In this document: piece by piece, positions 1-64,000 of the stretch
Position numbering within the stretch: the first letter of the stretch is position 1
How the letters are laid out: the number at the start of each line of letters is the position of its first letter
IMG/VR virus record: IMGVR_UViG_3300032213_001637
Location: 45,022-109,021 of that record
From: a virus
Reading direction: 5' to 3' (one strand)
Length of the DNA: 64,000 bases
Position numbers and translations under genes: made by a program
Notes under the pieces: generated by a model
What the model saw: the letters and a program-made list of their open reading frames with translations, nothing else
What the model was told of the DNA's origin: nothing
The model's database searches: none

Positions 1-201
1 GTTGATGAATTGGACGTGACTGACCGTGGTGATGGTGGTTTTGGAAGTACTGATATTCCTAAACCAACAACAACCACATCCGCATCTACTGGAAAAAGTA
101 TTGAAGATTTAATCAAACAAAAGGAAGGATATTTTCAAGCTAACGCTCAAAAGTATTCAGATATGATCAAGGAAAGAGACAATAAAGTTTTTGGAAATTA
201 A
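1..201 (+). CDS. C-terminal end of an unidentified protein (5' truncated by window)
   Basis: The reading frame is open to the left edge of the window and stops with TAA at 199-201, so only the last 66 or so residues are present. The visible part has a Gly/Asp-rich stretch, a Thr/Ser-rich linker and a charged helical end (SIEDLIKQKEGYFQANAQKY). No family is recognised. It lies directly upstream of the first glycosyltransferase, with 1 nt between stop and start, so it is probably in the same transcript. The Thr-rich linker and terminal helix could belong to a virion protein, but this is inference. Confidence 0.6.
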   Translation, partial: VDELDVTDRGDGGFGSTDIPKPTTTTSASTGKSIEDLIKQKEGYFQANAQKYSDMIKERDNKVFGN

Positions 202-202
202 T

Positions 203-1519
203 ATGAGTAAACCATTATGTGTTATACAAGGACCAATCTTTAGTCGAAGTGGCTATGGTGATTGGTCCAGAGAAGTCGCTAAAAGCATTCTACGTTACAA
301 TAAGTACGATCTACGTATTGCAACTACCAAGTGGGGTGCCAATCCAATTAAACGTTTTCAGGATGACTTGGATTGTAATGATCCTCTCAATCTTGCATTG
401 TTTGATAAAATGTTGAAGGAACCTTTAAATAGACAACCCGATTTGTTTATTCAAATCGCAATACCAAACGAGTTCAAACCGATTGGCAAATACAACATCG
501 GAATGACAGCTGGTATTGAAACAACAGCTGCTGCTGGAGAATGGATTGAAGGATTAAACAAGATGGACATGAACATTGTTACATCTCGTCATTCCAAAAA
601 GGTATTTGATGAAGCAGACTATACCAAGGAGTATAAGGATGGAAGTGGACGTAAAGAGCAATTACGTAATAACAAACCTATGGAAATATGTTTCTGGGGA
701 GCCAATACCGAAATCTATAAGATTACCAATGAAAAAGTTGAGTCTGTAGAAAAGGTATTAAATCAAATTCCTGAAACCTTTGCGTTCTTGTTTGTTGGTC
801 AATGGACTCACGAAAATCCATTCGCTGATCGAAAAGATATTGGTAACTTGATTAAGACGTTTCTTACTACGTTTAGAAATCGTCCGCAAAAACCATGTTT
901 GATTCTCAAGACAAGTGGAACTAACTACTCCAAAGTTGATAAGGATTCAATTTTGAAGAAGATTAAAGCGGCAGAATCACAGGTTGACGGTGATAAACCC
1001 AACGTGTATTTAATCCATGGAGAACTCAATGATGTTGAAATGAACGCACTATTTAACCATGAAAAGGTTAAATGTCATGTCAGCTTTACACATGGTGAGG
1101 GTTTTGGTCACCCATTGTTGTTGGCATCACTCAGTGGAAAACCCGTTCTAGCTCCAGATTGGAGTGGACATTTGGATTTCTTGGAATCTAACAAAGAAGG
1201 TTTGTTGCAAGGAAAGGTCGATGTTATCGATTCCGCATCAGTTAACCAGTGGTTGATCAAGGAATCTGCATGGTTTACAGTATCATATAGTTTAGCAGAA
1301 GAACGATTGAAACAGTATTATTTCAGTATGAATCAAAGGACTAAAGATAACGCACTTGCATTGTCTGAACGTAATGCTGAACAATTTTCTACACATGCAA
1401 TGGATAAGAAACTACATGAAATTTTAGAAAAATATGTTCCTCAATTTGCGGTAGAACAAAAGATAGTTATTCCTCAACTGAAAATGAATATACCATCTGT
1501 TCCTCAAATTAATGTATGA
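203..1519 (+). CDS. GT-B fold glycosyltransferase (GT4-like)
   Basis: A 438-residue protein that probably transfers a sugar from a nucleotide-sugar donor. The C-terminal half has the donor-site signature of GT4-type enzymes near residues 297-320 (GEGFGHPLLLASLSGKPVLA, followed by a Pro-Asp-Trp-Ser-Gly stretch), and the N-terminus begins with a Rossmann-like strand and a Ser/Gly-rich loop (GPIFSRSGYGDWSRE). A TTG 12 nt upstream is also in frame. I prefer the ATG at 203, which follows the previous stop by one base and has GGAA about 6 nt upstream. It overlaps the next gene by 4 nt (ATGA). The acceptor is unknown. Confidence 0.8.
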   Translation: MSKPLCVIQGPIFSRSGYGDWSREVAKSILRYNKYDLRIATTKWGANPIKRFQDDLDCNDPLNLALFDKMLKEPLNRQPDLFIQIAIPNEFKPIGKYNIGMTAGIETTAAAGEWIEGLNKMDMNIVTSRHSKKVFDEADYTKEYKDGSGRKEQLRNNKPMEICFWGANTEIYKITNEKVESVEKVLNQIPETFAFLFVGQWTHENPFADRKDIGNLIKTFLTTFRNRPQKPCLILKTSGTNYSKVDKDSILKKIKAAESQVDGDKPNVYLIHGELNDVEMNALFNHEKVKCHVSFTHGEGFGHPLLLASLSGKPVLAPDWSGHLDFLESNKEGLLQGKVDVIDSASVNQWLIKESAWFTVSYSLAEERLKQYYFSMNQRTKDNALALSERNAEQFSTHAMDKKLHEILEKYVPQFAVEQKIVIPQLKMNIPSVPQINV

Positions 1520-2166
1520 AACCGTTTATTTCGTATTTAGTTACTTGTCATAATGAGGGTGTGCAACTGCGTGCCCTTTTATCTCTTCTTTTAAAGTACT
1601 CAGAAGGAAATCAAATTGTAGTATTAGATGATTATTCTACAGATCCAATTACTTTAGAAGTATTACATGAATATCAATCAGTTGTTGGTGTTAAATTGGT
1701 TGCACACCATCTCAATAAAGATTATGGTACACATAAAACTTATGGCACACAACAGTGTGACGGTGAATATGTGTTTCAAATTGACGCAGACGAATTGCCC
1801 AGCGAAATTTTGTTGGCTAACTTATACGAACTTCTCAGATCAAATCCAAAATGTGAAATGTTTTGGGTTCCACGTGTAAATAATTTCATTGGTGTAACCC
1901 CAGAAGATATCAAAAATTATGGTTGGCAAGTAAATGAAAAAGGTCACGTCATGTGGCCAGATTATCAATCTCGTATATACAAAAACCAACCGAATATTCG
2001 GTGGGAACGTAAACTACATGAAACCATCATAGGATTCAAAGAGTTTACACGTATTCCCGCAATGGAAGAATTGTCGTTATATCACACCAAGACAATTGAA
2101 AAACAACGTAACGATAACAAGAGATACATGAATGAATTTTCACTAGAAGATAATGTTAGAAAGTAA
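1516..2166 (+). CDS. Family 2-like glycosyltransferase (GT-A)
   Basis: A 216-residue protein beginning with the typical GT2 opening (ISYLVTCHNEGVQLRALLSL), followed by VVLDDYSTDPT-like strand-loop residues and a DAD metal-binding motif at about residues 90-92 (QIDADELPSEIL). This is the nucleotide-diphospho-sugar transferase core. It is short for GT2 and has no C-terminal membrane segment, so it is probably cytoplasmic. The start ATG overlaps the preceding stop by 4 nt. The next gene starts 2 nt after its stop. The sugar and acceptor cannot be told. Confidence 0.8.
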   Translation: MKPFISYLVTCHNEGVQLRALLSLLLKYSEGNQIVVLDDYSTDPITLEVLHEYQSVVGVKLVAHHLNKDYGTHKTYGTQQCDGEYVFQIDADELPSEILLANLYELLRSNPKCEMFWVPRVNNFIGVTPEDIKNYGWQVNEKGHVMWPDYQSRIYKNQPNIRWERKLHETIIGFKEFTRIPAMEELSLYHTKTIEKQRNDNKRYMNEFSLEDNVRK

Positions 2167-2168
2167 TC

Positions 2169-2885
2169 ATGGAAAAGACACCCGTATATTGTTTATATTC
2201 ATCACAGATGGACGAAATATTTCACAGACATTTCCATCCGTCTTTTATAAAGTTTAATAAATATAATTATGATCTTCGTATCTTTGAAACCAATGTTAAT
2301 GGAAACGGAGATTATAATACAGATGAATACATTGAATGTTTACACAATAAAACAAGGTTGATGTTACATACTACAAAAGAAAATCTTGGTAGAACAATAA
2401 TATGGACCGACATTGATATTAAGTTTTTCTCTACTATTGATTTAACATCGTTTGATAAAACATTTACGGCGTTAAAAGAAGATGAAAATCCATCAGATAC
2501 CTTTGTAAATCCAGCATTTTGTAAAATAGAATGTAACGATATAATGGTAGATTTTTTTGAAAAACTATTAATTAGTTGTAAAAATAATGATGTACATGAT
2601 ATGGATGTTATCAATTACTTTGCGGATACCATTCCTAGTATCGAAGTTGGTACATTTGATTTTCGATATCTTCAATACACATCATTGTCATATAGAAATG
2701 ATACAATCCAATGTAATATATGTTCAAATAACCATGGATGTTATAAATGTACACATCAATTATCAAATTTAGATACAATTGACACGTCAAAAATAATACT
2801 TTATCATGCAAATTGTACAATTAACACCGATAGAAGTACCAGCATGGAACTAAAACTAGAACAACTAAACTATCTATCAAAATGA
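2169..2885 (+). CDS. Putative GT-A glycosyltransferase with DXD motif
   Basis: A 238-residue protein. The recognisable element is TDIDIKFF at about residues 80-87, a DXD-type metal/nucleotide-sugar site preceded by a hydrophobic strand (RTIIWTDIDI), as in nucleotide-diphospho-sugar transferases. The C-terminal third is Cys-rich (several Cys between residues 178 and 220), which could be structural or metal-binding. Family membership is not certain. The placement inside the glycosyltransferase operon, with a 4-nt overlap with the fucosyltransferase-like gene, supports a role in glycan assembly. Confidence 0.6.
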   Translation: MEKTPVYCLYSSQMDEIFHRHFHPSFIKFNKYNYDLRIFETNVNGNGDYNTDEYIECLHNKTRLMLHTTKENLGRTIIWTDIDIKFFSTIDLTSFDKTFTALKEDENPSDTFVNPAFCKIECNDIMVDFFEKLLISCKNNDVHDMDVINYFADTIPSIEVGTFDFRYLQYTSLSYRNDTIQCNICSNNHGCYKCTHQLSNLDTIDTSKIILYHANCTINTDRSTSMELKLEQLNYLSK

Positions 2886-3694
2886 TTACAGTTACAATAG
2901 GATCAAATGGAAGGTTTGGCAATCAAATGTTTCAATACGCATCGTTGATGGGTATTGCAGACAAACAAAATTGTTTATACGGCGTTGATTATTCAGGTGA
3001 AAATACAATACCGTGGAATGAATTTACAGATAATGAAATTATTAACAAACAAACGTTTGTGTTGCCAAAAGCATTTCAACTATCTGCATTACAATGTAAT
3101 GAAAAGTATCGAATGGTTCATGAAGGACAACACTTTCACTTTAACCAAGACCTTTTTAAAATTGGTGATAATGTACATCTTCATGGGTATTTTCAAACCG
3201 AAAAGTATTTTAAACACATAGAATCTAAAGTTAGGTCGGAATTTACATTTAGACCAGATATTGTCAATACAGTAAATGACTATTTAAAAAATAAACAATC
3301 ATATGAAACTGTTTCTATTCATGCTCGTAGAGGTGATTATGTACATTTGTCACATCATGGTACATGTGATTTAACATACTATACCAATGCCTTAAGTCAT
3401 TTTACGGACAAATCATATAATTTTATAGTTGTATCAGATGATATTGATTGGGCAAAATCAACATTTAGTGGATGTGATAACTTTTTTGTGTCAGAATATC
3501 GTAACCAATTTGTTGATATGTGTATTATGACTCAATGTAATCACAATATTATTGCTAATAGTACATTTAGTTGGTGGGGAGCGTGGTTAAATGCAAATCC
3601 AAATAAAAAGGTTATTTCACCATCACGATGGTTTGGTCCAAATGTTCTCTTAGACACAAAAGATTTATATATTCCAGATTGGATTATAATATGA
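2882..3694 (+). CDS. GT11 alpha-1,2-fucosyltransferase-like protein
   Basis: A 270-residue protein with the hallmarks of GT11. The N-terminus GRFGNQMFQYA is the family opening. The GDP-fucose-binding HARRGDY motif is at about residues 147-153, and the family signature STFSWWGAWL is at about 227-236, followed by a Pro-Ser-x-Trp-Phe-Gly end. Length matches the family (about 270-300). Known members transfer L-fucose from GDP-fucose to galactose-containing glycans. No GDP-fucose synthesis gene is visible here, so the donor would come from the host or from another part of the genome. It overlaps the genes on both sides by 4 nt. Confidence 0.92.
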   Translation: MITVTIGSNGRFGNQMFQYASLMGIADKQNCLYGVDYSGENTIPWNEFTDNEIINKQTFVLPKAFQLSALQCNEKYRMVHEGQHFHFNQDLFKIGDNVHLHGYFQTEKYFKHIESKVRSEFTFRPDIVNTVNDYLKNKQSYETVSIHARRGDYVHLSHHGTCDLTYYTNALSHFTDKSYNFIVVSDDIDWAKSTFSGCDNFFVSEYRNQFVDMCIMTQCNHNIIANSTFSWWGAWLNANPNKKVISPSRWFGPNVLLDTKDLYIPDWIII

Positions 3695-4521
3695 AAATTC
3701 CAACAGAAATTCAAACAATACAAAAAGCAAAAACAATCACGGATGGATTGATTCCATTACAAGAGTGTACGTTTATTATACCCGTTTGCATCGAAAGTGA
3801 AGATAGAAAGAAGAACTTTACTATTATATATGATTATCTACGTCGTAACTTTGAAACAAACATTATTGTATACGAATGTTCCAAAGAACCTATCGTTTCA
3901 TCTTTGATTAAAGATGATGTAACTTATATACATCAAAACATCCCAGATGAGTCATTTCATAGAACACGGTATCTAAACCGAATGTTAGCGTTATCAAACA
4001 CCACAGTTACGGTAAATTATGACGCAGATGTAATTCTACCCATCGAATCATACCTAATGGCATACAAAAAAATAACTCGTCAAAATCATGATTTGGTATA
4101 TCCGTTTGCTATTGGAAAATTCCAAAAGAAAGTTGATGCATCTGGAAGAGAAAAGTTGTTAAATCAATCATCTGTTGTAGAACTTACACCTCAAGATTAC
4201 TCAGAGTGTGTTGCAGAATATGGTCACTGTCAATTTTTCAAAACATCATCTTATAAAAATTATGGTTGGGAAAATGAAAACTTTATATCGTATGGTCCAG
4301 AAGATAGAGAACGATATGACAGATTCAAGAAGTTTAATACCGTGGTTACGCACCTTGATAAAGGGTTTGTATATCACATCGAACATAGTCGTGGATCAGA
4401 CTCCAGCGAAAAAAATCCTTATTTCAAATCCAACAATGATTTATATAAAAAATTGAGTGATATGAATCAAGATCAATTAAATACCTATTATAACGGCGTT
4501 GAGTATTTGAAGAATTATTAA
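3691..4521 (+). CDS. GT-A glycosyltransferase, galactosyltransferase-like C-terminal motif
   Basis: A 276-residue protein. An upstream in-frame GTG at 3628 exists, but the ATG at 3691 overlaps the fucosyltransferase stop by 4 nt and is the better start. A DAD motif sits at about residues 111-113 (NYDADVILP) and an acidic motif GPEDRERYDRF at about 202-212. The latter resembles the acceptor-side GxEDxxR element of GT7/chondroitin-synthase type galactosyl/GalNAc transferases. Family assignment is inferred from these two motifs only. Three bases separate it from the GT6 gene. Confidence 0.7.
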   Translation: MKIPTEIQTIQKAKTITDGLIPLQECTFIIPVCIESEDRKKNFTIIYDYLRRNFETNIIVYECSKEPIVSSLIKDDVTYIHQNIPDESFHRTRYLNRMLALSNTTVTVNYDADVILPIESYLMAYKKITRQNHDLVYPFAIGKFQKKVDASGREKLLNQSSVVELTPQDYSECVAEYGHCQFFKTSSYKNYGWENENFISYGPEDRERYDRFKKFNTVVTHLDKGFVYHIEHSRGSDSSEKNPYFKSNNDLYKKLSDMNQDQLNTYYNGVEYLKNY

Positions 4522-4524
4522 GTT

Positions 4525-5235
4525 ATGAAGATTGCCATTATTACGTTAGCTACTAATAAATACAAATCGTTTTTACACCCGTTGTGGACATCGGTTAAAA
4601 CACACTTTTTGCCAAGTGCACAAAAAGATTTTTACTTTTTTACGGATGAAAAGTTAGAATGGTTTGACGACTCAATTAAATGGTGTCAAATTGACCATCA
4701 ACCTTGGCCATACATTACATTAAAACGTTTTGAGTTTATATCATCGTATCTAAAAGAACTAACTCAATATGATTATGTATTCTATGTCGATAGTGATATG
4801 GAATTTGTAGATACATTAAGTCGTTTTGATATTGGAGATAAAAAATATTACGCTGTTTGTCATCCATCTGTTGTAGCTAATTTAAACTTCTGGCCTGTTG
4901 AAACCAATTCTAATTCAACCGCATATATTCCAGAACGTCACCGTTGTGTTTACGTTCAAGGATGTGTGTGGGGTGCAAAAGGAAGTCACATCGAATATAT
5001 GGTCAGTTTGATGAAGAATAACATCAATATAGATCTTCAGAACGATATCATTGCGGTATGGCATGATGAATCTCACCTTAACAAATTCATAGTTGATCAT
5101 CGAACCGAAGTAGCTATTTTGAGTCCTAGTATGGCATATCCAGAACATTGGAATTTGCCTGTAAATAAATTGATGATACATAAAGATAAGAATATGGTTG
5201 AGTATCCAAGATTCAAAGGAGCCTCACCAACATGA
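4525..5235 (+). CDS. GT6 family glycosyltransferase (histo-blood-group ABO / alpha-1,3-GalT-like)
   Basis: A 236-residue protein with the two diagnostic GT6 elements. The first is a metal-binding DSD at residues 89-91 in YVDSDMEF (DVD in mammalian enzymes). The second is WHDESHLNKF at residues 179-188, nearly identical to the WHDESHLNKY signature of alpha-1,3-galactosyl/GalNAc transferases, followed by a LSPSMAYPEHW stretch. It lacks the vertebrate membrane stem and is therefore a bare catalytic domain, as in bacterial members. Known GT6 enzymes add Gal or GalNAc alpha-1,3 to a galactose that is often fucosylated, which fits the GT11-like gene two genes upstream. Confidence 0.93.
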   Translation: MKIAIITLATNKYKSFLHPLWTSVKTHFLPSAQKDFYFFTDEKLEWFDDSIKWCQIDHQPWPYITLKRFEFISSYLKELTQYDYVFYVDSDMEFVDTLSRFDIGDKKYYAVCHPSVVANLNFWPVETNSNSTAYIPERHRCVYVQGCVWGAKGSHIEYMVSLMKNNINIDLQNDIIAVWHDESHLNKFIVDHRTEVAILSPSMAYPEHWNLPVNKLMIHKDKNMVEYPRFKGASPT

Positions 5236-6194
5236 AAATAGTTATTTGGGGTCATCCTCTATATTCACATACTCATTCGTATGTTCATTCTTCATACTAC
5301 AAAGCATTATCTCATATGGGTCATGAAGTACATTGGTTTCATGACAAAGATTATCCCAAAGATTTTGACTATTCCGATTGTATTTTTATCACCGAAGGAT
5401 TTGCGGATCAGAACATTCCTCTAAATAATACAAGTACATACTTTGTAATGTATTGTCCGTCACCAAAAAAGTATTTGGAAGCGGGTGTTAAACGTTATAT
5501 TGACGTTAGATGTGTAGCAAAAGATCATAAAGATCACATACACGAATACTCAATAGATAAAACAATAACTCAAAAGGTTGGTCCATCATGTTATTATGTA
5601 CCAAAAACCAACCAACAAGTACACATAAAAAACAATTATGTAGATTACATCATTGATGATTTTGATAAGTTTTACTTGAGTTGGGCAACCAATTTATTGC
5701 CTGAAGAATTTAACCTCGACGACGTTTATCTTCCCAGAGAAAACGCAATTTATTTCTGCGGAAGTCTTTCCAATTCAGGTGTATGTGAAAACATGAGCAA
5801 TTGGCTTCCATTTATGCAAGAGTGTAAACGTAATAATATCACGTTTTATCACAACGATCCATGGAAAAATCCTTTGTCAGATGATAAAGTAAAAGAACTT
5901 GTTCAAAAATCATTATTGGGAATTGATATTCGTGGACCAGAACACGAAAGAACTGGCATCATTACATGTCGAATATTTAAAAACGTCAGTTATGGTCATT
6001 TGGGATTGACCAATTCCAAAGAAATATACAATGAAATGGAAGGAAATTGTTTATACAATCCAAATCCATCAGAGTTGTTTAATATTGGTATACGAAACCG
6101 AACAAACTATGATTTCATCAAAAAATCAATGTTGTATGTAAAAGAGAATCATACTTATGTGAACAGAATTAATAGTCTATTTTCAATTTTATAA
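5232..6194 (+). CDS. Putative glycosyltransferase (GT-B-like)
   Basis: A 320-residue protein that opens like a GT-B N-terminal Rossmann domain (MKIVIWGHPLYSHTHS, then a GHEVHWF stretch near residue 35). The C-terminal part has features of the donor-binding half: YFCGSLS near residue 175, and ERTGIITCRIFKNVSYGH, which resembles the KxFxxxxxG segment seen in spore-maturation/CgeB-like transferases. No textbook catalytic motif is certain. Operon position, with 4-nt overlap upstream, supports a sugar-transfer role. Confidence 0.55.
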   Translation: MKIVIWGHPLYSHTHSYVHSSYYKALSHMGHEVHWFHDKDYPKDFDYSDCIFITEGFADQNIPLNNTSTYFVMYCPSPKKYLEAGVKRYIDVRCVAKDHKDHIHEYSIDKTITQKVGPSCYYVPKTNQQVHIKNNYVDYIIDDFDKFYLSWATNLLPEEFNLDDVYLPRENAIYFCGSLSNSGVCENMSNWLPFMQECKRNNITFYHNDPWKNPLSDDKVKELVQKSLLGIDIRGPEHERTGIITCRIFKNVSYGHLGLTNSKEIYNEMEGNCLYNPNPSELFNIGIRNRTNYDFIKKSMLYVKENHTYVNRINSLFSIL

Positions 6195-6197
6195 TTT

Positions 6198-6803
6198 ATG
6201 TTTAGATCACAAGCACATCAAGATCAATTTGCACACAAGATTCTAAATGGAAAACACAATGGTTATTTCGTAGACATTGGAAGTTGTGGTGCAGTAGATC
6301 ATAACAATAGTTACTTTTTTGAATCCATCGGATGGAAAGGTATTTGCGTTGAAATCGAAAAAGGATACGCTCCTACATATTCATCAAGGACATGTCAATT
6401 TATAAATCAAAACGCACTAACAGTTGATTATAAAAATCTATTCGAAAGTCTTTCTTATCCATCTGTGATTGACTACCTCTCACTTGATATAGACCAATTT
6501 AGTACTGACGCTCTTAAATTGTTACCACATGACTCTTATCAATTTAGCGTTATTACTATTGAACATGATGCATACATTTATGGAGACACATTTCGTATAC
6601 CACAACGTGAATATCTAAAAAATCTTGGATATCATCTATTAGGATCAAATGTACGTGTTCCAGATTTACATTTTAAATCATTAAGTACATTAAATCATTT
6701 GAATAATAATGGGTTTGAAGATTGGTGGGTACATCCTTCTTTGAATAAAAATAATTACTATTTCGAAAGTTCATTTCCAGAAAATCTAATTGCACAATTG
6801 TGA
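6198..6803 (+). CDS. FkbM-type SAM-dependent methyltransferase-like protein
   Basis: A 201-residue protein. The N-terminus AHQDQFAHKILNGKHNGYFV leads into the SAM-binding Rossmann loop (FVDIGSCGAVDHNNSYF, from about residue 24) and a GWKGICVEIE strand whose acidic end would hold the ribose of SAM. A second acidic strand LSLDID follows near residue 95, then ITIEHD. FkbM-like enzymes typically O-methylate sugars or other hydroxyls. It probably caps or decorates glycan in this operon. Start is ATG 3 nt after the previous stop. Confidence 0.75.
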   Translation: MFRSQAHQDQFAHKILNGKHNGYFVDIGSCGAVDHNNSYFFESIGWKGICVEIEKGYAPTYSSRTCQFINQNALTVDYKNLFESLSYPSVIDYLSLDIDQFSTDALKLLPHDSYQFSVITIEHDAYIYGDTFRIPQREYLKNLGYHLLGSNVRVPDLHFKSLSTLNHLNNNGFEDWWVHPSLNKNNYYFESSFPENLIAQL

Positions 6804-7738
6804 AATTATTTTTAGTTAACCATAAAGTAAAAAATTGTGGCGTGTACCAATATGGTAAACGTGTTGCATCTATTATTTCCAAGTCAAAAAACCTAATCGT
6901 TCATTATTTGGAAATGGATAACCGAGATGAATTTAAAAAAGAAGTTGATCTGCATAAACCTCAAGTGATTGTTTATAATCATCTCACAGGTACAATGCCG
7001 TGGGTTGACGGTGAGTATGTTAACCAACTTCGTCAATTGGGAATTAAACAAGGAACTATTGTTCACAATGTTGCGTACTCTACATTCTTTGATTTTTATC
7101 TACACCAAGATCCCAATTATAAACCTAACGAAAACAATTATCGGTTATTGAGACCATTGTTTCAATATACCAACAAGACCAATTTAAATCCAAACAAACT
7201 AAAGATTGGGTCATTTGGATTCGGATTTGCATCAAAACAATATGAAAGTCTATGTGCGTGTATACGAGACAATTTTCATCGAACCACATTTCCAGTTGAA
7301 TTAAGGTTACATCTTACACATTCACATTTCTGTGAAAATTCCAGAGACATTGAAACGATTAAGTTTGTATCAAATAGAATACTAAACAATCCTAATATCA
7401 CTTTGAATATTACCACAAATTTTATCAGTGATGACGAACTGTTGGAATTTCTTGCCGGTAATGATCTCAATATCTTCTTCTATCAAAAATATCCAAGTTA
7501 CAATGGTATATCATCATCCATAGATTACGCATTGTCAGTAAAACGTCCTATTGCGATTTGTCGTAGCAACATGTTTTCACACATTTGGAATACAACTCCA
7601 TCTATTTGCGCCGAAGATTCTTCATTAAAAGAAATAATCAACAACGGTTTTGGTCCTTTAGAACACTATTATAATCAGTGGTCACATTCAAATTTCATTA
7701 AAGTATTCGAAGACAATATTAAAAATGTAGTGTTATGA
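6800..7738 (+). CDS. Putative GT-B glycosyltransferase
   Basis: A 312-residue protein starting at GTG 6800, which overlaps the preceding stop by 4 nt. Residues 1-20 (FLVNHKVKNCGVYQYGKRVA) form the Rossmann opening with a GVYQYG loop, as in GT4-like enzymes that act on a sugar chain. The middle contains IGSFGFGFASKQY near residue 135, the usual position of the interdomain strand. The C-terminus has FYQKYPSYNGISSSIDYALS near residues 230-250 in place of the canonical E-x7-E donor helix. Fold assignment is inference from pattern. Confidence 0.55.
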   Translation: MKLFLVNHKVKNCGVYQYGKRVASIISKSKNLIVHYLEMDNRDEFKKEVDLHKPQVIVYNHLTGTMPWVDGEYVNQLRQLGIKQGTIVHNVAYSTFFDFYLHQDPNYKPNENNYRLLRPLFQYTNKTNLNPNKLKIGSFGFGFASKQYESLCACIRDNFHRTTFPVELRLHLTHSHFCENSRDIETIKFVSNRILNNPNITLNITTNFISDDELLEFLAGNDLNIFFYQKYPSYNGISSSIDYALSVKRPIAICRSNMFSHIWNTTPSICAEDSSLKEIINNGFGPLEHYYNQWSHSNFIKVFEDNIKNVVL

Positions 7739-8481
7739 TAACGTTGGGAGTTTTAGTTACATGTTATAATGAAGTACGAGCGGTAGAATATTCCTTAACA
7801 TATTTCAGGAAAATATACCGCTCTACAAATATTTACCTTACCACCGAAAGTCACGATTCAGACTACAATAGTTTATTGAATCTAAATAACATTAGTATCA
7901 ATCATGTTGACGATACAATGTATTTTATAAAAGAAGTCACAGATCAGAACTTTTTAGAGCCATATTTTCAAGAAAAAATACTATTTGCAACACGATCATT
8001 CTTAAATCGTGTCAAACAAGCAATTGAATACTGTCAAAGTGATTATTTGTTATTAATGGATCCTGACACCCTTGTTCGTGGACCATTATCAATTCCACAA
8101 GGAGCCAAGTTATTAGGATCTAGAATAAATTGGGGATTGCCTATGGCGTTGAGAACCATATTGACACAAACACCCGGCGCAATTGATATTAACTGTTGGG
8201 GAGCAACTCCAGCAATAATTCATTGTGATACTTTTTTGAAATCATATAAGTATGTGATGGAACAAGATCCAACCTTTTTACCACGTATTGCAAAAACGTT
8301 TTATGCTATTTTTGCACATGACGTAATTCTCCCAATTTTATTTGCATTACAAGGAGAGCAAGAAATATTTAATAGTCAGATTATCGAGTGTGGTCGATAT
8401 CCGTATTGGCAACAAACATCACATCCAATAGTACATCAATTTAAATATTTATATGACAACAATCGTAACATCGTTTATTAA
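7735..8481 (+). CDS. Putative GT-A glycosyltransferase
   Basis: A 248-residue protein with a GT2-like start (LGVLVTCYNEVRAVEYSL). A DPD motif in DYLLLMDPDTLVRGP (about residues 103-117) would be the metal and nucleotide-sugar site. The later part has INCWGATPAIIH and a His/Asp pair (AHDVILP) near residue 200. It has no membrane segment. It is the last gene before a 39-nt gap (8482-8520), so it ends the tightly coupled first half of the operon. Confidence 0.65.
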   Translation: MITLGVLVTCYNEVRAVEYSLTYFRKIYRSTNIYLTTESHDSDYNSLLNLNNISINHVDDTMYFIKEVTDQNFLEPYFQEKILFATRSFLNRVKQAIEYCQSDYLLLMDPDTLVRGPLSIPQGAKLLGSRINWGLPMALRTILTQTPGAIDINCWGATPAIIHCDTFLKSYKYVMEQDPTFLPRIAKTFYAIFAHDVILPILFALQGEQEIFNSQIIECGRYPYWQQTSHPIVHQFKYLYDNNRNIVY

Positions 8482-8520
8482 CGGTATACTACAAATCGGT
8501 GTAAATGTTACATAAAACTT

Positions 8521-9339
8521 ATGAGTAAATTATCTGCTGTATTTATTGGAAATTGTCAAAATTCTGGAATTGTTACTTATCTTAAAAAGAACAAAGAATT
8601 TGCAGACAATTACGAGGTAAAAATTTACGCAAATTGGGAAATGATTAAAAATAAAGATTCTTTGCCGATCAAAGAATTATTAACTGCTGATTTATTTGTG
8701 TATCAACCATTACCCGATATATATGGCTGTTATTCTACAGATCCAACCGTCCCCGATTCTTTAATTCACTATTTAAAGTCATCATGTATTCAAATTTCGT
8801 ATCCATACGTATTTAACTCAGCATTATGGCCTATATATCAAAAAGGACATGAACAAAATTCTTGGTTTGGAGATAGTGTTATAAATAAATTGTTATTATC
8901 AAAAGCAACTCATGATGATATAATTAAACTATATCAATCAAATCAAATTGATTGGGAATATGAAAATAGGTTCAATGAATCAATGTCAATTCTAAAAACT
9001 AAAGAAATTATAACCGACGTAAAGATTTCTAATTATATCGAATCAGAATTACAAAATCGTCTTTTGTTTTTAATTCCACAACATCCTACAAGCATTATAT
9101 TTTTAAACATGGTTAATCAAATTTTAACAAAACTAAAAATGAATCAATTAAATGAGGATGTTATATTAGACAAAAATGAAACAAAATTACCAGACTCAAC
9201 ATATAACAATCCCAATGGAATGTTTCCAATTCACGCATCAGTAATTAATCATTATGGATTAAAAAACTGTGATGGTTATGTACTTGATGCAAATCAGTTT
9301 TATTTGGATAAACTTATAAAATATATAAATATGTTATAG
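8521..9339 (+). CDS. WcbI-family polysaccharide biosynthesis protein (putative acyl/acetyltransferase)
   Basis: A 272-residue protein with the GNCQ motif at residues 10-13 (FIGNCQNSG), preceded by a hydrophobic strand, and an ADLFVYQPLP stretch near residue 60. These are the recognisable elements of the WcbI domain known from capsule clusters, where it is proposed to bind acyl-CoA and acetylate the polysaccharide. The C-terminal half (beyond about residue 130) is low in recognisable motifs and Asn/Lys/Ile-rich. It is separated from its neighbours by short AT-rich gaps, unlike the other operon genes. Confidence 0.75.
   Translation: MSKLSAVFIGNCQNSGIVTYLKKNKEFADNYEVKIYANWEMIKNKDSLPIKELLTADLFVYQPLPDIYGCYSTDPTVPDSLIHYLKSSCIQISYPYVFNSALWPIYQKGHEQNSWFGDSVINKLLLSKATHDDIIKLYQSNQIDWEYENRFNESMSILKTKEIITDVKISNYIESELQNRLLFLIPQHPTSIIFLNMVNQILTKLKMNQLNEDVILDKNETKLPDSTYNNPNGMFPIHASVINHYGLKNCDGYVLDANQFYLDKLIKYINML
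9324..9331 (+). promoter_or_regulatory. T4-type late promoter-like octamer TATAAATA
   Basis: An exact TATAAATA octamer overlaps the 3' end of the WcbI-like gene, 31 nt upstream of the ATG of the HtrL-like gene and in the same orientation. T4 late promoters use this sequence as their -10 element. It is the only copy I found placed in sense orientation upstream of a gene. The local AT-richness means chance occurrence cannot be excluded. Confidence 0.35.
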
Positions 9340-9362
9340 TATTTACTATTAAAATAATAATT

Positions 9363-10112
9363 ATGACAACAATAGTTACAGCGTTATTTGATATTAACAG
9401 AAAACAATACGGCGACGGACGGTCATTTGAAAAATATTTAGAATGGCTTCCGGAAACATTATCATTATCTTCAAATTATGTTATCTACACTGAAGATAAA
9501 GTTGTACCATATATTCCAAAAAAAGATAACATCAAGGTTATAGTTTCATCATTGGAAGAAGTTCCACTATATCACAAACACGATCAAATTGAATCAATAC
9601 TTAAAAATCCAGAGTATTTAAACAAAATTAAAGATCCTCACCGCGTTGAATGTGTTTTACCGTTATATAACATAATTCAATATTCAAAGTTTGAATGGTT
9701 AAAACGAACAATCAAAGAAAATCCATTCAATTCATCATACTTTTTTTGGATGGACGCTGGGTGTAGTCGTTTTTTTGATAACCTCCCAAACTCTTTTCCC
9801 AATCCAGATAAACTTCCACCCAAGTTTTTGATTCAAGGTAATGCCAATACTAATAGAATTGTTATTGACGATAGTTACAAATGGATGTCAGACTGTGTAT
9901 TGGTAGGCACGTTCTTTGGAGGTCATTACGAATACGTAACCAAGGTTTCTGATCTCACGTTACAGTTCTTACAAGAAGAAATGTTGGATCAAAATATGAT
10001 TAATAACGAACAAATTGCATTAGCTTACATTTGTAAGCGTAATCCATCATTGTTTAATGTATATATACAGTTGAACGGACAACACTTACCCGTGTTAAAA
10101 ATACTTGTATGA
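9363..10112 (+). CDS. HtrL/YibB-like glycosyltransferase
   Basis: A 249-residue protein with the opening TTIVTALFDINRKQYGDGRS and the strongly conserved WMDAGCSRFF at residues 129-138. That is the metal-site motif of the HtrL/YibB/WlaTC-like family associated with LPS or capsule clusters. A second cluster, LVGTFFGGH, lies near residue 180. The family is thought to be a GT-A type transferase; its donor is unsettled. Overlaps the next gene by 4 nt. Confidence 0.8.
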   Translation: MTTIVTALFDINRKQYGDGRSFEKYLEWLPETLSLSSNYVIYTEDKVVPYIPKKDNIKVIVSSLEEVPLYHKHDQIESILKNPEYLNKIKDPHRVECVLPLYNIIQYSKFEWLKRTIKENPFNSSYFFWMDAGCSRFFDNLPNSFPNPDKLPPKFLIQGNANTNRIVIDDSYKWMSDCVLVGTFFGGHYEYVTKVSDLTLQFLQEEMLDQNMINNEQIALAYICKRNPSLFNVYIQLNGQHLPVLKILV

Positions 10113-10729
10113 ACGAAACATTTTTTGCAGAACATAAAGAGGATCAATTTCTTAGATTAAAATACTTTCCTGATTATAGTTACAAAGGTACTTTGGTTGA
10201 AGTCGGTGGAGCAACTCCCGAGTTTATATCTGTATCTCGTCACTTCACATTAAACGAATGGAGAACAGTTATTGTAGAACCAAATCCTACATTTGCTAAA
10301 CAACACCGTGATATTGGAAATGAAATATACGAATATGCACTATCTGACACTGAGGAAGATGATGTTGATTTTACATTGGTACATATCACCGGAGGCAATG
10401 TCACCGATCACGCATTTTCTTCTTTAAAGATTAAAGACTCATATCAGTCAATATCAAATGGATGGGTGAATAAATTAAATAAAACCCAAATTAAAGTTAA
10501 ACAACGTCGTTTGGACACAATAATTAAAGAAGCGAACATCGAACATATAGACATTCTTTCAGTTGATACCGAAGGTTGGGAATTAGAAGTTATGAAAGGA
10601 CTTAGTTTACTTAGACCCAAGGTAATCATGTTGGAAAATCTATTTAATGAAAACTCGTATCGTGAATATATGACCGAAAGAGGTTATAAGTTTGATACAC
10701 GAATTAAAGACTGTGACATTTATCTATGA
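10109..10729 (+). CDS. FkbM family methyltransferase
   Basis: A 206-residue protein. It shows LVEVGGATPEFISVS (SAM loop, about residues 29-43), VIVEPNPTFA (ribose-binding acidic residue, about 53-62), an EYALSDTEE segment, and the FkbM core ILSVDTEGWELEVMKG near residues 149-164, ending in a MLENLF strand. This is a canonical FkbM layout and a clearer member than the other one in this operon. Expected function: O-methylation of a glycosyl residue. It overlaps both neighbours by 4 nt. Confidence 0.85.
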   Translation: MNETFFAEHKEDQFLRLKYFPDYSYKGTLVEVGGATPEFISVSRHFTLNEWRTVIVEPNPTFAKQHRDIGNEIYEYALSDTEEDDVDFTLVHITGGNVTDHAFSSLKIKDSYQSISNGWVNKLNKTQIKVKQRRLDTIIKEANIEHIDILSVDTEGWELEVMKGLSLLRPKVIMLENLFNENSYREYMTERGYKFDTRIKDCDIYL

Positions 10730-11673
10730 AAATTTCAATTATTGGACCCGGAATTATGCCCATACCTCCTAAAGGATGGGGTGCTGTAGAATCTCTGATA
10801 TGGGATTATAATATCGAATTAACCAAACTTGGTTACGATGTGCAAATTGTCAACACACAAAATCGTCAAGAGATTATTAATCAAGTTAATCAATATAATC
10901 CTGACTTTGTACATCTTCAATACGACGACTTGTTTGATGTGTTACCATATATCAAATGTAAACACAAAGCCGCAACTACCCATTATGGCTACCTAGAACA
11001 ACCACATCGTTACGGTGGATATGCTCGAATCTTTGAAGCATTTCTTCGTGGAGACTTTAACATCATCTGTTTATCAGAAGGTATCAAAAACGTATATAAA
11101 AAATATGGTGCCAATGAAAATAGATTGTACATAGTGTGTAACGGTGCAAGACAAGACATGTTCCGATATACCTCCACGCCATCTAAACCCGAAAAGAGCG
11201 TTTATCTCGCTAAAATCACAGATCGAAAACGTCAGTGGATGTATCAAAACATCAATGACATTGACTTTATTGGCAATAAGGACGATAATCGGTTTAATTT
11301 CTCTCGTCCAAACTATATTGGAGAATGGGATAAGCCTACATTGTATGACAATCTAACCAATTATGCCAACTTGGTATTATTGAGTGATGGAGAAGCAGAT
11401 CCACTTGTGACTAAGGAAGCGTTAATTGCGGGTCTTGGAGTGGTTATTTCAGAATGTTCTGTTGCTAATTTGGACTTGTCAAAACCATATATTAGTGTAA
11501 TATCTGAAGATAAAATTTACGATTTAAACTACATTCGTGGCGTTATTGAAACCAACAGACAACAATCGTTGTTACACCGTGATGAAATTCGTCAATATGG
11601 AATTACTAATTTTGCGTGGGAAAACGTTGTGAAACAATATATTAATGTAGTAAATCAAATTATCTCAAAATAA
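10726..11673 (+). CDS. GT4-like glycosyltransferase
   Basis: A 315-residue GT-B enzyme. The N-terminus contains MPIPPKGWGAVESLIWDY (about residues 12-29), the acceptor-side loop shared with the N-terminal domain of the gene at 58617-60713, so the two are paralogues. LSEGIKNVYKKYG near residue 120 and DGEADPLVTKEALIAG near residues 223-238, in the position of the GT4 E-x7-E helix, define the donor domain. It is followed 3 nt later by UDP-galactopyranose mutase. Confidence 0.82.
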   Translation: MKISIIGPGIMPIPPKGWGAVESLIWDYNIELTKLGYDVQIVNTQNRQEIINQVNQYNPDFVHLQYDDLFDVLPYIKCKHKAATTHYGYLEQPHRYGGYARIFEAFLRGDFNIICLSEGIKNVYKKYGANENRLYIVCNGARQDMFRYTSTPSKPEKSVYLAKITDRKRQWMYQNINDIDFIGNKDDNRFNFSRPNYIGEWDKPTLYDNLTNYANLVLLSDGEADPLVTKEALIAGLGVVISECSVANLDLSKPYISVISEDKIYDLNYIRGVIETNRQQSLLHRDEIRQYGITNFAWENVVKQYINVVNQIISK

Positions 11674-11676
11674 GTT

Positions 11677-12762
11677 ATGTACGATTATTTAATTGTAGGC
11701 AGTGGTATGTTTGGATCAGTGTGTGCAAGAGAACTCACTGATAAAGGTTACAAGTGTTTGGTGATTGAAAAACGCAATCATATTGGTGGCAATTGTTATA
11801 CTGAAAACAAAGATGGTATTAACATTCACAAGTATGGCGCTCACATATTTCACACATCCAATAAAGAGATTTGGGATTATATCAATAAGTTTGCGAAGTT
11901 TAATAACTTTGTAAATCATGTCAAGGTCAATTATAACGGTCAAATTTATTCTTTTCCGGTTAACATGATGACACTGCATCAAATCTATGGAGTAACCACA
12001 CCAGAACAAGCAAAAAAGAAACTAGATGAAGTTCGTATTCACAATGAAAATCCAAAGAACTTAGAAGAGTGGATACTATCGCAAGTAGGAAAAGAAATAT
12101 ACGAAATATTCATCAAAGGATATACCACAAAACAATGGGGAAGACATCCCGTAGATTTACCATCTTCCATTATTAAACGTCTTCCTATTCGATTTACCTA
12201 CGATGATAGTTACTATGGACTTGACTATCAAGGTGTTCCTATCGGTGGTTACACTCAAATATTTGAAAAGTTATTGGATGGAATCGAAGTACGGTTGAAT
12301 GAGGACTATCTTCAAAACAAAGAGTCACTTAACAATGTCGCTAAAAAAGTTATTTATACCGGTTCAATTGATGCATACTATAACTACTGTTTTGGAAACT
12401 TGAACTACAGAAGTCTAAAGTTTGAAACTGAACGAATTGAAATACCGGATTATCAAGGAAACGCAGTTGTCAACTATACAGAACTTCATGTTCCATTTAC
12501 CCGAATTCTTGAACATAAACATTTTGATCCTGTTAATACAAACTTCACCTATATTACACGTGAATATCCAAGAGAATATGGTGAAGGACTTGAACCATAT
12601 TATCCTATAAATGATAAAGTTAATACACCAATATATGAGAAGTATAAAACATTAACTGAAAAAGAATCGAATGTTATATTTGGTGGTCGGTTGGCTGAAT
12701 ATAGATACTATGATATGCATCAAGTGATTGGTTCCGCATTACACACCTGTAAAAAACTATGA
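11677..12762 (+). CDS. glf: UDP-galactopyranose mutase
   Basis: A 361-residue flavoenzyme that isomerises UDP-galactopyranose to UDP-galactofuranose. The FAD-binding Rossmann motif is at the N-terminus (IVGSGMFGSVCAREL, then LVIEKRNHIGGNCY). The family-specific KYGAHIFHTSNKEIWDYI stretch follows at about residues 49-66, with further conserved YTTKQWGRHP near 149-158 and FGGRLAEYRYYDMH towards the C-terminus. The length is typical. It implies that at least one glycosyltransferase in this operon uses UDP-Galf. It overlaps the next gene by 4 nt. Confidence 0.95.
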   Translation: MYDYLIVGSGMFGSVCARELTDKGYKCLVIEKRNHIGGNCYTENKDGINIHKYGAHIFHTSNKEIWDYINKFAKFNNFVNHVKVNYNGQIYSFPVNMMTLHQIYGVTTPEQAKKKLDEVRIHNENPKNLEEWILSQVGKEIYEIFIKGYTTKQWGRHPVDLPSSIIKRLPIRFTYDDSYYGLDYQGVPIGGYTQIFEKLLDGIEVRLNEDYLQNKESLNNVAKKVIYTGSIDAYYNYCFGNLNYRSLKFETERIEIPDYQGNAVVNYTELHVPFTRILEHKHFDPVNTNFTYITREYPREYGEGLEPYYPINDKVNTPIYEKYKTLTEKESNVIFGGRLAEYRYYDMHQVIGSALHTCKKL

Positions 12763-13664
12763 AAATACAAATTGTTACACACCTTCTTCCCCACGAATTA
12801 GATGAATTTGAACGTCAATTGACCGTATTGAGTCAAGAAATGATTGATTGTCATGAAGTTACCTTGGATGTTACATTGAATTTGAACACAGTTGATTGGA
12901 ACAAAACAAAAATTCCAAAGGATTTCTTTATTGAGAAGTTCGAATCATTGTCAAAGTACGTTACTCATACCAGTTGGGCAAGAAACTACATCTTTGATGT
13001 AGATGACCATGGTACTTGTAGAGGGATCAACGACAAACGTCGTAATAGCATACGTAAATACGGTAAAGATGTAGACGCATTTATATACTTGGATTCAGAC
13101 TTGGTATTTCCTCCAGCAACTTTGTCATATTCGATACACTGTGCTACTCAGGTAAAGAACAAATATTATATTATTTCACCTCAAATCACCAAAATTTGGG
13201 ATCAAACATGGGACCATTTGGTAAATCATCAGTTCATTAACAACAAATATGGAAGTGAAAAGACGATCAATCCATATTTTGAAGTCAACCGTAAATCATA
13301 TTTGAATCACATCAATCTTATCAAATGTGATCCTACCAAATTTGGTGGTGGATGGTTCAATTTAATTAGTTCCAACCTATTAACATTTACAGATATACCC
13401 GATGCACTTGGACCCTATGGCGTTGATGATACCTATGTTATGTTCGCGGCTCAAATCATGAAAGTCAATAATATTGATTTCCAACAATATTTAATGGAAC
13501 ACATTATTGTAGCTGAGAACTATTTATTGAGACACAATTCATACAAAGATTACATAACCTATTTCGAAGACAGAAACAACTTCAAAAGCAAGGCGGAGGC
13601 ATCATTAGGCGACTGCCTAAGAGACTTTGTTAACAAAAACCAATACACATTCAAACATCTATGA
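12759..13664 (+). CDS. Putative GT-A glycosyltransferase
   Basis: A 301-residue protein. The best motif is FIYLDSDLVFPPATLSYS near residues 108-125, where the DSD would bind the divalent metal and the nucleotide-sugar. Further on are GGGWFNLISSNLL and GPYGVDDTYVMFAAQ, whose acidic DD pair is at the place of the catalytic base in many GT-A enzymes. Placement right after UDP-galactopyranose mutase makes a galactofuranosyl or similar transfer conceivable, but nothing in the sequence proves it. Confidence 0.65.
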   Translation: MKIQIVTHLLPHELDEFERQLTVLSQEMIDCHEVTLDVTLNLNTVDWNKTKIPKDFFIEKFESLSKYVTHTSWARNYIFDVDDHGTCRGINDKRRNSIRKYGKDVDAFIYLDSDLVFPPATLSYSIHCATQVKNKYYIISPQITKIWDQTWDHLVNHQFINNKYGSEKTINPYFEVNRKSYLNHINLIKCDPTKFGGGWFNLISSNLLTFTDIPDALGPYGVDDTYVMFAAQIMKVNNIDFQQYLMEHIIVAENYLLRHNSYKDYITYFEDRNNFKSKAEASLGDCLRDFVNKNQYTFKHL

Positions 13665-14014
13665 TAAACCTGATAAACATACTAAATACTACATTTATTG
13701 GAGTTGCATTTTTGGTTGTGTGGTTTCATACAGAAGCGTTTCTTGAATACAGTGGTTTGTTTAAAATGAAACGTCTTTTTAAAATAGATGAATTTGAAAA
13801 AGCACAAGAAAACGATTTCAGTTTAGAATACTTACAGTGGATAAAACAAACCTATCCAAACTTCTTCACTAAACTTGTCAATTGCCCGTGGTGTATTGGG
13901 TTTTGGTTTACCGTATTATCTTCATGGATTTTCTCCACGTTTTACATATTTCCCGTAACTTATGTGTTTACACTTGTTATATATTTACTTATCGTAAATA
14001 AGTTTTTTAAATAA
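13661..14014 (+). CDS. Small membrane protein with CPWC motif
   Basis: A 117-residue protein with three hydrophobic stretches: about residues 8-22, 78-95 (IGFWFTVLSSWIFSTFYIF) and 96-114. The CPWCIGFW motif at about residues 73-80 precedes the second one. A Cys-x-x-Cys followed by Gly/Ser-Phe-Trp at a membrane boundary is typical of the small DUF1360-like membrane proteins; that link is tentative. It overlaps the preceding glycosyltransferase stop by 4 nt and may anchor glycan-related steps to the inner membrane. Confidence 0.6.
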   Translation: MINLINILNTTFIGVAFLVVWFHTEAFLEYSGLFKMKRLFKIDEFEKAQENDFSLEYLQWIKQTYPNFFTKLVNCPWCIGFWFTVLSSWIFSTFYIFPVTYVFTLVIYLLIVNKFFK

Positions 14015-14015
14015 T

Positions 14016-14309
14016 ATGATACTGGTTCAAAACTTCACCGAATTTTACAACATATTAAAAACGCACAATGGAATACCCAATTCAGTTTCTAAACTGAAAG
14101 AGTATGTATTATTGGTAGAACGTTTTAAAAATACGTGCAGTTGTAGAGGTACCGAAAAACAACGTGTAAAAAACGAGTGTGAATCCCAATACCGATTATT
14201 GGTTATAACCGAAGTTAGTAACCATATCAATCTATTCAAAAACTCTTTGGGTGATGGTAACATTAAATTTATTCAAAATAATGTTATCATCCAAGAGTTT
14301 AATGTTTGA
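14016..14309 (+). CDS. Hypothetical protein
   Basis: A 97-residue mostly helical protein with no recognised family. It has one CSC pair (about residues 43-45) and a charged middle (CRGTEKQRVKNECESQYRL). It is the last gene of the plus-strand operon, starts 1 nt after the membrane-protein stop, and its TGA at 14307-14309 directly abuts the stop codon of the convergent rmlB gene with no spacer. Confidence 0.5.
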   Translation: MILVQNFTEFYNILKTHNGIPNSVSKLKEYVLLVERFKNTCSCRGTEKQRVKNECESQYRLLVITEVSNHINLFKNSLGDGNIKFIQNNVIIQEFNV

Positions 14310-15272
14310 TTATAGATAACTTTCAATAGTTGTCTTTAAAGCGTTTGAAAAGTCTGTAAGGTTCATTTGTCCAAACTTCTGTTCATAATCAAAGGTCTCA
14401 ATCGAATAACGCAAGTCATGTCCCTTGCGATCTTCTACATAGTTGATATAATCATAGTCGATCTTAGTGTTAGTAACATCTTCATAAACAGATTTAATAT
14501 GTTCAATCAACTCAAGATTGGTTAATTCATTCTTTCCGCCAATCAAATACTGACTTCCTACATCCCCAGTTTCAAGAACGTCCCAAATACAGTTAACGTG
14601 ATCTTTTACATAAATCCAATCACGTACATTTTGACCAGTTCCATATACAGGAATTGGTTCACGGTTTTTCAACTTACGAATACAAGTTGGAATTAACTTT
14701 TCACCATTTTGTCTTGGTCCAAAATTATTGCTACAATTAGTAATGATAGCAGGTAACTTATATGTCTTAACATAACTACGTACAAGTAAGTCACTTGCAG
14801 CCTTTGTGGCAGAATATGGACTGTTGGGTCGATATGGACTATCTACAGTAAATGAAGACTCCTTTGCATTCAATGATCCATACACTTCATCAGTGGATAT
14901 ATGAATAAACTTCTCTACCTTTCCATAATCATATATCGCTTTAATCAAATTAAATGTTCCCAAAACATTGGTGGTAACAAACGGATCGGGAGAATAAATT
15001 GAATTATCAACATGAGTTTCTGCGGCAAAGTTTACTACATGAGTAATCTCAAACTTATTCAACGTCTGCCACAGAATAACACCATCGTTAATATCCGCAA
15101 CATAATGTTTATATCGTGGATCAACATTAAACTGTAAATTCTTATTGGCAGCATATGTTAACTTATCAAAGTTAATGATATTGTCAATATCAGGATTGTT
15201 CAATAACTTCTCTACAAAATGTGATCCTATAAAACCACATCCACCTGTGACTAAAACGTTTTTCTTATTCAT
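14310..15272 (-). CDS. rmlB: dTDP-glucose 4,6-dehydratase
   Basis: A 320-residue extended short-chain dehydrogenase that converts dTDP-glucose to dTDP-4-keto-6-deoxyglucose. Seen: the NAD-binding glycine loop TGGCGFIGSHF at residues 9-19, the HISTDEVYG active-site segment at about 124-132 (Thr, Asp, Glu catalytic set), the YSATK Tyr/Lys pair at 153/157, and NNFGPRQ plus GTGQNVRDWIYV in the substrate domain. It is slightly shorter than bacterial RmlB (about 350). The start overlaps the C-methyltransferase stop by 4 nt. It is part of a four-gene dTDP-sugar operon with rmlA upstream. Confidence 0.93.
   Translation of the reverse strand: MNKKNVLVTGGCGFIGSHFVEKLLNNPDIDNIINFDKLTYAANKNLQFNVDPRYKHYVADINDGVILWQTLNKFEITHVVNFAAETHVDNSIYSPDPFVTTNVLGTFNLIKAIYDYGKVEKFIHISTDEVYGSLNAKESSFTVDSPYRPNSPYSATKAASDLLVRSYVKTYKLPAIITNCSNNFGPRQNGEKLIPTCIRKLKNREPIPVYGTGQNVRDWIYVKDHVNCIWDVLETGDVGSQYLIGGKNELTNLELIEHIKSVYEDVTNTKIDYDYINYVEDRKGHDLRYSIETFDYEQKFGQMNLTDFSNALKTTIESYL
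14314..14335 (+). terminator. Weak hairpin at the convergent junction
   Basis: An 8-bp stem (AGATAACT / AGTTGTCT, one G-U pair) with a 6-nt loop lies within the last codons of rmlB. On the plus strand it is followed by CTTTAAA. It is the only structure near the point where the plus and minus operons meet and could end plus-strand transcription, but the T-run is very short. Confidence 0.3.
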
Positions 15273-16528
15273 ATAATTTCAAATGTGGGACACGGAACAA
15301 TAAAATGACCACCAGCCATCAAATACGGTGCTTCTCTCCTCTTGAATTCATCAATAAAATGCCAAGGCAAAATCAAAAGATAATCTGGTCTAGCCTTTCT
15401 CATTTCATTTTCAGAATATATAGGAATGTCAGTGCCAACTGTTCTTAGTCCAAATTTATATGGACTACGTTCAGCCGCACCATCAATCAACCGTTTATCC
15501 AATCCAAAGTACTGTAATAATGTATTTCCCTTAGTAGATGCTCCGTATACCCAAATCTTTTTACCTTTCAACTTCTCTTGTTTGATGAAGTTATACGTTT
15601 TAATCTTCAACTCTTGAAGTTTCTTATAGAAATCCATGTAAAATTCAATAGTGTTTGCACCAATCTTGTTTTCATATTCCAAAATAGAGTTTACACGATA
15701 ACGAGCGACATCACGATATGGCGCAGTAGCGAAAGAAGTAACCTTAGCGACATCTTTCTGTAGATATACTCTAAATGATCCACCGTTAACATCATTCAAC
15801 TCACAATCAACAATTTTAAACTTGGCTCTATCAGCAACATGTTTAAATGAATGTAATGAATAGTACATTAAATGTTCATGACAAATGTTATCAAATGCCA
15901 TTTGTTGAATCATCAACGGAGTATAACTCATTTGAACCACAAACATTCCTTCATCACCCAACACGTCATAAATCTCATTCATGAACGCAACTGGGTCAGG
16001 CAAGTCATAGAACATCGCAATACATGTGATTACGTCACACTTACGTCCTTTAAAAATACTTCGATCAAATGCGTCCTTAGAGAAGTAGTCTTGAATTACC
16101 TGATCAGCAAACTTAACACTCTCTTTGGTATATGAATCATCCGCTGGATCAATTCCTAGACGAGCATATGGTGTGGGAACATAGTTCAACAACGTTCCAT
16201 CGTTACACGCAATATCCAACCATAACGGAGTATCACATGGAATGTGCACATTGATACAACTATCAACCACGTTTTTAAGTTGATTACGCATGGTTTGATT
16301 AGTACCAGAACGATACCAATACTGACCATACATTTTGTTTGGATCGGCGCCCTGTTCTAACTGTACCAACTTTGATGTCGGTGAAAACATCAACTTCATT
16401 TCAGACTTATAATCGTCAGATGGTTGTTTTTTTACAAAGTTTGAAATGAACAAATTACCCAACGTAAACAACGGAGTTAATGTATCATTTGATACCCGAC
16501 AATTTGTAACTTTTTCAGTATATTTCAT
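15269..16528 (-). CDS. Sugar C-methyltransferase (NDP-hexose 3-C-methyltransferase type)
   Basis: A 419-residue protein with the three-part architecture of NDP-hexose C-methyltransferases. The N-terminal domain would normally bind zinc; here most Cys of that site are missing, with only Cys10 evident. The SAM-binding domain has LDIACNDGTLL at about residues 104-114 and the family signature FDNICHEHLMYYSL at about 212-225. The C-terminal Rossmann domain shows IWVYGASTKGNTLL near residue 330. These enzymes add a branching methyl to a 4-keto sugar nucleotide, which fits the flanking RmlB and reductase. Which carbon is methylated cannot be read from sequence. Confidence 0.85.
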   Translation of the reverse strand: MKYTEKVTNCRVSNDTLTPLFTLGNLFISNFVKKQPSDDYKSEMKLMFSPTSKLVQLEQGADPNKMYGQYWYRSGTNQTMRNQLKNVVDSCINVHIPCDTPLWLDIACNDGTLLNYVPTPYARLGIDPADDSYTKESVKFADQVIQDYFSKDAFDRSIFKGRKCDVITCIAMFYDLPDPVAFMNEIYDVLGDEGMFVVQMSYTPLMIQQMAFDNICHEHLMYYSLHSFKHVADRAKFKIVDCELNDVNGGSFRVYLQKDVAKVTSFATAPYRDVARYRVNSILEYENKIGANTIEFYMDFYKKLQELKIKTYNFIKQEKLKGKKIWVYGASTKGNTLLQYFGLDKRLIDGAAERSPYKFGLRTVGTDIPIYSENEMRKARPDYLLILPWHFIDEFKRREAPYLMAGGHFIVPCPTFEII

Positions 16529-16529
16529 A

Positions 16530-17390
16530 TTATTTCCAGTTCTCTAAACAGTAATCTAATGCTTCATCTACAGTTCTCATTTTAATTCCAGTTGATAACA
16601 ATTTTTGATTGTTCATAACACAGTTGGAACGTGGTGTTTTTGCGGCTGTGGTATAAAACGATTCTTCATTATCAAAAAATTCGAAGACTTTATCTTTAGC
16701 AATAGTCTTTTGCATTTTTTCAATAACTTGTTTTGTAGTTATAAATCCAGTATTAGTAACGTTGTAAATACCATACGGTACATCTCGCGTAATAGTTTCA
16801 ATACAAGCACGTACAAACTCTTGTTTATTAGATATAGAATTTTCAGCATCTAATAGTTTTTTATAATTCAACATTTTGGATAGATAATTACGAGGATTGT
16901 CAATATCTTCAAATGGAATTCTCAATCGCCAAATATAATGTTTAGGAGAATTCTTTATGATGATATTTTCCGCCATAGCCTTTGTTCCACTATAAAAGCT
17001 ACAATTGTTTTGTTCAAAACTGAAATTGGGAGGATCAAATTCGGTAAACGGACTTCCATCACTACGCCGTCCAGTATAAATACACCCACTTGACACATGT
17101 GCAAACGTAATATTATTGTTTCCACAAAACGTTGACAATATAGTAGGTAGTACAACATTACCATAAATGGTGTTATGTTTATCAGTTTCACACGCATCTA
17201 CATTTGGTTTGCCAGTGTATCCAGCACAATTAATGATTGCAGTTAACTTTAACGATTTGTGTAGAAGTTGTAATTGTGTGTATGTAATGTCCCTAGAAGG
17301 AATATGTGTACGAGTTGGAATTCCTTTTTGAAATAGTTGTTTATAAAACTCTTTTCCAACATAACCATTTGAACCTAATAATAAAATCAT
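16530..17390 (-). CDS. RmlD-like dTDP-4-keto-sugar reductase (SDR)
   Basis: A 286-residue extended SDR with LLGSNGYVGKEF (NAD(P)-binding loop, residues 4-15), INCAGYTGKPNVDACE (about 53-68, the RmlD-type substrate/cofactor strand), VSSGCIYTG (about 99-107) and YSGTK with catalytic Tyr133 and Lys137. It would reduce the 4-keto group of the dTDP-sugar after RmlB and the C-methyltransferase. A 3,5-epimerase (RmlC) is absent from the module, so the product need not be rhamnose-like. It starts 15 nt downstream of the rmlA stop. Confidence 0.82.
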   Translation of the reverse strand: MILLLGSNGYVGKEFYKQLFQKGIPTRTHIPSRDITYTQLQLLHKSLKLTAIINCAGYTGKPNVDACETDKHNTIYGNVVLPTILSTFCGNNNITFAHVSSGCIYTGRRSDGSPFTEFDPPNFSFEQNNCSFYSGTKAMAENIIIKNSPKHYIWRLRIPFEDIDNPRNYLSKMLNYKKLLDAENSISNKQEFVRACIETITRDVPYGIYNVTNTGFITTKQVIEKMQKTIAKDKVFEFFDNEESFYTTAAKTPRSNCVMNNQKLLSTGIKMRTVDEALDYCLENWK

Positions 17391-17405
17391 AACCGGGAAT
17401 ATATA

Positions 17406-18245
17406 TCAAAGAATAGATTCCAAATAATTTCTATATTCGGATTTTGGTGTTTTTTCAATTATAATTTTGTATTGATCCACATTGATAAAGCCATTGTTTA
17501 AACAATCTTCTTCAATACAAGCAATTTTGATACCCTGACGTTCCTGAATAGTTTGAACATAACTACTAGCTTGTGCTAATGTAGTTGGTGTTCCAGCGTC
17601 CAACCATACAGATCCACGTTTCATTAACGTGGCATACAACTCATTTCTTTCCAAAAACACTTTGTTTACGTCAGTGATTTCCAATTCACCTCTAGCAGAT
17701 GGTTTTAACTTTTTAGCAATACCAACCACCGCATTATCATAAAAATATAAACCCGGAACCGCATATTTACTCTTAGGAACCTCTGGTTTTTCTTCTATTG
17801 ACTTTACTCGTCCATCATAAGAAAACTCAACCACACCATAATCCCGTGGGTTTGTTACTGAATATGCAAAGATTTGTGCCGGTGAAAACAACGTATCAAC
17901 CAAGGTTCCAAAAATAATGTTATCACCCAATATCAAAGATACACAATCCTTCTTAATAAAATCTTCAGCGATCAAAAATGATTGAGCAATACCTTTTGGT
18001 TGTGGTTGTACACCATATACAATCTTTAATCCCAAATGTTTTCCATTTCCAAATAACGCCTTGTACTCAGGAATCCATTTGGGCGTAGATATAATCATGA
18101 TTTCTCGGATTCCTTTGTTAATCAATGTTGACAAAGGATAATAAATCATGGGTTTATCAAATACAGGCAACAACTGTTTGTTACATGTACATGTAAGTGG
18201 ATATAACCTACTACCAGTTCCACCAGATAAAATAATGCCTTTCAT
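17406..18245 (-). CDS. rmlA: Glucose-1-phosphate thymidylyltransferase
   Basis: A 279-residue nucleotidyltransferase that makes dTDP-glucose from dTTP and glucose-1-phosphate. Seen: the pyrophosphorylase signature GIILSGGTGSRLYPLT at residues 3-18, KQLLPVFDKPMIYYPLS shortly after, ISTPKW, the LILGDN metal site near 104-109, EEKP near 152, and WLDAGT near 215-220. Length is near the family norm of about 290. It overlaps the upstream dNMP-kinase-like gene by 4 nt. Confidence 0.95.
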   Translation of the reverse strand: MKGIILSGGTGSRLYPLTCTCNKQLLPVFDKPMIYYPLSTLINKGIREIMIISTPKWIPEYKALFGNGKHLGLKIVYGVQPQPKGIAQSFLIAEDFIKKDCVSLILGDNIIFGTLVDTLFSPAQIFAYSVTNPRDYGVVEFSYDGRVKSIEEKPEVPKSKYAVPGLYFYDNAVVGIAKKLKPSARGELEITDVNKVFLERNELYATLMKRGSVWLDAGTPTTLAQASSYVQTIQERQGIKIACIEEDCLNNGFINVDQYKIIIEKTPKSEYRNYLESIL

Positions 18246-18907
18246 TTTTTGAACATCGTTTCGTAAATTGGTGACACAATCTTGTTCAGAGTTTCATCGT
18301 TCATAATATCCTGATATGTTTTACCGGTGGAATTTATATGTTCCCATTCAACCAAAACGTCGGATTCATCCTTAACCTTAGGATCGTTCCAACGTTCATG
18401 ATCATTCGCAGGATCAGTCCAAATCTTTTTGGTTGTATTGGCAATATCACTACGAATACGTCTTCCATCTGTAGGAAAACCATATGTGTACTTGGAAACG
18501 TGAATTAACTTACCTTGCAAATCGTTGGTAATCCAATACACTTCGTCTTTTGGATAAAAGTTATACCGAATATCTGTTATAAAAATAACATCCGAATTAT
18601 CCTTTTCCATATCAGATTGAAGTTTCTCGGTCCAATAACGACCATGTGTTTGTTTACGTTTTACATCACCATACCAAACAAGCATATCTCGAAATACCTT
18701 TTTTTCTTCAGTATTCTCCGTAAAAACATCCACCCCCAACTTATCCTGTATAAACTCCTTACAGTCATTCTTGAGATAATACGCTAAAGCATAAGAACTG
18801 ACTGACAATCCATATGTTTCGGCAATGATTTTCTTTGATATATCACAAAACAAGTTCTTGCCTGATCTTGCGACTCCAGATATTCCGATATAAACTTTTT
18901 TATTCAT
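18242..18907 (-). CDS. Deoxynucleoside monophosphate kinase-like P-loop protein
   Basis: A 221-residue protein with a Walker A loop GVARSGKN at residues 11-18, YGDVKRKQTHGRYW in the middle (LID/NMP-binding-like basic stretch) and VIFITDIRY near residue 110 as the second carboxylate strand. This layout resembles T4 gp1-type dNMP kinases that phosphorylate dNMPs to feed replication, but similarity is only in pattern. It sits between the gp62-like gene and rmlA with overlaps on both sides (8 nt and 4 nt). Making dTTP would also supply RmlA. Confidence 0.6.
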   Translation of the reverse strand: MNKKVYIGISGVARSGKNLFCDISKKIIAETYGLSVSSYALAYYLKNDCKEFIQDKLGVDVFTENTEEKKVFRDMLVWYGDVKRKQTHGRYWTEKLQSDMEKDNSDVIFITDIRYNFYPKDEVYWITNDLQGKLIHVSKYTYGFPTDGRRIRSDIANTTKKIWTDPANDHERWNDPKVKDESDVLVEWEHINSTGKTYQDIMNDETLNKIVSPIYETMFKK

Positions 18908-19418
18908 TTGTCATTAGTTTTTCCGCTTCTTCGTCGGTCAAACCATACGCTTTACATATATTGATCATTTCTGTTAAACCACTATCTGTTTGACTTAAAA
19001 TTTCAACATATTCTTCTACTTCTGAAGATGAACATTCATACCATCGTGCCAGCAATTGATAAAACTCCGAAGAGTATTTTGTCTTTGATGGTTTGATATA
19101 GGGATGAAAATATTTAGTACGAGGTACAGTTGCAATCAATACCTGATAAAAGTTCTCAGACGGCATACTGTCCTGATACTTTCCAATATAAGAAAGTGAA
19201 TCAAGAGAGTTACGATCCATCGACAAAAACTTCATCAACATCACGTGAGCAAAACTCTTTTTGTCAGCATCACTTAACGTTGAAAAGTACTTGGGATTTT
19301 GAACATTACGTATGTGGTTAACATGATCAAATAACCCCAAGGCCTTTGGTGTGCTAATATTACTGTCTTCTGTTGATGCTTTTTTGGATTTCTTTGGTGA
19401 CGTTTTTCTTGTTGCCAT
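18900..19418 (-). CDS. 62: Clamp-loader small subunit, T4 gp62-like
   Basis: A 172-residue protein. Residues about 91-140 (VLIATVPRTKYFHPYIKPS..., then LLARWYECSSSEVEEYVEIL) match the pattern I know from T4 gp62: an Ala-x-Val-Pro-Arg-x-Lys core, then an LLA-x-x-Tyr helix and a Tyr-x-x-Ile-Leu end. With gp44 it would load the sliding clamp gp45; neither partner is in this window. The first 28 residues are a basic Lys/Ser/Thr-rich extension that overlaps the preceding gene by 59 nt. A later start is possible, but no good Met occurs before the conserved part. Confidence 0.65.
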   Translation of the reverse strand: MATRKTSPKKSKKASTEDSNISTPKALGLFDHVNHIRNVQNPKYFSTLSDADKKSFAHVMLMKFLSMDRNSLDSLSYIGKYQDSMPSENFYQVLIATVPRTKYFHPYIKPSKTKYSSEFYQLLARWYECSSSEVEEYVEILSQTDSGLTEMINICKAYGLTDEEAEKLMTNE

Positions 19419-19662
19419 GATTTTGATTCCGTAACGATTTAAGATCAGAGGATAACACCTTCTGGTTGGTTAGTAAAGTTGTTATAACCTTGTTTACATC
19501 GTTGGTATTTTCATCAATAATTTTTTTGTTGGCGAGTAACATCTTGTGAACCTTATATAAGTAAAATACCACTAGGACGAATCCCAGTGGTATCAGTACT
19601 TCAAACTTATAGGTTAACAAAGATAATACTACCAATATGGTAAGTATAGTCTTTTTAATCAT
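19360..19662 (-). CDS. Small membrane-anchored coiled-coil protein
   Basis: A 100-residue protein. Residues 4-40 are strongly hydrophobic (two short membrane segments or one long one), followed by a polar helical tail of about 60 residues with heptad-like Leu/Ile/Val spacing. This looks like an inner-membrane anchor with a cytoplasmic coiled coil, spanin- or holin-like in general shape, but no family is recognised. Its 3' end overlaps the gp62-like start by 59 nt; the 45-codon gene upstream ends 1 nt before its ATG. Confidence 0.55.
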   Translation of the reverse strand: MIKKTILTILVVLSLLTYKFEVLIPLGFVLVVFYLYKVHKMLLANKKIIDENTNDVNKVITTLLTNQKVLSSDLKSLRNQNHGNKKNVTKEIQKSINRRQ

Positions 19663-19663
19663 A

Positions 19664-19801
19664 TTATTCTTCTTCTTCTCTTTCGAATGGTTGATTCTTA
19701 TCGAATTTTCCTGGCTTGGACTTGTTCGAACTTTGTTCTACCTTACGATTCTTTTTCTTACGTTGAAAAGAATCCGAATTCTTTCTATAAGTCTTTCCCA
19801 T
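19664..19801 (-). CDS. Small highly charged protein (45 aa)
   Basis: A 45-codon frame starting at ATG 19801 and stopping with TAA 1 nt before the next ATG. The product begins MGKTYRKNSDSFQRKKKNRK and ends in FEREEEE: a basic N-terminal half and an acidic C-terminus. It fills what would otherwise be a 160-nt gap in a gapless gene row. Its tight spacing and biased composition support it being real. Function unknown; nucleic-acid or ribosome/RNA-polymerase contact is conceivable but unsupported. Confidence 0.6.
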   Translation of the reverse strand: MGKTYRKNSDSFQRKKKNRKVEQSSNKSKPGKFDKNQPFEREEEE

Positions 19802-19825
19802 ATCTCTGTCTATGTTAGTTCTTGT

Positions 19826-20194
19826 TTACTTGGTCTTAACAGGCTTGGTTGCAGGCTTGCCAGGCTTAACAGGCTTTGCCGGCTTGGCAGCCTTAACCGC
19901 CTTGCGGGCAAGAACTCCAGCAACGATATTGGTGACATCCCTACGAATCGTCTCCATTGCAACCTTAGTCGTCTTACGAGTACGAACTCCAGCAAGAGTC
20001 TTGCTCTTGTCGAGTACGTTACGAAGGGCACGAATCTGATTACCGTTCAAATCCACTCGGGTCTTTCCGACATGGAGGGTCAAACGGGTAGCACGATGTG
20101 CGCCATTGGTTGGTCCCGCAATATAAGTATTGATTGCGGCGTTCTTACTTTGAACAAAATACGTCTTAAGACGTGAGTCATTAATAATCTTCAT
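19826..20194 (-). CDS. Basic protein with histone H1-like Lys/Ala/Pro tail
   Basis: A 122-residue protein. Residues 1-90 form a mixed domain rich in Arg/Lys (TRKTTKVAMETIRRDVTNIV). The last 30 residues are an AKPAKPVKPGKPATKPVKTK-type tail, which resembles histone H1 or bacterial Hc1-like tails and implies DNA binding. It is the first gene downstream of the best sigma70-like promoter in the window (20255-20282), so it is likely expressed early and strongly. It could compact phage DNA or interfere with the host nucleoid. No family is recognised for the N-terminal part. Confidence 0.6.
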   Translation of the reverse strand: MKIINDSRLKTYFVQSKNAAINTYIAGPTNGAHRATRLTLHVGKTRVDLNGNQIRALRNVLDKSKTLAGVRTRKTTKVAMETIRRDVTNIVAGVLARKAVKAAKPAKPVKPGKPATKPVKTK

Positions 20195-20230
20195 AACTTT
20201 ATTATATTTAGTGTTTTAGTTTTTTATTTC

Positions 20231-20247
20231 GTTAGTTTGGAACTAAC
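20231..20247 (-). promoter_or_regulatory. 5'-leader hairpin
   Basis: A perfect 7-bp inverted repeat (GTTAGTT / AACTAAC, 3-nt loop) lies immediately downstream of the predicted transcription start of the promoter at 20255-20282 and 36 nt upstream of the basic-protein ATG. It would form a stem at the extreme 5' end of the mRNA, as is common for protecting phage transcripts. Confidence 0.5.
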
Positions 20248-20254
20248 TATCCTC

Positions 20255-20282
20255 ATCATATCATAGATATGTATGATGTCAA
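20255..20282 (-). promoter_or_regulatory. Strong sigma70-like promoter
   Basis: On the minus strand the -35 hexamer is TTGACA (20277-20282), the spacer is 16 nt and the -10 hexamer is TATGAT (20255-20260). It points towards the basic H1-like protein gene and the downstream genes. It lies in the 101-nt gap (20195-20295) after the UV endonuclease gene, one of the larger gaps in the window. It is close to consensus and should be recognised by host RNA polymerase. Confidence 0.75.
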
Positions 20283-20295
20283 CAGAATTGTTTTT

Positions 20296-21222
20296 TTAAT
20301 TCAACTCCGATTGAAATTTTTCGATAGCGTAATCTTTGGCTTTAAACTCCATTTCAAGATCCAAGTTACCATTGTATGTGGCATATTCCACCGGAATATC
20401 ACGCACATACTGACCATGTGACCGGGGATTCTTTTCAGAAGGATCGTTATCGCTAAAGTGAAACAACGGAATATACGCAGACCACGTATTTGTAGCCATC
20501 GTTAGAGCTTCAGTTGCAGTTTGACGACCCGGATTGCAACGAAAATGAAGGTTGTCATATGTGATTGGAATACCAGTCTGTTGATAAACGTGTTCATACA
20601 GTTGTTCCACATTCCAACTGTTAGGCTTGTCTTCGTTCTCCAAAACCAATCTTCGCTTCACTGACACCGAAAGATCGTTGTATACGTCAATAAAACGTTT
20701 TGCGATGTCTTTTAGATCCGCACCCTTGAAACAATTCATATGAATGTTGATAGGTGCGTCATACGATTGAGGAAGTCCCATATAATCCATCATCTTTCCA
20801 TGAGTTTCCAACTCAATAACAGATTTTTGAGCCACATTGGGATTTGCGCTAGCGGGAACCACAAATTGGTCAGGATGTGTAGAACAACGAATGTTATGTT
20901 GTTTGATCACCGAAGTACACAAATCAAACTCATGTTTGATCTTGTCAAAGTTATAAGTGGTTTCAATAGAAAGATTTGCTTCTGGAAGTGTTTCTAAAGG
21001 CATCATACCGCTGCTGATACGGTAATTCCACTTACGAGAAGCACAATATTCTAGTGTCTTACGTGTTACAATTACGTTGTTTAGGGTACGATCTGCAACA
21101 GTACGTTCTGCGTTGACTCGTTCCAACTGAAGGAAACGAGTTTTGGTCATGGTGGACGCTTGAATTCCCTGCTCTTGAAGACGAAGGGAGATACAACACA
21201 GACTATAACGGTGATTACGCAT
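20296..21222 (-). CDS. uvsE: UV damage endonuclease (UvdE/UvsE family)
   Basis: A 308-residue TIM-barrel endonuclease that nicks DNA 5' of UV photoproducts. Recognisable elements: RYSLCCISLRLQE at the N-terminus, YRISSGMMPLET near residue 67, STHPDQFVVPASANPNV near 118-134 (metal-binding His and Asp), LVLENEDK near 196-203 (metal-binding Glu), ITYDNLHFRCNPG near 223-235 (Asp/His) and HFSDNDP near 257. Length is typical. The start codon is preceded at 5 nt by a perfect hairpin (21228-21250). Confidence 0.92.
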   Translation of the reverse strand: MRNHRYSLCCISLRLQEQGIQASTMTKTRFLQLERVNAERTVADRTLNNVIVTRKTLEYCASRKWNYRISSGMMPLETLPEANLSIETTYNFDKIKHEFDLCTSVIKQHNIRCSTHPDQFVVPASANPNVAQKSVIELETHGKMMDYMGLPQSYDAPINIHMNCFKGADLKDIAKRFIDVYNDLSVSVKRRLVLENEDKPNSWNVEQLYEHVYQQTGIPITYDNLHFRCNPGRQTATEALTMATNTWSAYIPLFHFSDNDPSEKNPRSHGQYVRDIPVEYATYNGNLDLEMEFKAKDYAIEKFQSELN

Positions 21223-21227
21223 GAGAT

Positions 21228-21250
21228 GACCGTATCATAGGAATACGGTC
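21228..21250 (-). promoter_or_regulatory. Perfect hairpin just upstream of the UV endonuclease start
   Basis: An 8-bp perfect inverted repeat (GACCGTAT / ATACGGTC) with a 7-nt loop ends 5 nt before the ATG at 21222. On the minus strand it is not followed by a T-run, so it is not a standard terminator. The loop-side sequence also contains TATGAT, so it could be an operator over a -10 element or an RNA stem that hides the ribosome-binding region. Confidence 0.55.
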
Positions 21251-21265
21251 GTGTACAGACTTTTT

Positions 21266-21457
21266 TTAAAAATATGTGCTTGCCTCACCACGTTTCCACT
21301 TAACACCTTCATAAACGTAGATATAATTCTCACAAATAATAATCTGTCCAAAAGTACCAACGGTGCTTGACGTAGGAGTGCATGAGCCAGAATCATTCAC
21401 AATCAAAGTAGTGGCTGTAACTGTACCAGCAATTAGTTCAGTATACGTCGTTGGCAT
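21266..21457 (-). CDS. Small virion-tip-like protein, duplicate of upstream C-terminal domain
   Basis: A 63-residue protein. I choose ATG 21457 over an in-frame TTG at 21463. Almost the whole chain repeats the last 50 residues of the preceding gene: the pattern is TATTLIV, then a CTPTSS segment, GTFGQIIICENYIYVYEG and W-K-R before a Ser-Thr-Tyr end. Beta-rich domains with this Gly-x-Ile ... Tyr-x-Tyr ... Trp-Lys-Arg layout are common at the ends of phage fibres and appendages. It was probably produced by local duplication. Confidence 0.5.
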   Translation of the reverse strand: MPTTYTELIAGTVTATTLIVNDSGSCTPTSSTVGTFGQIIICENYIYVYEGVKWKRGEASTYF

Positions 21458-21459
21458 AA

Positions 21460-22053
21460 TCAATAATAAGTAGAAAGTTCAAAACGTTTCCATTCAGTCC
21501 CATCGTAAATGTACATGTAATTTTCACATACAGTAATCTCGCCAAACGTTCCAGCGCTGGTTGGAGGACATGGTGTATTACTATCAACAATCAACGTCGT
21601 TACAGTTAATGTGCCAACATCAATATCACCATAATAAGTGTACGGAGTAGGAGTAGGATACGGAGTAGGAGTTGCACATGCAGATGCTGGTGTAATTTCA
21701 CAAATAACACAAATTTGACTGCGAACACCTTTATTTTCCCATTTTGTACCGGGACTATTATCCTTTTTAGTCCACGTTACATTTTTATTTACACCATCAT
21801 TTAACACCACCGAATAATTGTTACACAACCGTTCAATCGAATTATTAATTAAATTAATAACAGTGAAATCAGAATCATTTGGATATTTGTACGAAAATAC
21901 ATTACCACGCTTTTGTAGAATGGTGCCGGCAGGTCCAGTAAATAGACCGTTTGCGGAATTATCCACATATGATGGAGAAAATTGAGTTTTTCTAACCACC
22001 AACAAACGTTCTATAAACGTGTTAAATCTGTTATAAGAAATAAAATCTAGCAC
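21460..22053 (-). CDS. Putative virion appendage protein with Cys/Pro-Thr linker
   Basis: A 197-residue protein starting at GTG 22053, with AGGA 6 nt upstream. The N-terminal 120 residues have no recognised family. A Pro-Thr-Tyr linker (ATPTPYPTPTPYTYYG, about residues 126-141) joins them to a beta-rich C-terminal domain (GTFGEITVCENYMYIYDGTE...) that is repeated as the next gene. The Pro/Thr hinge and terminal domain suggest a head or tail decoration/fibre protein. A TATAAATA octamer lies 22 nt upstream (22076-22083). Confidence 0.5.
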   Translation of the reverse strand: MLDFISYNRFNTFIERLLVVRKTQFSPSYVDNSANGLFTGPAGTILQKRGNVFSYKYPNDSDFTVINLINNSIERLCNNYSVVLNDGVNKNVTWTKKDNSPGTKWENKGVRSQICVICEITPASACATPTPYPTPTPYTYYGDIDVGTLTVTTLIVDSNTPCPPTSAGTFGEITVCENYMYIYDGTEWKRFELSTYY

Positions 22054-22088
22054 AAAAGTCCTATTTATTGTACATTATAAATATGAAC

Positions 22089-23270
22089 TCAGCGGCCAAC
22101 TTCTTTAAAAAAGTTTTCTTTAGCAGTTTGATACGACATGTCAGTAATCGGACTATAATACAATACCTCACTTTTAAGGTTATTTTCAGCTTTTAACTTG
22201 ATATATCGATCTTTTGCCTTGGCTTTCCACCAATTCATTATAGCATCCGTATCATCCACATACAACTTTTTCATGACCAATTGATCTTCAGTAATCTCGT
22301 TCTTCAAGAATTCCTTGGTATTTTCATAAAAACTACTGTAGTATACGCCCCGTTCATATCCGTGAACATAATCTTGAGTCCGAAGTTTCAATTCTTGAAA
22401 GATCATGCTCAATACACGTTGTTTAGCACCAGTCACAGGTCCAGAAACATTATCCTTTTGGGTCATCTTTTTAGTGTATTCCGCAGATTTGTTTTCCTTG
22501 ATCCAATCATGCCAAATCTGATATACATCGTCATTTGGCTTAATTGGTATCTTCCCAGAGCTGGTCCCACACTTGTGCCACCACTTCAAACTGTTATACA
22601 TACTGTAACTACCATACAAACTGGTGGTTGTCATTCCTACCAACGTTTGACCATACAACTTCTTCCATACATTACGAACCGCAGATGATGTAACCAAACA
22701 CGCTATCAACTTACCACCCAAAAAGTTATAACCGAATGGTTGAGTACTCATAATACAACTTCCGATTGAACTATGAACCAACTTGCCGTCTTCCAACTTA
22801 TTCTTTGGTGTCCATCCTAGATAAACATCTCTATCCTGAATGGTAATAACATCACTTGATACAGATACCGCTCCCAAATACTTTGGGTTGTCTTCATTGC
22901 CATCCGTAATAAGAAACTTTAAAAATCTACCCGGAGTCTGACTAAACTCCATCGTATGACAAAATACACGCAACATCAACCAATCCAATTCTTGCGATTC
23001 GGTTTCAACATGAACCATCGTAGGTTTCATATTTTCCAACTGTTGTAGTGTTAACTGTTCATTGTTAAGATCCTTGGGTTTCCAGATTTTACACTTCACA
23101 TCATCAGACTTAGTTGCAAAGTTACTATACCCTTTTACTTCCTCCCACTTCTTATAAAACGTTGATTCCTCAACACTCATAGCTTTGAAAAAGTTCATAT
23201 TATCTATGAACTTTTGTTTTTCTAGTTTCTCATTAAACTCAAATGCGGATAAATCAAAAAAATCACTCAT
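22089..23270 (-). CDS. DruA-like (DUF4338-type) protein
   Basis: A 393-residue protein of unknown biochemical activity. The central part carries a pattern that resembles DUF4338, the domain of DruA in the Druantia defence system. It reads YLGAVSVSSDVITIQDRDVY followed by LGW (about residues 130-152), then FGYNFLGGKLIACLVTSS (about 178-195), an LVGMTTTSLYGSYSMYN stretch (about 210-226) and WWHKCGTSSGKIP. The N-terminal about 90 residues and the C-terminal about 130 are charged and helical. The assignment rests on recalled pattern and needs a profile search. It overlaps the upstream gene by 4 nt. Confidence 0.5.
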   Translation of the reverse strand: MSDFFDLSAFEFNEKLEKQKFIDNMNFFKAMSVEESTFYKKWEEVKGYSNFATKSDDVKCKIWKPKDLNNEQLTLQQLENMKPTMVHVETESQELDWLMLRVFCHTMEFSQTPGRFLKFLITDGNEDNPKYLGAVSVSSDVITIQDRDVYLGWTPKNKLEDGKLVHSSIGSCIMSTQPFGYNFLGGKLIACLVTSSAVRNVWKKLYGQTLVGMTTTSLYGSYSMYNSLKWWHKCGTSSGKIPIKPNDDVYQIWHDWIKENKSAEYTKKMTQKDNVSGPVTGAKQRVLSMIFQELKLRTQDYVHGYERGVYYSSFYENTKEFLKNEITEDQLVMKKLYVDDTDAIMNWWKAKAKDRYIKLKAENNLKSEVLYYSPITDMSYQTAKENFFKEVGR

Positions 23271-23821
23271 GATGTTTTCTTTCGGTCTTCAAAGTCTATA
23301 GTAACATCCCGTTTAAAGTCAAATATTATATTATCATCTGATAGTTTTTCTTTTTTACCCGATGGTTTTTCTATTGCCTCAAATTCAAATACTATCTTAC
23401 CTGATTGTATTGATACATTTATCAATTTACTATAATTGATTGGTGGCAATTGACCATTTTCATCTTTAGGCAATTTAGTAGTGACGGCGGACTTAACTTC
23501 ACTTTTGCTGCCAATAGAAATGGGAGATCCCTTTTTAATCAAACCACTTCTATCGTAAAGTAAGTAACCATCTTCCGTTTCAAGTTCAAAATGGTAATAT
23601 GGATGTCTCTTCTCTTTAATTGTTACAGATCTTAATTTGCTATAAGTAACAATTGGCATTTTACCGTTTTTATCTTTAGGAAGTTTAGTTACTTCATTCT
23701 TAACTTTACGTTCGTCGCCAATAGAAAGAGGAGAGTCTAGTTTGATTAGACTCTCCTCATCATACAAAAAGTACGCGTCACCCTTAGCCAATTCAAAATA
23801 ATAATAGTGTTTTCTCTTCAT
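23267..23821 (-). CDS. Hypothetical protein with tandem internal duplication
   Basis: A 184-residue protein made of two copies of a domain of about 70 residues. Each copy has Y-x-F-E-L, then D-(A/G)-Y-(F/L)-LYD, SPLSIG or SPISIG, TKLPKD(K/E)NG and a YSKL end (copy 1 about residues 5-68, copy 2 about 74-140). A 45-residue charged C-terminal tail follows. No family is recognised. The ATG at 23821 is preceded at 4 nt by a perfect hairpin. Confidence 0.55.
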   Translation of the reverse strand: MKRKHYYYFELAKGDAYFLYDEESLIKLDSPLSIGDERKVKNEVTKLPKDKNGKMPIVTYSKLRSVTIKEKRHPYYHFELETEDGYLLYDRSGLIKKGSPISIGSKSEVKSAVTTKLPKDENGQLPPINYSKLINVSIQSGKIVFEFEAIEKPSGKKEKLSDDNIIFDFKRDVTIDFEDRKKTS

Positions 23822-23825
23822 ATGA

Positions 23826-23844
23826 ATGAGTTTTTACAACTCAT
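23826..23844 (-). promoter_or_regulatory. Perfect hairpin just upstream of a start codon
   Basis: A 7-bp perfect inverted repeat (ATGAGTT / AACTCAT, 5-nt loop) ends 4 nt before the ATG at 23821. There is no following T-run on the minus strand, so an effect on translation of the duplicated-domain gene is more likely than termination. Confidence 0.5.
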
Positions 23845-23877
23845 ATACATAGAACAAAAAACACTATCTTGGTTATT

Positions 23878-24288
23878 TTAAACTGTAGAGACCGTGGTGT
23901 TATTATTATGCGTCACATGATCCATAACATCTGAAGTCTCCTCTGTGGTAGGAACAACACTCATAACATTCACAATGTGAGGAATGTTGTCATTGAGAAC
24001 AACACCCGCAGATCGGGCAGTTTCAATAGTTTCTTGAGAAACAGGAGCGTTGGCAAATACCAACTTGGGACGACCCTTAATACCCTTTACGGTACCCAAG
24101 GAGACCACCTGATTTGCTTCAATTGCGTTGGTCAACCTAACCCGAAGCGTAATCAGAGCAGCAAAATGCTGGTTCTGACTCCACAAACTGGGAATGTTAG
24201 GATGTGATTCACTGGTTTCCATCGTGTAAAAGCCGTTGGGCCAATTCACGCTGAGTCCAGTCTTGTTCTGTCGATTTGTCTTCTTCAT
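23878..24288 (-). CDS. Hypothetical protein
   Basis: A 136-residue protein with no recognised family. It begins with a basic, Asn/Gln-rich segment (KKTNRQNKTGLSVNWPNGFY), contains an ITLRVRLTNAIEAN helix and a GTVKGIKGRPKLVFA strand pair, and ends in a Thr/Asn-rich acidic tail. A 27-nt AT-rich gap separates it from the metallopeptidase-VWA gene stop upstream. Confidence 0.45.
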   Translation of the reverse strand: MKKTNRQNKTGLSVNWPNGFYTMETSESHPNIPSLWSQNQHFAALITLRVRLTNAIEANQVVSLGTVKGIKGRPKLVFANAPVSQETIETARSAGVVLNDNIPHIVNVMSVVPTTEETSDVMDHVTHNNNTTVSTV

Positions 24289-24315
24289 ATTTTATATTTA
24301 CTTTCTTGTTAGTTG

Positions 24316-26352
24316 TTAGATTTTACTATTACTGTTCAAAAACATGTCGTTCATTGTCTTAGCGACACTAATAACGTTGGTTACATCAATAAACCGGGAG
24401 TCTTTACCGTACATAGTTTTAAAACATGTAACGGCCGGATCAATATAATAATTTTTATGTGTATATTCACTGATAAAATAAGACACAACCTTATATCCCT
24501 TTTCACGGATCATGCCAACCTGTTTACGAGTGTGTTTTGATCCATTATTACTTGAATACACAATATATACGTTGTTCTTTTGATAACAATACCCCGGTTC
24601 ACCATCAGAGAAATTCAGGAAATAATAATCCTCGTTTTCTCCACAGTCTTTCAACTGATCCATAATTGCCTCGAAACACAATCCTTCAGGAGTGCTTCCA
24701 GTACAAGACAAATAAGGAAACAGATTCACCACTTTGGCAAAAGAGTCCTTACTAGAATCATACACCATAGCAATATACGGATTACCACTTGTATGACTGG
24801 TTGTACGAAGACTCACACTGACACGAATATTAGAAATCATTGAAGCGGCTTTACAAATTGCCGTAACACAAGTGATAGTATTAGTCCACTTTTTACCATC
24901 CATACTAGCACTAGCATCTACAGAAATATGAATAAACGCCTTTTTATACAGATCCGTCTCAATTCTATAGAAAACATTCTCGTTGTCAAATCCAAGATCA
25001 GACAAAACACGTCGATCAATTTTACCCATTGACTTACGCATATACTTCGTTGTGTTAATTTCACTACGAATACTCAGACGTTTTCCAAGCAAAATGCCAA
25101 GTTGGACACCTCGTTCCACTGCCATTTTAGTGGCTGCCTTAGGGTTTTTATGTTCATCATAATCAACACAAGGACAAATATCGGAAAATACCAGTTCACG
25201 ATTGAAGTTCTTCACAACAATACAATCAACACCGGGTGTGGGACTAGTACCATCAATAATATTAGCTCCAACATTAACAATAGTCACTCCCGCACTTTCC
25301 AAACTGGCAAGAATCTTATTCTCAGTAGCAGAAATCTTTGACTTCTTGATATTTCCCAAAACAAAAATCTTCTGCTTCTTTAGAGCACGATCAATAGAAT
25401 CACGTTTGCTCTTGGAAACTCCACTTTGTTCATTCGCCTTTTTAGTAACATCTTCAGAATTAGAAGTTGGAGAAACTACAGACGTAGTTAAACCTCCAAT
25501 GATAGATTCAGCAGAATCAGAAGATTTACCATTTGATTCATCCGAACCAATAACAAGTTTGGTATCACTTTCACCATTCTTAGAATTTCCATTCTCCATT
25601 TTCTGCTGATCAGAATCAATGTTTGTGTAAATCAACTCACAAACTTTGATAGCCAAATCAAGACGATCTTGAGGCGTTTTCAAACGATTGATTGTCGAAA
25701 TACTAATCGTCTCAGCAATCTCCCTAAAATCAGGCAACGCATCCAAATCAGTATTTGGATTTGTCAAATTAATCAACCGAGATTCATAGGATTGAAGAGT
25801 AGCGGAACGATACATTTGTGACTTCAACATCACATCAATGTTTTTGTTGTTGAAAAACTTGTCATACAACGCCAAGTAATATCCACGGTACCCCGGCGCA
25901 TTTGTGTAAATAAACTGATCGATATAACGATCTTCAATGACATTCAGAATCGTTTTAAGAAACGAAGCTACATCAGTTTTAGAAAACCCCTTTGTCTCGG
26001 CAATATTGTAAAGACTACGTGGAATGTTCTGCCACAGATCAATCACCAAACGAAAGTCACTCAACAACACATGTGATCCTTCATGTAGAGCCAATCCAAC
26101 AAGACTATCAAAATCCTCAGGATCTCCTATGTCAGATGAAAGATACACAACCTTACCATCAGTCATGTTGTCTCCGCTGTCATTGAACATCACCGGGATG
26201 TTCTTTCCGGTGAGGATACTAACAAAATTAGCAACAGCTCTACGGCTCATATTGAGTCGAATAAGACGAGTGGTCGAATCAACAGCAACCGTCGAGTCGA
26301 AATCATCAAATTCGTCCAACCAGAAATCAGAATGTATAGAGGATTGTTTCAT
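24316..26352 (-). CDS. Metallopeptidase-like / von Willebrand A protein (CobT- or DUF2201-like)
   Basis: A 678-residue protein. The N-terminal domain has an HExxH-type zinc site, LALHEGSHVLL, with H90, E91 and H94. A low-complexity acidic and Ser-rich linker spans about residues 250-310. The C-terminal domain is a von Willebrand A domain with an intact MIDAS motif DASAS at about 479-483, a later TGSTPEG and NFSDGEPG. Paired with a MoxR/CobS-type ATPase immediately upstream under a matching promoter, it is probably the effector partner of an AAA+ machine that remodels a protein or metal cofactor. Its true substrate is unknown. Confidence 0.75.
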   Translation of the reverse strand: MKQSSIHSDFWLDEFDDFDSTVAVDSTTRLIRLNMSRRAVANFVSILTGKNIPVMFNDSGDNMTDGKVVYLSSDIGDPEDFDSLVGLALHEGSHVLLSDFRLVIDLWQNIPRSLYNIAETKGFSKTDVASFLKTILNVIEDRYIDQFIYTNAPGYRGYYLALYDKFFNNKNIDVMLKSQMYRSATLQSYESRLINLTNPNTDLDALPDFREIAETISISTINRLKTPQDRLDLAIKVCELIYTNIDSDQQKMENGNSKNGESDTKLVIGSDESNGKSSDSAESIIGGLTTSVVSPTSNSEDVTKKANEQSGVSKSKRDSIDRALKKQKIFVLGNIKKSKISATENKILASLESAGVTIVNVGANIIDGTSPTPGVDCIVVKNFNRELVFSDICPCVDYDEHKNPKAATKMAVERGVQLGILLGKRLSIRSEINTTKYMRKSMGKIDRRVLSDLGFDNENVFYRIETDLYKKAFIHISVDASASMDGKKWTNTITCVTAICKAASMISNIRVSVSLRTTSHTSGNPYIAMVYDSSKDSFAKVVNLFPYLSCTGSTPEGLCFEAIMDQLKDCGENEDYYFLNFSDGEPGYCYQKNNVYIVYSSNNGSKHTRKQVGMIREKGYKVVSYFISEYTHKNYYIDPAVTCFKTMYGKDSRFIDVTNVISVAKTMNDMFLNSNSKI

Positions 26353-26361
26353 CGTGATAAT

Positions 26362-26390
26362 ATCCTACACCGGAATTATACAAATGTCAA
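26362..26390 (-). promoter_or_regulatory. Sigma70-like promoter of the VWA gene
   Basis: On the minus strand TTGACA (26385-26390), a 17-nt spacer and TAGGAT (26362-26367). The block CCGGTGTAGGAT is identical in the promoter of the neighbouring AAA+ gene (27366-27393). If TAGGAT is the -10, the mRNA would start about 3 nt before the ATG at 26352, that is, nearly leaderless. Alternatively the upstream TATAAT is the -10 and AGGA is the ribosome site. Confidence 0.6.
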
Positions 26391-26398
26391 TACTTTTT

Positions 26399-27349
26399 TT
26401 AGAACGGAGGTTGAGAAACACCAACTGGATCATTCATCAACGGAGTGGTGTTGGATTCTGCCGGAATATACTTCTGAACAACCTGTTTGATATACACACG
26501 TTCACTGTCAACACCACCGTCAATAGAAAACTCAGGATAAATGACACTTTCAGCAATCTCACGAAGATTGAATCCATCATTGGCCAATTCTGTCATCTCA
26601 CACACAGCACGGGTAGACACAAAGTTGGTAATCTTACCATCTTCCTGACGATATTGATCACGGGTATGAGCCGCAATATCACAAATTGCTGAGATCGTGT
26701 TGAAAACCTCAGTATCTTTGGTGTTAATCTTGAATCGATTAACCATAAGGTTAAATTCGGACTGTTTATCAAGAAAGTCCATTTCAATCTTAACAGTAAA
26801 ACGGTCCATCAAAGCACGATCCATAACACGGGTGGCAGTATACTGATTACCAATATTGGCAGTTCCAATAAAACACACACCCTTCGCTACGGTAATAACT
26901 TCACTGTCCTTCTTTTCATCCAAACGAAGATATCGTTGAAGGTTATCAAGAACAGTCATCATGATGTTTGCAGCATCGTGATGAGCACGGCTAATTTCAT
27001 CCAAAAGAATGACAGCATTAGGAGTTTGAATCGCCCTAACAAAAGTAGACTCACTAAAAATCGTTCCCGTGTCCTTTTCAAAGTGAGTATTACCAATAAG
27101 AGCACTACGAGAATCTTGAGTAGATCCCATGTTGAAGTAAAAGAACGGACGATTGAAGACCTTGGCAACTGTCTGAGCGGCAAGAGTCTTACCACAACCA
27201 GTGGGTCCAACCATCAACACGTTCTTACCGTAAAGAACTGATCGAACGAGGTACTTCCACTTAAGATCTGAAATAATCACATCAGATGGCTTAAGATTCA
27301 CAGAAGTCTTGAGGATATCGTTGACTGAGGAGAGTTTGATGTCTGTCAT
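26399..27349 (-). CDS. MoxR/CobS-type AAA+ ATPase
   Basis: A 316-residue AAA+ protein with Walker A GPTGCGKT at residues 48-55, Walker B AVILLDEIS at about 112-120, a STRA sensor-like segment and an Arg-containing DRFTV stretch around 185-190. This matches MoxR/CobS-like ATPases that act with VWA proteins; CobS-like genes are known in T4-like marine phages. In-frame ATGs at 27367 and 27364 overlap the promoter -10, so ATG 27349, preceded by GGAAA, is the better start. The VWA partner follows after 46 nt. Confidence 0.85.
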   Translation of the reverse strand: MTDIKLSSVNDILKTSVNLKPSDVIISDLKWKYLVRSVLYGKNVLMVGPTGCGKTLAAQTVAKVFNRPFFYFNMGSTQDSRSALIGNTHFEKDTGTIFSESTFVRAIQTPNAVILLDEISRAHHDAANIMMTVLDNLQRYLRLDEKKDSEVITVAKGVCFIGTANIGNQYTATRVMDRALMDRFTVKIEMDFLDKQSEFNLMVNRFKINTKDTEVFNTISAICDIAAHTRDQYRQEDGKITNFVSTRAVCEMTELANDGFNLREIAESVIYPEFSIDGGVDSERVYIKQVVQKYIPAESNTTPLMNDPVGVSQPPF

Positions 27350-27365
27350 ATTTTTAATTTCCATC

Positions 27366-27393
27366 ATCCTACACCGGTTATAGAAAAAGTCAA
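27366..27393 (-). promoter_or_regulatory. Sigma70-like promoter of the AAA+ ATPase gene
   Basis: On the minus strand TTGACT (27388-27393), a 16-nt spacer and TAGGAT (27366-27371), sharing CCGGTGTAGGAT with the promoter of the partner VWA gene. It starts directly after a strong terminator (27395-27424), so this transcription unit is insulated from upstream genes. Confidence 0.6.
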
Positions 27394-27394
27394 C

Positions 27395-27424
27395 AAAAAA
27401 TCCGCTGTTTTTTCAGCGGATTTT
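27395..27424 (-). terminator. Rho-independent terminator
   Basis: A 9-bp perfect stem (AATCCGCTG / CAGCGGATT) with a 6-nt loop, followed on the minus strand by a run of T. It lies 28 nt after the stop of the secreted repeat-protein gene, within the 102-nt gap before the AAA+ gene. Confidence 0.85.
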
Positions 27425-27451
27425 ACGAGGGTTTTAGAATGTTTGATGTTT

Positions 27452-27742
27452 TTATCGTCTACGACCATGATGGTGATGTCCGCCAACCCAAATCGTTGGA
27501 GCGGGATAATAAACCACAGGTCGTGGCATTATTACAACCGGCTGATGATACACTACCGGCTGATGATACACTACCACTTGTGGTTGATATACTACGGGAA
27601 CATAAACAACTGGTTGTGGTGGATAACAATACACGGGAACGCCAAATCCAATAGAAACACCCCAACTGAAGTGACCAGCATTAACAGAACATACACTGAG
27701 TAACGCTGCAACAAGTAATAATTTAGATATAATTCTTTTCAT
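27452..27742 (-). CDS. Secreted Val/Tyr/Pro-repeat protein with His-rich end
   Basis: A 96-residue protein with a clear signal peptide (KRIISKLLLVAALLSVCSVNA, cleavage predicted after about residue 22). The mature part is a repeat of units such as VVY-x-P and YHQPVV and ends in a GGHHHHGRRR tail. The repeat is also visible in DNA as two tandem copies of an 18-bp unit around 27538-27573. It has no recognised family. Export to the periplasm or outer membrane of an infected Gram-negative host is implied. A metal-binding or superinfection-blocking role is possible but speculative. Confidence 0.65.
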   Translation of the reverse strand: MKRIISKLLLVAALLSVCSVNAGHFSWGVSIGFGVPVYCYPPQPVVYVPVVYQPQVVVYHQPVVYHQPVVIMPRPVVYYPAPTIWVGGHHHHGRRR

Positions 27743-27796
27743 AGGTTTTATCCGACAGTGGTTTGACTATGCTAGATATACCCGTATTCGATTAAC

Positions 27797-28468
27797 TCAC
27801 TTAAATTTGACAGTCAAGTCATCATCCGATTGTTTCGGATACTTGTACTTTGGCTTTTCACCCTTCAAAGAGTGATCAGATTGCTTTTCAACCTTTTTAA
27901 GGTTAACATCTTGCATCGGTTGGTCGGGAAGATCCTCTTTCTTTTCTACTGCATCAACTACTTTAACGTCAGTCTTTTGTGGTCCGTCTTGTTTCTTCTT
28001 CTTTTCCTTATCAAGGCTATTGTCTGCGACTTTGTTGTAAGCAGTATTGAGATAGTTTTCTTTATCGCTTGTCAAATATGATTTGATAAAGTCTTTCACT
28101 TCATCATATGTCAAACCAATCTTTTTGGTTCGATCTGTTTTGTCTTTATAAGCCAATATTTCAAAACTGTTGTTCCAACGTGGACGTACATGAACGTGGT
28201 ATGGATCACATCCACACAATTCAAAATTACCAGCGTCATTTTTGGTGACACTATAACTCTTATTGATCTTTTTGGCCTCTTTATCCAACTCTTCTTCGAT
28301 TTGTGAACAAGTTTTATCGAACTCCGCATTCTTTTCTTCAATAACCTCCATCACAATCTTCTTCAAAAGACCTGAGATCTTATTTCTTTCATCCAAACGT
28401 TTCTTTCGTTCAACAAGAACTTCTTGGATTCCTTCAGAAATGAGTGTACGTAATTGATCAATTTTCAT
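27797..28468 (-). CDS. Hypothetical charged protein
   Basis: A 223-residue protein. The frame extends 17 codons upstream, but the ATG at 28468 begins MKIDQLRTLISEGIQEVLVE, an amphipathic helix also seen at the start of the 115-aa protein at 51749-52096, and it is preceded by a TATAAATA octamer at 8 nt. Residues about 20-70 are coiled-coil-like. A small Cys/His stretch (ELCGCDPYHVHVRPRW) follows near residue 84, and the last 80 residues are Lys/Asp-rich and probably disordered. No family recognised; a virion-associated protein is possible. Confidence 0.55.
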   Translation of the reverse strand: MKIDQLRTLISEGIQEVLVERKKRLDERNKISGLLKKIVMEVIEEKNAEFDKTCSQIEEELDKEAKKINKSYSVTKNDAGNFELCGCDPYHVHVRPRWNNSFEILAYKDKTDRTKKIGLTYDEVKDFIKSYLTSDKENYLNTAYNKVADNSLDKEKKKKQDGPQKTDVKVVDAVEKKEDLPDQPMQDVNLKKVEKQSDHSLKGEKPKYKYPKQSDDDLTVKFK

Positions 28469-28505
28469 ATTATGACTATAAATATATAAAAGTTGAATAT
28501 AACAA

Positions 28506-28537
28506 CAAAAAAAGAACACCCAAAATAGGGTGTTCTT
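28506..28537 (-). terminator. Rho-independent terminator
   Basis: A 10-bp perfect stem (AAGAACACCC / GGGTGTTCTT) with a 6-nt loop, followed on the minus strand by TTTTTTTG. It lies just after the Gly/Ser/Pro/Thr repeat gene and ends the ribonucleotide-reductase transcript. Confidence 0.85.
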
Positions 28538-28556
28538 GTGATGTTATTTAACTTTA

Positions 28557-28772
28557 TTAACGTTTATTGCCACTAGAACCACTAGAACCACTTGATCCTG
28601 TAGGCTTTGGTGTTCCGGTTGGCTTTGGCTTAGAACCACTTGATCCGCCGGAACCACTGGATCCACTGGATCCACTTGATCCTGTAGGCTTTGGTGTTCC
28701 AGTTGGCGTTGGCTTAGAACCGTTAGTTCCGGCTGTACCACTTGGTGTTGGCGTTGGTGTTGGATTTGACAT
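28557..28772 (-). CDS. Low-complexity Pro/Thr/Gly/Ser repeat protein
   Basis: A 71-residue protein composed almost only of Pro, Thr, Gly, Ser and a few Lys. PTPTPTPSGTAG is followed by two units of the type KPTPTG-TPKPTGSSGSSGS. The DNA itself is repetitive. GGA sits 8 nt before the ATG (GGAATAAATT ATG), so it is likely translated. Such chains are flexible linkers or O-glycosylation acceptors elsewhere; here the link with phage glycosyltransferases is only a hypothesis. A terminator follows its stop. Confidence 0.55.
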   Translation of the reverse strand: MSNPTPTPTPSGTAGTNGSKPTPTGTPKPTGSSGSSGSSGSGGSSGSKPKPTGTPKPTGSSGSSGSSGNKR

Positions 28773-28812
28773 AATTTATTCCTTTATTTTATTTTATTTT
28801 GAACCGTGGTGT

Positions 28813-29871
28813 TTATAGTTTAAAACCAGCGAAAACATTTTCGTTGATTGTATTATCTACACCTTTTACATAACTGCTCAATTCAGTTTCTTGAGGAGCA
28901 ACTTGTAACTTTTTACTGTCGTAAAAACTATCCAACCATCCCGATAGAGGATTGTTTTTGGCGTTAGGATAAATCTTCTTGTATCCCAAACTTGAAAGTC
29001 GGTTATTAGCCAACCATTCAACATAATGTTTGAGACTTTCAGAAGTCAATCCCACCAAATTGCCTTTACTGAACAAATAATCGGCCCAATCCTTTTCAGC
29101 ATTGACTGCCATTTCATAGGCAGCATAAACCTTGTCTTCGTTCTTCTTGACAATATCTTGAAATCCTTCATCTGGATTATTCATCCAATTCTTCATGATA
29201 TTCTGAGTAATCGCCACATGAAGGTTTTCATCACGACTAATAAACTTGATAATCTTTGAGTTACCTTCCATCTTTCCACGGTAACCAAAGTAAAAACTAC
29301 ATGCAAAACTTACATAAAAGACCAGTCCCTCTGTGATCTGTGTGGCCAAAACGGCATCATACAATCGTTGACGTTCATCTTTACCACCGGTCAAAAGTTC
29401 ATCGTACTTTTGTGATATTTCAGTTGCACGTTTTACAATTTCTGGATCTTCCAAAACACTATTAAAAAACTTAGTAGAGTCAGGATAGACGTTATTCAGA
29501 ATATATGTATAACTGTTGCTGTGAATCGTTTCAAAAAACGACCACGTATTCATACAAATCTCCAATTCGGGATTTGTAACGTATTTCATCAATTCATGAA
29601 TACTTCGACTCAACATCGAATCAGTCATCGTTTGAAACTTAAGGTTGTTATCAAACACAAATCGTTCTTCGTCTGATAAACTCTTGTAATCACTGATATC
29701 TTTTACCAACGAAACTTCTTGGGGTCTCCAAAAAAAGTTAAGTTGTTGATCGTAAAGATCATAAAACTTCTGATATTTGATTTGATCATATCGTTGAAGA
29801 GACAAATCTTCACCAAAGAACATTGGGTTCGACAACTGATCAATATTTTTCTTGTTTAGTACAGTTTTCAT
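28813..29871 (-). CDS. nrdB: Ribonucleotide reductase class Ia beta subunit
   Basis: A 352-residue di-iron protein that provides the tyrosyl radical for NrdA. Seen: FETIHSNSYTYI near residues 113-124, with iron-ligand Glu and His and the radical Tyr, and SRDENLHVAI near 218-227, with the second ExxH iron pair. The C-terminal tail (NTINENVFAGFKL) is of the kind that docks to NrdA. It is located 12 nt downstream of nrdA. Confidence 0.95.
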   Translation of the reverse strand: MKTVLNKKNIDQLSNPMFFGEDLSLQRYDQIKYQKFYDLYDQQLNFFWRPQEVSLVKDISDYKSLSDEERFVFDNNLKFQTMTDSMLSRSIHELMKYVTNPELEICMNTWSFFETIHSNSYTYILNNVYPDSTKFFNSVLEDPEIVKRATEISQKYDELLTGGKDERQRLYDAVLATQITEGLVFYVSFACSFYFGYRGKMEGNSKIIKFISRDENLHVAITQNIMKNWMNNPDEGFQDIVKKNEDKVYAAYEMAVNAEKDWADYLFSKGNLVGLTSESLKHYVEWLANNRLSSLGYKKIYPNAKNNPLSGWLDSFYDSKKLQVAPQETELSSYVKGVDNTINENVFAGFKL

Positions 29872-29883
29872 AGTTTTATTATT

Positions 29884-32181
29884 TTACATTGCACATGCAC
29901 CGCTAACACACCCAAACTGTTCTTCTTCAATCTTCGGTTCATCCTTAACAGTTTCTTTAACATCCGACATTGCAGTTTGCTTATCACCGTCATCGGTATT
30001 GGCATAATACAGATTCTTAAGTCCATACTTATATGCCAACATCATATCCATAATTACATCCTGTACAGGAACCTTATTCTGAGGATAACGTGATGGAACA
30101 TAATAAGTGTTGGTACTAATACTCATGTCTGTGAACTTCTGAATAGCAGCAGCTACTCTAAGGTACCCAGTATTGTCCGGCATGTCAAACGCAAAGGTGT
30201 AATCATCCTTGTATTTTTCCACACCGGGAACAACCACCGGGAGAATATTAGTCTTGCTACCCTTGTGACTAATCAAACTACGTGGAGGTTCAATTCCATT
30301 GGTACTACTCTGAATAACACTGCTGGATTCAACAGGCATACAAGCAGTCAACGTACTATGACGCATTCCATGTGTCTTGATCTTTTCACGAAGAACCTCC
30401 CAATCCATATTAAGAGGTTCAGTAACAAACGTATCAATATCTTTCTTATAAGTATCGATAGGCAAAATACCTTGACTAAACTTTGTTCGATTAAACTTCT
30501 CACACGGACCAAACTCTTTTGCCATTTCAACGCTGGCGTCGATAAGATAATAACTCATCTTCTCCATCCAACGTGCAGCAATGTTTGGTGCATCATTATC
30601 CCAATACTTAACTCCCGATCTCGCAAGAACCGCTGCCAAGTTGGTAACACCAACTCCAAGACTACGACGTTTCTTAGCAAAATTCTCAGCGGCAGGAACG
30701 AAATAATTCTGATGTTCAATCAACGAATCAAGCATTCGAACAATAACGTCACAAACACTCTTCATTTCGTCGTCTGAAGAAATCTCCAACCAATTAACCG
30801 CTGCTAAAATACACACTCCAATCTCACCGTTCGTATCGTTAACATCTTCAATTGGAATCAAAGGATGATTCACCTCAAGGCAAAGATTGCTTGTATCTAC
30901 TTGATCCAGCCAACTGCCATGTTCATTAGCATGATCAACAAACATTGTATAGATACGACCGGTTTCAATACGTTCTTTTGCCAAGACCATCAACAAATCA
31001 CGTGCCTTGATCTTCTTCTTGAACTTGATGTTCTTGTTAGCTTCTGCCATTTCGTACTTTTCCTTGAAATCATCATAACCAAATCGATTCCAAAGACTCG
31101 GACACTCATGATAACTGAACAATGTAATATCCTTGTTCTCCATGAATCGTTCAAAGATCAACTTATCAAGACCAATACAATAATCCAACTTACGAACACG
31201 GTTATCATCAGTTCCAGCGTTATTCTTCAACACCAAAATGTCCATAATGTCATAATGGAACCACGCAAAGTTAACTGTGGCACTTCCACCACGAATACCA
31301 TTTTGGTGACAACTCTTGACAGTTGACTCAAATGCCTTGGCAAATGGGATTGGACCGGTGTGAATCACTTCACCGTTACGAATTGGTGCGTTTGTAGCAC
31401 GTAGACGTGACAAATTGAGACCAATACCATAACGACTTGCGGTTGCGTATCCAACAGCGCTATTGTTACTGAAAATACTCTTGAGAGTATCATCAACAGA
31501 AAACAACGAACATGAAGCGTAACTCTTCATGACAGATCGAACACCCGCCATAATTGGTGTGGGTAGATTGATCTTGTGTTTGCTGAAATAGTTGTATGCC
31601 TTCTTGACATATTCCAGACGATTCTCCTTGTAGTTCTTGAAGAACGTCATGGCAATCAACATATATGCAAACTGAGGAGTCTCATAGATCTCTTTAGTAC
31701 TACGATTTTGAATCAAGTACTTATCGCACAACTGTTTAATGCCAGCATAAGCAAAATCAAGATCCCGATCATGTTTGAGATACTCGTCCAACTTATCAAA
31801 GTCCTTCTTGGAATACCATTCCAAGATATCACCGTCATAAACAAACTTTTCGATGTTTGTCTTAACGAGATCATACAACTTTGGTGGATTTTTGCCACCC
31901 CAAACACGTTTACGAAGTTGATAATTCAACAAACGTGATGCAACGTATTGATAATTTGGCTTTTCAATACTAATTTGTTGTGCAGCCGCTTCAATCAACG
32001 AAACATGAATGTTATCAGAAGTCATTCCATCGAAGAATGACAAATGTGCATTCATTGCAACTTCTTCAAACGAAACGTTTTTGATACCTTCAGTTGACCA
32101 CTGTAGAACCTGATTGATTTTATCCGCATTGAATTTCTCCAATGCGCCACCTCTTTTTTTAATAAAGATTTCTTTGTTCAT
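29884..32181 (-). CDS. nrdA: Ribonucleotide reductase class Ia alpha subunit
   Basis: A 765-residue reductase large subunit. It has an N-terminal ATP-cone-like start (IKKRGGALEKFNADKINQVL), the active-site NLCLEVNHPL motif (Asn, Cys, Glu) near residue 430, ACMPVESSSVIQSSTNGIEP near 610-630, and a C-terminal Cys pair in GCVSGACAM that shuttles electrons. The full length matches class Ia enzymes. It makes deoxynucleotides from NDPs for phage replication. The 96-nt gap upstream (32182-32277) is AT-rich with a small GTATTT-TC-AAATAC palindrome but no convincing promoter. Confidence 0.95.
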   Translation of the reverse strand: MNKEIFIKKRGGALEKFNADKINQVLQWSTEGIKNVSFEEVAMNAHLSFFDGMTSDNIHVSLIEAAAQQISIEKPNYQYVASRLLNYQLRKRVWGGKNPPKLYDLVKTNIEKFVYDGDILEWYSKKDFDKLDEYLKHDRDLDFAYAGIKQLCDKYLIQNRSTKEIYETPQFAYMLIAMTFFKNYKENRLEYVKKAYNYFSKHKINLPTPIMAGVRSVMKSYASCSLFSVDDTLKSIFSNNSAVGYATASRYGIGLNLSRLRATNAPIRNGEVIHTGPIPFAKAFESTVKSCHQNGIRGGSATVNFAWFHYDIMDILVLKNNAGTDDNRVRKLDYCIGLDKLIFERFMENKDITLFSYHECPSLWNRFGYDDFKEKYEMAEANKNIKFKKKIKARDLLMVLAKERIETGRIYTMFVDHANEHGSWLDQVDTSNLCLEVNHPLIPIEDVNDTNGEIGVCILAAVNWLEISSDDEMKSVCDVIVRMLDSLIEHQNYFVPAAENFAKKRRSLGVGVTNLAAVLARSGVKYWDNDAPNIAARWMEKMSYYLIDASVEMAKEFGPCEKFNRTKFSQGILPIDTYKKDIDTFVTEPLNMDWEVLREKIKTHGMRHSTLTACMPVESSSVIQSSTNGIEPPRSLISHKGSKTNILPVVVPGVEKYKDDYTFAFDMPDNTGYLRVAAAIQKFTDMSISTNTYYVPSRYPQNKVPVQDVIMDMMLAYKYGLKNLYYANTDDGDKQTAMSDVKETVKDEPKIEEEQFGCVSGACAM

Positions 32182-32277
32182 ATTGACAAAAATAACTATG
32201 ATTTTGTATTTTCAAATACCCTCAGTTGATATTCATTTTGATAAATTTTTTTGACGTTTTTTGATCGTAACATACTA

Positions 32278-33660
32278 TCAGTCTTTGTCATCTTCTATGT
32301 GAGCATTCCACTTATTGCTAAGTGCCTTCTTCACAAGATTCTCACTGTCACCCATTTCATTGATAACTGACATACCATCCTTGGAGTTTTCAGCATAAAT
32401 CTGAATATCACCACATCCGGCATTCATTCGACTCGGAAATGTCATACCATCGGGACCAAAACGGTTCTTGATGATATGAAACCGTGCAGTATTCGATACT
32501 TTATCGGTAACTTTACGGCTCAATGACATAACAAAGTCTGCCGTCATGATCTTTCGATACGAATCGGAGATGTTATTTGCCTGAATAATGTCTTCATCCA
32601 TAGCAGCACGGTTACTTTGTGAAGCACTCCATATAGGAACCTGAAGTTCGCCAGCAACACTACGAAGTTCTTCATAAATACCACCAGCTTCACTATAACT
32701 ATTGCTGTTACGTTCACTCTGATAAGGACGTAGAATGTCAGCATAATCGACAATAATCAAATCGATCTTACTTCCCAACATCGCAATACGTTCCGTATGC
32801 ATCTTCAAGTGATGGGCACTAACAGTTTTGATAGGAAAGTACTTGATGAACAGTTTACCGGGAACTTGTTCAATCTTCTTACGAACGATATCAATGTTAT
32901 TACGAATGTTTTGAAAGTCAATTCCGGTAAAACATGCATCATAACGAAGACCCACATAGTTTTCATTCAACTCAAGAGTAAAATGAACCACGTTCTTTCC
33001 TTGCTTCATGGCTTCAGCACCAATCTTTGCCAAAACCCAACTCTTGCCACTACCAGCACAAGCAGTGATAATTCCAAGTTCACCGCCTGCCAATCCACCA
33101 TCCATGATGGTATCTACTTCAGTCCAGTTGGTCTTAACAGTGTTACGTGCCATAACACTCATACGTTTATCAACATCAGTCATATAATCATGACCAATGT
33201 TACGTTCCATACCAGCCTTCATTGCACTGTCAACCAAAGACTTGACTTTTTCATAATTTCCAGTCTTGAGATGTTCAACACTATCAATAATAGCGTTCTT
33301 TAGCTTCTGACTCTTACAGAACTCCAAGTATTGTTCCTTGACGAACTTAAGATCACTATCAGTGATCTTTTGATATACGTTTCTTAGTTGTGAAACGATT
33401 GATTCCTTGAGTACCGAGTTTTCAATACTATCAACCTTAATCTTAAATACATTAAGGGTAGGCAAATCCTTATATTGCATAAAGTATGCAACGGTTTGCT
33501 TTACAATCCATTGATGAGCATCAGATTCAAACGATGTGGGGTCAATGATGTCCGAAAGTCTTTCCAAAAAAGACTTATCGCTGAGAATTCCTGAGATACA
33601 CTTGATCTGGAATTCTGATCCAAACTTCTTCAAATTGTCGATTACATGGTTTTCGCTCAT
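32278..33660 (-). CDS. 41: Replicative DNA helicase (DnaB / T4 gp41-like)
   Basis: A 460-residue hexameric helicase. The N-terminal helical domain (about 1-150) has the DnaB-like LNVF and LRNVYQ segments. The RecA-like C-terminal domain starts with GGLAGGELGIIT and Walker A ACAGSGKS at residues 200-207, then VVHFTLELNENYVGLRYDAC and the LIIVDYADIL Walker B. It unwinds DNA at the fork; the primase is not in this window. The 76-nt gap upstream holds a small ACCC/GGGT hairpin and a TATACT element without a good -35. Confidence 0.9.
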   Translation of the reverse strand: MSENHVIDNLKKFGSEFQIKCISGILSDKSFLERLSDIIDPTSFESDAHQWIVKQTVAYFMQYKDLPTLNVFKIKVDSIENSVLKESIVSQLRNVYQKITDSDLKFVKEQYLEFCKSQKLKNAIIDSVEHLKTGNYEKVKSLVDSAMKAGMERNIGHDYMTDVDKRMSVMARNTVKTNWTEVDTIMDGGLAGGELGIITACAGSGKSWVLAKIGAEAMKQGKNVVHFTLELNENYVGLRYDACFTGIDFQNIRNNIDIVRKKIEQVPGKLFIKYFPIKTVSAHHLKMHTERIAMLGSKIDLIIVDYADILRPYQSERNSNSYSEAGGIYEELRSVAGELQVPIWSASQSNRAAMDEDIIQANNISDSYRKIMTADFVMSLSRKVTDKVSNTARFHIIKNRFGPDGMTFPSRMNAGCGDIQIYAENSKDGMSVINEMGDSENLVKKALSNKWNAHIEDDKD

Positions 33661-33736
33661 AATTAGTAATTAATATTCATCTATTACATCACCCAGTATA
33701 GGGTATGTATTCCGTTTAGTACAGTTATTTTATTTT

Positions 33737-34801
33737 TTATCTCACCAACGTGGTCAACTTACCAAAACACTCGTTGAGCCAAATTTGGTAGTTGGGGATG
33801 TTATTCCACATTTTGTCTTCTGTGACCAACTTGGAAAATCCAACTCTGTCCATCTTCTTTATTGGCATATCCAAGATTTCATTGATACGAAGTTGTGAGA
33901 AACTTTGAATCTCCGTATCCTTCAATTGCATCAACGTATAGTTACGTTCGACAATATCCTTGTTTTCAAGAATATTACGATAGAGCTTATATTTGCTCTG
34001 ATTGTTTTCACAATAAGTGTAAATCTCTTGCAGATCTACATGTCTACTTTCGGCAAAAAACGGAAAACACTTGATAATAGTTTTTAGTCCAGCGCCATTA
34101 ATTCCATCGATGTTATCTGACACATCACCCTCCAAAACTCTATACCAAATATAATTCTGACAGCTAACACCGTATTCATTTAGAATTTCAGCACAACCAT
34201 ACAGTTTCTTTTTGGTAGGACTCCATACTTTAATTTTATCACTTGCCAATTGTAGAAAATCTTTATCAGCACTCATGATACTTACATTACTATCTTTATA
34301 ATATTGTTGAGCAACATATGCAATTGTGTCATCTGCTTCAATATGATCGATTGCCATGGTTGAAATAGGCAAACAATCCAAATAGTGAACAGAACGCATT
34401 AACTGCGATTTCATATTCTTTTCTTCCAAATCACTAGTTGAAAGTTCTGAGTATGCTCTGTTTAATCGTATTTTTGTGTGTCGTTTATGTTTGTATTGTG
34501 GGTAAATCTTACGGCGTTTCATACTTCCGCCATTACCATCAAAAATAATAACACACCTAGTAGGGTTAATTAATTTGATTGCATAACCCACACTCTTTAA
34601 AAATCCGGCAATGCCACCCGTGTGAAGACCATCTTCATTCATGGATGGCATTACCGAATATGCGCGAATAAATGTATTTAGCCCGTCCACCAAGAGAATA
34701 TCCGAATTTTGACTTCGGTTAGACAAAGTATTCTTTTCTTCTTGTGAAATATTCTCAAAAATAGAGAACAACTTCTTTTTTTCCTCTTGGTTAAAACTCA
34801 T
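33737..34801 (-). CDS. rnh: 5'-3' exonuclease / flap endonuclease (T4 RNase H-like)
   Basis: A 354-residue FEN-family nuclease. Metal-site elements: ILLVDGLNTFIRAY near residues 30-43, CVIIFDGNGGSMKRRKIYP near 87-105, DHIEADDTIAYVA near 157-169 and SADKDFLQL near 183-191. An H3TH-like GDVSDNIDGINGAG follows near 224-237. It removes RNA primers and flaps at Okazaki junctions. It ends just before the helicase gene and starts 6 nt after the recombinase stop. Confidence 0.9.
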   Translation of the reverse strand: MSFNQEEKKKLFSIFENISQEEKNTLSNRSQNSDILLVDGLNTFIRAYSVMPSMNEDGLHTGGIAGFLKSVGYAIKLINPTRCVIIFDGNGGSMKRRKIYPQYKHKRHTKIRLNRAYSELSTSDLEEKNMKSQLMRSVHYLDCLPISTMAIDHIEADDTIAYVAQQYYKDSNVSIMSADKDFLQLASDKIKVWSPTKKKLYGCAEILNEYGVSCQNYIWYRVLEGDVSDNIDGINGAGLKTIIKCFPFFAESRHVDLQEIYTYCENNQSKYKLYRNILENKDIVERNYTLMQLKDTEIQSFSQLRINEILDMPIKKMDRVGFSKLVTEDKMWNNIPNYQIWLNECFGKLTTLVR

Positions 34802-34807
34802 ATGCTA

Positions 34808-35995
34808 TTATTCTCCGCCAACTTCTTCTGCGTCCTCGGAAGAATCAACTTCCACATCTTCTCTAATCTCACTGTCAGGTGACTTGTACTTCATGATAGT
34901 TACTTCAGAAATCTTCTGATACAACTCTTCACGAAGTTCGGCATTAACCTTTACATCCTTAGCAAATGTCTTGGTATCAATCTTAACAACTTCACCACTG
35001 TTCTTGATGTAATTGTATGGCGACTTAGCACCAGTGATAATTGAATGTTTCTTCAACACTTCAATCCAATTGCCACAATTATCAATACCACTATCAAAGT
35101 AAATATTGAAATCAGCGTATCTCATAGGCGGACCCATACGATTTTTAACAACCACCGCTCGAGTCTTAACGCCAATGTGAATAGGTTCACCATTTTGAGT
35201 AATCTTCAAAGCACCCATACCCTTCAGTCGAAGACGTACACTAGCATGATACTGAATTGCCTTACCACCACTGGTAATATACTTATCGCCAAACATCGCT
35301 GCCTGAAGGTTGACACGTAGTTGATTCGTGAAAACCAATGCAATACGTTGCTTACCAATCATGTCGTTAATCTTACGCATCGCCTTGGAAATAATGATGG
35401 CCTTTCCAGTTGCATAACCATCCTTACCGTGATCACTTTCCAACTCGGCCTTAGTAGATGCACCAGCAACACTGTCAACTATAATTGTGACAAGTCGATC
35501 TTTATTAGATTTACGAGCTTGAGAAATCAATAGTTCGATCTTTTCAAAGATGTCTTCCACTGTATTTGCGGTAACATACAACATCTTTGGAATATCAACA
35601 CCAATTGCTGTAAGAAAATCTTCAGAAACGGACTGTTCTGTATCAATAAAGATAGCAAGTCCACCCTTCTTTTGAGTTTCAGCAAGCAAATGTGCAGCCA
35701 ACAAACTCTTACCGGACGCTTCAAGTCCAGTAATTTCGATAATTCGTCCCACCGGCATACCGGCATGTGGTCGATTTGAAATTGCGAGATCCAAGATATC
35801 ACAACCTGTACTAATCCAATCCGTAATTGTAGATGGATCTTCTTTTTGATCCAAGAAAAACGCACACTTACCTGCATCTTTATTGGCCTTGTTTAACGCA
35901 TCAGCGATAGATTCAATTAGTTCATCTCTCTGTGATGTACTATCATGTGTAACATGAGTTGATACTTTTTTCTTTTTTGGTGTTTCGTCTGACAT
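34808..35995 (-). CDS. uvsX: RecA/UvsX-type recombinase
   Basis: A 395-residue strand-exchange protein with Walker A GLEASGKS at residues 90-97, FIDTEQ near 114-119, VTIIVDSVAG near 163-172 (Walker B) and the RecA signature NQLRVNL ... TSGGKAIQYHASVRLRL near 230-260. The C-terminus is a 25-residue acidic tail (EVDSSEDAEEVGGE), as in RecA. Catalyses recombination-dependent replication and repair. It lies downstream of gp32 with a terminator between them (36012-36050), so its transcription must depend partly on read-through. Confidence 0.93.
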   Translation of the reverse strand: MSDETPKKKKVSTHVTHDSTSQRDELIESIADALNKANKDAGKCAFFLDQKEDPSTITDWISTGCDILDLAISNRPHAGMPVGRIIEITGLEASGKSLLAAHLLAETQKKGGLAIFIDTEQSVSEDFLTAIGVDIPKMLYVTANTVEDIFEKIELLISQARKSNKDRLVTIIVDSVAGASTKAELESDHGKDGYATGKAIIISKAMRKINDMIGKQRIALVFTNQLRVNLQAAMFGDKYITSGGKAIQYHASVRLRLKGMGALKITQNGEPIHIGVKTRAVVVKNRMGPPMRYADFNIYFDSGIDNCGNWIEVLKKHSIITGAKSPYNYIKNSGEVVKIDTKTFAKDVKVNAELREELYQKISEVTIMKYKSPDSEIREDVEVDSSEDAEEVGGE

Positions 35996-36011
35996 AACTT
36001 TTATTGAAATG

Positions 36012-36050
36012 AAAAAGGAGAGGTGGCAGTTTACCCACCACCTCTCCTGT
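36012..36050 (-). terminator. Rho-independent terminator between SSB and recombinase
   Basis: An 11-bp perfect stem (AGGAGAGGTGG / CCACCTCTCCT) with a 10-nt loop, followed on the minus strand by TTTTTC. It sits directly after the gp32-like stop codon and before the recombinase, with no new promoter between, so it probably lowers recombinase expression relative to SSB. Confidence 0.85.
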
Positions 36051-36059
36051 TAATGTTGT

Positions 36060-36902
36060 TTAACTATTGAACAAATTGTCAAACGCCTTGGTGAGGTCGT
36101 CTGTATTTGTCTTTGCCACACCAGCAGTAGGAGACTTACTAGTTGCCTTTGCCGGAGCAGCAGCTTGAATAGCTGCGGCAGCGGCGACTGGCTGAGTATC
36201 GTCTTCGTCAATAACCGCGTTGTTAACAGTCTCGGCTGGAGCGTTCTCCGGATTTAGCCAAGAGGTCATAACCTCCTTGAGTTCCTCATACTTGGGTTCG
36301 GGAAACAAATCAAGAATGTCAGTCTGATTCTTGATAGAATCAATCATCTTGTTATCCTTAGGATCAACTGCGGGTGTAGCGTTAGGCTTCACACGAATTG
36401 AAGTTTCAGGATAGTTCTTACCACTCTCCTCAGCGGTACGGAACTCAACAACGATATCACGTCCGGACGCGAGATCGGTAATATCACCGTAATCGGGATC
36501 GGCCATAACAGATAGAATTTCCTGATAGACCTGCTTTCCGAATCCCCAGAACTTCACACCTTCATGCTCTTCACCACGAACGATGACAGGAGCGAATGTG
36601 CGCATCTTGGGTTCCATCTTACGACCAGTCTGCCAATCTTCCTTAGAACCAGTCTTCTTGAGACGGTTGCTAAATTCGACGATAGGATCCGGACGATTAA
36701 AACTATCTGGAGACAGATAAGTCTTGTTATTGATGCCGTAATGAAACTTGAGTTCGATGAACGGAGCATCAGGTTGGAACTTATAGGGAACGATACGAAT
36801 TGTTTGCTTACCCGGCTTTGGCTTCCAAATGAGTTGGGTCTTGGAATTCGTGTTTGAAAGAGAGTTCAAACGGCTCTTAATCTTCGACAAGTCAATTGCC
36901 AT
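36060..36902 (-). CDS. 32: Single-stranded DNA-binding protein, T4 gp32-like
   Basis: A 280-residue protein with gp32 layout: a basic N-terminal cooperativity segment (IDLSKIKSRLNSL), an OB-fold core (LIWKPKPGKQTIRIVPYKF ... FIELKFHYGI ... FWGFGKQVYQEIL ... SIRVKPN), an Ala/Pro/Thr hinge, and a C-terminal end in TKAFDNLFNS that would contact partner proteins. The zinc-binding insert of T4 gp32 is present in position but has no cysteines; the whole protein has none. The 116-nt gap upstream carries a sigma70-like promoter. Confidence 0.88.
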   Translation of the reverse strand: MAIDLSKIKSRLNSLSNTNSKTQLIWKPKPGKQTIRIVPYKFQPDAPFIELKFHYGINNKTYLSPDSFNRPDPIVEFSNRLKKTGSKEDWQTGRKMEPKMRTFAPVIVRGEEHEGVKFWGFGKQVYQEILSVMADPDYGDITDLASGRDIVVEFRTAEESGKNYPETSIRVKPNATPAVDPKDNKMIDSIKNQTDILDLFPEPKYEELKEVMTSWLNPENAPAETVNNAVIDEDDTQPVAAAAAIQAAAPAKATSKSPTAGVAKTNTDDLTKAFDNLFNS

Positions 36903-36993
36903 AATTTTTTATTTATTAATTAATTGTTAAGTAGTAATTAGTTAAGCGTTTGCATCCACTCGGATACACACGGTTGTAACTAATTCTGGTATA

Positions 36994-37022
36994 ACTATAT
37001 CAGCGTATTCTCAAACTTTCAA
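36994..37022 (-). promoter_or_regulatory. Sigma70-like promoter of the SSB gene
   Basis: On the minus strand TTGAAA (37017-37022), a 17-nt spacer and TATAGT (36994-36999). It overlaps the stop of the 130-aa gene and leaves a leader of about 85 nt that ends in an AT-rich stretch before the ATG. This leader, like that of T4 gene 32, could be the site of SSB autoregulation. Confidence 0.6.
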
Positions 37023-37411
37023 CTTATTATATCGAAAATTTTGAGGGGAATTATTTTAACGGAGATCTCATTTGTTATAATCAATGAGTTATTATAATAC
37101 TCCCAATTTAACTGATAAGTTTTATCAAAAACGCCATTATTTTCCTCGGTGATGAGTTTGTTCATGGCATTTAACGTATACAAAGTATTGGTTTGTTTTT
37201 TACGATGTATAGAAATAGTATTAGGCAGCTTTTTACGAGCGAACTCACTATTTAGTATATTATATGTAAGATACAATTCGTTGTTGTTTTTCTCATTATT
37301 AAACACAAAAATTTTGTTGTTTGTTAATGTATAAAACGATTTAACTTGTTCCACTAATAGTTTATAGTCCGTTGGAACAGAAAATGTACAAAGTAATTGT
37401 GTGTCTTTCAT
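37019..37411 (-). CDS. Hypothetical protein
   Basis: A 130-residue, Asn/Ile/Lys-rich protein with no assigned function. The core has a predicted alpha/beta pattern (LLCTFSVPTDYKLLVEQVKS, then KIFVFNNEKN, ELYLTYNIL) and a striking RKKQTNTLYTLNAMNKLITE segment near residues 69-88. I have the impression of similar proteins next to gene 32 in T4-like marine phages, but cannot confirm it. It overlaps the upstream gene by 4 nt, and its stop overlaps the SSB promoter. Confidence 0.5.
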   Translation of the reverse strand: MKDTQLLCTFSVPTDYKLLVEQVKSFYTLTNNKIFVFNNEKNNNELYLTYNILNSEFARKKLPNTISIHRKKQTNTLYTLNAMNKLITEENNGVFDKTYQLNWEYYNNSLIITNEISVKIIPLKIFDIIS

Positions 37412-38103
37412 CTAACAGATAATATTGTTGTTTTGTGGCTATTTACGTTATACCACTCACATCCAACCAATTGACCGTCAACATTATACCAACGGTTTTT
37501 ATTACGAATCCAATTGTTGGACGTTGCTTCTTCCAACGTAAATTCCATTGTTAAGATTTTTTCGATTTCCGCTGCGTCTTTTTCTTTTTGATCGGGACTT
37601 CTGGTGGCAAGATCGTCGCTTTGACTTCCGGTTTGACTTCCGGTTTGACTTCCGGCTGAACTTCCTCCTTGCATTGGGTCTTGCCCCTGAACTTGTTGAT
37701 TAGGTTGTTGAGCACCTGGCTCAATTTCGATAGGTTTTTCATTTGGTGATGTTGGTTCTTGTACTGGTTGTGCAGGAGCGTTAAAATCCAAATTGGTTTG
37801 ACCCTTTGTTGGATCTTCTTCAAAATGGGTTCTACGCTTTAGCGCACGTTGTTTATATTCCGGGTTCGGAAATGTAACCAATATACCCTTGGAGTTATAA
37901 GCTTGTCTCTCTGGGTATTTACCTTCAATAACTTTATTTGCATATTCAACAACTTCTCCTTTTGGAATTCCCATTTCAGAGAATTTTTCTCTTAGGATTT
38001 CCATGTGATCGTTGTTAAAAATATCAAATATGCCGTCGTCAACTCGTCTATCAAGACAAAGTTCAGACAACAACGCAGAAACGTTCTTATAAATCTTTTT
38101 CAT
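37408..38103 (-). CDS. Hypothetical protein with Gly-Ser-Gln-Thr repeats
   Basis: A 231-residue protein. The N-terminal 90 residues are a helical domain (LLSELCLDRRVDDGIFDIFN, then GEVVEYANKVIEGKYPERQA). The middle (about 95-170) is a Pro/Gln/Gly/Ser-rich disordered region including three GSQT units encoded by a 12-bp tandem repeat at 37620-37655. The last 50 residues contain NNWIRNKNRWYNVDGQLVGC. No family recognised. It overlaps the downstream gene by 4 nt. Confidence 0.5.
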   Translation of the reverse strand: MKKIYKNVSALLSELCLDRRVDDGIFDIFNNDHMEILREKFSEMGIPKGEVVEYANKVIEGKYPERQAYNSKGILVTFPNPEYKQRALKRRTHFEEDPTKGQTNLDFNAPAQPVQEPTSPNEKPIEIEPGAQQPNQQVQGQDPMQGGSSAGSQTGSQTGSQSDDLATRSPDQKEKDAAEIEKILTMEFTLEEATSNNWIRNKNRWYNVDGQLVGCEWYNVNSHKTTILSVR

Positions 38104-38104
38104 G

Positions 38105-39781
38105 TTATTTCTTTAAGTCTACGGATGCACTGTCTACTTTTGCTAATGGCATGGTGATCAACGAGAAGTTTAGAAACAAATAATCATCGTTTCCGATTGT
38201 TAACGAAGCAGCCTGATCCGTGGTTCCACCTTCTCCACAAAGAGTTGGTCGATATGCAAAAATTGGATCCTTGGCATTTTTTGGAAGTGGCAAGTTAGGA
38301 TTAAACCAAACATGTCCACCTTCAGTGGTTTTAATCAAAAGATGTCGTTCATTTGAAGCGTTTGGTGAATTTGATTTAATCCAATTAATAGATCCCATTT
38401 TACTCGGATCACGTGCTGTCATATCTTCTGGATTAATTACGTTCATTTCAACGTTTGCAGTTGTATGCATTAATATACAACAATTGTTTTCACTAAATGG
38501 TGCTTTGCCATCAATATCAAATTCGGGACCATATATTGTCTTGCCGGCAATAATTCTGGTTGCTTTTGTTCCATCCAAGAAATCAAGATGTCCTGAAAAT
38601 TTGCTACCACCCATGTAATACAAATACTTTTTGCCAGTAGATGGTTTTGTTACAAATTTATAAAACGCATTACGAAAATCTGAAGTTATGGCAATATAAA
38701 ATTTAGTTCCTTGTCCAAGTGTTTCAAGTACAGACTTTCCATTAATAGTGATGGCTTTATTTTGTTCATCAAATGTAGTTGTCTTCGGATTAATCGTTAA
38801 TGGTGGAACCCGATAATGCCTCTTAATTCCTTCTATGAAAGATACCTTAATACTATCCCATATCATTTTAACTTTTCCATCGGTGAATGCCTTATCTAAT
38901 CCTAACATTCCAGAATACTGTGGGAAATCTACTCTACGTACTGACTGTACTTTTACCTTTGGATTAAATTCCGCACCTTTAAAGGAAATCCAAAATACAT
39001 CAGTTTCTTGATTGCACAATGCAATGTCTGCTTTAGCATCCTTACCTTTATTTAATCTTTTAGCGTAATCAACTTCAACTCCAGTGGCAACTCGTTCATT
39101 TTGGTCCCAAAAATGCAACCGCATTGGAGTTTTTTCTGGATTATTTTCTTTAAACCACACGTTCATATGATCAACTGCAATTTCTTCTTTTTCCTTGCCA
39201 GGCGATTTAGATACTACACCCAAAGTAAACAAATCGGGGTGTTCTTTTATCAACTTAAAAAACAACATAAGTTGTCCGAAAGCTATACCAGTATCAGTTT
39301 TAATACCATGTGTAGTGTTGATATTTGAAACTCGGGTACCTTTATTTGTAGCAATTCTTAATGAACTGTTACTATGTAATACTTTTAATCCCCCTTCTTC
39401 TTTTCCAATTTTTACGACATCACTCATTGTTAACGACGCATCTTGTTTACGATCTTTAGGAAACAATGTTGGTGGTTGATTTCTTGCGTTTGAAAGATCA
39501 AGTTTTCTTAAATCGTCATCGTCAAAAAATACACGTGCTTGTTCTGGTTTACCACGCCCAATTATTTTATTGATTAATGTGATATCTTCCTCGGATAATC
39601 CGTTTGATGGGGTTTTACTTTCAATTTCGTTGACCAATTTTGGTATTGAAAAATAAGAATCGTAACCACAATTTTCGATTGCGGTAACCAACAAATCATG
39701 ATCTAATTTGTCAATACCGCCAGTTTTTGAAAGTACCGAATACTCTAAAAGTATATCTTTGATGATTTTATCTTTATTCAT
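38105..39781 (-). CDS. Large hypothetical protein, possible PD-(D/E)XK-like nuclease core
   Basis: A 558-residue protein of unknown function. An N-terminal helix (KDKIIKDILLEYSVLSK) is followed by a linker. In the centre, KADIALCNQETDVFWISFKG (about residues 250-269) has the spacing of an Asp ... hydrophobic-x-Ser-x-Lys nuclease motif in which the usual Glu would be Ser. The C-terminal 250 residues form a beta-rich region with several Cys. A strong hairpin (39785-39811) ends 3 nt before the start codon. The nuclease idea is a weak inference. Confidence 0.45.
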   Translation of the reverse strand: MNKDKIIKDILLEYSVLSKTGGIDKLDHDLLVTAIENCGYDSYFSIPKLVNEIESKTPSNGLSEEDITLINKIIGRGKPEQARVFFDDDDLRKLDLSNARNQPPTLFPKDRKQDASLTMSDVVKIGKEEGGLKVLHSNSSLRIATNKGTRVSNINTTHGIKTDTGIAFGQLMLFFKLIKEHPDLFTLGVVSKSPGKEKEEIAVDHMNVWFKENNPEKTPMRLHFWDQNERVATGVEVDYAKRLNKGKDAKADIALCNQETDVFWISFKGAEFNPKVKVQSVRRVDFPQYSGMLGLDKAFTDGKVKMIWDSIKVSFIEGIKRHYRVPPLTINPKTTTFDEQNKAITINGKSVLETLGQGTKFYIAITSDFRNAFYKFVTKPSTGKKYLYYMGGSKFSGHLDFLDGTKATRIIAGKTIYGPEFDIDGKAPFSENNCCILMHTTANVEMNVINPEDMTARDPSKMGSINWIKSNSPNASNERHLLIKTTEGGHVWFNPNLPLPKNAKDPIFAYRPTLCGEGGTTDQAASLTIGNDDYLFLNFSLITMPLAKVDSASVDLKK

Positions 39782-39784
39782 GAC

Positions 39785-39811
39785 GACACAATATTTAATA
39801 AATATTGCGTC
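39785..39811 (-). promoter_or_regulatory. 12-bp hairpin ending 3 nt before a start codon
   Basis: Arms GACGCAATATTT and AAATATTGTGTC (minus strand) pair over 12 bp with one G-U and a 3-nt loop. No T-run follows, and the ATG at 39781 comes 3 nt after the stem. It could be a translational operator or an RNA-processing site between the polymerase gene and the 558-aa gene. Confidence 0.5.
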
Positions 39812-39831
39812 TTATATGAAAACCTTTCTTT

Positions 39832-41175
39832 TTAGAAAGATACTGGAATCATGTCATGATAGTTCTTTCCTGTATAACACTTGGTTGGAAATCCTTGGTT
39901 CTCCATCAATCGTATAATTTCAGACAAAATACCCTGTTTACCCTCACTTTTATGTACATCAAACAACATAGAATCATAAGTGTACAAAATAGGTTTGGTC
40001 TGTTTATCACTCAAATAACGATTCACATCCATCAAACTCTGCATCGAATATTCAGTTTCAGACGCTTGAAGAATATAGTTGAACAACTTGTTCGGATTGG
40101 AATCCTTCAAGTGATTTGACGTTATAGGACGTTTAAAAATGGGAGTCTCAATATATCCAAAACTCTTAAAGAAATCCCACCGGTGCTCAATATATTCACG
40201 GATCTTCGCAAAATAAGGAATTTTAAGGTATTCATCAGAAATTGAACCATACAATTGTTGGAACGTTAACGTTTTCGCCTTCTTCAACTGATCTTCAGAA
40301 AGATCTTCGGATTTGAAGTAATATTGACCCAAATATGCATATATGTTAACATTTTTAGGAAAATCATATCGAATCAATTTTCCAATAATATGCGGATGAT
40401 ACGCGCTATAATCCAACATCACCAATATTCCATCATCACCAAACCTTGATACAAAACTCTTACGACATTCGTTTTCTTTGTTCAACGCGGAATAGTTGAT
40501 ACCGCCAAAACGATTGCTGGGACGACCCGTTGATGTAAAAATGTTATACTCGGTGTATATACGGTTGTTTACTACCAGATGTTTCTTATCAGGGAAGTGT
40601 TTCTCAAACTCAACCATATCAACGTACAATCCATGTGATTCAATAGATTGTAGAGTTTCTATAATCGATGTATTAACGTTGTGATATGAATCATCATACG
40701 TCTTTTTAATATGAACCTCTACATCTTCACATACGTCCAAAAATCGTGATATGTGATTGTTAACAGGAATTATCTTGTTGAGTTCATTATGATGATTGTA
40801 CTTGTTTCTAAAGAATAGGTGTGCCGAAGTATCATATTCGTCCTGATCAATAATCTCTCCTGATTCAATAAATGATATCAATGACAAATCATGAAGATTC
40901 TGAATCTTCAACAAATGAAGTACTTTACGTTTAGAAAAACAAAAGATACGTCCACGAATCGTATTTAACAGATTGATAATATCATCCTTAGATACAAACT
41001 CAACCGAATCATATGTGTCAATATGAATCGAATACCATTTGTTGTTTGACACCACCTTGATCAACACCAAACACGGTTCGTCTGACGCGGAATGTCTAAA
41101 ATCAGATAAAGGCACCACATCCAAAATGATGTCCTTCTTTCCAATCTCAGATATAATTTTTTTAACAAGATTCAC
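39832..41175 (-). CDS. Divergent family-A DNA polymerase (Pol I-like)
   Basis: A 447-residue protein starting at GTG 41175. The polymerase core of family A is visible: TSTGRPSNRFGGINYSAL at about 214-231, motif A LDYSAYHPHIIGKL with Asp255, motif B KKAKTLTFQQLYGS at about 298-311, and motif C LYTYDSMLFDVH with Asp401, where the usual His-Asp-Glu reads Tyr-Asp-Ser. The N-terminal 200 residues have the position of a 3'-5' exonuclease but lack its acidic triad. It is small for Pol I. It may be an accessory or repair polymerase or one half of a split enzyme. Confidence 0.78.
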   Translation of the reverse strand: MNLVKKIISEIGKKDIILDVVPLSDFRHSASDEPCLVLIKVVSNNKWYSIHIDTYDSVEFVSKDDIINLLNTIRGRIFCFSKRKVLHLLKIQNLHDLSLISFIESGEIIDQDEYDTSAHLFFRNKYNHHNELNKIIPVNNHISRFLDVCEDVEVHIKKTYDDSYHNVNTSIIETLQSIESHGLYVDMVEFEKHFPDKKHLVVNNRIYTEYNIFTSTGRPSNRFGGINYSALNKENECRKSFVSRFGDDGILVMLDYSAYHPHIIGKLIRYDFPKNVNIYAYLGQYYFKSEDLSEDQLKKAKTLTFQQLYGSISDEYLKIPYFAKIREYIEHRWDFFKSFGYIETPIFKRPITSNHLKDSNPNKLFNYILQASETEYSMQSLMDVNRYLSDKQTKPILYTYDSMLFDVHKSEGKQGILSEIIRLMENQGFPTKCYTGKNYHDMIPVSF

Positions 41176-41184
41176 TCACCTATA

Positions 41185-41213
41185 ACCATATCGTAACGAT
41201 TTCAAAATGTCAA
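41185..41213 (-). promoter_or_regulatory. Sigma70-like promoter of the polymerase gene
   Basis: On the minus strand TTGACA (41208-41213), a 17-nt spacer and TATGGT (41185-41190), overlapping the stop codon of the preceding baseplate gene. The start GTG at 41175 comes only about 10 nt after the -10, with AGGTGA in front. This separates the replication genes from the tail genes. Confidence 0.65.
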
Positions 41214-41587
41214 CCTTTAAACGCATTTAAATAATTCTCGCTAATTTTCAAGGTTATTCCAGTCATGTCTTTTTCTGCCAACTTAACTTGTTTACGATTA
41301 TACTCGTAAGCACCTTCTTGAATCACCTTGCCATCTTTAATAACGTCACGTTGTATTCCAGATACTTGCCAATTGATGCTTGATTTCTTATAGATATTTT
41401 CTGGAAGATTTCTAAAATTGTCACCCTCAACTTCAATAACGTCGTTGTCGTTGATCTTTTTAACAAAATAACGACGTGTATAAGGAATACTATAGTCAAT
41501 GTCAGAAGACGAAAACAAATACGCACGTGGAAATATCGATGGTATTATATCCCCAGCTAAATTAATATATTTACTCAATTCAATCAT
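41210..41587 (-). CDS. Putative baseplate-associated protein
   Basis: A 125-residue protein of mixed alpha/beta pattern (IDYSIPYTRRYFVKKINDND, INWQVSGIQRDVIKDGKVIQ). No family is recognised. It is the last gene of the tail module and overlaps the 818-aa baseplate protein by 4 nt, so a structural or assembly role in the baseplate is likely from context alone. Confidence 0.5.
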   Translation of the reverse strand: MIELSKYINLAGDIIPSIFPRAYLFSSSDIDYSIPYTRRYFVKKINDNDVIEVEGDNFRNLPENIYKKSSINWQVSGIQRDVIKDGKVIQEGAYEYNRKQVKLAEKDMTGITLKISENYLNAFKG

Positions 41588-44040
41588 AATTTAACGTTCA
41601 ATCCTTTTGTTGGTCGAAGTCCTGCCGTTATTGTGGTCGTCCATGTACCATTGCTTTGTAAACTATGTTTTACATCTTCTATCTGAAATAAGATGTCTTT
41701 ATCATACGGTTCAGGTAAATTGTCAATACCAAAAATTTGGAAAGTTTTTAAACCGCCAATACCAGTTAATGTAATTTCAGCTTTAATTCCCGGTTGTGGG
41801 AATGAATTAATCGAACCATTGTTTGGATCTTTATCGTTAACCAATAAAGTCAATAAATCTTTTTGAGTCAGTACCAACTTACGAATATATGTTTTTTCTT
41901 CTCCGTTTTCACGGGTTATAACACCATAAATGTATGCACCTTCCTTTACATCTCTCTCTTTTTGAAGTTGATTTTGAAATTGATTTTGTTTATCATCTAA
42001 TCTTTTACGTTCAGCCTCAACGTTTTGTTTATCTTTGAGTAAAGTTTGTGGATCTTTTGGAGATAAGTATGATGCGTCATTGGTTAATTTGAAAAATCTA
42101 TCTCTTGTTACAAATCCAAACGGATTCTTCATTGGAACAGATGTTTTGTTATCATTTGGTGAATTATATAAAACCGACATCGTCACTTTATCACTTAATT
42201 TAACACTGAAATTTAATGCTTGAATATTATTTCGACTTGCTCTATTTTTAAAGAAATACAAATACGGACGTTTATCCGAATTTAATTCTTGCAAGCGTTT
42301 CAAACTAAAACAATCATTATCAATAATAGATAACAACGAATTAGAGGGACCAAATTGAATAAGATTAAACTTCCACAATCCATTTACCGCTTCAGATATT
42401 TTATTCAACACAAAGTTTAAAATATCAGTGACCGTTTCGGATTTCTCAATCGCTTTTATGACTACATCTTTATGAATATACAAGTTCTCCAACTTGCCTA
42501 AATTATAATCGTATTGTTTTGATGGAAATTCAACATCGATGGGATTTTTACCCCCGTTATTTATTCTAAAGTAATTAATAATTTCATTGAGATCTTGTCT
42601 GGTTGTACTATTGAATACTGATTGTAGAGTTTTGTCCGCATAACTCATTGCAGATGGATCGGTGCCGTCCTTTTGTGTATCCGGCGTTGTATAGTTTTTT
42701 GAGTTTCCACGATCTTCGACCGATGGTGAAATATTAGGAGCCTGAGAATTTGGTATTAACAATACTTTACCGTCGGTGCTGATCAAATTCTTGTGTCCTC
42801 CAATCCACGAAGATGATATATCAATTCTTCCGAATGTAGCTCCGTTTTTATTAGACACACTTTCACAATACTTATTGATCAAATCTATAAACAAACCCAT
42901 AGTGATCCAAAACTCATCATTTGCACCAGAGTCAAAACTGTATTTTGTTACATTATCAATCTTTGTACGTGGATCATTAGAAGTATCCAAGTTACGTGGA
43001 ATGAATACCCGTGTTTCTGGTCCCGAAAGAGTTGGGAATAGTGGATTACTGCCATTTAAACCAGTTAATACGGTCTTTGGCAGCGATTTAAAATCTCCAT
43101 TGATATAATCCCGTAATCCTTTGACTGGTTCTGGCGTTTTGTTTCCTTTACTATCAGCAGGAGATGTTGATGCCAAAGCGTTACTACGAGTTTGAACACC
43201 ACTGTATATAAAGCTATTGCTTTTTATTTCTGTTGTACAATCATATGAACCATCTGCTTGTAAAGAATAATCAAAACTACTTATGATACCACAAGTTAAA
43301 TCATATAGACCTTTACCATCGTCAACAATCAATTGTTGTTCCAATGGATCTGTGTAAATTCCCAATAGACCAAATCCCTTGGTTTTTCTAGGATCTTGAG
43401 GATCTCCAGATGGTCCGGGAGTTTTATCGTCAGTAGACTCCTTCATTTTGGCAGGTTGGCCTAAATCGTTTAAATTCAACAAACTCTTTGGGTTATAATG
43501 ATTCCAACCCCATTCAATGAACATTGAAACGTTGGGAGACATAAAGTATGGTGACATGTAATTCAAATGATCTTTGGAATAACACTTCCACTTGATCGTA
43601 ATCTGACGATACATCGACTTTTGCATTACAGCATCAACGCTGATGATGCCTGGTGGTGGAACATGTTTGTTTATAATTCCATCTTGAGTATTTTCACCAG
43701 CAATAATATGTTCGACTCCTGAAGGAGTAAATCCCAACACCGTTTCAGTTTTGTTGTAAGTGGTTGGACCAAAGCCATAGTCTTTATAAAAACCATTTGC
43801 ACCACCCATTACAAAACCTTCTTTAGAACCATATCTCGATTCACCAATACCATTGGAACATACACGAACCCAACAACGCATTGGTCCTTTGTATGTATTC
43901 CAATTACCGTCATCGTCCCAACTAGCTACCGTATTGGAAATGAAGTTCATTCCAACATCTTTTTCACGACGTTCTAGTTCGTCACGAATAAATTTTGGAA
44001 ATGGTTGAATTTCAAATGGTGCTACAAAGTTAGTGGCCAT
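41584..44040 (-). CDS. Large baseplate (hub-like) structural protein
   Basis: An 818-residue protein. The final 110 residues contain FQIEDVKHSLQSNGTWTTTI and a LRPTKG end, a pattern seen at the C-terminus of baseplate hub proteins that ring the tail tube. The N-terminal part is rich in Trp/Tyr/Gly (RQITIKWKCYSKDHLNYMSP, FIEWGWNHYNP). Residues around 690-730 are a Lys/Gln/Glu coiled-coil insertion (AERKRLDDKQNQFQNQLQKE). Position after tape measure and gp53-like genes agrees with a baseplate role. The exact T4 counterpart is not certain. Confidence 0.65.
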   Translation of the reverse strand: MATNFVAPFEIQPFPKFIRDELERREKDVGMNFISNTVASWDDDGNWNTYKGPMRCWVRVCSNGIGESRYGSKEGFVMGGANGFYKDYGFGPTTYNKTETVLGFTPSGVEHIIAGENTQDGIINKHVPPPGIISVDAVMQKSMYRQITIKWKCYSKDHLNYMSPYFMSPNVSMFIEWGWNHYNPKSLLNLNDLGQPAKMKESTDDKTPGPSGDPQDPRKTKGFGLLGIYTDPLEQQLIVDDGKGLYDLTCGIISSFDYSLQADGSYDCTTEIKSNSFIYSGVQTRSNALASTSPADSKGNKTPEPVKGLRDYINGDFKSLPKTVLTGLNGSNPLFPTLSGPETRVFIPRNLDTSNDPRTKIDNVTKYSFDSGANDEFWITMGLFIDLINKYCESVSNKNGATFGRIDISSSWIGGHKNLISTDGKVLLIPNSQAPNISPSVEDRGNSKNYTTPDTQKDGTDPSAMSYADKTLQSVFNSTTRQDLNEIINYFRINNGGKNPIDVEFPSKQYDYNLGKLENLYIHKDVVIKAIEKSETVTDILNFVLNKISEAVNGLWKFNLIQFGPSNSLLSIIDNDCFSLKRLQELNSDKRPYLYFFKNRASRNNIQALNFSVKLSDKVTMSVLYNSPNDNKTSVPMKNPFGFVTRDRFFKLTNDASYLSPKDPQTLLKDKQNVEAERKRLDDKQNQFQNQLQKERDVKEGAYIYGVITRENGEEKTYIRKLVLTQKDLLTLLVNDKDPNNGSINSFPQPGIKAEITLTGIGGLKTFQIFGIDNLPEPYDKDILFQIEDVKHSLQSNGTWTTTITAGLRPTKGLNVKL

Positions 44041-44045
44041 AACAG

Positions 44046-44342
44046 TTAGGAATTAATCGAGGTATAATTATTGAGAATTGTGGTTATATTGATAGGTATA
44101 CGTAATTGTAATCCTACAGGAACCGATAATTTTCCTTTTCCAATATTATTTGCTTGAGCAATAATCCACCACAATGAAGGATTCTTATAATATTTGAACG
44201 CTAAATTATCCAACGTGTCACTTTCGTTTGTTACAACATACATATCAGATGAAGTGACTGGAATATTTGGATACAATCGTGTACCGAAATATCTTTTACC
44301 ATCCCATCTTTTCTTTATGTTGACACTTTTGTCATATCTCAT
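44046..44342 (-). CDS. 53: Baseplate wedge protein, gp53-like with LysM-type core
   Basis: A 98-residue protein. After a short N-terminal segment, residues 34-85 have the LysM-like pattern YVVTNESDTLDNLAFKYYKN, then SLWWIIAQANNIGKG and LSVPVGLQLRIP. The Tyr-Tyr-x-x-x-x-x-Trp-Trp-x-Ile-x-x-x-Asn signature is characteristic of gp53-type baseplate wedge proteins and related contractile-tail proteins. It starts 10 nt after the stop of the 979-aa gene. Confidence 0.75.
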   Translation of the reverse strand: MRYDKSVNIKKRWDGKRYFGTRLYPNIPVTSSDMYVVTNESDTLDNLAFKYYKNPSLWWIIAQANNIGKGKLSVPVGLQLRIPINITTILNNYTSINS

Positions 44343-44352
44343 ATCTCAATAA

Positions 44353-47292
44353 TTATACACGATTAACCGTTAAGGCTTCTGAAAACTCATTATTAAATCC
44401 TCCAACCAATCCAATGTTCTTAAGATCTCTTGGAGCATGTCCAAAGTTTGCCATTCCAGTGACAGGTCGTTCTTTGAACAACGGTGTCAAATCAACTGAT
44501 ATTTCAACTTCTCTTGGAAATTGAGCAACTTTTCCTTTTGAACCAGTCCATGTAATAATGTTATTCAAATATGACCAATCTTGTTCCGAGTTTTCACTCA
44601 CAGTTTCCCACGACGCTCCTTCTGGTATGGTGAGTCCTACTCGATTAATAATAATAGGTTGTTCTTTATATATGTCGCCTAACGTCAATAATACAAACGC
44701 AGGAATGATGAATTGATTCTCACTGCCACCACCTTGACTTGGTGCAGATGTATAATTTGCAGGCATTGTTAATCCGCACAAATAATTTACACGTGTCCAC
44801 ATCGGCAACAACTCTTTGATACTGTTGGCAATTACCTTGAAACTGAAACTCAACTGACGAGTTACACCATCATACACATATAGTTTGTCAGCACGACCAA
44901 TATATTTGTAATTTACCCAGTCGGCTTGAAAACTGTCACTGATTCCAGTTACCGATGCTCTAAACGGTATATACTTTTCATTGATCATGTCATAAAAGTA
45001 AAACGCAATTAGATCATCGTTGTATGGTTCGTATGTAGACCAACCAGAAATTCCGGTGTCATCTTTGATCTTTTTATCTTTTTCAATAATAGTCAATCGA
45101 TTCAATCCATCACTTGTATTAGATGTTGCCATTTTACGACTATTAATACGTGCGTGTTTGCCCATACCGTCCAACAATTGTGTATTGTCTTTATAATCGT
45201 CAACCAACATTTTATCGTTGATATTTGACTGTTTGAGTTTATCTATTCCAAATAATGTCGTGTTTGGACTTGTAAATACACGTGTATCGGCATTAGTAAA
45301 CGCTACCGAATAACCGGCTTTCTTAATATTTTCAACCAATTTGTTAAGATTATCGATTTGTTTTTTATTAACAGGATCTTCTTTTTTGGACTGAAGAGTT
45401 GAGTTAATACGATCACCAACATCATTGGTTTCAGTGTCTAAATTTTTTGATTTGTCGTCTTCTACCTTGGTCAAAATTTCAGCAAGAACTCCATTTTCGT
45501 TATCGTTTAGAATAAAATTCTGACGGTTCTTTGAGTATGTACCATCAACGGTATAAGCAGGTCTTGTTGGATCCGATCCACGTTTTGGAATTTGATCAAT
45601 TGTCTTTAACTTAGCTGTATCAGGTGTATCATTTAATCCAAGATTGGTGTAGATCTTTTTCTTGTTGTCAGTAATATCCGTGACAATACGATCTTCTTGC
45701 TTTTGTTGAAGAGTTGCGTTGATTGGTTCTCCAATATCGTTAACCGCTGATGGTACGTTTACGAATTTACTGTCTTCAAGATTCTTCTTGAATTCAGACA
45801 ACACACCGTTTCCACCTTCATCTTTTCTATTCTTAGAATAAGTACCGTCAACATTGTATGCTGCACGTTTTTCGTCGCCGGATCCTTGACGAGTTGGTAT
45901 AGATGTAAATGGCTTTACTTCAAATACGGTAGGAACAGATTCAAATCCGTACTTTTTGTAAAATGATTCTTGTGGTCTTAGAATAATTGGATCATCTGCG
46001 TTGGTTAAATCAACAGGTGCAACATCCATCTTAGTCTGAAACGTACTTGTCTTGTCGAGAAACTTTTTATAGTTCATCAACATCACAGAAAACTTGAAAT
46101 TGTTAGCAGAATCTTTACGATATGCTTCAATTCCTACTGATTTTCCATACTTTTCAACGTTATCTACATCTTTTTGAAAAGTAAATCCCGTGGATCCTCC
46201 ATTGATTGATGGTCCAGACACGTCTGTTCCAGAAATCTTTTGATCACTACCATCAATAAACTTGATTTTTCTGTTTTGTGGTACTTCATTTCCGTTTTTA
46301 CGAATGTTTTTTGGTCCTCCATCAGAACTTCCCGCAATCCACAACTGTGTTAGTTGAATTTCAGCACCAGTAATTACATGGTTTTTGGTAAACTTGCCCT
46401 TAAGATCCGAGATCATCATTCCATACGCACCTTCATCCGCTCTATATCCTGTGTTAACAGGCTGTTTACTATTGATTAGTGATGGAAACACTGATGCGGC
46501 CATTGACTTGAGAAAATCCTTTTTTGCATTACCACCCCAACGAGATGCAAGTGAAGTGTAACCAGAGGATGCAGTTTTTCCTCTGATCAAACCCTTGCCA
46601 CCCCCCACCGATTGTTTTGATAGTGGCGAATTATCAGCACTATCGTTGATTCCATCTCCTACAGTACCCTTAGGCGATGATTTGCCGTTGTTTACACTGA
46701 ATCCTACCACACTTGCCAATGCGCCTAAAATACCGCCACTCAAATCAATATGTCTAGTTGGTCTAGGAAGTAATCCTAATGAACCCGGACGTGTTGCAGC
46801 AAGGATAGGCATCAACGGGTTGTACAAATTGGTTTCATTGAACGGTTGTAGGTTTTGTAACAATGACTGTTTCAACAAAAATATAACACCGTTTCCAGAT
46901 ACACTGTATTTAGAAATACGTACTACGTCTTGTAATGTTGATCCAATTGGAAATGCGCGACTGTCATATTTCTTTATTGCATTTGTTCCACTGTTTCCTT
47001 CATTTGGATTATACCAAACAAATGGTTGACGTGGTCCAAATCGCAACAAACTATTCGCATAATCAGTTTTTGCAGTAAATCTGGTTAGAATCTTCTGATT
47101 ATTGGCAGTATACAACTTCTCAATCTTACCCGGAACAGATGTTGTCGGATAGTCAAGTGGTACCGTATTGATCGGCGGTACCATATTACGTGGGTTGTTT
47201 GGATCACTTCCCGGCGTTGGAGAACTAGAAGCGTTATTATAACGTATTTCTAGTGGAAACGCTATTGAGTTTCTTTGAATTTGATCAGCCAT
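44353..47292 (-). CDS. Large baseplate/tail-tube-end structural protein with internal repeat
   Basis: A 979-residue protein. The C-terminal 200 residues (QLSFSFKVIANSIKELLPMW, NYLCGLTMPANY, IPAFVLLTLGDIYKEQPIII) follow a pattern found in baseplate proteins near the tube-baseplate junction of myophages. The central part has two copies, about 100 residues apart, of a segment with AAY-NVDGTYSKNR / PAY-TVDGTYSKNR, GVL(S/A)E and NDIGEPINATLQ / NDVGDRINSTLQ (DNA about 45700-45900 and 45400-45600). It lies directly after the tape measure gene. Confidence 0.65.
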   Translation of the reverse strand: MADQIQRNSIAFPLEIRYNNASSSPTPGSDPNNPRNMVPPINTVPLDYPTTSVPGKIEKLYTANNQKILTRFTAKTDYANSLLRFGPRQPFVWYNPNEGNSGTNAIKKYDSRAFPIGSTLQDVVRISKYSVSGNGVIFLLKQSLLQNLQPFNETNLYNPLMPILAATRPGSLGLLPRPTRHIDLSGGILGALASVVGFSVNNGKSSPKGTVGDGINDSADNSPLSKQSVGGGKGLIRGKTASSGYTSLASRWGGNAKKDFLKSMAASVFPSLINSKQPVNTGYRADEGAYGMMISDLKGKFTKNHVITGAEIQLTQLWIAGSSDGGPKNIRKNGNEVPQNRKIKFIDGSDQKISGTDVSGPSINGGSTGFTFQKDVDNVEKYGKSVGIEAYRKDSANNFKFSVMLMNYKKFLDKTSTFQTKMDVAPVDLTNADDPIILRPQESFYKKYGFESVPTVFEVKPFTSIPTRQGSGDEKRAAYNVDGTYSKNRKDEGGNGVLSEFKKNLEDSKFVNVPSAVNDIGEPINATLQQKQEDRIVTDITDNKKKIYTNLGLNDTPDTAKLKTIDQIPKRGSDPTRPAYTVDGTYSKNRQNFILNDNENGVLAEILTKVEDDKSKNLDTETNDVGDRINSTLQSKKEDPVNKKQIDNLNKLVENIKKAGYSVAFTNADTRVFTSPNTTLFGIDKLKQSNINDKMLVDDYKDNTQLLDGMGKHARINSRKMATSNTSDGLNRLTIIEKDKKIKDDTGISGWSTYEPYNDDLIAFYFYDMINEKYIPFRASVTGISDSFQADWVNYKYIGRADKLYVYDGVTRQLSFSFKVIANSIKELLPMWTRVNYLCGLTMPANYTSAPSQGGGSENQFIIPAFVLLTLGDIYKEQPIIINRVGLTIPEGASWETVSENSEQDWSYLNNIITWTGSKGKVAQFPREVEISVDLTPLFKERPVTGMANFGHAPRDLKNIGLVGGFNNEFSEALTVNRV

Positions 47293-47301
47293 ATTCTATA
47301 A

Positions 47302-50300
47302 TTATGAACTTGCGATAGCAAGTTGTTCACTTACTTTTCTACCATCAAGATTTACAGCAATACCACCACTCATCATTAAACCAATAAGGGTATCCAATTT
47401 CTGATTGGTTTCTTGGATTGCGGAAATCATACCTTCTTGGTTTTGAGCAGACGACTCAGCTCCAGCACCAATACCACCAGTGTCTACACCAATTAATTTA
47501 CCAACAATCTTAAAGGGAATACTAAGAGCAGTTTGTATAAACGTAGCAATTGAGGTAAACCCTGTCATAATAATCTGAAAAATAGTTTCAAACGGACTTG
47601 TGAAAATCTTAAGAATTGCTGACCCAACTCCAATCAATCCTTTGATTATACCATCACCCAAAGTTGAATTGCTCTTTCCAACAAATAAATCTGAAATGAA
47701 GGTCCACGCATCTACCCATGGTTGAATAAAAACAGTATACAATATAGATCCAAAACCCTTGAGTACACTCAAGAGCATTGGTCCAATTCCCATAAAAGAT
47801 TTAACAATCAGTATCGGTATAAAGAATAAACCAGACACTACAGATTTTAGATTTTCAATAGTGAACAATGATTTTAATGTATCCATCACTTTTGGGAACA
47901 TGGACATTAGAGACTTGAACAAAATAATAGGCACCAAATACATACCATTCAACACAGATTGTCCGATGTTTAGTAAATTTTTAACAATGTCTTTTCCCGA
48001 GAACAATTCTTTGATCGATTCCCATCCAGTTTGAAAGATGTTAAATACACTTGCGATTGTCGATTTAATTACGGGAAATATAGTTAATAGTGGTTTAAAC
48101 AAATCACCGATAATCGGTATCTTGGTTAACAGTTCTACCAACATTTCAATTGGTCCAATAAATACATCATATAATGTTTCACCTAACGCATCAAAAAATC
48201 CCATTCCACTCATTAGACGAGTAATCATTCCGTACGCGGCTTGTAATACCATTATTACTTCTCCTATAATTGGTATTGCCTTGCCAGCCGTACCAAGTAT
48301 TCCAACAATACGTCCAACCTTTCCAAACCCACTGGCAAACTTTCCGACTACGCCGCTTGCACTTCCAAGTCCAGTTACAAATCCTCTAATAGGACCAAGA
48401 AGACCACTAGCATATCTAGAAATCTTTCCGAATACTTTCATGGTAGTAGTAAAAATAGGAGTTAATACACTACCGGTTGCACCTAATAATGACATTTTAG
48501 TACTCATTGATACAATCAAACCACCCATCTTACCAATCAAACCACCAACCTTACCAATCACAACACCAACCTTTCCGAATCCAGATGCAATCCTACTAAT
48601 CGCACCACCAATAGTTTGGAGTTTAGTTCCAATCGTACCAACAGTCGGCGACAACATTCTAAATATTCTAAACATAAAATCAATTGGAGCAGCAATCTTT
48701 AATAGTATAACTCCAAGCGGAATCGAAAATTGAACAGCTTCTTCAATTTTACTATTGATACCATCAAACGCATCACTGATGCTTTGTACTACCGGTTCCA
48801 ACGGTTCAAACAGTTTATATAATGCGTTAGCAAGAACTTTAACAGGAATCAATATTAAGTTAAAAACCAATAATGCTAACTTTAATGCTGGAATCAATAA
48901 CTTGACCGCAACATTTACTACAGGAGTTAATATATCAGCAAGAATCTGTTTGAATGCCGCAAACGTGTTGTTCAATTGTGCCATAGCACTTTGCATTTGA
49001 GTCTTCATCAACAGATCTTTACCCGTCTCTTCGTTCTGTTCTTTCATTGCTTCAAGTGCTTTTTCATATGAAGCCTTTTCTTTGTCAGACAACTGTGCAA
49101 GTTTTTCTTCGTTCTTCAACATCTTGGTCAACTCAACCGCACTATATCCAGTTGCCTTAGCTAGTGCCTCTTGTTGAAAGACATTCATCTTATTGAAATC
49201 TCCCATCTGACGTACTTGATTCAATATTTCTTTTTGTGCACCAGCTACGTCTCCTTGAAATGATAGTTGACGTGCAGAATTGAGATTCAAGTTCTTACCC
49301 AATAGTACGCTTGCTTCCATTTCATCAGATACGCTCTGAGTAAAGTTCAATAACCCCTTTGCAGAACTTGCAGATTTATCAAGACTTACACCCATTTGTT
49401 TTGCTTGAATTGCAGCCATGGTCATTTGTTTGACATTGCCTCTCATCATGGTGACCGTCTCGTCAGATGCGTTTGCCACATCATTCATCACTTCATCCAA
49501 ATTAACTCCTGCTGCATTTGCAAGGTTGGCAGTAAATCCAGCCATTGCACTGGCTTGTTTATCTGTCATTCCTCCAATTGCAGACATCTTTTGTAAGAAT
49601 CCAGCTGCGGTTTTCTCATTTACACCATAATTAGCTGCCAATAAAGCAGTAGTTTGTGCTAATTCTTTATTGATCAATAAAGATGTACCTAACACCTGAC
49701 CGATAGCAACAAGTGATTTATACGCACCTTCAATCGTTACCCCCAATGTAACAAACTGTTGATTTAGTTGAAGAGCTACTTGTTCTAACGATCTTGCGTT
49801 ATCACGTCCCAATCCCAATTCTTTTCTAAAATTTGCCGCTGCTTTATCTAATTCAACAAAACGATCAAATGCATCAGCAAAATGTGAAATCATTTTTTTT
49901 GCTAATTCAGCTTGTGACTTTAATTTATACACCATAGCTTGAGCTTTATCAACAACATCTTGTTGTTTTTTACGTTGTGCATTAATAAGACCGTTTTGAT
50001 TATCGAGAAGAGGAGGTGTCTTTTTTGCAATATCCAATTTTTCTTGTTCTTTTTTCAACTGATCAGCCAAAGAATCCATTTTAGACTCATCACACTTGGT
50101 GATTTTATCACAGAGTTCTTTTTCGTTCTTTAACTTTTCTTCCAACTGTTTGACCGCATCTTCTCCACTTTTAATTTCGTCTTCACGGATTTTTGGAAGA
50201 CCATCCAGTATTTTTTTTTGTTTTTCTAACTCCTCATTTGCCTTTTTGATTGGTTCATTGAACATTAATCCAGCAATTGCACCAAACGTTTTCAATAAAT

Positions 50301-50565
50301 CATTTCCATCCGACACCCCTCTTTGAAGAATGTCATGAAACGTATCTGATGGTGCGTCAAACGCTTCTGTGACAGTTGCTAATTCCTTACCAAGTTCTCT
50401 GAAACTTTTTGTTGCAGTCGATGCAGTTGATCTTGCTTCATCAAGTGCCCTATTATAAATCCTAACTTGATCCGCTGATAATGAAACTTCCTTGGCACCT
50501 TTTTTGACGCTTTCAGTCAACTGTTCTTGAATTTTTCTTGCTTTATCCTGTGTATCGGGATCCAT
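47302..50565 (-). CDS. Tail tape measure protein
   Basis: A 1087-residue protein with a long helical N-terminal half (charged coiled-coil around residues 90-240, Ala-rich helices to about 520) and many hydrophobic and Gly-rich segments between about 560 and 1050 (LLIPALKLALLVFNLILIPV, GFGKVGVVIGKVGGLIGKMG), the usual composition of tape measures. It would span the tube lumen and set tail length. It follows the gp26-like gene and its frameshift-like ORF, the standard place for a tape measure. A TATAAATA octamer is 17 nt upstream of its ATG. Confidence 0.85.
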   Translation of the reverse strand: MDPDTQDKARKIQEQLTESVKKGAKEVSLSADQVRIYNRALDEARSTASTATKSFRELGKELATVTEAFDAPSDTFHDILQRGVSDGNDLLKTFGAIAGLMFNEPIKKANEELEKQKKILDGLPKIREDEIKSGEDAVKQLEEKLKNEKELCDKITKCDESKMDSLADQLKKEQEKLDIAKKTPPLLDNQNGLINAQRKKQQDVVDKAQAMVYKLKSQAELAKKMISHFADAFDRFVELDKAAANFRKELGLGRDNARSLEQVALQLNQQFVTLGVTIEGAYKSLVAIGQVLGTSLLINKELAQTTALLAANYGVNEKTAAGFLQKMSAIGGMTDKQASAMAGFTANLANAAGVNLDEVMNDVANASDETVTMMRGNVKQMTMAAIQAKQMGVSLDKSASSAKGLLNFTQSVSDEMEASVLLGKNLNLNSARQLSFQGDVAGAQKEILNQVRQMGDFNKMNVFQQEALAKATGYSAVELTKMLKNEEKLAQLSDKEKASYEKALEAMKEQNEETGKDLLMKTQMQSAMAQLNNTFAAFKQILADILTPVVNVAVKLLIPALKLALLVFNLILIPVKVLANALYKLFEPLEPVVQSISDAFDGINSKIEEAVQFSIPLGVILLKIAAPIDFMFRIFRMLSPTVGTIGTKLQTIGGAISRIASGFGKVGVVIGKVGGLIGKMGGLIVSMSTKMSLLGATGSVLTPIFTTTMKVFGKISRYASGLLGPIRGFVTGLGSASGVVGKFASGFGKVGRIVGILGTAGKAIPIIGEVIMVLQAAYGMITRLMSGMGFFDALGETLYDVFIGPIEMLVELLTKIPIIGDLFKPLLTIFPVIKSTIASVFNIFQTGWESIKELFSGKDIVKNLLNIGQSVLNGMYLVPIILFKSLMSMFPKVMDTLKSLFTIENLKSVVSGLFFIPILIVKSFMGIGPMLLSVLKGFGSILYTVFIQPWVDAWTFISDLFVGKSNSTLGDGIIKGLIGVGSAILKIFTSPFETIFQIIMTGFTSIATFIQTALSIPFKIVGKLIGVDTGGIGAGAESSAQNQEGMISAIQETNQKLDTLIGLMMSGGIAVNLDGRKVSEQLAIASS

Positions 50566-50624
50566 AAAAATCTATTGTGCCCTATAAATATAAAATTCAA
50601 GGGTTATTGTTCAATTTTTAATGG

Positions 50625-50837
50625 TTATTTACCCTTTGATTTTGTAGCATTTTCCATTTGTTCGTTTTCTTTTTTACGAACTTCTGCTAATTTTCTAAGG
50701 TAAAAGACACGTAGATGTGTTGGAAGGTTATACGCAATTTCTTGAGTAAATGCTCCTTCCGAGTAATACGCTAGATCAAAGATCTGGGTATGTAGTGATA
50801 TCTTATCTTCCGGCGTCAGGCCAAAAGAACTGGGCCG
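50625..50837 (-). CDS. Tail assembly chaperone-like ORF without start codon (probable frameshift product)
   Basis: An open frame of about 70 codons that overlaps the end of the gp26-like gene in another phase and stops 59 nt before the tape measure ATG. It contains no ATG, GTG or TTG in its first 60 codons, yet encodes a plausible protein (KISLHTQIFDLAYYSEGAFT, then EIAYNLPTHLRVFYLRKLKA). It would be translated by a +1 (or -2) shift from the upstream gene; a TTC TTT TGG site with four T in a row lies in the 35-nt overlap. The fusion would be about 353 residues. A CTG start is the alternative. Confidence 0.65.
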   Translation of the reverse strand, partial: RPSSFGLTPEDKISLHTQIFDLAYYSEGAFTQEIAYNLPTHLRVFYLRKLAEVRKKENEQMENATKSKGK

Positions 50838-51684
50838 TCATAGGCACCGACATCCTTTCTTCATTTCCACATTCATCACATGAAAAGTTAAAGTTCATAT
50901 CCAAATCCGGAGTTTGTTCCCTAACGTGTGTTCTGAACGCTAAACTATCTCTGGATGGAAGTTCTTGACTCACAAACTTTTGAATTACGTTTCTATCAGA
51001 ATTACCATCAACAGCAATAATCATAGTACGTAGACGAGTTGTTACGTCACTGCTTGAATTTTTGTTAATCTTAACAATTGCCTTAAGTTCGGCATCAATC
51101 ATCAATTCATCTTTATGAGTCAACAACTTATACTTAATTAACTTCTTTGTGTATGGCAACAAAAATTCAAATTCGTTTTGTCCTTTTGTATATGTTGATA
51201 GATCGACTTCTTTGGCTTTCATCAAATTGAGATCGATCTTTCGTTCACCTTCGGTCTGACATTTAGGACATGTTACCTTAACTGGTCCATAGGTATCACC
51301 ATACGCCAACCGTCGTGCGGCAAAGAATATTGCGTTTTTATCACCTACTAAAATATCATCTATCTTTACAGGTGTTACAATCAACGATTCAAGCAATCGA
51401 TCCAATACAATACCTTTTCGGATTAGGTTTTGATTGGTCAAAATATCTTCTTCTCTAGCAGTCATCATCTTGAGTTCAAGATTTCCATTTGATAGTGGAT
51501 GACCGTCTGGATAAAAGTGACCCTGACTAGGAAGTTCGATTATTTCCGTCGGAAAGCTATTTGTCAGTTTATTGGAGGTGCCAGTATTTGTTGTTACTGG
51601 CTGTGACATTGATGGTTGACGTGCAATAGGTGGACCGCCAACAATTGTCGATGGTCGTGTAATGGAAATATTTTCTTCACTCAT
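50803..51684 (-). CDS. 26: gp26-like baseplate/tail assembly protein with zinc ribbon
   Basis: A 293-residue protein. The first 45 residues are Pro/Ser/Thr-rich and disordered. The core has ELPSQGHFYPDGHPL near residues 52-66, an EEDILTNQNLIRKG segment near 77-90 and DILVGDKNAIFFAARRLAYG near 109-128. It has two Cys pairs, CPKCQTEG (about 139-146) and CDECGNEE (about 270-277), that could bind one zinc. This matches T4 gp26/gp51-type hub assembly proteins of distant T4 relatives. Its end overlaps a startless ORF that probably extends it by frameshifting. Confidence 0.7.
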   Translation of the reverse strand: MSEENISITRPSTIVGGPPIARQPSMSQPVTTNTGTSNKLTNSFPTEIIELPSQGHFYPDGHPLSNGNLELKMMTAREEDILTNQNLIRKGIVLDRLLESLIVTPVKIDDILVGDKNAIFFAARRLAYGDTYGPVKVTCPKCQTEGERKIDLNLMKAKEVDLSTYTKGQNEFEFLLPYTKKLIKYKLLTHKDELMIDAELKAIVKINKNSSSDVTTRLRTMIIAVDGNSDRNVIQKFVSQELPSRDSLAFRTHVREQTPDLDMNFNFSCDECGNEERMSVPMTAQFFWPDAGR

Positions 51685-51748
51685 AATAACTCTTTAATGT
51701 AACAATATATAGTATCTCAATAAAACTTTTTGTTATTTTAATTAAGTA

Positions 51749-52096
51749 TCAAGATCCACCTTTTTGTGCAGCTTTCAAATTATTTTCAGCCGCATTTACA
51801 CTATCTTTAGCATTTTTCTCTGCCTTTTTTGCATTATTCAATGCATCTTGTTCATTGCCACTATCATTTCCTCTGGATTCTGCCGCGTCTACCGTATCTG
51901 ACGTTTGTTGTGTACGACTTTGTGCTTGTTGTTCTTTTACTTTGGCAATAGCAACCCGTGTTTGTTGAAGAGCAACATTTTGATCGTGTGCTTTTTTGTT
52001 CAATGTTTCCAATGCGTTTGTGAATTTATCGGAATCAACAACTTCAGATAATACTTCGTTGATAATTGATTTCAATTCTGCTCTTGTAATCTTCAT
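51749..52096 (-). CDS. Small coiled-coil protein
   Basis: A 115-residue protein, almost entirely helical and rich in Ala, Gln, Asn, Lys and Asp. It begins MKITRAELKSIINEVLSEVV, which is similar to the N-terminal helix of the protein at 27797-28468, and continues as a long coiled coil to the C-terminus (AENNLKAAQKGGS). No family is recognised. Its place between tail tube and gp26-like genes suggests a tail-associated or assembly role. A TATAAATA octamer lies 4 nt upstream of the ATG. Confidence 0.5.
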   Translation of the reverse strand: MKITRAELKSIINEVLSEVVDSDKFTNALETLNKKAHDQNVALQQTRVAIAKVKEQQAQSRTQQTSDTVDAAESRGNDSGNEQDALNNAKKAEKNAKDSVNAAENNLKAAQKGGS

Positions 52097-52116
52097 ATGG
52101 TATAAATAGTTACAAT

Positions 52117-52152
52117 AAGAAAAAACCCCACACTTTCGTATGGGGTTTTATT
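52117..52152 (-). terminator. Rho-independent terminator after the tail tube gene
   Basis: Stem AAAACCCCA / TGGGGTTTT (9 bp) with a 10-nt loop, followed on the minus strand by TTTTTC. It lies just after the tail tube stop, so most late transcription may end here, with the downstream genes needing read-through or a promoter in the 50566-52110 region. Confidence 0.8.
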
Positions 52153-52174
52153 AGACCTTAAGTTTACCAATCGA

Positions 52175-52666
52175 TTAATATTGTAGAATACAGTGGTCCA
52201 CAGCCAACGTCATAGTGATATTAAGAGAATCACCACCATTACCCCAATCAAGAGTACCGAATTCTGCACTGACGATCATTGCACCCTTCAATACCCATTC
52301 TTCAACTTTATCGCCAACTGGACCTAGAACTGAAATTGTACAGTCTTTCTTATAGAAATCAAGATATCCGTCACGTCCGGTAACAGATTCGTGATGTAGG
52401 CGGACCCATTCCATGACAGCTTGTGCACCAGATGGTGCGATTGGATCATAAAGTTCAATTTGCATATCACCCCAAGTGGTTTTACCCTTGTAGGTACGTT
52501 GAATGTTGATATAATCAATCGTTTTCTTTTCTTGAGTTAGTTTTGGACGATCAGTTTTCTTGATGATGAATGAAGGAATACCGTCAAGACTGAAAATGAA
52601 ACGGTTTTGAACCTTGGGTTCAAACACCGTGTAGAACATCTCATTTGGATTTAGTAGGTCTGCCAT
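52175..52666 (-). CDS. 19: Tail tube protein (gp19-like)
   Basis: A 163-residue protein. The pattern NRFIFSLDGIPSFIIKKTDRP near residues 21-41, then IDYINIQRTYKGKTTWGDMQ and a IELYDPIAPSGAQAVMEWVR segment, is characteristic of contractile-tail tube proteins of the T4 gp19 type. Length equals T4 gp19 (163). Subunits stack as hexamers inside the sheath. It is followed by a strong terminator, consistent with very high expression. Confidence 0.9.
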   Translation of the reverse strand: MADLLNPNEMFYTVFEPKVQNRFIFSLDGIPSFIIKKTDRPKLTQEKKTIDYINIQRTYKGKTTWGDMQIELYDPIAPSGAQAVMEWVRLHHESVTGRDGYLDFYKKDCTISVLGPVGDKVEEWVLKGAMIVSAEFGTLDWGNGGDSLNITMTLAVDHCILQY

Positions 52667-52738
52667 ATGTTATATTGGTTAGTTGATAATAAATATGAAT
52701 GATAAATTGTTATTGTTGAAAAAGTTTAAAAAAATACG

Positions 52739-53428
52739 TTATTTGGTTTCTTTTAAAGAAAGTTTCATGTCGTACACTTTATTAACTGCTGTTTTTAAAT
52801 TGTCTAAATGACCACGGTTTCTTAATAATTTAAACACTATATTCTCAATGCTAAACTCTCCGCTCTTGATCAAACCAGATTCACGCATATCATATACCGC
52901 CTTTAATACACGCTTCAAATCTTCCAAATTGTTTGATTTAATCGCGTTCTTGATTTGAAGAGACATGTCAGTATATTTTTTCTGAATGCCATTCTTATCC
53001 AAATTCAAATTCAACTTTTGTGGTACTTTTATCCACTTATTATTAAGAATACTATAGATACCCATCGCTCTATTCTTTTCAGTGACATCTTGAATATACA
53101 ATTCTACTCTATGATTTTTAATCTGAATATCGTGGTTTTTATTCCAGTTAGCTTTGATACTGTCAACCATCTTTTTAACAAGTTCACGTTCCATTGATAG
53201 TTTGTTGAAATCTATCAGTACGTGAACGTCAACATCACTATTTGGACCCCAATTATAGTTAGCCGCGCTTCCAAGAACATAAATATCCTGAATCGGTGAT
53301 GTTAATTCAGACTCGGCATAAAAGTCCTGTGCAACCTTTAGTAAAGCGTCACGAACTTCTGGCTTTATTGTTTTATCATTGTTCCAAATATTTGGATTAA
53401 GTGTATCGTTGTAAATTCGTGCTTTCAT
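52739..53428 (-). CDS. Nucleotidyltransferase-domain protein
   Basis: A 229-residue protein with the DNA polymerase beta-type nucleotidyltransferase core: VLGSAANYNWGPNSDVDVHV at residues 51-70 (Gly53-Ser54 and Asp65/Asp67), with HRVELYI near residue 103 as a possible third carboxylate. The C-terminal 100 residues are helical (KDLKRVLK-like, FSIENIVFKLLRNRG). Such enzymes transfer nucleotides to RNA, protein or small molecules. Its substrate here is unknown. It lies within the tail module, 1 nt after the HAD-like gene. Confidence 0.75.
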   Translation of the reverse strand: MKARIYNDTLNPNIWNNDKTIKPEVRDALLKVAQDFYAESELTSPIQDIYVLGSAANYNWGPNSDVDVHVLIDFNKLSMERELVKKMVDSIKANWNKNHDIQIKNHRVELYIQDVTEKNRAMGIYSILNNKWIKVPQKLNLNLDKNGIQKKYTDMSLQIKNAIKSNNLEDLKRVLKAVYDMRESGLIKSGEFSIENIVFKLLRNRGHLDNLKTAVNKVYDMKLSLKETK

Positions 53429-53429
53429 A

Positions 53430-54053
53430 TTATATGTTTGACCGACTATATCCGTAACTTTCCTGTGTTATTCCCAAAACTCTTTTGAGTTGCATTATGC
53501 TATCTGTTGCGTTTTTGTGTTCAACAGCAGTTCCTCCTTTTGCTCTCCACTGAGCAATATTTGAAGGAAGATCATCAATCAGTATATGGTTTGGTCCCAA
53601 TGCATATTGTTGTTTAGCTTCTGAACTATCTACTAAAATTATGTTTTCATCCTTTGGAACAGGACTCAATTCGATAGACAACCATCTACGTTTTCCAATT
53701 TCCGCACTATTGCTTTTGGATCTTCTGGATGAAGTGCTGCTTAAAATCTTAACTGGATATCCCAATGAAGTTATAAACTTCCACAAAACATCACAATCGG
53801 TTGTTTTTGGTAACGTTGCCCACCAATCAACACCGTTATTTGGACTGTTCCAAATCAACTTCCACAGATCATCTGTGCGTCCTTCCGCATCAAACTGATC
53901 GGCAGATTTTCCTCCTGATAATGACTTGAACCCGACATCAAAATCCGCTAGTACGCCGTCCATATCACAATAAATAACCGTAGAATTTTCATCTTCGGTT
54001 TCCAATAAGTTATGGTCAAAAACTTCAGGGACAGCTTTTTTTAACGGTATCAT
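53430..54053 (-). CDS. HAD-superfamily 5'-nucleotidase-like phosphatase
   Basis: A 207-residue protein. The HAD motif I is YCDMDGVLADFD with nucleophile Asp30 and Asp32. VKILSSTSSRRS provides motif II, with Arg/Lys residues after it (KRRW), and HILIDDLPSNIAQW provides motif III/IV acidic residues. It may dephosphorylate nucleotides. The frame extends to 54116, but ATG 54053 has a TATAAATA octamer 4 nt upstream, as have neighbouring genes, and gives a normal HAD N-terminus. Neither start has a clear Shine-Dalgarno site. Confidence 0.75.
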   Translation of the reverse strand: MIPLKKAVPEVFDHNLLETEDENSTVIYCDMDGVLADFDVGFKSLSGGKSADQFDAEGRTDDLWKLIWNSPNNGVDWWATLPKTTDCDVLWKFITSLGYPVKILSSTSSRRSKSNSAEIGKRRWLSIELSPVPKDENIILVDSSEAKQQYALGPNHILIDDLPSNIAQWRAKGGTAVEHKNATDSIMQLKRVLGITQESYGYSRSNI

Positions 54054-54137
54054 TGAGTATAAATATGTCAGAAAGATCATAACATCTTGACAAACTGCAA
54101 ATTTACCCATAAGCATTGCAGCGCAACAAGCGAATCG

Positions 54138-54338
54138 TTAAACTTTCAAAACATTAATCAATATATTTTTAGAGTTTATGGCATTAATAGTTAAGTTACT
54201 ATCAGTAGTTGGTTGTGTAGGCGCTTTAAGCGTCCACTTTAATTCAGTATTGCCAACCTGACCATAATCTGGTCCAGATACGACATGACTTAGATTATTG
54301 TCGTCATAAACATCAAATTTATCTTGGTCATCTTCCAC
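54138..54338 (-). CDS. Small acidic hypothetical protein
   Basis: A 66-residue protein from a GTG start at 54338. It is acidic at the N-terminus (EDDQDKFDVYDDNNLSHVVS), then beta-rich (TELKWTLKAPTQ, NLTINAINSKNILINVLKV). No family recognised. It lies between the sheath terminator and the HAD gene. A TATAAATA octamer precedes the start by 3 nt. The beta-rich C-terminus suggests a small structural or virion-decoration protein. Confidence 0.4.
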   Translation of the reverse strand: MEDDQDKFDVYDDNNLSHVVSGPDYGQVGNTELKWTLKAPTQPTTDSNLTINAINSKNILINVLKV

Positions 54339-54361
54339 TTATATAAATAGGAAAACAAGTG

Positions 54362-54419
54362 TTAACGCAATAAAAAACCCCGCTTTTTAGGGCGGGGTTT
54401 GATTAATCCGTTGCGTTAA
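54362..54419 (-). terminator. Rho-independent terminator after the sheath gene
   Basis: An inner GC-rich stem (AAACCCCGC / GCGGGGTTT) with a short loop is followed on the minus strand by TTTTTTATT. An outer inverted repeat, TTAACGCAA (54362-54370) / TTGCGTTAA (54411-54419), encloses it, so the complete structure is a long two-part stem. It lies immediately after the sheath stop codon. Confidence 0.88.
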
Positions 54420-57400
54420 TTAAGCACCGAAGGATGCACCCGTAGGCAAGATGTTGAAATCAAGAATGATAAATTCAGCAGTCTTGGTTGGTTGTAGAAA
54501 AATCTGTCCATATAAGATATTTCTATCAATCAAGTCAGGGGTGTTGTTGGTCTCGTCCATCTTAACTTGGAAAGCGTACAAACCACTACGTGATTGTACT
54601 TGTTCAAGATAAGGATTGACGATACTCAAGAAACGATTACGTGTATTTGCCACGTTCTGTTCGAATACCAAGAAACGTGAACTTGAAGCAATGAACTTCT
54701 TCAAGTTGATCATCAAACGACGAACGTTAATACGATCCAATGCGCTTGGTGCGATTTGAAGAGTCTTTTGACCCCATACACAGATTCCCTGACCGGGGAA
54801 TGCTGCAATTGGGTTAACACGACCTTCATATAGTGTATCACGTTCACCGTGTGTCAAACGATCCAACACTTGAACGGCTTGGGTAATACCACCACGGTTC
54901 AAACCGGCTGGAGCAAACCATTCAGCAGAAGACTTATCGTTTGCGGCGTAAATGGCAGGCAGAACAACAGATGGAGGTACACTAATAATCTTGTTCATGT
55001 TGGTATCAAGAATCTTGACCCATGGATAGTACGTAGCAGCGTAACTGCTATCGATTGTATTGGCAACGTTAATTGCCGCGTCAATCAATCCAGTGCTTTG
55101 ATTGCTCTTAGGAAACACCACGTTATCCATGATGTAGAAACAATCACCACGTGCTTCACACATATCAATTGTCAACTGTGCCACATAACTGTGGTGTTGA
55201 TAAAAGATACCCGGAGTGACGATCAAGTTAATATCGAACTCGTCAGCATTACCCAACGCACCGATACACTGTCTGTAAGCAACACTGCCTGGACTTGTAA
55301 TGTTAGTACAATTCAAACCTTGAGTATTGCCTGGAATGATATCAGATCCAACGTTAATTGGAATTGCTGGTGATTGACCATCAAATCCGCCTTGGAAGCC
55401 AAATACGAACTTACGCATCTTCACACGGGTTGATTCGTATGCAGCGTCATAAGTTGATGGAACACCACCACTATCGTTTTGAACGTCTGGTTGTTTAGAA
55501 CCAGTTAGATTGTGTGTATCACCGGTTTCAAGATCGAATACAACGTTATTGCCAATTGAAGTGAAACCTTCATAAGCAGGTAACGGAGCGAAGTATTGAA
55601 GATTGTCGTTATGTACGCTATATACACCCACAGATGATGTAGGATACAATGACAACAAATCGTCTGCTGCACCCACTGGGGGTTCACCAAACACGATACC
55701 AGATGGATATTTACCCGGAGCCGTTGAGTAAGTTGAAGCGCGGGTGAATTGTACTGGTGGCAAGAATCCGCCAACGTTACCACCGATTGGTGTAGCAAGA
55801 GCGTCAAATCCATAAGGAATTACGGCTTCTGGATACACATTTTCAGTCATTTCAATACGAACATACTTACTCAAGTTAGCATAAGTACCGAATTCAATGA
55901 TCTTACCGGAGAAAGCAATGTAGTTGTAACGATCACCAATACGGCGAGCGATAAAGTTACTGCTATCTGGATCAAGATTCAAGTTTTGGAAACGTTCCAA
56001 GTACTTAGGATTCTTATCAGTATCACTAAATCTACGTACACTCAATGTGAATGAACCATAGTCACTTCCAGCAACAGTACCAGCAAGTTTTACGTCACTG
56101 ATTTCAACCTTGTAGGATGTGTTCGTATTGGTTCCGTCAGCGAGTGTGTGTAGACGAAATAGTGGGAAACGTTGTGGGCGAGCTGTTATATCAGATGTAC
56201 CAGTAAATGGTGCAACTTGTTGTGAGTTAACCCATGGTGTTGTTGCCCACTTCAAACTAAAGTCACTGTAACCAGTTGTTGGTGTGTAACCAAAGTCATC
56301 GGTAAGCTTCAATGGATTACCATTGAATTGAACTTTATTCTCAGCACCAACTGGAGTATATGGAGCTTCACTTCCTACAATCTTCCAACCGTCAGACGGA
56401 TCAGTTGATTCTTCTGCGATACGAGCAATCGTATCCTTGAAGATATTGTAGAGATATGCAGCTTCAATCTTTTGACCAGCAACTTGTTTTGCCGGATCAC
56501 CAGCGGTTGGATCAGATCCAAACACATTGGTGATATAGTTTGAACTTGCTGGATCCAATGATAATTCATAGATTCCATAACTTCCACTTGAACCACCGAT
56601 GTTATAACGCAAATCAAGAACATAGTCTTGTGCGGTTGGATCTTCACTACCACTATACAAACCAGAGGTTGCAATCTTCTTGCTCAACACCGAACCCTCG
56701 AAACCATATACAACTTGTGACAACTTGTTGTTAGCATCAGATTGAATGGTTGCATTTTGGGTATTAGCAAGAACTGCAAGTACAACTGCTTCACGAGCAG
56801 CGCCTGGATTACAAGGATCTCCACCAGAAACAACAGTTTCAGTGAATGTGGTGAACTTACCAAAACTACCAGTAATGTTACAGGTCAATTGAATTTGAAC
56901 ACCGCAACTATTCGTTGGACGATACTTGGCAAAATTGATACTGTTAATGATAACAGAAGATGCATCACCAGATACTGGGAAGTCATCACTCAACTTAACC
57001 AAACTGCTTGTGGTTGCTAAACTACCCGATAATTTACCACTTTGTTCAGCAAGAGCACGCAACAACTTGGCTTCAGCGCTGATTGTCAAGTCACCTTGAT
57101 AACTGGAGCTAATTTCAAATGAAGCGGCATTAAACGTAAGATTCACATCACCGATATAACGAGTGGTGTATGTCTTGTTACCAGATGTGCCTGGTGGGTT
57201 ATATGTTGAGAATGAACTGGTTTCGAAGTTTGCGTACAAACTACCGGTAACAGTCAATATCTCAGTACCAGCACTTGAACTAACGTATTGTACGTTAACT
57301 GTAATATCATCTGGATCAAGTGCGATATATGATGAATCCGCAGTTCCCAACGCGGTAAATGAACCACTTTGTGTTGCGCGGTTATAATATCCCGGAATAG

Positions 57401-57728
57401 CGTAGATAACAAACGGACTATCTTGTTTATATCCGGTTAAAGCACCTACACGACAAATGGTAACTAGACCTTGTTCTTGTAGATACTGTTTGGCTGTGTA
57501 TGGGCCGTAATATACGCCGTCCGATACACCGAATTTTTCTTCTAACTCAGCTACGCTGGTGACAATCGTTGGAGCAAACCCCGGTCCCTTTGGAAAGGGA
57601 GCGACAATGGCCCCACCGATATCAGAAACGCCCTGAGCAAGTCCTGATAGATCGTTTTCACGACTGAAAACGCCTGGACTCACAATTTTATCATGTGGGG
57701 TAAATGTTCCCCCTTCTGTAATTGGCAT
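54420..57728 (-). CDS. 18: Tail sheath protein (gp18-like), unusually long
   Basis: A 1102-residue contractile sheath protein. The N-terminus shows the sheath pattern KIVSPGVFSRENDLSGLAQG, then GGAIVAPFPKGP and a YLQEQGLVTICRVGALTGY stretch. The conserved C-terminal assembly domain has AAFPGQGICVWGQKTLQ, LDRINVRRLMINLKKFI, RFLVFEQNVANTRNRF and a QVKMDETNN end. T4 gp18 is 659 residues, so about 400 residues are inserted, mostly beta-rich and Ser/Thr/Gly-rich (about 100-600), probably surface domains. GAAAGGAAAT precedes the start. Upstream is a 95-nt AT-rich gap with a hairpin. Confidence 0.92.
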   Translation of the reverse strand: MPITEGGTFTPHDKIVSPGVFSRENDLSGLAQGVSDIGGAIVAPFPKGPGFAPTIVTSVAELEEKFGVSDGVYYGPYTAKQYLQEQGLVTICRVGALTGYKQDSPFVIYAIPGYYNRATQSGSFTALGTADSSYIALDPDDITVNVQYVSSSAGTEILTVTGSLYANFETSSFSTYNPPGTSGNKTYTTRYIGDVNLTFNAASFEISSSYQGDLTISAEAKLLRALAEQSGKLSGSLATTSSLVKLSDDFPVSGDASSVIINSINFAKYRPTNSCGVQIQLTCNITGSFGKFTTFTETVVSGGDPCNPGAAREAVVLAVLANTQNATIQSDANNKLSQVVYGFEGSVLSKKIATSGLYSGSEDPTAQDYVLDLRYNIGGSSGSYGIYELSLDPASSNYITNVFGSDPTAGDPAKQVAGQKIEAAYLYNIFKDTIARIAEESTDPSDGWKIVGSEAPYTPVGAENKVQFNGNPLKLTDDFGYTPTTGYSDFSLKWATTPWVNSQQVAPFTGTSDITARPQRFPLFRLHTLADGTNTNTSYKVEISDVKLAGTVAGSDYGSFTLSVRRFSDTDKNPKYLERFQNLNLDPDSSNFIARRIGDRYNYIAFSGKIIEFGTYANLSKYVRIEMTENVYPEAVIPYGFDALATPIGGNVGGFLPPVQFTRASTYSTAPGKYPSGIVFGEPPVGAADDLLSLYPTSSVGVYSVHNDNLQYFAPLPAYEGFTSIGNNVVFDLETGDTHNLTGSKQPDVQNDSGGVPSTYDAAYESTRVKMRKFVFGFQGGFDGQSPAIPINVGSDIIPGNTQGLNCTNITSPGSVAYRQCIGALGNADEFDINLIVTPGIFYQHHSYVAQLTIDMCEARGDCFYIMDNVVFPKSNQSTGLIDAAINVANTIDSSYAATYYPWVKILDTNMNKIISVPPSVVLPAIYAANDKSSAEWFAPAGLNRGGITQAVQVLDRLTHGERDTLYEGRVNPIAAFPGQGICVWGQKTLQIAPSALDRINVRRLMINLKKFIASSSRFLVFEQNVANTRNRFLSIVNPYLEQVQSRSGLYAFQVKMDETNNTPDLIDRNILYGQIFLQPTKTAEFIILDFNILPTGASFGA

Positions 57729-57758
57729 ATGCTAAATTTCCTTTCGATTGGTTAAGTT

Positions 57759-57777
57759 TTGTATGAGACGCATACAA
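57759..57777 (-). promoter_or_regulatory. Inverted repeat upstream of the sheath gene
   Basis: A 7-bp perfect inverted repeat (TTGTATG / CATACAA, 5-nt loop) lies 30 nt upstream of the sheath ATG in the 95-nt gap 57729-57823. A TATAAATA octamer (57789-57796) lies just beyond it. It has no T-run of the right polarity for a terminator. It may be an operator or a leader stem. Confidence 0.4.
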
Positions 57778-57823
57778 AAAACTCTAAATATAAATATTTC
57801 TAAAAATATGAAAGACTACATAT

Positions 57824-58639
57824 TTATATTTTAAGACTATTTTTTAGTGTGTAATTTATTGCATTAATCACATCTGCATCACTTATGGTATATGTACACT
57901 CATGTTGTCTATATGTTCCTTTGTAATGTGGACACCATATATCTTCCCATTTTATTTCTAAGTTATTATCGTTATAACAGCCAAAACAAATACTATCATC
58001 TGATGGACCCAACCGAACAATATTACTATTAAACTCAAAATAACGCTTGGTATGACCACTTATCATGATCACAGGTACACCCAAACACCATGCCAACCAC
58101 GCTAATCCGGAACTAACACCTATATAAACAGAAGAACTATATATCAAATCACACACTTGCAACAGATCCAAACCAGTACAATCAGTGACATTTGATAATA
58201 AAGTTGGTTCATTCGATATTGCAATTGGATCGTATCCTATAGTTTTAACATATTGCGTCGTCTTAAACCATCCAATAGGATTATTCCACGATTTACAATA
58301 GTTACTTCCATATTCAGAAAAAGTAATCGTTTTACCCGGCGTCTTTTTAAGTTTGGATAGATTAAACCTCGGACGTTGTTCAACATAATCAACCCCCAAT
58401 GCGTGCGCAGATGACCATTGTAGAGGTTTTTCACGATCAAACACATCAATTACTATCTTCTTGTCATAAGAAGACGGTATTTCAAATTTCAGGTTAGGAT
58501 AAGAGTCCGCAAATAAATTTTTATAATAAAAGTTTGTATAGACATCCCAACCGTATTTCTCTCTTGCAATATCAATATAAGGCAACCACGCAATGCCGTC
58601 ACCCAATTGGTTGCTTTCAAGATGTACGTATACTTTCAT
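57824..58639 (-). CDS. Autotransporter-heptosyltransferase-like protein (GT9/BAHT-type)
   Basis: A 271-residue protein. The N-terminus NQLGDGIAWLPYIDIAREKYG (residues 10-30) and the donor-domain YIGVSSGLAWLAWCLGVPV (about 172-190) plus SGHT are of the heptosyltransferase (GT9) type. The C-terminus has Cys218-x2-Cys221, Cys236-Pro and Cys248, the arrangement of the iron-binding cysteines of bacterial autotransporter heptosyltransferases (TibC-like), which glycosylate serines of surface proteins. It overlaps the next gene by 23 nt. The phage target may be a virion protein; this is inferred. Confidence 0.78.
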   Translation of the reverse strand: MKVYVHLESNQLGDGIAWLPYIDIAREKYGWDVYTNFYYKNLFADSYPNLKFEIPSSYDKKIVIDVFDREKPLQWSSAHALGVDYVEQRPRFNLSKLKKTPGKTITFSEYGSNYCKSWNNPIGWFKTTQYVKTIGYDPIAISNEPTLLSNVTDCTGLDLLQVCDLIYSSSVYIGVSSGLAWLAWCLGVPVIMISGHTKRYFEFNSNIVRLGPSDDSICFGCYNDNNLEIKWEDIWCPHYKGTYRQHECTYTISDADVINAINYTLKNSLKI

Positions 58640-60713
58640 CTATAATAAGTTTGTTGATCGTATCAATAACCATTTGAGAACTAATTTCTTTGGAACACTC
58701 AAATTGACGTGGCGTACCTTTTTGACGAGGACACCAGTTCCAATCACCACGATCAAAATCATGTTCATTCCAACAACCGTTACACACATTGGTATTGATA
58801 ACACGATACGGCGTGAAAAATTCGCTACGAGGTAAACTAAAACCACTCACCAATATCGTATGCTTTTTAATTGCCCAAGATAACCATGACAAACCAGACC
58901 CAATGCCAATGAAAAACTCACAATTATACAATAAATTTATAGTTTCCTGTATATCCTTGTCTCCAGACAAATTTATAATATTGTTAAACCGATCTTCCTT
59001 TTCAGCTTGAATCAATACCGGCTTCAAACCAATACTGTTCAAATAATCACACGTTTCCTGCCAACCAGTAGGATTGTTCCAATACTTGGCTTGAGCCGTT
59101 GATTGTGTTGCAAAACAAACATACTTTTGTTCAATTTTCCTATCGGTATTCTTAATTACAATATTAGGTTTAATCTCTTTGTGATTTATACCCAATATAG
59201 ACGATGATAAACGTTGTAAAGATACATCCTTGTAATTAAACAATGAACGATGGGTATCCGGATAACACCCAACTATATAAATAGCATAAAAATTGCCACT
59301 CCACTGTAATCCACAAAACTTAAGGTCCGGATAGTTATCTTGAAATAATGATGACCAATTCGTAGCACATGTAACATTACATCCGTGTTTTTTTCTAAAC
59401 TCTTCCACATACGGAAACCACGCAATACAATCTCCCAACGATTTAGTATCCAAACAAATTAAAACCTCTTTGTTCTTCAAATTAAGTTTTTGATCCAATA
59501 TTAACTTCGAATCCACGTTAACCTTGATACGATATGGCACATAACGTTTGATCAAACATTTTGACCACTCGTTCGTTTTCATCGTGCCACTATACAAACT
59601 ATCATCGGTGTCATCATCAATAAAATCAAAACTATAACGAGTATCAACATTACCACCGGTAATGGACAAATGTGCACCATCAGTATAGTTAATCTCGATC
59701 TTAGCACCTTGCATTTGTTTATCGACACGTTTGGTCGAATCATAAATTTCATTTAACTCATTTGTCATACGATATTCATCAATCTTTCGATATTCTCTAA
59801 CCAAATCATCTACAACATGATTCCAATCGTTGGTTGTTGCATATTTAAACCCCTCTTTACACAATATACGATAATCGTTCATCGCCTTACAAACACCATC
59901 ATATACAGATTCGACATTTCTTTCGATCTTCACCATTCCCGGCAAACTATCACTATCATATGTTGATACCACAGGTAAACCACATGACAACGCTTCTATC
60001 AATGTCAAATTCGGATGACCTGCTTCAACAGAAGATGGATGTAGAAAAATAGTGTGATCTTGATACACCTTTAATAAGGCATCTTCATTTAAATCGTACA
60101 AGAAAGTCAACTTGTCATACGGTTTAAAATCTTTGTTCTTTTCAAAAAATTCTTTGTTTGCAATTGGTCCCGCAACTGTAATTTCCAAATTAAGTTTTCT
60201 TGCAGCTTCAATCGCATACACAAAACCCTTACGATCAAATGACATATCTTCAGCCAAACCATTTCGACCAATACACAATAGTTTATGTTGTTTATTAGAC
60301 GGATCTCCCGGTTTAAAAAATGATGTATTTGTACCGTGACGCAAATACTTCACACGACGACTGTCAAAATATGAAACCAAATGTTTAGCAGGAACAAATG
60401 ATAAAACAGACTTTTCAATTGCTTCCCGGTTTTGATTATATAAATTTGAACTGTTACCATACACCTCAGTATGATGATCGTGCATTGTAAACACATACGG
60501 AATACCACGTTCGTGGGCTATAATTCCAAGATTGGCAACATGAATATGAACAATGTCATAATCTTCTTTGCGAACATCATCAAGATACTTGATATCACAT
60601 GTATGTCCCAATCGTTCCAACGACTGTTTATATTCCCAAATAATCTTTTCAACTGCACCCCACCCATTCGGAGGAATAGAAATTAATCCCGGTGTAACAT
60701 GACAAATTTTCAT
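58617..60713 (-). CDS. Two-domain glycosyltransferase: GT4-like plus autotransporter-heptosyltransferase-like
   Basis: A 698-residue fusion. Residues 1-330 are GT4-like: SIPPNGWGAVEKIIWEYKQS near 13-32 (shared with the gene at 10726-11673), LLCIGRNGLAEDMSFDRKGF near 145-164, and HPSSVEAGHPNLTLIEALSC near 225-244 with the E-x7-E helix. A linker of about 90 residues leads to a GT9-like domain with SLGDCIAWFPYVEEFRKKHG near 427-446, FFIGIGSGLSWLSWAI, and a Cys644-x2-Cys647, Cys661-Pro, Cys673 site like that of the neighbouring gene. It probably builds two consecutive linkages. Confidence 0.82.
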   Translation of the reverse strand: MKICHVTPGLISIPPNGWGAVEKIIWEYKQSLERLGHTCDIKYLDDVRKEDYDIVHIHVANLGIIAHERGIPYVFTMHDHHTEVYGNSSNLYNQNREAIEKSVLSFVPAKHLVSYFDSRRVKYLRHGTNTSFFKPGDPSNKQHKLLCIGRNGLAEDMSFDRKGFVYAIEAARKLNLEITVAGPIANKEFFEKNKDFKPYDKLTFLYDLNEDALLKVYQDHTIFLHPSSVEAGHPNLTLIEALSCGLPVVSTYDSDSLPGMVKIERNVESVYDGVCKAMNDYRILCKEGFKYATTNDWNHVVDDLVREYRKIDEYRMTNELNEIYDSTKRVDKQMQGAKIEINYTDGAHLSITGGNVDTRYSFDFIDDDTDDSLYSGTMKTNEWSKCLIKRYVPYRIKVNVDSKLILDQKLNLKNKEVLICLDTKSLGDCIAWFPYVEEFRKKHGCNVTCATNWSSLFQDNYPDLKFCGLQWSGNFYAIYIVGCYPDTHRSLFNYKDVSLQRLSSSILGINHKEIKPNIVIKNTDRKIEQKYVCFATQSTAQAKYWNNPTGWQETCDYLNSIGLKPVLIQAEKEDRFNNIINLSGDKDIQETINLLYNCEFFIGIGSGLSWLSWAIKKHTILVSGFSLPRSEFFTPYRVINTNVCNGCWNEHDFDRGDWNWCPRQKGTPRQFECSKEISSQMVIDTINKLIIDESIRTS

Positions 60714-63106
60714 AACGATTTAAAATTATAGTGCGGCGAACCCACTTTGATATAACTATTAAATTCATCAATAGAATCTATTGTTTTAAAACGACAAATC
60801 GCATTGCTGTTAATTACATATGCAACACTCGGTTTGTCATTTTTTGGATTCAACGATGTAAATAAAATGTTATTTGCAAACATATGTGAATGTGTCTTAC
60901 GAACATATTGTACAAATTGATCCGGGGGTGTACACAATGAAACGTCCTTGATAACCACATTGATTTCGTTATCATAGTTTTCCAGTTGACGAACTACATC
61001 AAGTTCAGATTGATGTGAATAACTTCTGTATGTAACACCCCAAACAGATAATTCCGTAATATAATCCAAGTTAACATCGTTACAATTAACATGATGAAGA
61101 TTAATAGCGTTGGATGGTATCAACGATTTACCATGAAATAAAAATCGTCCATTTTTATCAATATCATGAATATTTGATACTGTTATTTTCTTTAAATTAA
61201 TACACTCAGAGTCAGAATTGTATTCTTCTAATGTTACATCATAAACGCATCCCGGTTTTACATTAACAACTTGATAAAAGTTTCTGTTTGATAACTGAAC
61301 ATAACCAATTTTCAAAATACACACCCGGTTTTCATACACACGAATAATAACATTCTTGTTATCAACCAAGTTGGAAGAACTTTTCCAAACATAAAACTTG
61401 GTAAATTCATCGTTGGGAACCACAGTAAAATACTCAACACAAGAAAACGCATTCAAAGAACTGTGTGGAAACAATTCACTTTCGTTCTTTTTAGTAATAA
61501 TCAAGTCATTTAAATTGTTCTTTAACACATGATACGTGTAATTCTCCAAACTATTTGATGGAGAGTCGTGTTTAACAATACTTGCATTATAATCCAATTC
61601 AGTATATACACTTTCAAATTTTTCAATAAAATAATCATTGTCAATAACAAAAAATACAGTCTTTAACGTGTCACCTTCGCCCAATACTTCATGAATAAAA
61701 AACCCTTTGGATGATGATATACGTAACTTGTTAACAATATCATCAACCACCAACAAATCCTTATCGTTTAAAACAATATCATAGTTCAAACATACACTAT
61801 AACGATATCCAAGTTCTTTTGACTTACGTATACCATTCTGATAGTTGGTCCAAACAGCCAATCCATGATAATTATCATTGTCATTAGCCTTTAAATTAAT
61901 GTCACACTTGTATCGACCAGTATTCCACCACGCTTTACAATAATAGGTATGCTTGATAATAGGATTACGTTCATCATAAACAACCGTATCCGCAATATTC
62001 CTAAACTTTTCATATGAAGAATGATGTGTAGTCAAAATACGATGAGCGTTAGTCAGTGATCGTAAACATTGAACCGTAGTAACAAAAGACACAGACGTGG
62101 TAGGATACGTCGATACAATATAAGAATAATCAGGTACTATCTTTTTTTTTAAAATATACGATCTGATAATATCAACATTCTTATCCAAATCATTCGATAA
62201 ATATTTGATATTTGAATACCGATCATACATGTTGAGATACACCGGTAAGTTATATATCAACGACGGTAACTTGTAACTAATAGCTTCACGTATAACAATA
62301 GGACTTGTCTCTTTATCATTGTCATTTCCACGACTTGTAAACAAAAACAAGTCCATACTACTATAAAACGTGTCAACATCACTACGTTCACCCCACACTT
62401 TACAGTTAGATGGTAAATTTTTAAGAATTGGTGACCAATATGACTCAAAATTACCAGCTGTATTACCAATAAAGTGAAACTGAACAGGCAAATCAATCAT
62501 CTTTTTTGCATACTCAACAATTTCACCCTGATTTTTTCGCGGTGACCATAAACCCACATTCACCACATGCAATAAATTAGGATCCAACCCCAAACTAACC
62601 AACGATTTATCCCTATTACCAACTCTATCCTTATGAACAATAGGATATTCTACAACATGTGAATCAATTTTTAACGGATTCATTTGTTGTTTCTGAAAAT
62701 TACTCACAAAAACAAACCGATCCGGAAAAAAACGCTTTGACGCAGTATTAAAACTACTATCATGTGAGGTTTCTACAATATTATAAGATCGGGTATTAAC
62801 ATAAACCTTCGACGCAATATCGTCAGACATATAATACTCTGGCATTTCTTCCAAATGTATTATGTCAGGTTGTACTTTATCAATAATCGATAACAATTGT
62901 TCTTTGTTATCACCCAAAACAAAATATCGGTCTTTCAATAACTCCCGCACTTGGTTCTTCTGAACAACAAACCACTCACCATAATCATTGTACTCTACAC
63001 AATATAAATCATGTATATCATTCAATAACCGCAGTTTCTTTAAAAGATACTGCGGACACCCACCAGTAGATAAATGAGGAGTAATGTAAAGAATTTTATA
63101 ACTCAT
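60710..63106 (-). CDS. Multidomain glycosyltransferase (GT4-like N-terminus)
   Basis: A 798-residue protein; I prefer ATG 63106 over an in-frame TTG 9 nt upstream. Residues 1-330 form a GT4-like domain (ILYITPHLSTGGCPQYLLKK, VVNVGLWSPRKNQGEIVEYA, FLFTSRGNDNDKETSPIVIR, with E-x7-E-type residues). Residues about 340-540 look like a GT-A-type domain (SVCLNYDIVLNDKDLLVVDD, with Asp residues). The last 250 residues are beta-rich with Cys and no recognised family. It overlaps the downstream gene by 4 nt, so the three glycosyltransferase genes are coupled. Confidence 0.72.
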   Translation of the reverse strand: MSYKILYITPHLSTGGCPQYLLKKLRLLNDIHDLYCVEYNDYGEWFVVQKNQVRELLKDRYFVLGDNKEQLLSIIDKVQPDIIHLEEMPEYYMSDDIASKVYVNTRSYNIVETSHDSSFNTASKRFFPDRFVFVSNFQKQQMNPLKIDSHVVEYPIVHKDRVGNRDKSLVSLGLDPNLLHVVNVGLWSPRKNQGEIVEYAKKMIDLPVQFHFIGNTAGNFESYWSPILKNLPSNCKVWGERSDVDTFYSSMDLFLFTSRGNDNDKETSPIVIREAISYKLPSLIYNLPVYLNMYDRYSNIKYLSNDLDKNVDIIRSYILKKKIVPDYSYIVSTYPTTSVSFVTTVQCLRSLTNAHRILTTHHSSYEKFRNIADTVVYDERNPIIKHTYYCKAWWNTGRYKCDINLKANDNDNYHGLAVWTNYQNGIRKSKELGYRYSVCLNYDIVLNDKDLLVVDDIVNKLRISSSKGFFIHEVLGEGDTLKTVFFVIDNDYFIEKFESVYTELDYNASIVKHDSPSNSLENYTYHVLKNNLNDLIITKKNESELFPHSSLNAFSCVEYFTVVPNDEFTKFYVWKSSSNLVDNKNVIIRVYENRVCILKIGYVQLSNRNFYQVVNVKPGCVYDVTLEEYNSDSECINLKKITVSNIHDIDKNGRFLFHGKSLIPSNAINLHHVNCNDVNLDYITELSVWGVTYRSYSHQSELDVVRQLENYDNEINVVIKDVSLCTPPDQFVQYVRKTHSHMFANNILFTSLNPKNDKPSVAYVINSNAICRFKTIDSIDEFNSYIKVGSPHYNFKSL

Positions 63107-63139
63107 TATATACAATTATCAATATAACCAATTGAACAA

Positions 63140-64000
63140 TTATTTTATTTTTTCCATCAATTCTTTAACCTGTTTCTCCAAAATAGTCACTCTCTCATTC
63201 AATTCCTTGAACGCATTGATCGTTACCCATTGAAGTTTCTCAGAATTAACCCAGTAATACCTTTGTGGTCCACTGTCATTTGGATGTGCTTTTTGTTCAA
63301 ATGTAGTCACAATTTCAGGAAAATCATTCATTACATCTTGAGCCACTATACCATATGACACAACTTCATCTGACATCTTGTTATTGCCAAGAACGTTGTA
63401 TTCAAATGATACAGGATTCAATTTCAACAAATCATCCAACCCCTTAGTCAACGGACGTATGTTCTTCTTCAAACGACGATCCGATGTACCACCACCCGCC
63501 GCACCTTGCGCACCTTGTGAACCAGTTGAACCAGTTAAACCTTTGACACCACTCGTTCCAGCTGCGCCTTGAGCACCTTGAGAACCTGTCCCCGGTACAC
63601 CTTGAAAACCTTGAGCGCCTTGTGCACCTTGAGAACCTGTCCCCGGTACCCCTTGAAAACCTTGTGCACCTTGTGCACCTTGTGCGCCTTGAGCACCTTG
63701 TGCGCCTTGAGCACCTTGTACACCTGATGAACCAGATGCACCTTGTGCGCCCTGTGCGCCCTGTGCACCACCACCACCTTGTGAACCTTGCGCACCTTGG
63801 ACACCTGATGAACCTCCAGCACCTTGTGCGCCCTGAGCACCTTGTGCGCCTTGAAAACCTTGAGCGCCTTGTGCGCCCTGAGCACCTTGTGCGCCTGATG
63901 TGCCAGATGAACCCGCCGCACCTTGTGCGCCCTGAGCACCTTGTGCGCCTTGAAAACCTTGAGCGCCTTGTGCGCCCTGAGCACCTTGTGCGCCTGATGT
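63140..64000 (-). CDS. Collagen-like tail fibre with C-terminal S74-type chaperone domain (5' end outside window)
   Basis: The frame is open from the right edge to the stop at 63140-63142. From the edge to about 63500 it encodes uninterrupted Gly-x-y triplets, mainly GAQ with GFQ, GSQ, GTS and GSS units: a collagen-like triple-helical shaft. The last 115 residues start with SDRRLKKNIRPL, the autocleavage/chaperone signature of the S74 (endosialidase-type) intramolecular chaperone, followed by YGIVAQDV and a terminal coiled coil (LNERVTILEKQVKELMEKIK). It is thus the distal end of a trimeric fibre. Only the C-terminal part is in the window. Confidence 0.9.
   Translation of the reverse strand, partial: TSGAQGAQGAQGAQGFQGAQGAQGAQGAAGSSGTSGAQGAQGAQGAQGFQGAQGAQGAQGAGGSSGVQGAQGSQGGGGAQGAQGAQGASGSSGVQGAQGAQGAQGAQGAQGAQGFQGVPGTGSQGAQGAQGFQGVPGTGSQGAQGAAGTSGVKGLTGSTGSQGAQGAAGGGTSDRRLKKNIRPLTKGLDDLLKLNPVSFEYNVLGNNKMSDEVVSYGIVAQDVMNDFPEIVTTFEQKAHPNDSGPQRYYWVNSEKLQWVTINAFKELNERVTILEKQVKELMEKIK
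63580..64000 (-). repeat. Tandem repeats encoding collagen-like Gly-x-y units
   Basis: Imperfect 9-bp units (Gly-Ala-Gln codons) are arranged in larger repeats. The most obvious has a 99-bp period: the segments ending near 63900 and near 63999 are nearly identical over at least 55 bp. A shorter repeat with CCTGTCCCCGGTAC occurs twice around 63585-63655. The region continues past the window. Confidence 0.8.

Follow-up and report, generated by a model that had tools for sequence, protein, structure and literature searches.

The window, a stretch of 64,000 nucleotides (positions 45,022 to 109,021) of the viral record IMGVR_UViG_3300032213_001637, here called G000, opens with 16 consecutive plus-strand open reading frames at 203-13664, just as the original prediction had it. 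These genes and their downstream neighbours are, from left to right:

203-1519, plus: GT4-like glycosyltransferase, conserved left end (phrog_2170, 54.9 bits; PF00534 at 25.7 bits, under the cut-off of 26.4); present in G001, G003, G004, G005 and G035-G037
1516-2166, plus: GT2 glycosyltransferase, conserved left end (PF00535, 49.1 bits)
2169-2885, plus: gene without a family match in Pfam or PHROGs and with nothing credible in a PDB profile search; missing from G001/G003
2882-3694, plus: GT11, alpha-1,2-fucosyltransferase family (PF01531, 117.9 bits against a cut-off of 23.9)
3691-4521 (start 3628 also open), plus: possible galactosyltransferase-like protein (phrog_1721 galactosyl transferase, E 9e-5; best match phrog_15655, a PHROG without function, 227.6 bits; PF02709 (GT7C) E 0.0036, under cut-off)
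4525-5235, plus: GT6, blood-group A/B synthase family, of the DXD type with catalytic-site residues DSD and WHDES (PF03414, 83.7 bits against 25; in PDB search BoGT6a at E 1.5e-24, human ABO transferases at E ~1e-20)
5232-6194, plus: probable GT-B-fold glycosyltransferase without a sequence family (structural model, pLDDT 81.7, pTM 0.84)
6198-6803, plus: possibly methyltransferase-like (aligned with the FkbM gene by hhalign at E 0.003, Prob only 10.5); zero Pfam, PHROGs or NCBIfam matches
6800-7738, plus: gene without a family match in Pfam or PHROGs; missing from G001/G003/G005
7735-8481, plus: weakly GT2-like (PF13704 E 0.018, under cut-off; no PHROG match)
8521-9339, plus: WcbI-like protein (PF18588, 74 bits), insertion-like, being of 26.5% GC, gap-flanked and missing from all five relatives compared
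9363-10112, plus: HtrL/YibB family, of 'unknown function' in Pfam (PF09612, 74 bits)
10109-10729, plus: FkbM methyltransferase (PF05050, 65.8 bits)
10726-11673, plus: GT4-like glycosyltransferase (phrog_33732, 377.5 bits)
11677-12762, plus: UDP-galactopyranose mutase, near the right end (PF03275, 260.5 bits); missing from G001/G003
12759-13664, plus: possible GT-A-like protein, conserved right end (Foldseek E 1.2e-3; in a poor model, pLDDT 55, the first ~130 residues resemble GT-A enzymes); 64-100% identity across 10 viral loci
13661-14309, plus: two small genes, downstream of the island in the relatives examined too (the first DUF1360, 24.3 bits against 21)
14310-18245, minus: dTDP-deoxysugar module of a 4,6-dehydratase-like enzyme, a C-methyltransferase, an RmlD-like reductase and RmlA (profile matches)

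Nine of the 15 junctions within the island are 4-nucleotide overlaps when the fifth gene is read from its internal ATG at 3691, which agrees with the earlier description of genes mostly joined in this way; from the alternative start at 3628 that overlap becomes 67 nucleotides and the 4-nucleotide junctions number eight. Four other junctions are gaps of 2-3 nucleotides, the WcbI gene lies between gaps of 39 and 23 nucleotides, and Shine-Dalgarno-like 4-mers are rare at start codons (11/77). The WcbI-like protein and the UDP-galactopyranose mutase had been correctly named. The wider claim that all 16 genes serve glycan assembly stands for the nine that profile searches of each gene with Pfam and PHROGs assign to glycan families, is extended by two placed by fold (5232 and, weakly, 12759) and two placed weakly by sequence (3691 and 7735), and does not reach 2169, 6198 and 6800, for which these searches give no placement. 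Similarly, one of the two FkbM methyltransferases proposed is found, at 10109, the second being perhaps the gene at 6198, which lacks a family match.

Relatives that are about 80% identical hold the island at the same site, with site and order shared by G001/G003 (probably one species), G004 and G005, and by G035-G037 with another middle. Other contigs show the island again in this order and at this site, which rules out chance and chimerism as its origins. Between relatives its ends are conserved and its middle is swapped, as in O-antigen loci. Fifteen island genes have a counterpart in G004; their dN/dS ratios, which are rough since many dS values exceed 1, lie at 0.034-0.140 and are similar to those of core genes. 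Such purifying selection argues that the locus works. A maintained, co-directional glycan-assembly pathway, predicted in place of a set of isolated enzymes, is well supported. In the explanation preferred below, the island functions as an exchangeable glycan-assembly locus in a large phage and has the layout of bacterial O-antigen loci, though no encoded protein for export or polymerisation was found.

As a type the phage sugar cluster is already known. The cyanophage LPS-type clusters of P-SSM2, ACG-2014f and S-CAM9 are likewise runs of glycosyltransferase and nucleotide-sugar genes in tailed phages, with GT11 near GT6 and a GDP-mannose dehydratase in the first two and GT11 adjoining GT6 in S-CAM9. 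Features of a P-SSM2-type cluster are found here, namely contiguous co-directional glycosyltransferase and nucleotide-sugar genes, a contractile sheath and GT11 near GT6, and the uniqueness first ascribed to the island was overstated, P-SSM2 having a like island and, according to a review (PMC2984593), 24 LPS genes in two clusters. Unlike the cyanophage clusters, the present genome combines UDP-galactopyranose mutase, WcbI, HtrL/YibB and FkbM genes with a nearby dTDP-deoxysugar module and TibC-type genes, and positions 1-14400 of the window give zero megablast matches among 50,697 phage records.

What might such a locus build? GT11 and GT6 stand one gene apart in the island. Of 79 viral GT6 loci, 78 contain GT11 within the stretch analysed (24/25 after dereplication), always on the same strand (78/78) and in 59 pairs with a gap of less than 100 bp; the DXD motif is present in all 79 viral GT6 proteins. 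The pairing in viral loci of these families, to which the H and A/B blood-group synthases belong, looks new, and being so tight it predicts a definite glycan structure. Family membership suggests that the phage enzymes may carry out ABO/H-like transfer of alpha-1,2-fucose and alpha-1,3-galactose or N-acetylgalactosamine. In G035-G037 GT11 is present and a GT6 match is not found. In E. coli O86-type O-antigen loci GT11 and GT6 enzymes together give rise to a B-like antigen, and the island shares this combination within one locus. It differs from the O86-type locus in that hydropathy analysis finds no Wzx/Wzy-like multi-pass protein in the phage record: flippase- or polymerase-like candidates are absent from the 129 open reading frames of the 109-kb record and the 557 of five relatives, where at least five non-overlapping hydrophobic segments occur only in tape-measure-related frames, the search being a crude one on partial records. 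As for sugar supply, a GDP-mannose-dehydratase-like gene lies outside the window (PF16363, 327.1 bits; the dTDP-sugar dehydratase within the window matches this model too), and a GDP-fucose synthase (Fcl) relative is not found in the partial G000 record; in 35 of the 79 viral loci both enzymes have relatives close to GT6.

A second set of sugar genes lies at the other end of the window, beside the tail genes:

54420-57728, minus: tail sheath (phrog_23, 237.3 bits)
57824-58639, minus: short TibC-like protein (TIGR04414, 148.6 bits)
58617-60713, minus: GT4-TibC fusion of the protein O-glycosyltransferase type (TIGR04414, 331.7 bits against a curated cut-off of 200)
60710-63115, minus: GT4-like glycosyltransferase (PF13692, 31.8 bits; PF00534, 30.1 bits)
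63140-64000, minus: collagen-like (Gly-X-Y) fibre-type protein, C-terminal end, cut by the contig end (sequence repeats)

The earlier hunch about transferases beside tail genes is strengthened by the fusion, which matches the TibC structure 4RAP at E 1.7e-70 (241 bits to TibC structures) and, like the TibC/AAH bacterial autotransporter heptosyltransferases (BAHT, TIGR04414, a protein O-heptosyltransferase family), retains the catalytic Asp and the iron-finger cysteines. The equivalents of Asp110 and Cys339/342/358/370, positions taken from PMC4358343, are invariant in 31 aligned frames. Unlike those enzymes it is fused to a GT4 domain and is encoded by a phage, beside tail genes; the presence of a TibC-type protein O-glycosyltransferase among the tail-side transferases is the second thing that looks new. 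The shorter 57824-58639 also retains the catalytic Asp and four Cys in the alignment and is not counted as a BAHT member, its score lying below the cut-off of 200. The order fibre, glycosyltransferase, TibC, sheath is shared by G000, G001/G003 and G004, and the gene at 60710-63115 is a frequent partner of the TibC fusion, with a separate relative in 41 of the best 80 TibC loci.

Viral contigs often carry TibC-type genes. Collagen-like runs accompany 47 of the best 80 TibC loci as against 0/79 GT6 loci and 4/80 tail-sheath loci. After dereplication, among loci of at least 12 kb, the counts are 20/28, 0/25 and 2/18 (Fisher p 7e-5, TibC against sheath). GTS or GSS makes up 73% of collagen triplets near TibC; these two triplets are not confined to TibC loci, since they account for 311 of 514 triplets in the sheath control, and the reverse link is modest, with TibC in 12 of 120 GTS-repeat stretches, many of them short. 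In the TibC study (PMC4358343) the sites reported are serines, not threonines.

In the explanation that we consider best, nucleotide sugars would come from the RmlA/4,6-dehydratase/C-methyltransferase/reductase module, UDP-galactopyranose mutase, the GDP-mannose-dehydratase-like enzyme and the host, and cytoplasmic transferases would build from them a short hetero-oligosaccharide that bears methyl groups and an ABO-like branch with fucose. TibC-type enzymes would place the first sugar on serine residues in the collagen-like fibre, GT4 domains, both the fused one and those next door, would lengthen the chain, and the virion fibre would come to bear a phage-specified 'serotype' glycan. Taken whole, with TibC priming of fibre serines and the island supplying or extending the glycan, this account could equally prove right or wrong. 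It is weakest at the priming and extension on the fibre in G000 and at the transfer of the glycan from the island to the fibre. The visible fibre end of G000 is GAQ-rich, a giant GTS-rich frame sitting in G003, and a TibC match is lacking in all 24 further contigs with GT6 that were compared (taken from the longer contigs among the 79 loci), both of which weaken the step to a virion glycan. The distant island-bearing G009 gives no TibC match either, in a comparison where 6 of 12 records did match and some of the misses are short fragments; the island can thus do without TibC. Synechococcus-phage records match the TibC fusion at its GT4 part only, which also speaks against this account. More generally, many phages may have a protein O-glycosylation system dedicated to collagen-like tail fibres, in which TibC-type enzymes, mostly joined to another transferase and in many cases paired with a GT4 gene, glycosylate the serines of GTS/GSS repeats, the glycan being elaborated here into a 'serotype' by a swappable 16-gene island with a blood-group-like GT11-GT6 step; this we put forward tentatively, as a real possibility that is less likely than not. 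Virus-encoded virion glycosylation exists in mycobacteriophages, chloroviruses and mimivirus, which would be alike if the phage glycan sits on virions; the enzymes differ.

The strong rival to virion coating is remodelling of the host surface, in which the transferases would modify LPS core or envelope glycans in the cytoplasm and block superinfection or grazing, the TibC system being separate. Change of the host surface is the usual assumption for phage 'LPS clusters' and the published reading for the P-SSM2 cluster, S-SCSM1 and pelagimyophages. It is favoured by the O-antigen-like architecture, by the WcbI and HtrL/YibB families, by the 0/24 TibC result and by GT11 also occurring in 54 of 80 bacterial GT6 loci. 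Against it stands the lack of a multi-pass frame in the crude search of partial records described above, which means that it would need LPS-core modification or host export. It is a serious possibility that falls short of an even chance.

Glycosylation of modified phage DNA against restriction by some of the transferases is very unlikely. In its favour, the model of 5232-6194, probably a GT-B glycosyltransferase, scores highest in VIA-align with T4 alpha-glucosyltransferase (AGT, Z 17.1), PimA and BshA being tied at 16.8. However, a common GT-B fold, which AGT and BGT also have, is no proof of function, and in the Foldseek ranking SenB comes first (E 5e-4). A thymidylate-synthase-family gene (L001:5171-6331; PF00303, 317 bits) contains the stretch FNIASYA, which we take to be of thymidylate-synthase type, and this too counts against DNA glycosylation. 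A review describes cyanomyoviruses as without sign of modified or glycosylated DNA. That laterally acquired sugar genes merely fill a headful-packaged genome as 'stuffer DNA', an idea raised for the LPS clusters of cyanophages in PMC3037559, which leaves their function open, would suit the turnover of island content between relatives and is scarcely credible, being disfavoured by the dN/dS of 0.034-0.140, like that of core genes, and by the kept order.

In the preferred reading, that of a glycosylated virion fibre, the TibC-collagen linkage provides a concrete acceptor on the virion, and sugars on the fibres could have effects on adsorption, stability and recognition. The tail-side module is carried by Microcystis phage Mel-JY01, which has a named host, and the question is thereby directly testable.

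The island consists of 16 consecutive plus-strand genes within positions 203-13664 of the window, as the ORF listing confirms, and the predicted 4-nt overlaps between them occur at nine of the 15 junctions if the ATG at 3691 is taken as the start of the fifth gene. The remaining junctions are gaps of 2-3 nt (four cases) and of 39 and 23 nt, these last two flanking the WcbI gene, which has the lowest GC content of the island (26.5%) and is missing from all five relatives compared. With genes named by their start coordinate, the profile-matched members, all on the plus strand, are as follows.

Profile-matched genes of the island
203 and 10726, plus strand: GT4-like (PHROGs)
Further genes, plus strand: GT2, GT11 (2882), GT6 (4525), WcbI (8521), FkbM and UDP-galactopyranose mutase
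One further gene, plus strand: HtrL/YibB, a family described as 'of unknown function'

The original prediction that these genes are sugar-related is borne out by profile matches to glycan-related families for nine of the 16 (Pfam, PHROGs), while 3691 (where the query began at 3694) and 7735 gave weak matches only and 2169, 6198 and 6800 were assigned no family by profile searches. One of the two proposed FkbM methyltransferases was recovered by profile and the second was not confirmed. For 5232 a GT-B model was obtained (pLDDT 81.7) whose leading structural matches are glycosyltransferases, and for 12759 the model is poor and of low confidence, with a GT-A-like first part. Profile searches of the PDB with 5232, 12759, 6198, 2169 and 10726 gave no credible match, nor was there a match in profile-profile comparison of 6800 with GT4 and GT-B alignments, in phmmer with the GT11 gene at E 0.01, or in a megablast search of phage records with window 1-14400. 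The island is very probably a functional glycan-assembly locus, and it belongs to the same kind as the clusters of cyanophages. A scan for late promoters (TATAAATA) as a guide to the timing of expression was uninformative, with 14 matches against 7.5 expected and three of them within 100 bp upstream of genes.

The window's record has four collinear relatives among viral contigs, G001 (126 kb), G003 (134 kb), G004 (127 kb) and G005 (52 kb), with a DNA identity of 82.7% over 95.8 kb to G004 and of 79.5% over 87.3 kb to G001 and G003, a pair that behaves as a single species and does not count as independent. As to how constant the island is, its site is the same in the collinear relatives but its content is not, in that 2169, 6800, 8521 and 11677 are absent from G001 and G003 and that in three further contigs found through the last island gene (G035-G037) both ends are kept and the middle is exchanged, with no GT6 match. 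This layout of conserved ends and a swapped middle is that of O-antigen loci. The dN/dS values against G004 are 0.034-0.140 for 15 island genes and 0.045-0.230 for the 18 core genes for which one was obtained, ratios that are rough because many dS values exceed 1. The low island values argue against 'stuffer DNA', which the available text of PMC3037559 leaves open as a possibility for the clusters of cyanophages.

The GT11 and GT6 genes belong to the families of the H and A/B blood-group synthases, and the GT6 protein has a DXD motif (DSD) and matches both BoGT6a and the human ABO transferases. There are 71 phage records with GT6, 64 of them named for Synechococcus or Prochlorococcus, and GT11 adjoins or lies near GT6 in P-SSM2, ACG-2014f and S-CAM9; two cyanophages with GT6 are counted in the part of PMC3961637 that was available. 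GT11 is present in 78 of the 79 GT6 loci on viral contigs, on the same strand in all, within 100 bp in 59 and in first position in 75, and it is retained in 24 of 25 after dereplication. In the other sets it is found in none of the best 80 TibC-type loci and in two of the best 80 sheath loci. Since it is also found in 54 of the best 80 bacterial GT6 loci, the pair is common to bacteria and phages and is tighter in phages. The two groups differ in the motif, which the accessible part of PMC3961637 ties to metal dependence: all 79 viral GT6 (L139-L217) have D-X-D, against 26 of the 80 bacterial ones (L418-L497), where 52 have N-X-N and two have neither. Close to the 79 viral GT6 genes, relatives of GMD were counted in 44 loci and of Fcl in 46, with both in 35, by tblastn at E 1e-8, a count that may include related epimerases. 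The GT6 family matches, the tight pairing with GT11 and the nearby GMD and Fcl relatives together make an ABO-like glycan a plausible product, as judged from sequence.

A second set of transferase genes is found on the tail side. The gene at 58617-60713 encodes a GT4 domain fused to a TibC-type domain, the bacterial autotransporter heptosyltransferase-like protein O-glycosyltransferase (TIGR04414, 331.7 bits against a cut-off of 200; 241 bits against the TibC crystal structure). The four iron-finger Cys are kept, as is the Asp mutated in 4RB4, and these residues are invariant across 31 aligned ORFs. All 31 match TIGR04414 at E of 0.001 or below, and a GT4-type Pfam model matches 21 of them as well. 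Together with a shorter TibC relative below the cut-off (57824-58639), the fusion gene is positioned between a collagen-like fibre gene and the sheath gene, an order of fibre, GT, TibC and sheath that is repeated in G001/G003 and G004. The fibre ORF of G003 is 4,390 codons long and codes for 1,127 Thr and 1,091 Ser residues; Gly-Thr-Ser units number 920. The available text of the TibC study identifies serines, not threonines, as the sites (PMC4358343). The window's own record ends inside the fibre gene, the visible end of which is GAQ-rich.

Is the proximity of TibC and collagen-like fibres general? A collagen-like run, defined as at least 10 Gly-X-Y triplets, X and Y being residues other than Gly, within a stop-to-stop frame at least 100 residues long, is found in 47 of the best 80 TibC loci on viral contigs (29 within 3 kb, 35 on the same strand), against 0 of 79 GT6 loci and 4 of the best 80 sheath loci; among sheath loci of at least 12 kb the four with TibC are not the four with collagen. 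These sets lean towards the query because the best 80 related loci were kept, from at least 509 confirmed stretches of at least 599 candidates for TibC and at least 571 of at least 599 for the sheath; for GT6 the confirmed stretches were 419 of 480 (viral, giving the 79 loci) and 185 of 241 (bacterial). After dereplication, at 12 kb or more, the counts are 20 of 28 for TibC (19 of 27 minus the window's own group), 0 of 25 for GT6 and 2 of 18 for the sheath. GTS or GSS makes up 73% of the triplets near TibC (5,296/7,263) and 61% of those in the few sheath loci (311/514). Of the best 80 TibC loci, 41 have a relative of the neighbouring GT4 gene as a separate gene. With a looser criterion of at least eight triplets, used in some counts, the association is also seen in Microcystis phage Mel-JY01 and the 735-kb metagenomic phage LR756501, and was not found in LR756504. 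The reverse direction is weaker, with TibC in 12 of 120 GTS-repeat stretches, many of them short. Collagen-like fibres are, in our view, fairly likely to be glycosylation substrates of TibC-type phage enzymes.

Does the product of the island also reach the virion? The link is drawn from the co-residence of island and TibC in G000 (the window's record), G001, G003, G004 and G006, and is weakened by the lack of a TibC match in all 24 GT6 contigs tested and in the distant island-bearing contig G009, and by Synechococcus phages that match the 58617-60713 fusion at its GT4 part only. TibC is present in 6 of the 12 records tested, and three of the six lacking it belong to the group as partial contigs (G002, G005 and G007). 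The main rival is that the island transferases change the host surface, which is the published reading in the available parts of its sources, PMC2984593 among them. A crude hydropathy scan of the partial records of this phage and five relatives found no multi-pass proteins apart from relatives of the tape measure (a coarser count with overlapping windows gave five segments in a 124-residue ORF and six in a 318-residue ORF of the window's record, both below five with non-overlapping windows). This speaks against a complete polymer pathway, whereas LPS-core modification would be compatible with it. We put even odds on the virion of this phage carrying the product of the island.

Phage LPS islands are covered in the accessible text of PMC3037559, PMC2984593, PMC9602691 and PMC7029224. 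Two features are new as far as open-access literature searches show, namely the close pairing of GT11 with GT6 across phages and the module of TibC with collagen-like genes. These searches returned no paper by title on phage glycosylation by TibC and, in the parts available, no link of collagen-like fibres to a glycosyltransferase, and the TibC paper itself (PMC4358343) does not use the word 'phage' in its main text as accessible.

The window covers bases 45022-109021 of an IMG/VR record 109,021 bases long. The genome belongs to a phage with a contractile sheath and a tape measure, the sheath being closest to that of Mel-JY01 (43.9% identity over 73%), and a tRNA scan found none. Downstream of the island come two small genes, followed on the minus strand by a dTDP-deoxysugar module. 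Its members are RmlA (366.7 bits; cut-off 360.65), a C-methyltransferase, a protein resembling 4,6-dehydratases and an RmlD-like reductase that scores below its NCBIfam cut-off. Record 12707-13966 holds a GDP-mannose-dehydratase-like gene (PF16363, 327.1 bits), the same model also matching the window's dehydratase. The neighbour of this gene at record 12293-12694 (minus strand) looks by eye like a NifU/IscU-type scaffold gene and is flanked on its other side by a gene that is GT-A-like by eye and has no Pfam match. A short way upstream of the window are a dUTPase-like gene (by eye) and a GT4-type ORF (PF00534) preceded by an ORF with no Pfam match that resembles its missing half (by eye). These apparent halves of one GT-B glycosyltransferase (record 43010-44536), of which the second alone has the Pfam match, are kept as separate ORFs in G001, G003, G004, G005, G035 and G037.

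The record breaks off within a collagen-like repeat (window 63140-64000, minus strand), and the G001, G004 and G035 contigs begin within such repeats (at least eight triplets, any residue allowed at X and Y), so the breaks look like assembly ends caused by repeats. In Mel-JY01 (L004:1-2500) a long plus-strand Gly-Ser-Ser/Gly-Thr-Ser frame lies under annotated minus-strand 'hypothetical proteins', and its fibre gene seems to be misannotated. Over the whole record a Shine-Dalgarno-like 4-mer precedes 11 of 77 ATG genes and position -1 is T in 68%, a start context that could be a clue to the host group. At a fixed site (record 26695-32490; G003:95413-105667) there is a second hypervariable sugar locus, with transferases by eye and, in G003, aminotransferase-like and acetyltransferase-like ORFs.

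Follow-up and report, generated by a model that had tools for sequence, protein, structure and literature searches.

Background

The closest described relatives of the proteins reported here are TibC and AAH, the bacterial autotransporter O-heptosyltransferases (BAHT; PDB entries 4RAP and 4RB4), which belong to NCBIfam TIGR04414 and have the strand-loop-strand autotransporter repeat TIGR04415 as their known target. In TibC, iron is bound by Cys339/342/358/370, Arg286 hydrogen-bonds the adenine of ADP-heptose and is required for activity, an N-terminal beta-barrel is likewise needed for activity, and a beta-hairpin thumb (Phe265, Val266) joins dimers into a dodecamer ring (PMC4358343). Burkholderia BimC is a BAHT relative that has the iron finger and is encoded beside its partner protein, in this case the autotransporter BimA; according to the passage of PMC6439308 that cites Lu et al., B. 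thailandensis BimC binds iron and BimA but is without transferase activity. The lipopolysaccharide (LPS) heptosyltransferases WaaC and WaaF (GT9) share a distant GT-B fold with the proteins described here (TMq 0.46-0.54), but have neither the four-Cys finger nor the barrel, and their acceptor is a glycolipid.

Phage glycosyltransferases have generally been interpreted as acting on DNA or LPS (PMC7029224, PMC10202952). A precedent for glycans on virion proteins is provided by mycobacteriophages (Freeman et al. 2023, cited in PMC12619734), although the part of PMC12619734 dealing with this work names capsid and tail-tube C termini as the modified sites and does not mention a collagen-like fibre. 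No report linking TibC-type enzymes with phages or with collagen-like proteins was found in the open-access literature, which leaves out most subscription journals.

Organisation of the locus

The window, meaning the whole stretch of DNA analysed, comprises the final 64 kb of a 109-kb viral contig. A preliminary description, made from the sequence alone, had located two ORFs with four-cysteine sites next to a tail sheath gene; both are confirmed there, on the minus strand, as part of a module of three overlapping genes lying between a fibre gene and the sheath gene. The features of this region are:

63140..64000, minus strand: C-terminal part of a collagen-like Gly-X-Y fibre, mostly GAQ, with a Peptidase_S74 chaperone domain at its end; runs off the contig end
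60710..63115, minus strand: 801-aa protein with an N-terminal GT4 domain (PF13692/PF00534 over cut-off) and a conserved region without a recognised fold
58617-60713, minus strand: 698-aa protein, with the ORF as placed in the preliminary description
59739..60713, minus strand: N-terminal half of the 698-aa protein, a GT4 glycosyltransferase domain (PF00534 40.4 bits, PF13692 36.7 bits, both above cut-off)
58617..59738, minus strand: C-terminal half of the 698-aa protein (residues 326-698), a TibC/AAH-type (BAHT) domain by TIGR04414, best PDB match (TibC) and fold
58695..58784, minus strand: putative iron finger of the 698-aa protein, Cys644-x2-Cys647...Trp-Cys661-Pro...Glu-Cys673, by alignment to TibC C339/342/358/370
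57824..58639, minus strand: 271-aa paralogue, consisting of the TibC-type catalytic domain plus the four-Cys finger, with no N-terminal barrel, by TIGR04414, 4RAP match and AlphaFold
57896..57988, minus strand: four-Cys site of the 271-aa protein, Cys218-x2-Cys221...Cys236-Pro...Cys248, by alignment to TibC
54420..57728, minus strand: tail sheath, 1102 aa (PF04984, PF17482, PHROG 23)

Transcription would run from the end of the fibre gene through the genes for the 801-aa, 698-aa and 271-aa proteins to the tail sheath. The 801-aa and 698-aa genes overlap by 4 bp and the 698-aa and 271-aa genes by 23 bp, while the sheath gene starts 95 bp downstream of the 271-aa gene. A relative of the 801-aa protein is found near the module in most related viral neighbourhoods; residues 325-801 of this protein had no match in a PDB sequence search. 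The fibre had previously been called Ser/Thr/Gly-rich, a label that does not suit the part within the window, which is mainly Gly-Ala-Gln, with 9-21% Ser+Thr in its GXY runs.

Elsewhere in the window, a run of glycosyltransferase-like and FkbM-like genes extends from 191 to 18245. These genes are enough to build and modify an oligosaccharide, and include:

11677-12762: UDP-galactopyranose mutase
14310-15272: RmlB
17406-18245: RmlA

Family, fold and active site

The C-terminal half of the 698-aa protein matches TIGR04414 over the full domain at 331.7 bits (E 5e-99), and the 271-aa protein matches model positions 84-372 at 148.6 bits (E 2e-43). Given the curated cut-off of 200 bits, the family threshold is passed by the former and missed by the latter. 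As TibC (4RAP/4RB4) also provides the sole PDB sequence matches for both (E 3e-70 for the 698-aa protein, 4e-26 for the 271-aa protein), their resemblance to TibC is, judged by these sequence scores, not due to chance. Structure prediction and comparison with TibC, a check named beforehand, likewise revealed a TibC-like fold: the AlphaFold models of the 698-aa C-terminal half (pLDDT 94) and of the 271-aa protein (pLDDT 85) have TMq values to 4RAP of 0.88 and 0.84-0.86 respectively. The former comprises an N-terminal barrel, a GT9-like GT-B catalytic domain and the four-Cys finger, and is by sequence and predicted structure a full-length TibC/AAH-type domain; the latter, from which the barrel (TIGR04414 model positions 1-83) is absent, is by the same measures a shorter paralogue.

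The iron-cysteine arrangement of TibC-like enzymes, recognised earlier in both proteins, is borne out by alignment. The motifs CFGC, WCP and HEC in the 271-aa protein, and CNGC, WCP and FEC in the 698-aa C-terminal half, place all four cysteines opposite the iron ligands of TibC. This motif occurs in essentially all viral relatives, some short paralogues having a WxYCP variant, and in 40 aligned viral sequences the four Cys, the catalytic Asp and the Lys contacting the donor phosphate are invariant. Asp110, Lys230, Trp305 and the four cysteines (TibC numbering) are kept in every sequence compared, and the position of Thr226 is held by Thr in the 698-aa protein and by Ser in the 271-aa protein.

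The phage gene differs from those of TibC and AAH in being fused to a GT4 domain, in having lost Arg286 and in having a shortened or absent thumb. The position of Arg286 is occupied by Thr in the 698-aa protein and by Val in the 271-aa protein; in the alignment, Arg is found there in 26/26 canonical, 9/27 phage and 2/12 collagen-linked bacterial sequences. Both window proteins lack the aligned thumb residues Phe265/Val266, with no clear hairpin in the AlphaFold model. Because the ADP-contacting Arg and the dodecamer thumb are missing, a heptose donor and ring assembly appear doubtful for the window proteins, and these losses argue against a plain copy of the ADP-heptose chemistry and ring of TibC; a dimer is predicted instead. 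A scan of the sugar-nucleotide genes recognised none belonging to the ADP-heptose pathway; elsewhere the contig was read by eye only. A 142-aa nucleotidyltransferase, the only candidate for such a gene, was rejected, as it fits glycerol-3-phosphate cytidylyltransferase better (102 vs 70 bits, both below cut-off). Of the original designation 'heptosyltransferase', the fold and active site stand, whereas the heptose chemistry is doubtful on these two counts.

Distribution and descent

Relatives of the 698-aa protein are encoded by 260 viral stretches, and tblastn identified them in uncultured phages of 735 kb and 636 kb as well as in Microcystis phage Mel-JY01. Rarer than these is the 271-aa paralogue, with 5 close loci; two other groups have a similar short paralogue beside the long one. 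Of the 30 representative loci of at least 14 kb, 14 have the sheath gene next to the module, as does the window. Among 80 sheath relatives, the enzyme is nearby in 24, and no such enzyme is present in the surrounding DNA searched for the other 56; hence the module is a variable cassette at the sheath site.

In a 66-row tree, the canonical autotransporter-linked enzymes including TibC (22 rows) form one side of a 100/100 branch. Opposite them are all the phage sequences, along with the collagen-linked bacterial sequences at two distinct positions. Unlike TibC and AAH, therefore, the 698-aa protein is outside the canonical clade, as is the 271-aa protein in a quick tree. A contig from the Chloroflexi MAG NAT137 (L561), without the autotransporter repeat, groups with the phages in the tree, and both the 801-aa protein and the GT4-BAHT fusion have relatives on it. 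It is probably phage DNA that was binned with a bacterial genome. Two Bacteroidota MAG contigs (L510 and L512) have identical TibC-type domains in ORFs of ~780 aa; no autotransporter repeat was found in these genomes, and no collagen tract at these loci.

Association with Gly-Thr-Ser fibres in phages

Relatives of the window locus have very long Gly-Thr-Ser collagen-like fibres beside the module, with ~600 Gly-Thr-Ser triplets at the site of the window's fibre in one of them (L009). The association was quantified with viral contigs chosen only by DNA pattern, 50 for each of Gly-Thr-(Ser/Thr), Gly-Pro-x and an arbitrary 15-mer (random). TIGR04414 is present in 18/50, 1/50 and 0/50 of these contigs respectively (p 1.4e-5 for Gly-Thr-Ser against Gly-Pro-x, p 1e-6 against random), the random set consisting of shorter contigs and the contigs within a set possibly being related to each other. 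Contig size was considered as the cause of this link and rejected: the difference between the Gly-Thr-Ser and Gly-Pro-x sets survives length cuts, the family being present in 12/16 against 1/15 of the contigs of at least 60 kb. General richness in glycosyltransferases was also rejected, as GT4 is only mildly enriched (19/50 Gly-Thr-Ser vs 9/50 Gly-Pro-x, p 0.04) and nearly always shares its contig with the TibC-type domain, which accompanies it in 17/19 GT4-bearing contigs of the Gly-Thr-Ser set vs 1/9 of the Gly-Pro-x set.

A Gly-Thr-Ser tract lies within ~10 kb of the domain in 12 of the 18 enzyme-bearing contigs. Among contigs with the enzyme, some long but incomplete ones (G012, G025 and G049) show no Ser/Thr collagen tract in the parts read, and three others have one far from the module. 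No Gly-Thr-Ser tract is present in the flanks covered for sheath relatives without the enzyme (0/37) or for random loci (0/41). The named phages Mel-JY01 and LR756501 both have such tracts 4-5 kb from the domain. This statistical link to Ser/Thr-rich collagen-like proteins is a further difference from TibC and AAH. It is a link by association, and the tracts might reflect how these phages live instead of pointing to a substrate.

In Mel-JY01 (PP395634.1, L625:1-2300), the Gly-Thr/Ser collagen-like frame is on the plus strand, and the record annotates a hypothetical protein over it on the minus strand (739-2298), which is probably a wrong-strand call. Loci with an adjoining fibre of the GAQ type (the window, L008 and L010) have the 271-aa paralogue; the pure Gly-Thr-Ser relatives L009 and L011 do not, and L012, which has mixed triplets, does. 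On these few loci, the paralogue may serve another type of triplet.

Bacterial pairs of enzyme and Gly-Thr-Ser protein

Among the best 80 bacterial relatives, three have a Gly-Thr-Ser tract adjoining the enzyme: those of a Methylobacter, an Arenicellales MAG and a gammaproteobacterial MAG. In all three the enzyme is stand-alone and the tract lies within a small protein whose N terminus, by eye, is signal-peptide-like or lipoprotein-like, the latter applying to the partners in the Arenicellales and the other gammaproteobacterium. The neighbours at the Methylobacter and gammaproteobacterial loci are cellular genes; at the former (L564), the Gly-Thr-Ser protein is encoded at 8905-9786 and the enzyme at about 9827-11125. 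A wider gammaproteobacterial search with the Arenicellales enzyme returned only the genome already known and Methylobacter.

The order of Methylobacter, the Methylococcales, was represented by 301 genomes, which contain 15 enzymes above the TIGR04414 cut-off. Six are canonical, at ~650 bits; none of these adjoins a Gly-Thr-Ser protein, and the two loci for which the flanks were read (L593 and L595) adjoin autotransporter-type repeats. The other nine, including that of Methylobacter, are non-canonical, at 303-327 bits. In eight of them the gene for an exported-type Gly-Thr-Ser protein is 3-115 bp from that of the enzyme, in tandem or tail-to-tail orientation, while the ninth adjoins a relative with a poly-Ser tract. 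The difference between 8/9 and 0/6 has a p value of 0.0014, the nine forming one clade and hence not representing nine independent events. Pfam Collagen is matched by the Methylobacter partner and by all four other partner proteins scanned.

Proposed function and alternatives

The TIGR04415 repeat is found in 26 of the 30 bacterial genomes with the enzyme. By contrast, the same search detected it neither in the window's own contig nor in any of 50 related viral records, and an autotransporter-type repeat was rejected on this basis as the target in the phage. The module probably represents an operon of O-glycosyltransferases that act on a virion protein, with the collagen-like fibre as the acceptor. 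In the host cytoplasm, the TibC-type domains would add the first sugar to Ser/Thr hydroxyls of the fibre's Gly-X-Y tracts, using a GT-B fold with an Asp (TibC D110) as the base, and the fused GT4 domain and the GT4 of the 801-aa protein would then extend the glycan. The fold, active-site residues, four-Cys finger, gene order and statistical link are observed, whereas we infer enzymatic activity, acceptor, chain extension and the metal of the finger; that the substrate is a virion protein is well supported indirectly. The Gly-Ala-Gln-rich make-up of the fibre part within the window, with its low Ser/Thr content, counts against the fibre as acceptor, as do the long enzyme-bearing contigs in which no tract was seen. 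Glycosylation of a collagen-like protein is itself familiar from BclA of Bacillus anthracis, which carries O-glycans on Thr of its Gly-X-Y tracts, although the enzymes are unrelated.

The 1102-aa tail sheath is the foremost other virion protein that the module might glycosylate. It adjoins the module in the window and in almost half of the representative loci, and the enzyme is near 24 of the 80 sheath relatives; yet the other 56 are without it, and the link to collagen is observed both in the absence of a sheath and in bacteria without any phage gene, making the sheath an unlikely target. On the statistics of the collagen link and the sheath relatives without the enzyme, the fibre is the better candidate acceptor. 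The earlier suggestion of protein glycosyltransferases acting on the virion was therefore right in kind, with the statistics pointing to the fibre and disfavouring the sheath. Modification of a host surface glycan (LPS or capsule), for example to exclude other phages, is also rather unlikely. The sugar cluster at 191-18245, with its RmlA, RmlB and UDP-galactopyranose mutase, could take part in such a process, which is the usual interpretation of such genes in myophages (PMC7029224). However, protein Ser is the acceptor of the closest enzymes characterised (PMC4358343), the domain carries the protein-recognition four-Cys finger and barrel of those enzymes, and its genes are associated with fibre genes and not with glycosyltransferases at large.

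The fold alone is no proof of catalysis, because BimC is reported in the relevant passage of PMC6439308 to be without transferase activity. The domains could similarly lack activity and function as chaperones or localisation factors that bind iron, which is the role proposed for BimC, and the replacement in both window proteins of the Arg286 needed for TibC activity is in keeping with this. Such a role nevertheless seems very unlikely, given that every sequence compared retains the catalytic Asp, the Lys at the donor phosphate and Trp305, even where divergence is deep, and alongside fused GT4 domains.

The finding that this branch of TIGR04414 goes with Gly-Thr/Ser collagen-like proteins is new here. 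It can tentatively be extended to the whole superfamily, which could have a second, largely phage-borne half, with Gly-Thr/Ser collagen-like tracts of phage fibres and methanotroph exported proteins as acceptors, an altered donor specificity and no dodecamer ring. The autotransporter enzymes of enteric pathogens would then be one branch of a wider family modifying low-complexity Ser/Thr proteins. For the phages, the fibre would be a specific acceptor, open to experiment, for glycosyltransferases of a class that is commonly dismissed as modifying DNA or host LPS. Its glycosylation might also explain how long collagen-like fibres remain soluble or evade proteases and host defences. The simple two-gene bacterial pairs, and the named, host-assigned phage Mel-JY01, represent direct test systems.

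Two further adjoining genes are found in L004 (contig 28-32 kb), at L004:9482-10387 and L004:10384-12921. One product is an 845-aa protein with GT4 and DUF5672; the other, of 301 aa, looks by eye like a GT9 protein with a Cys-x2-Cys and has no Pfam or NCBIfam match. In the relative L009, a gene just downstream of the sheath (L009:15750-17537), absent from the window, codes for 595 aa, contains Cys-pair motifs as well as internal repeats, and looks like a mobile endonuclease.
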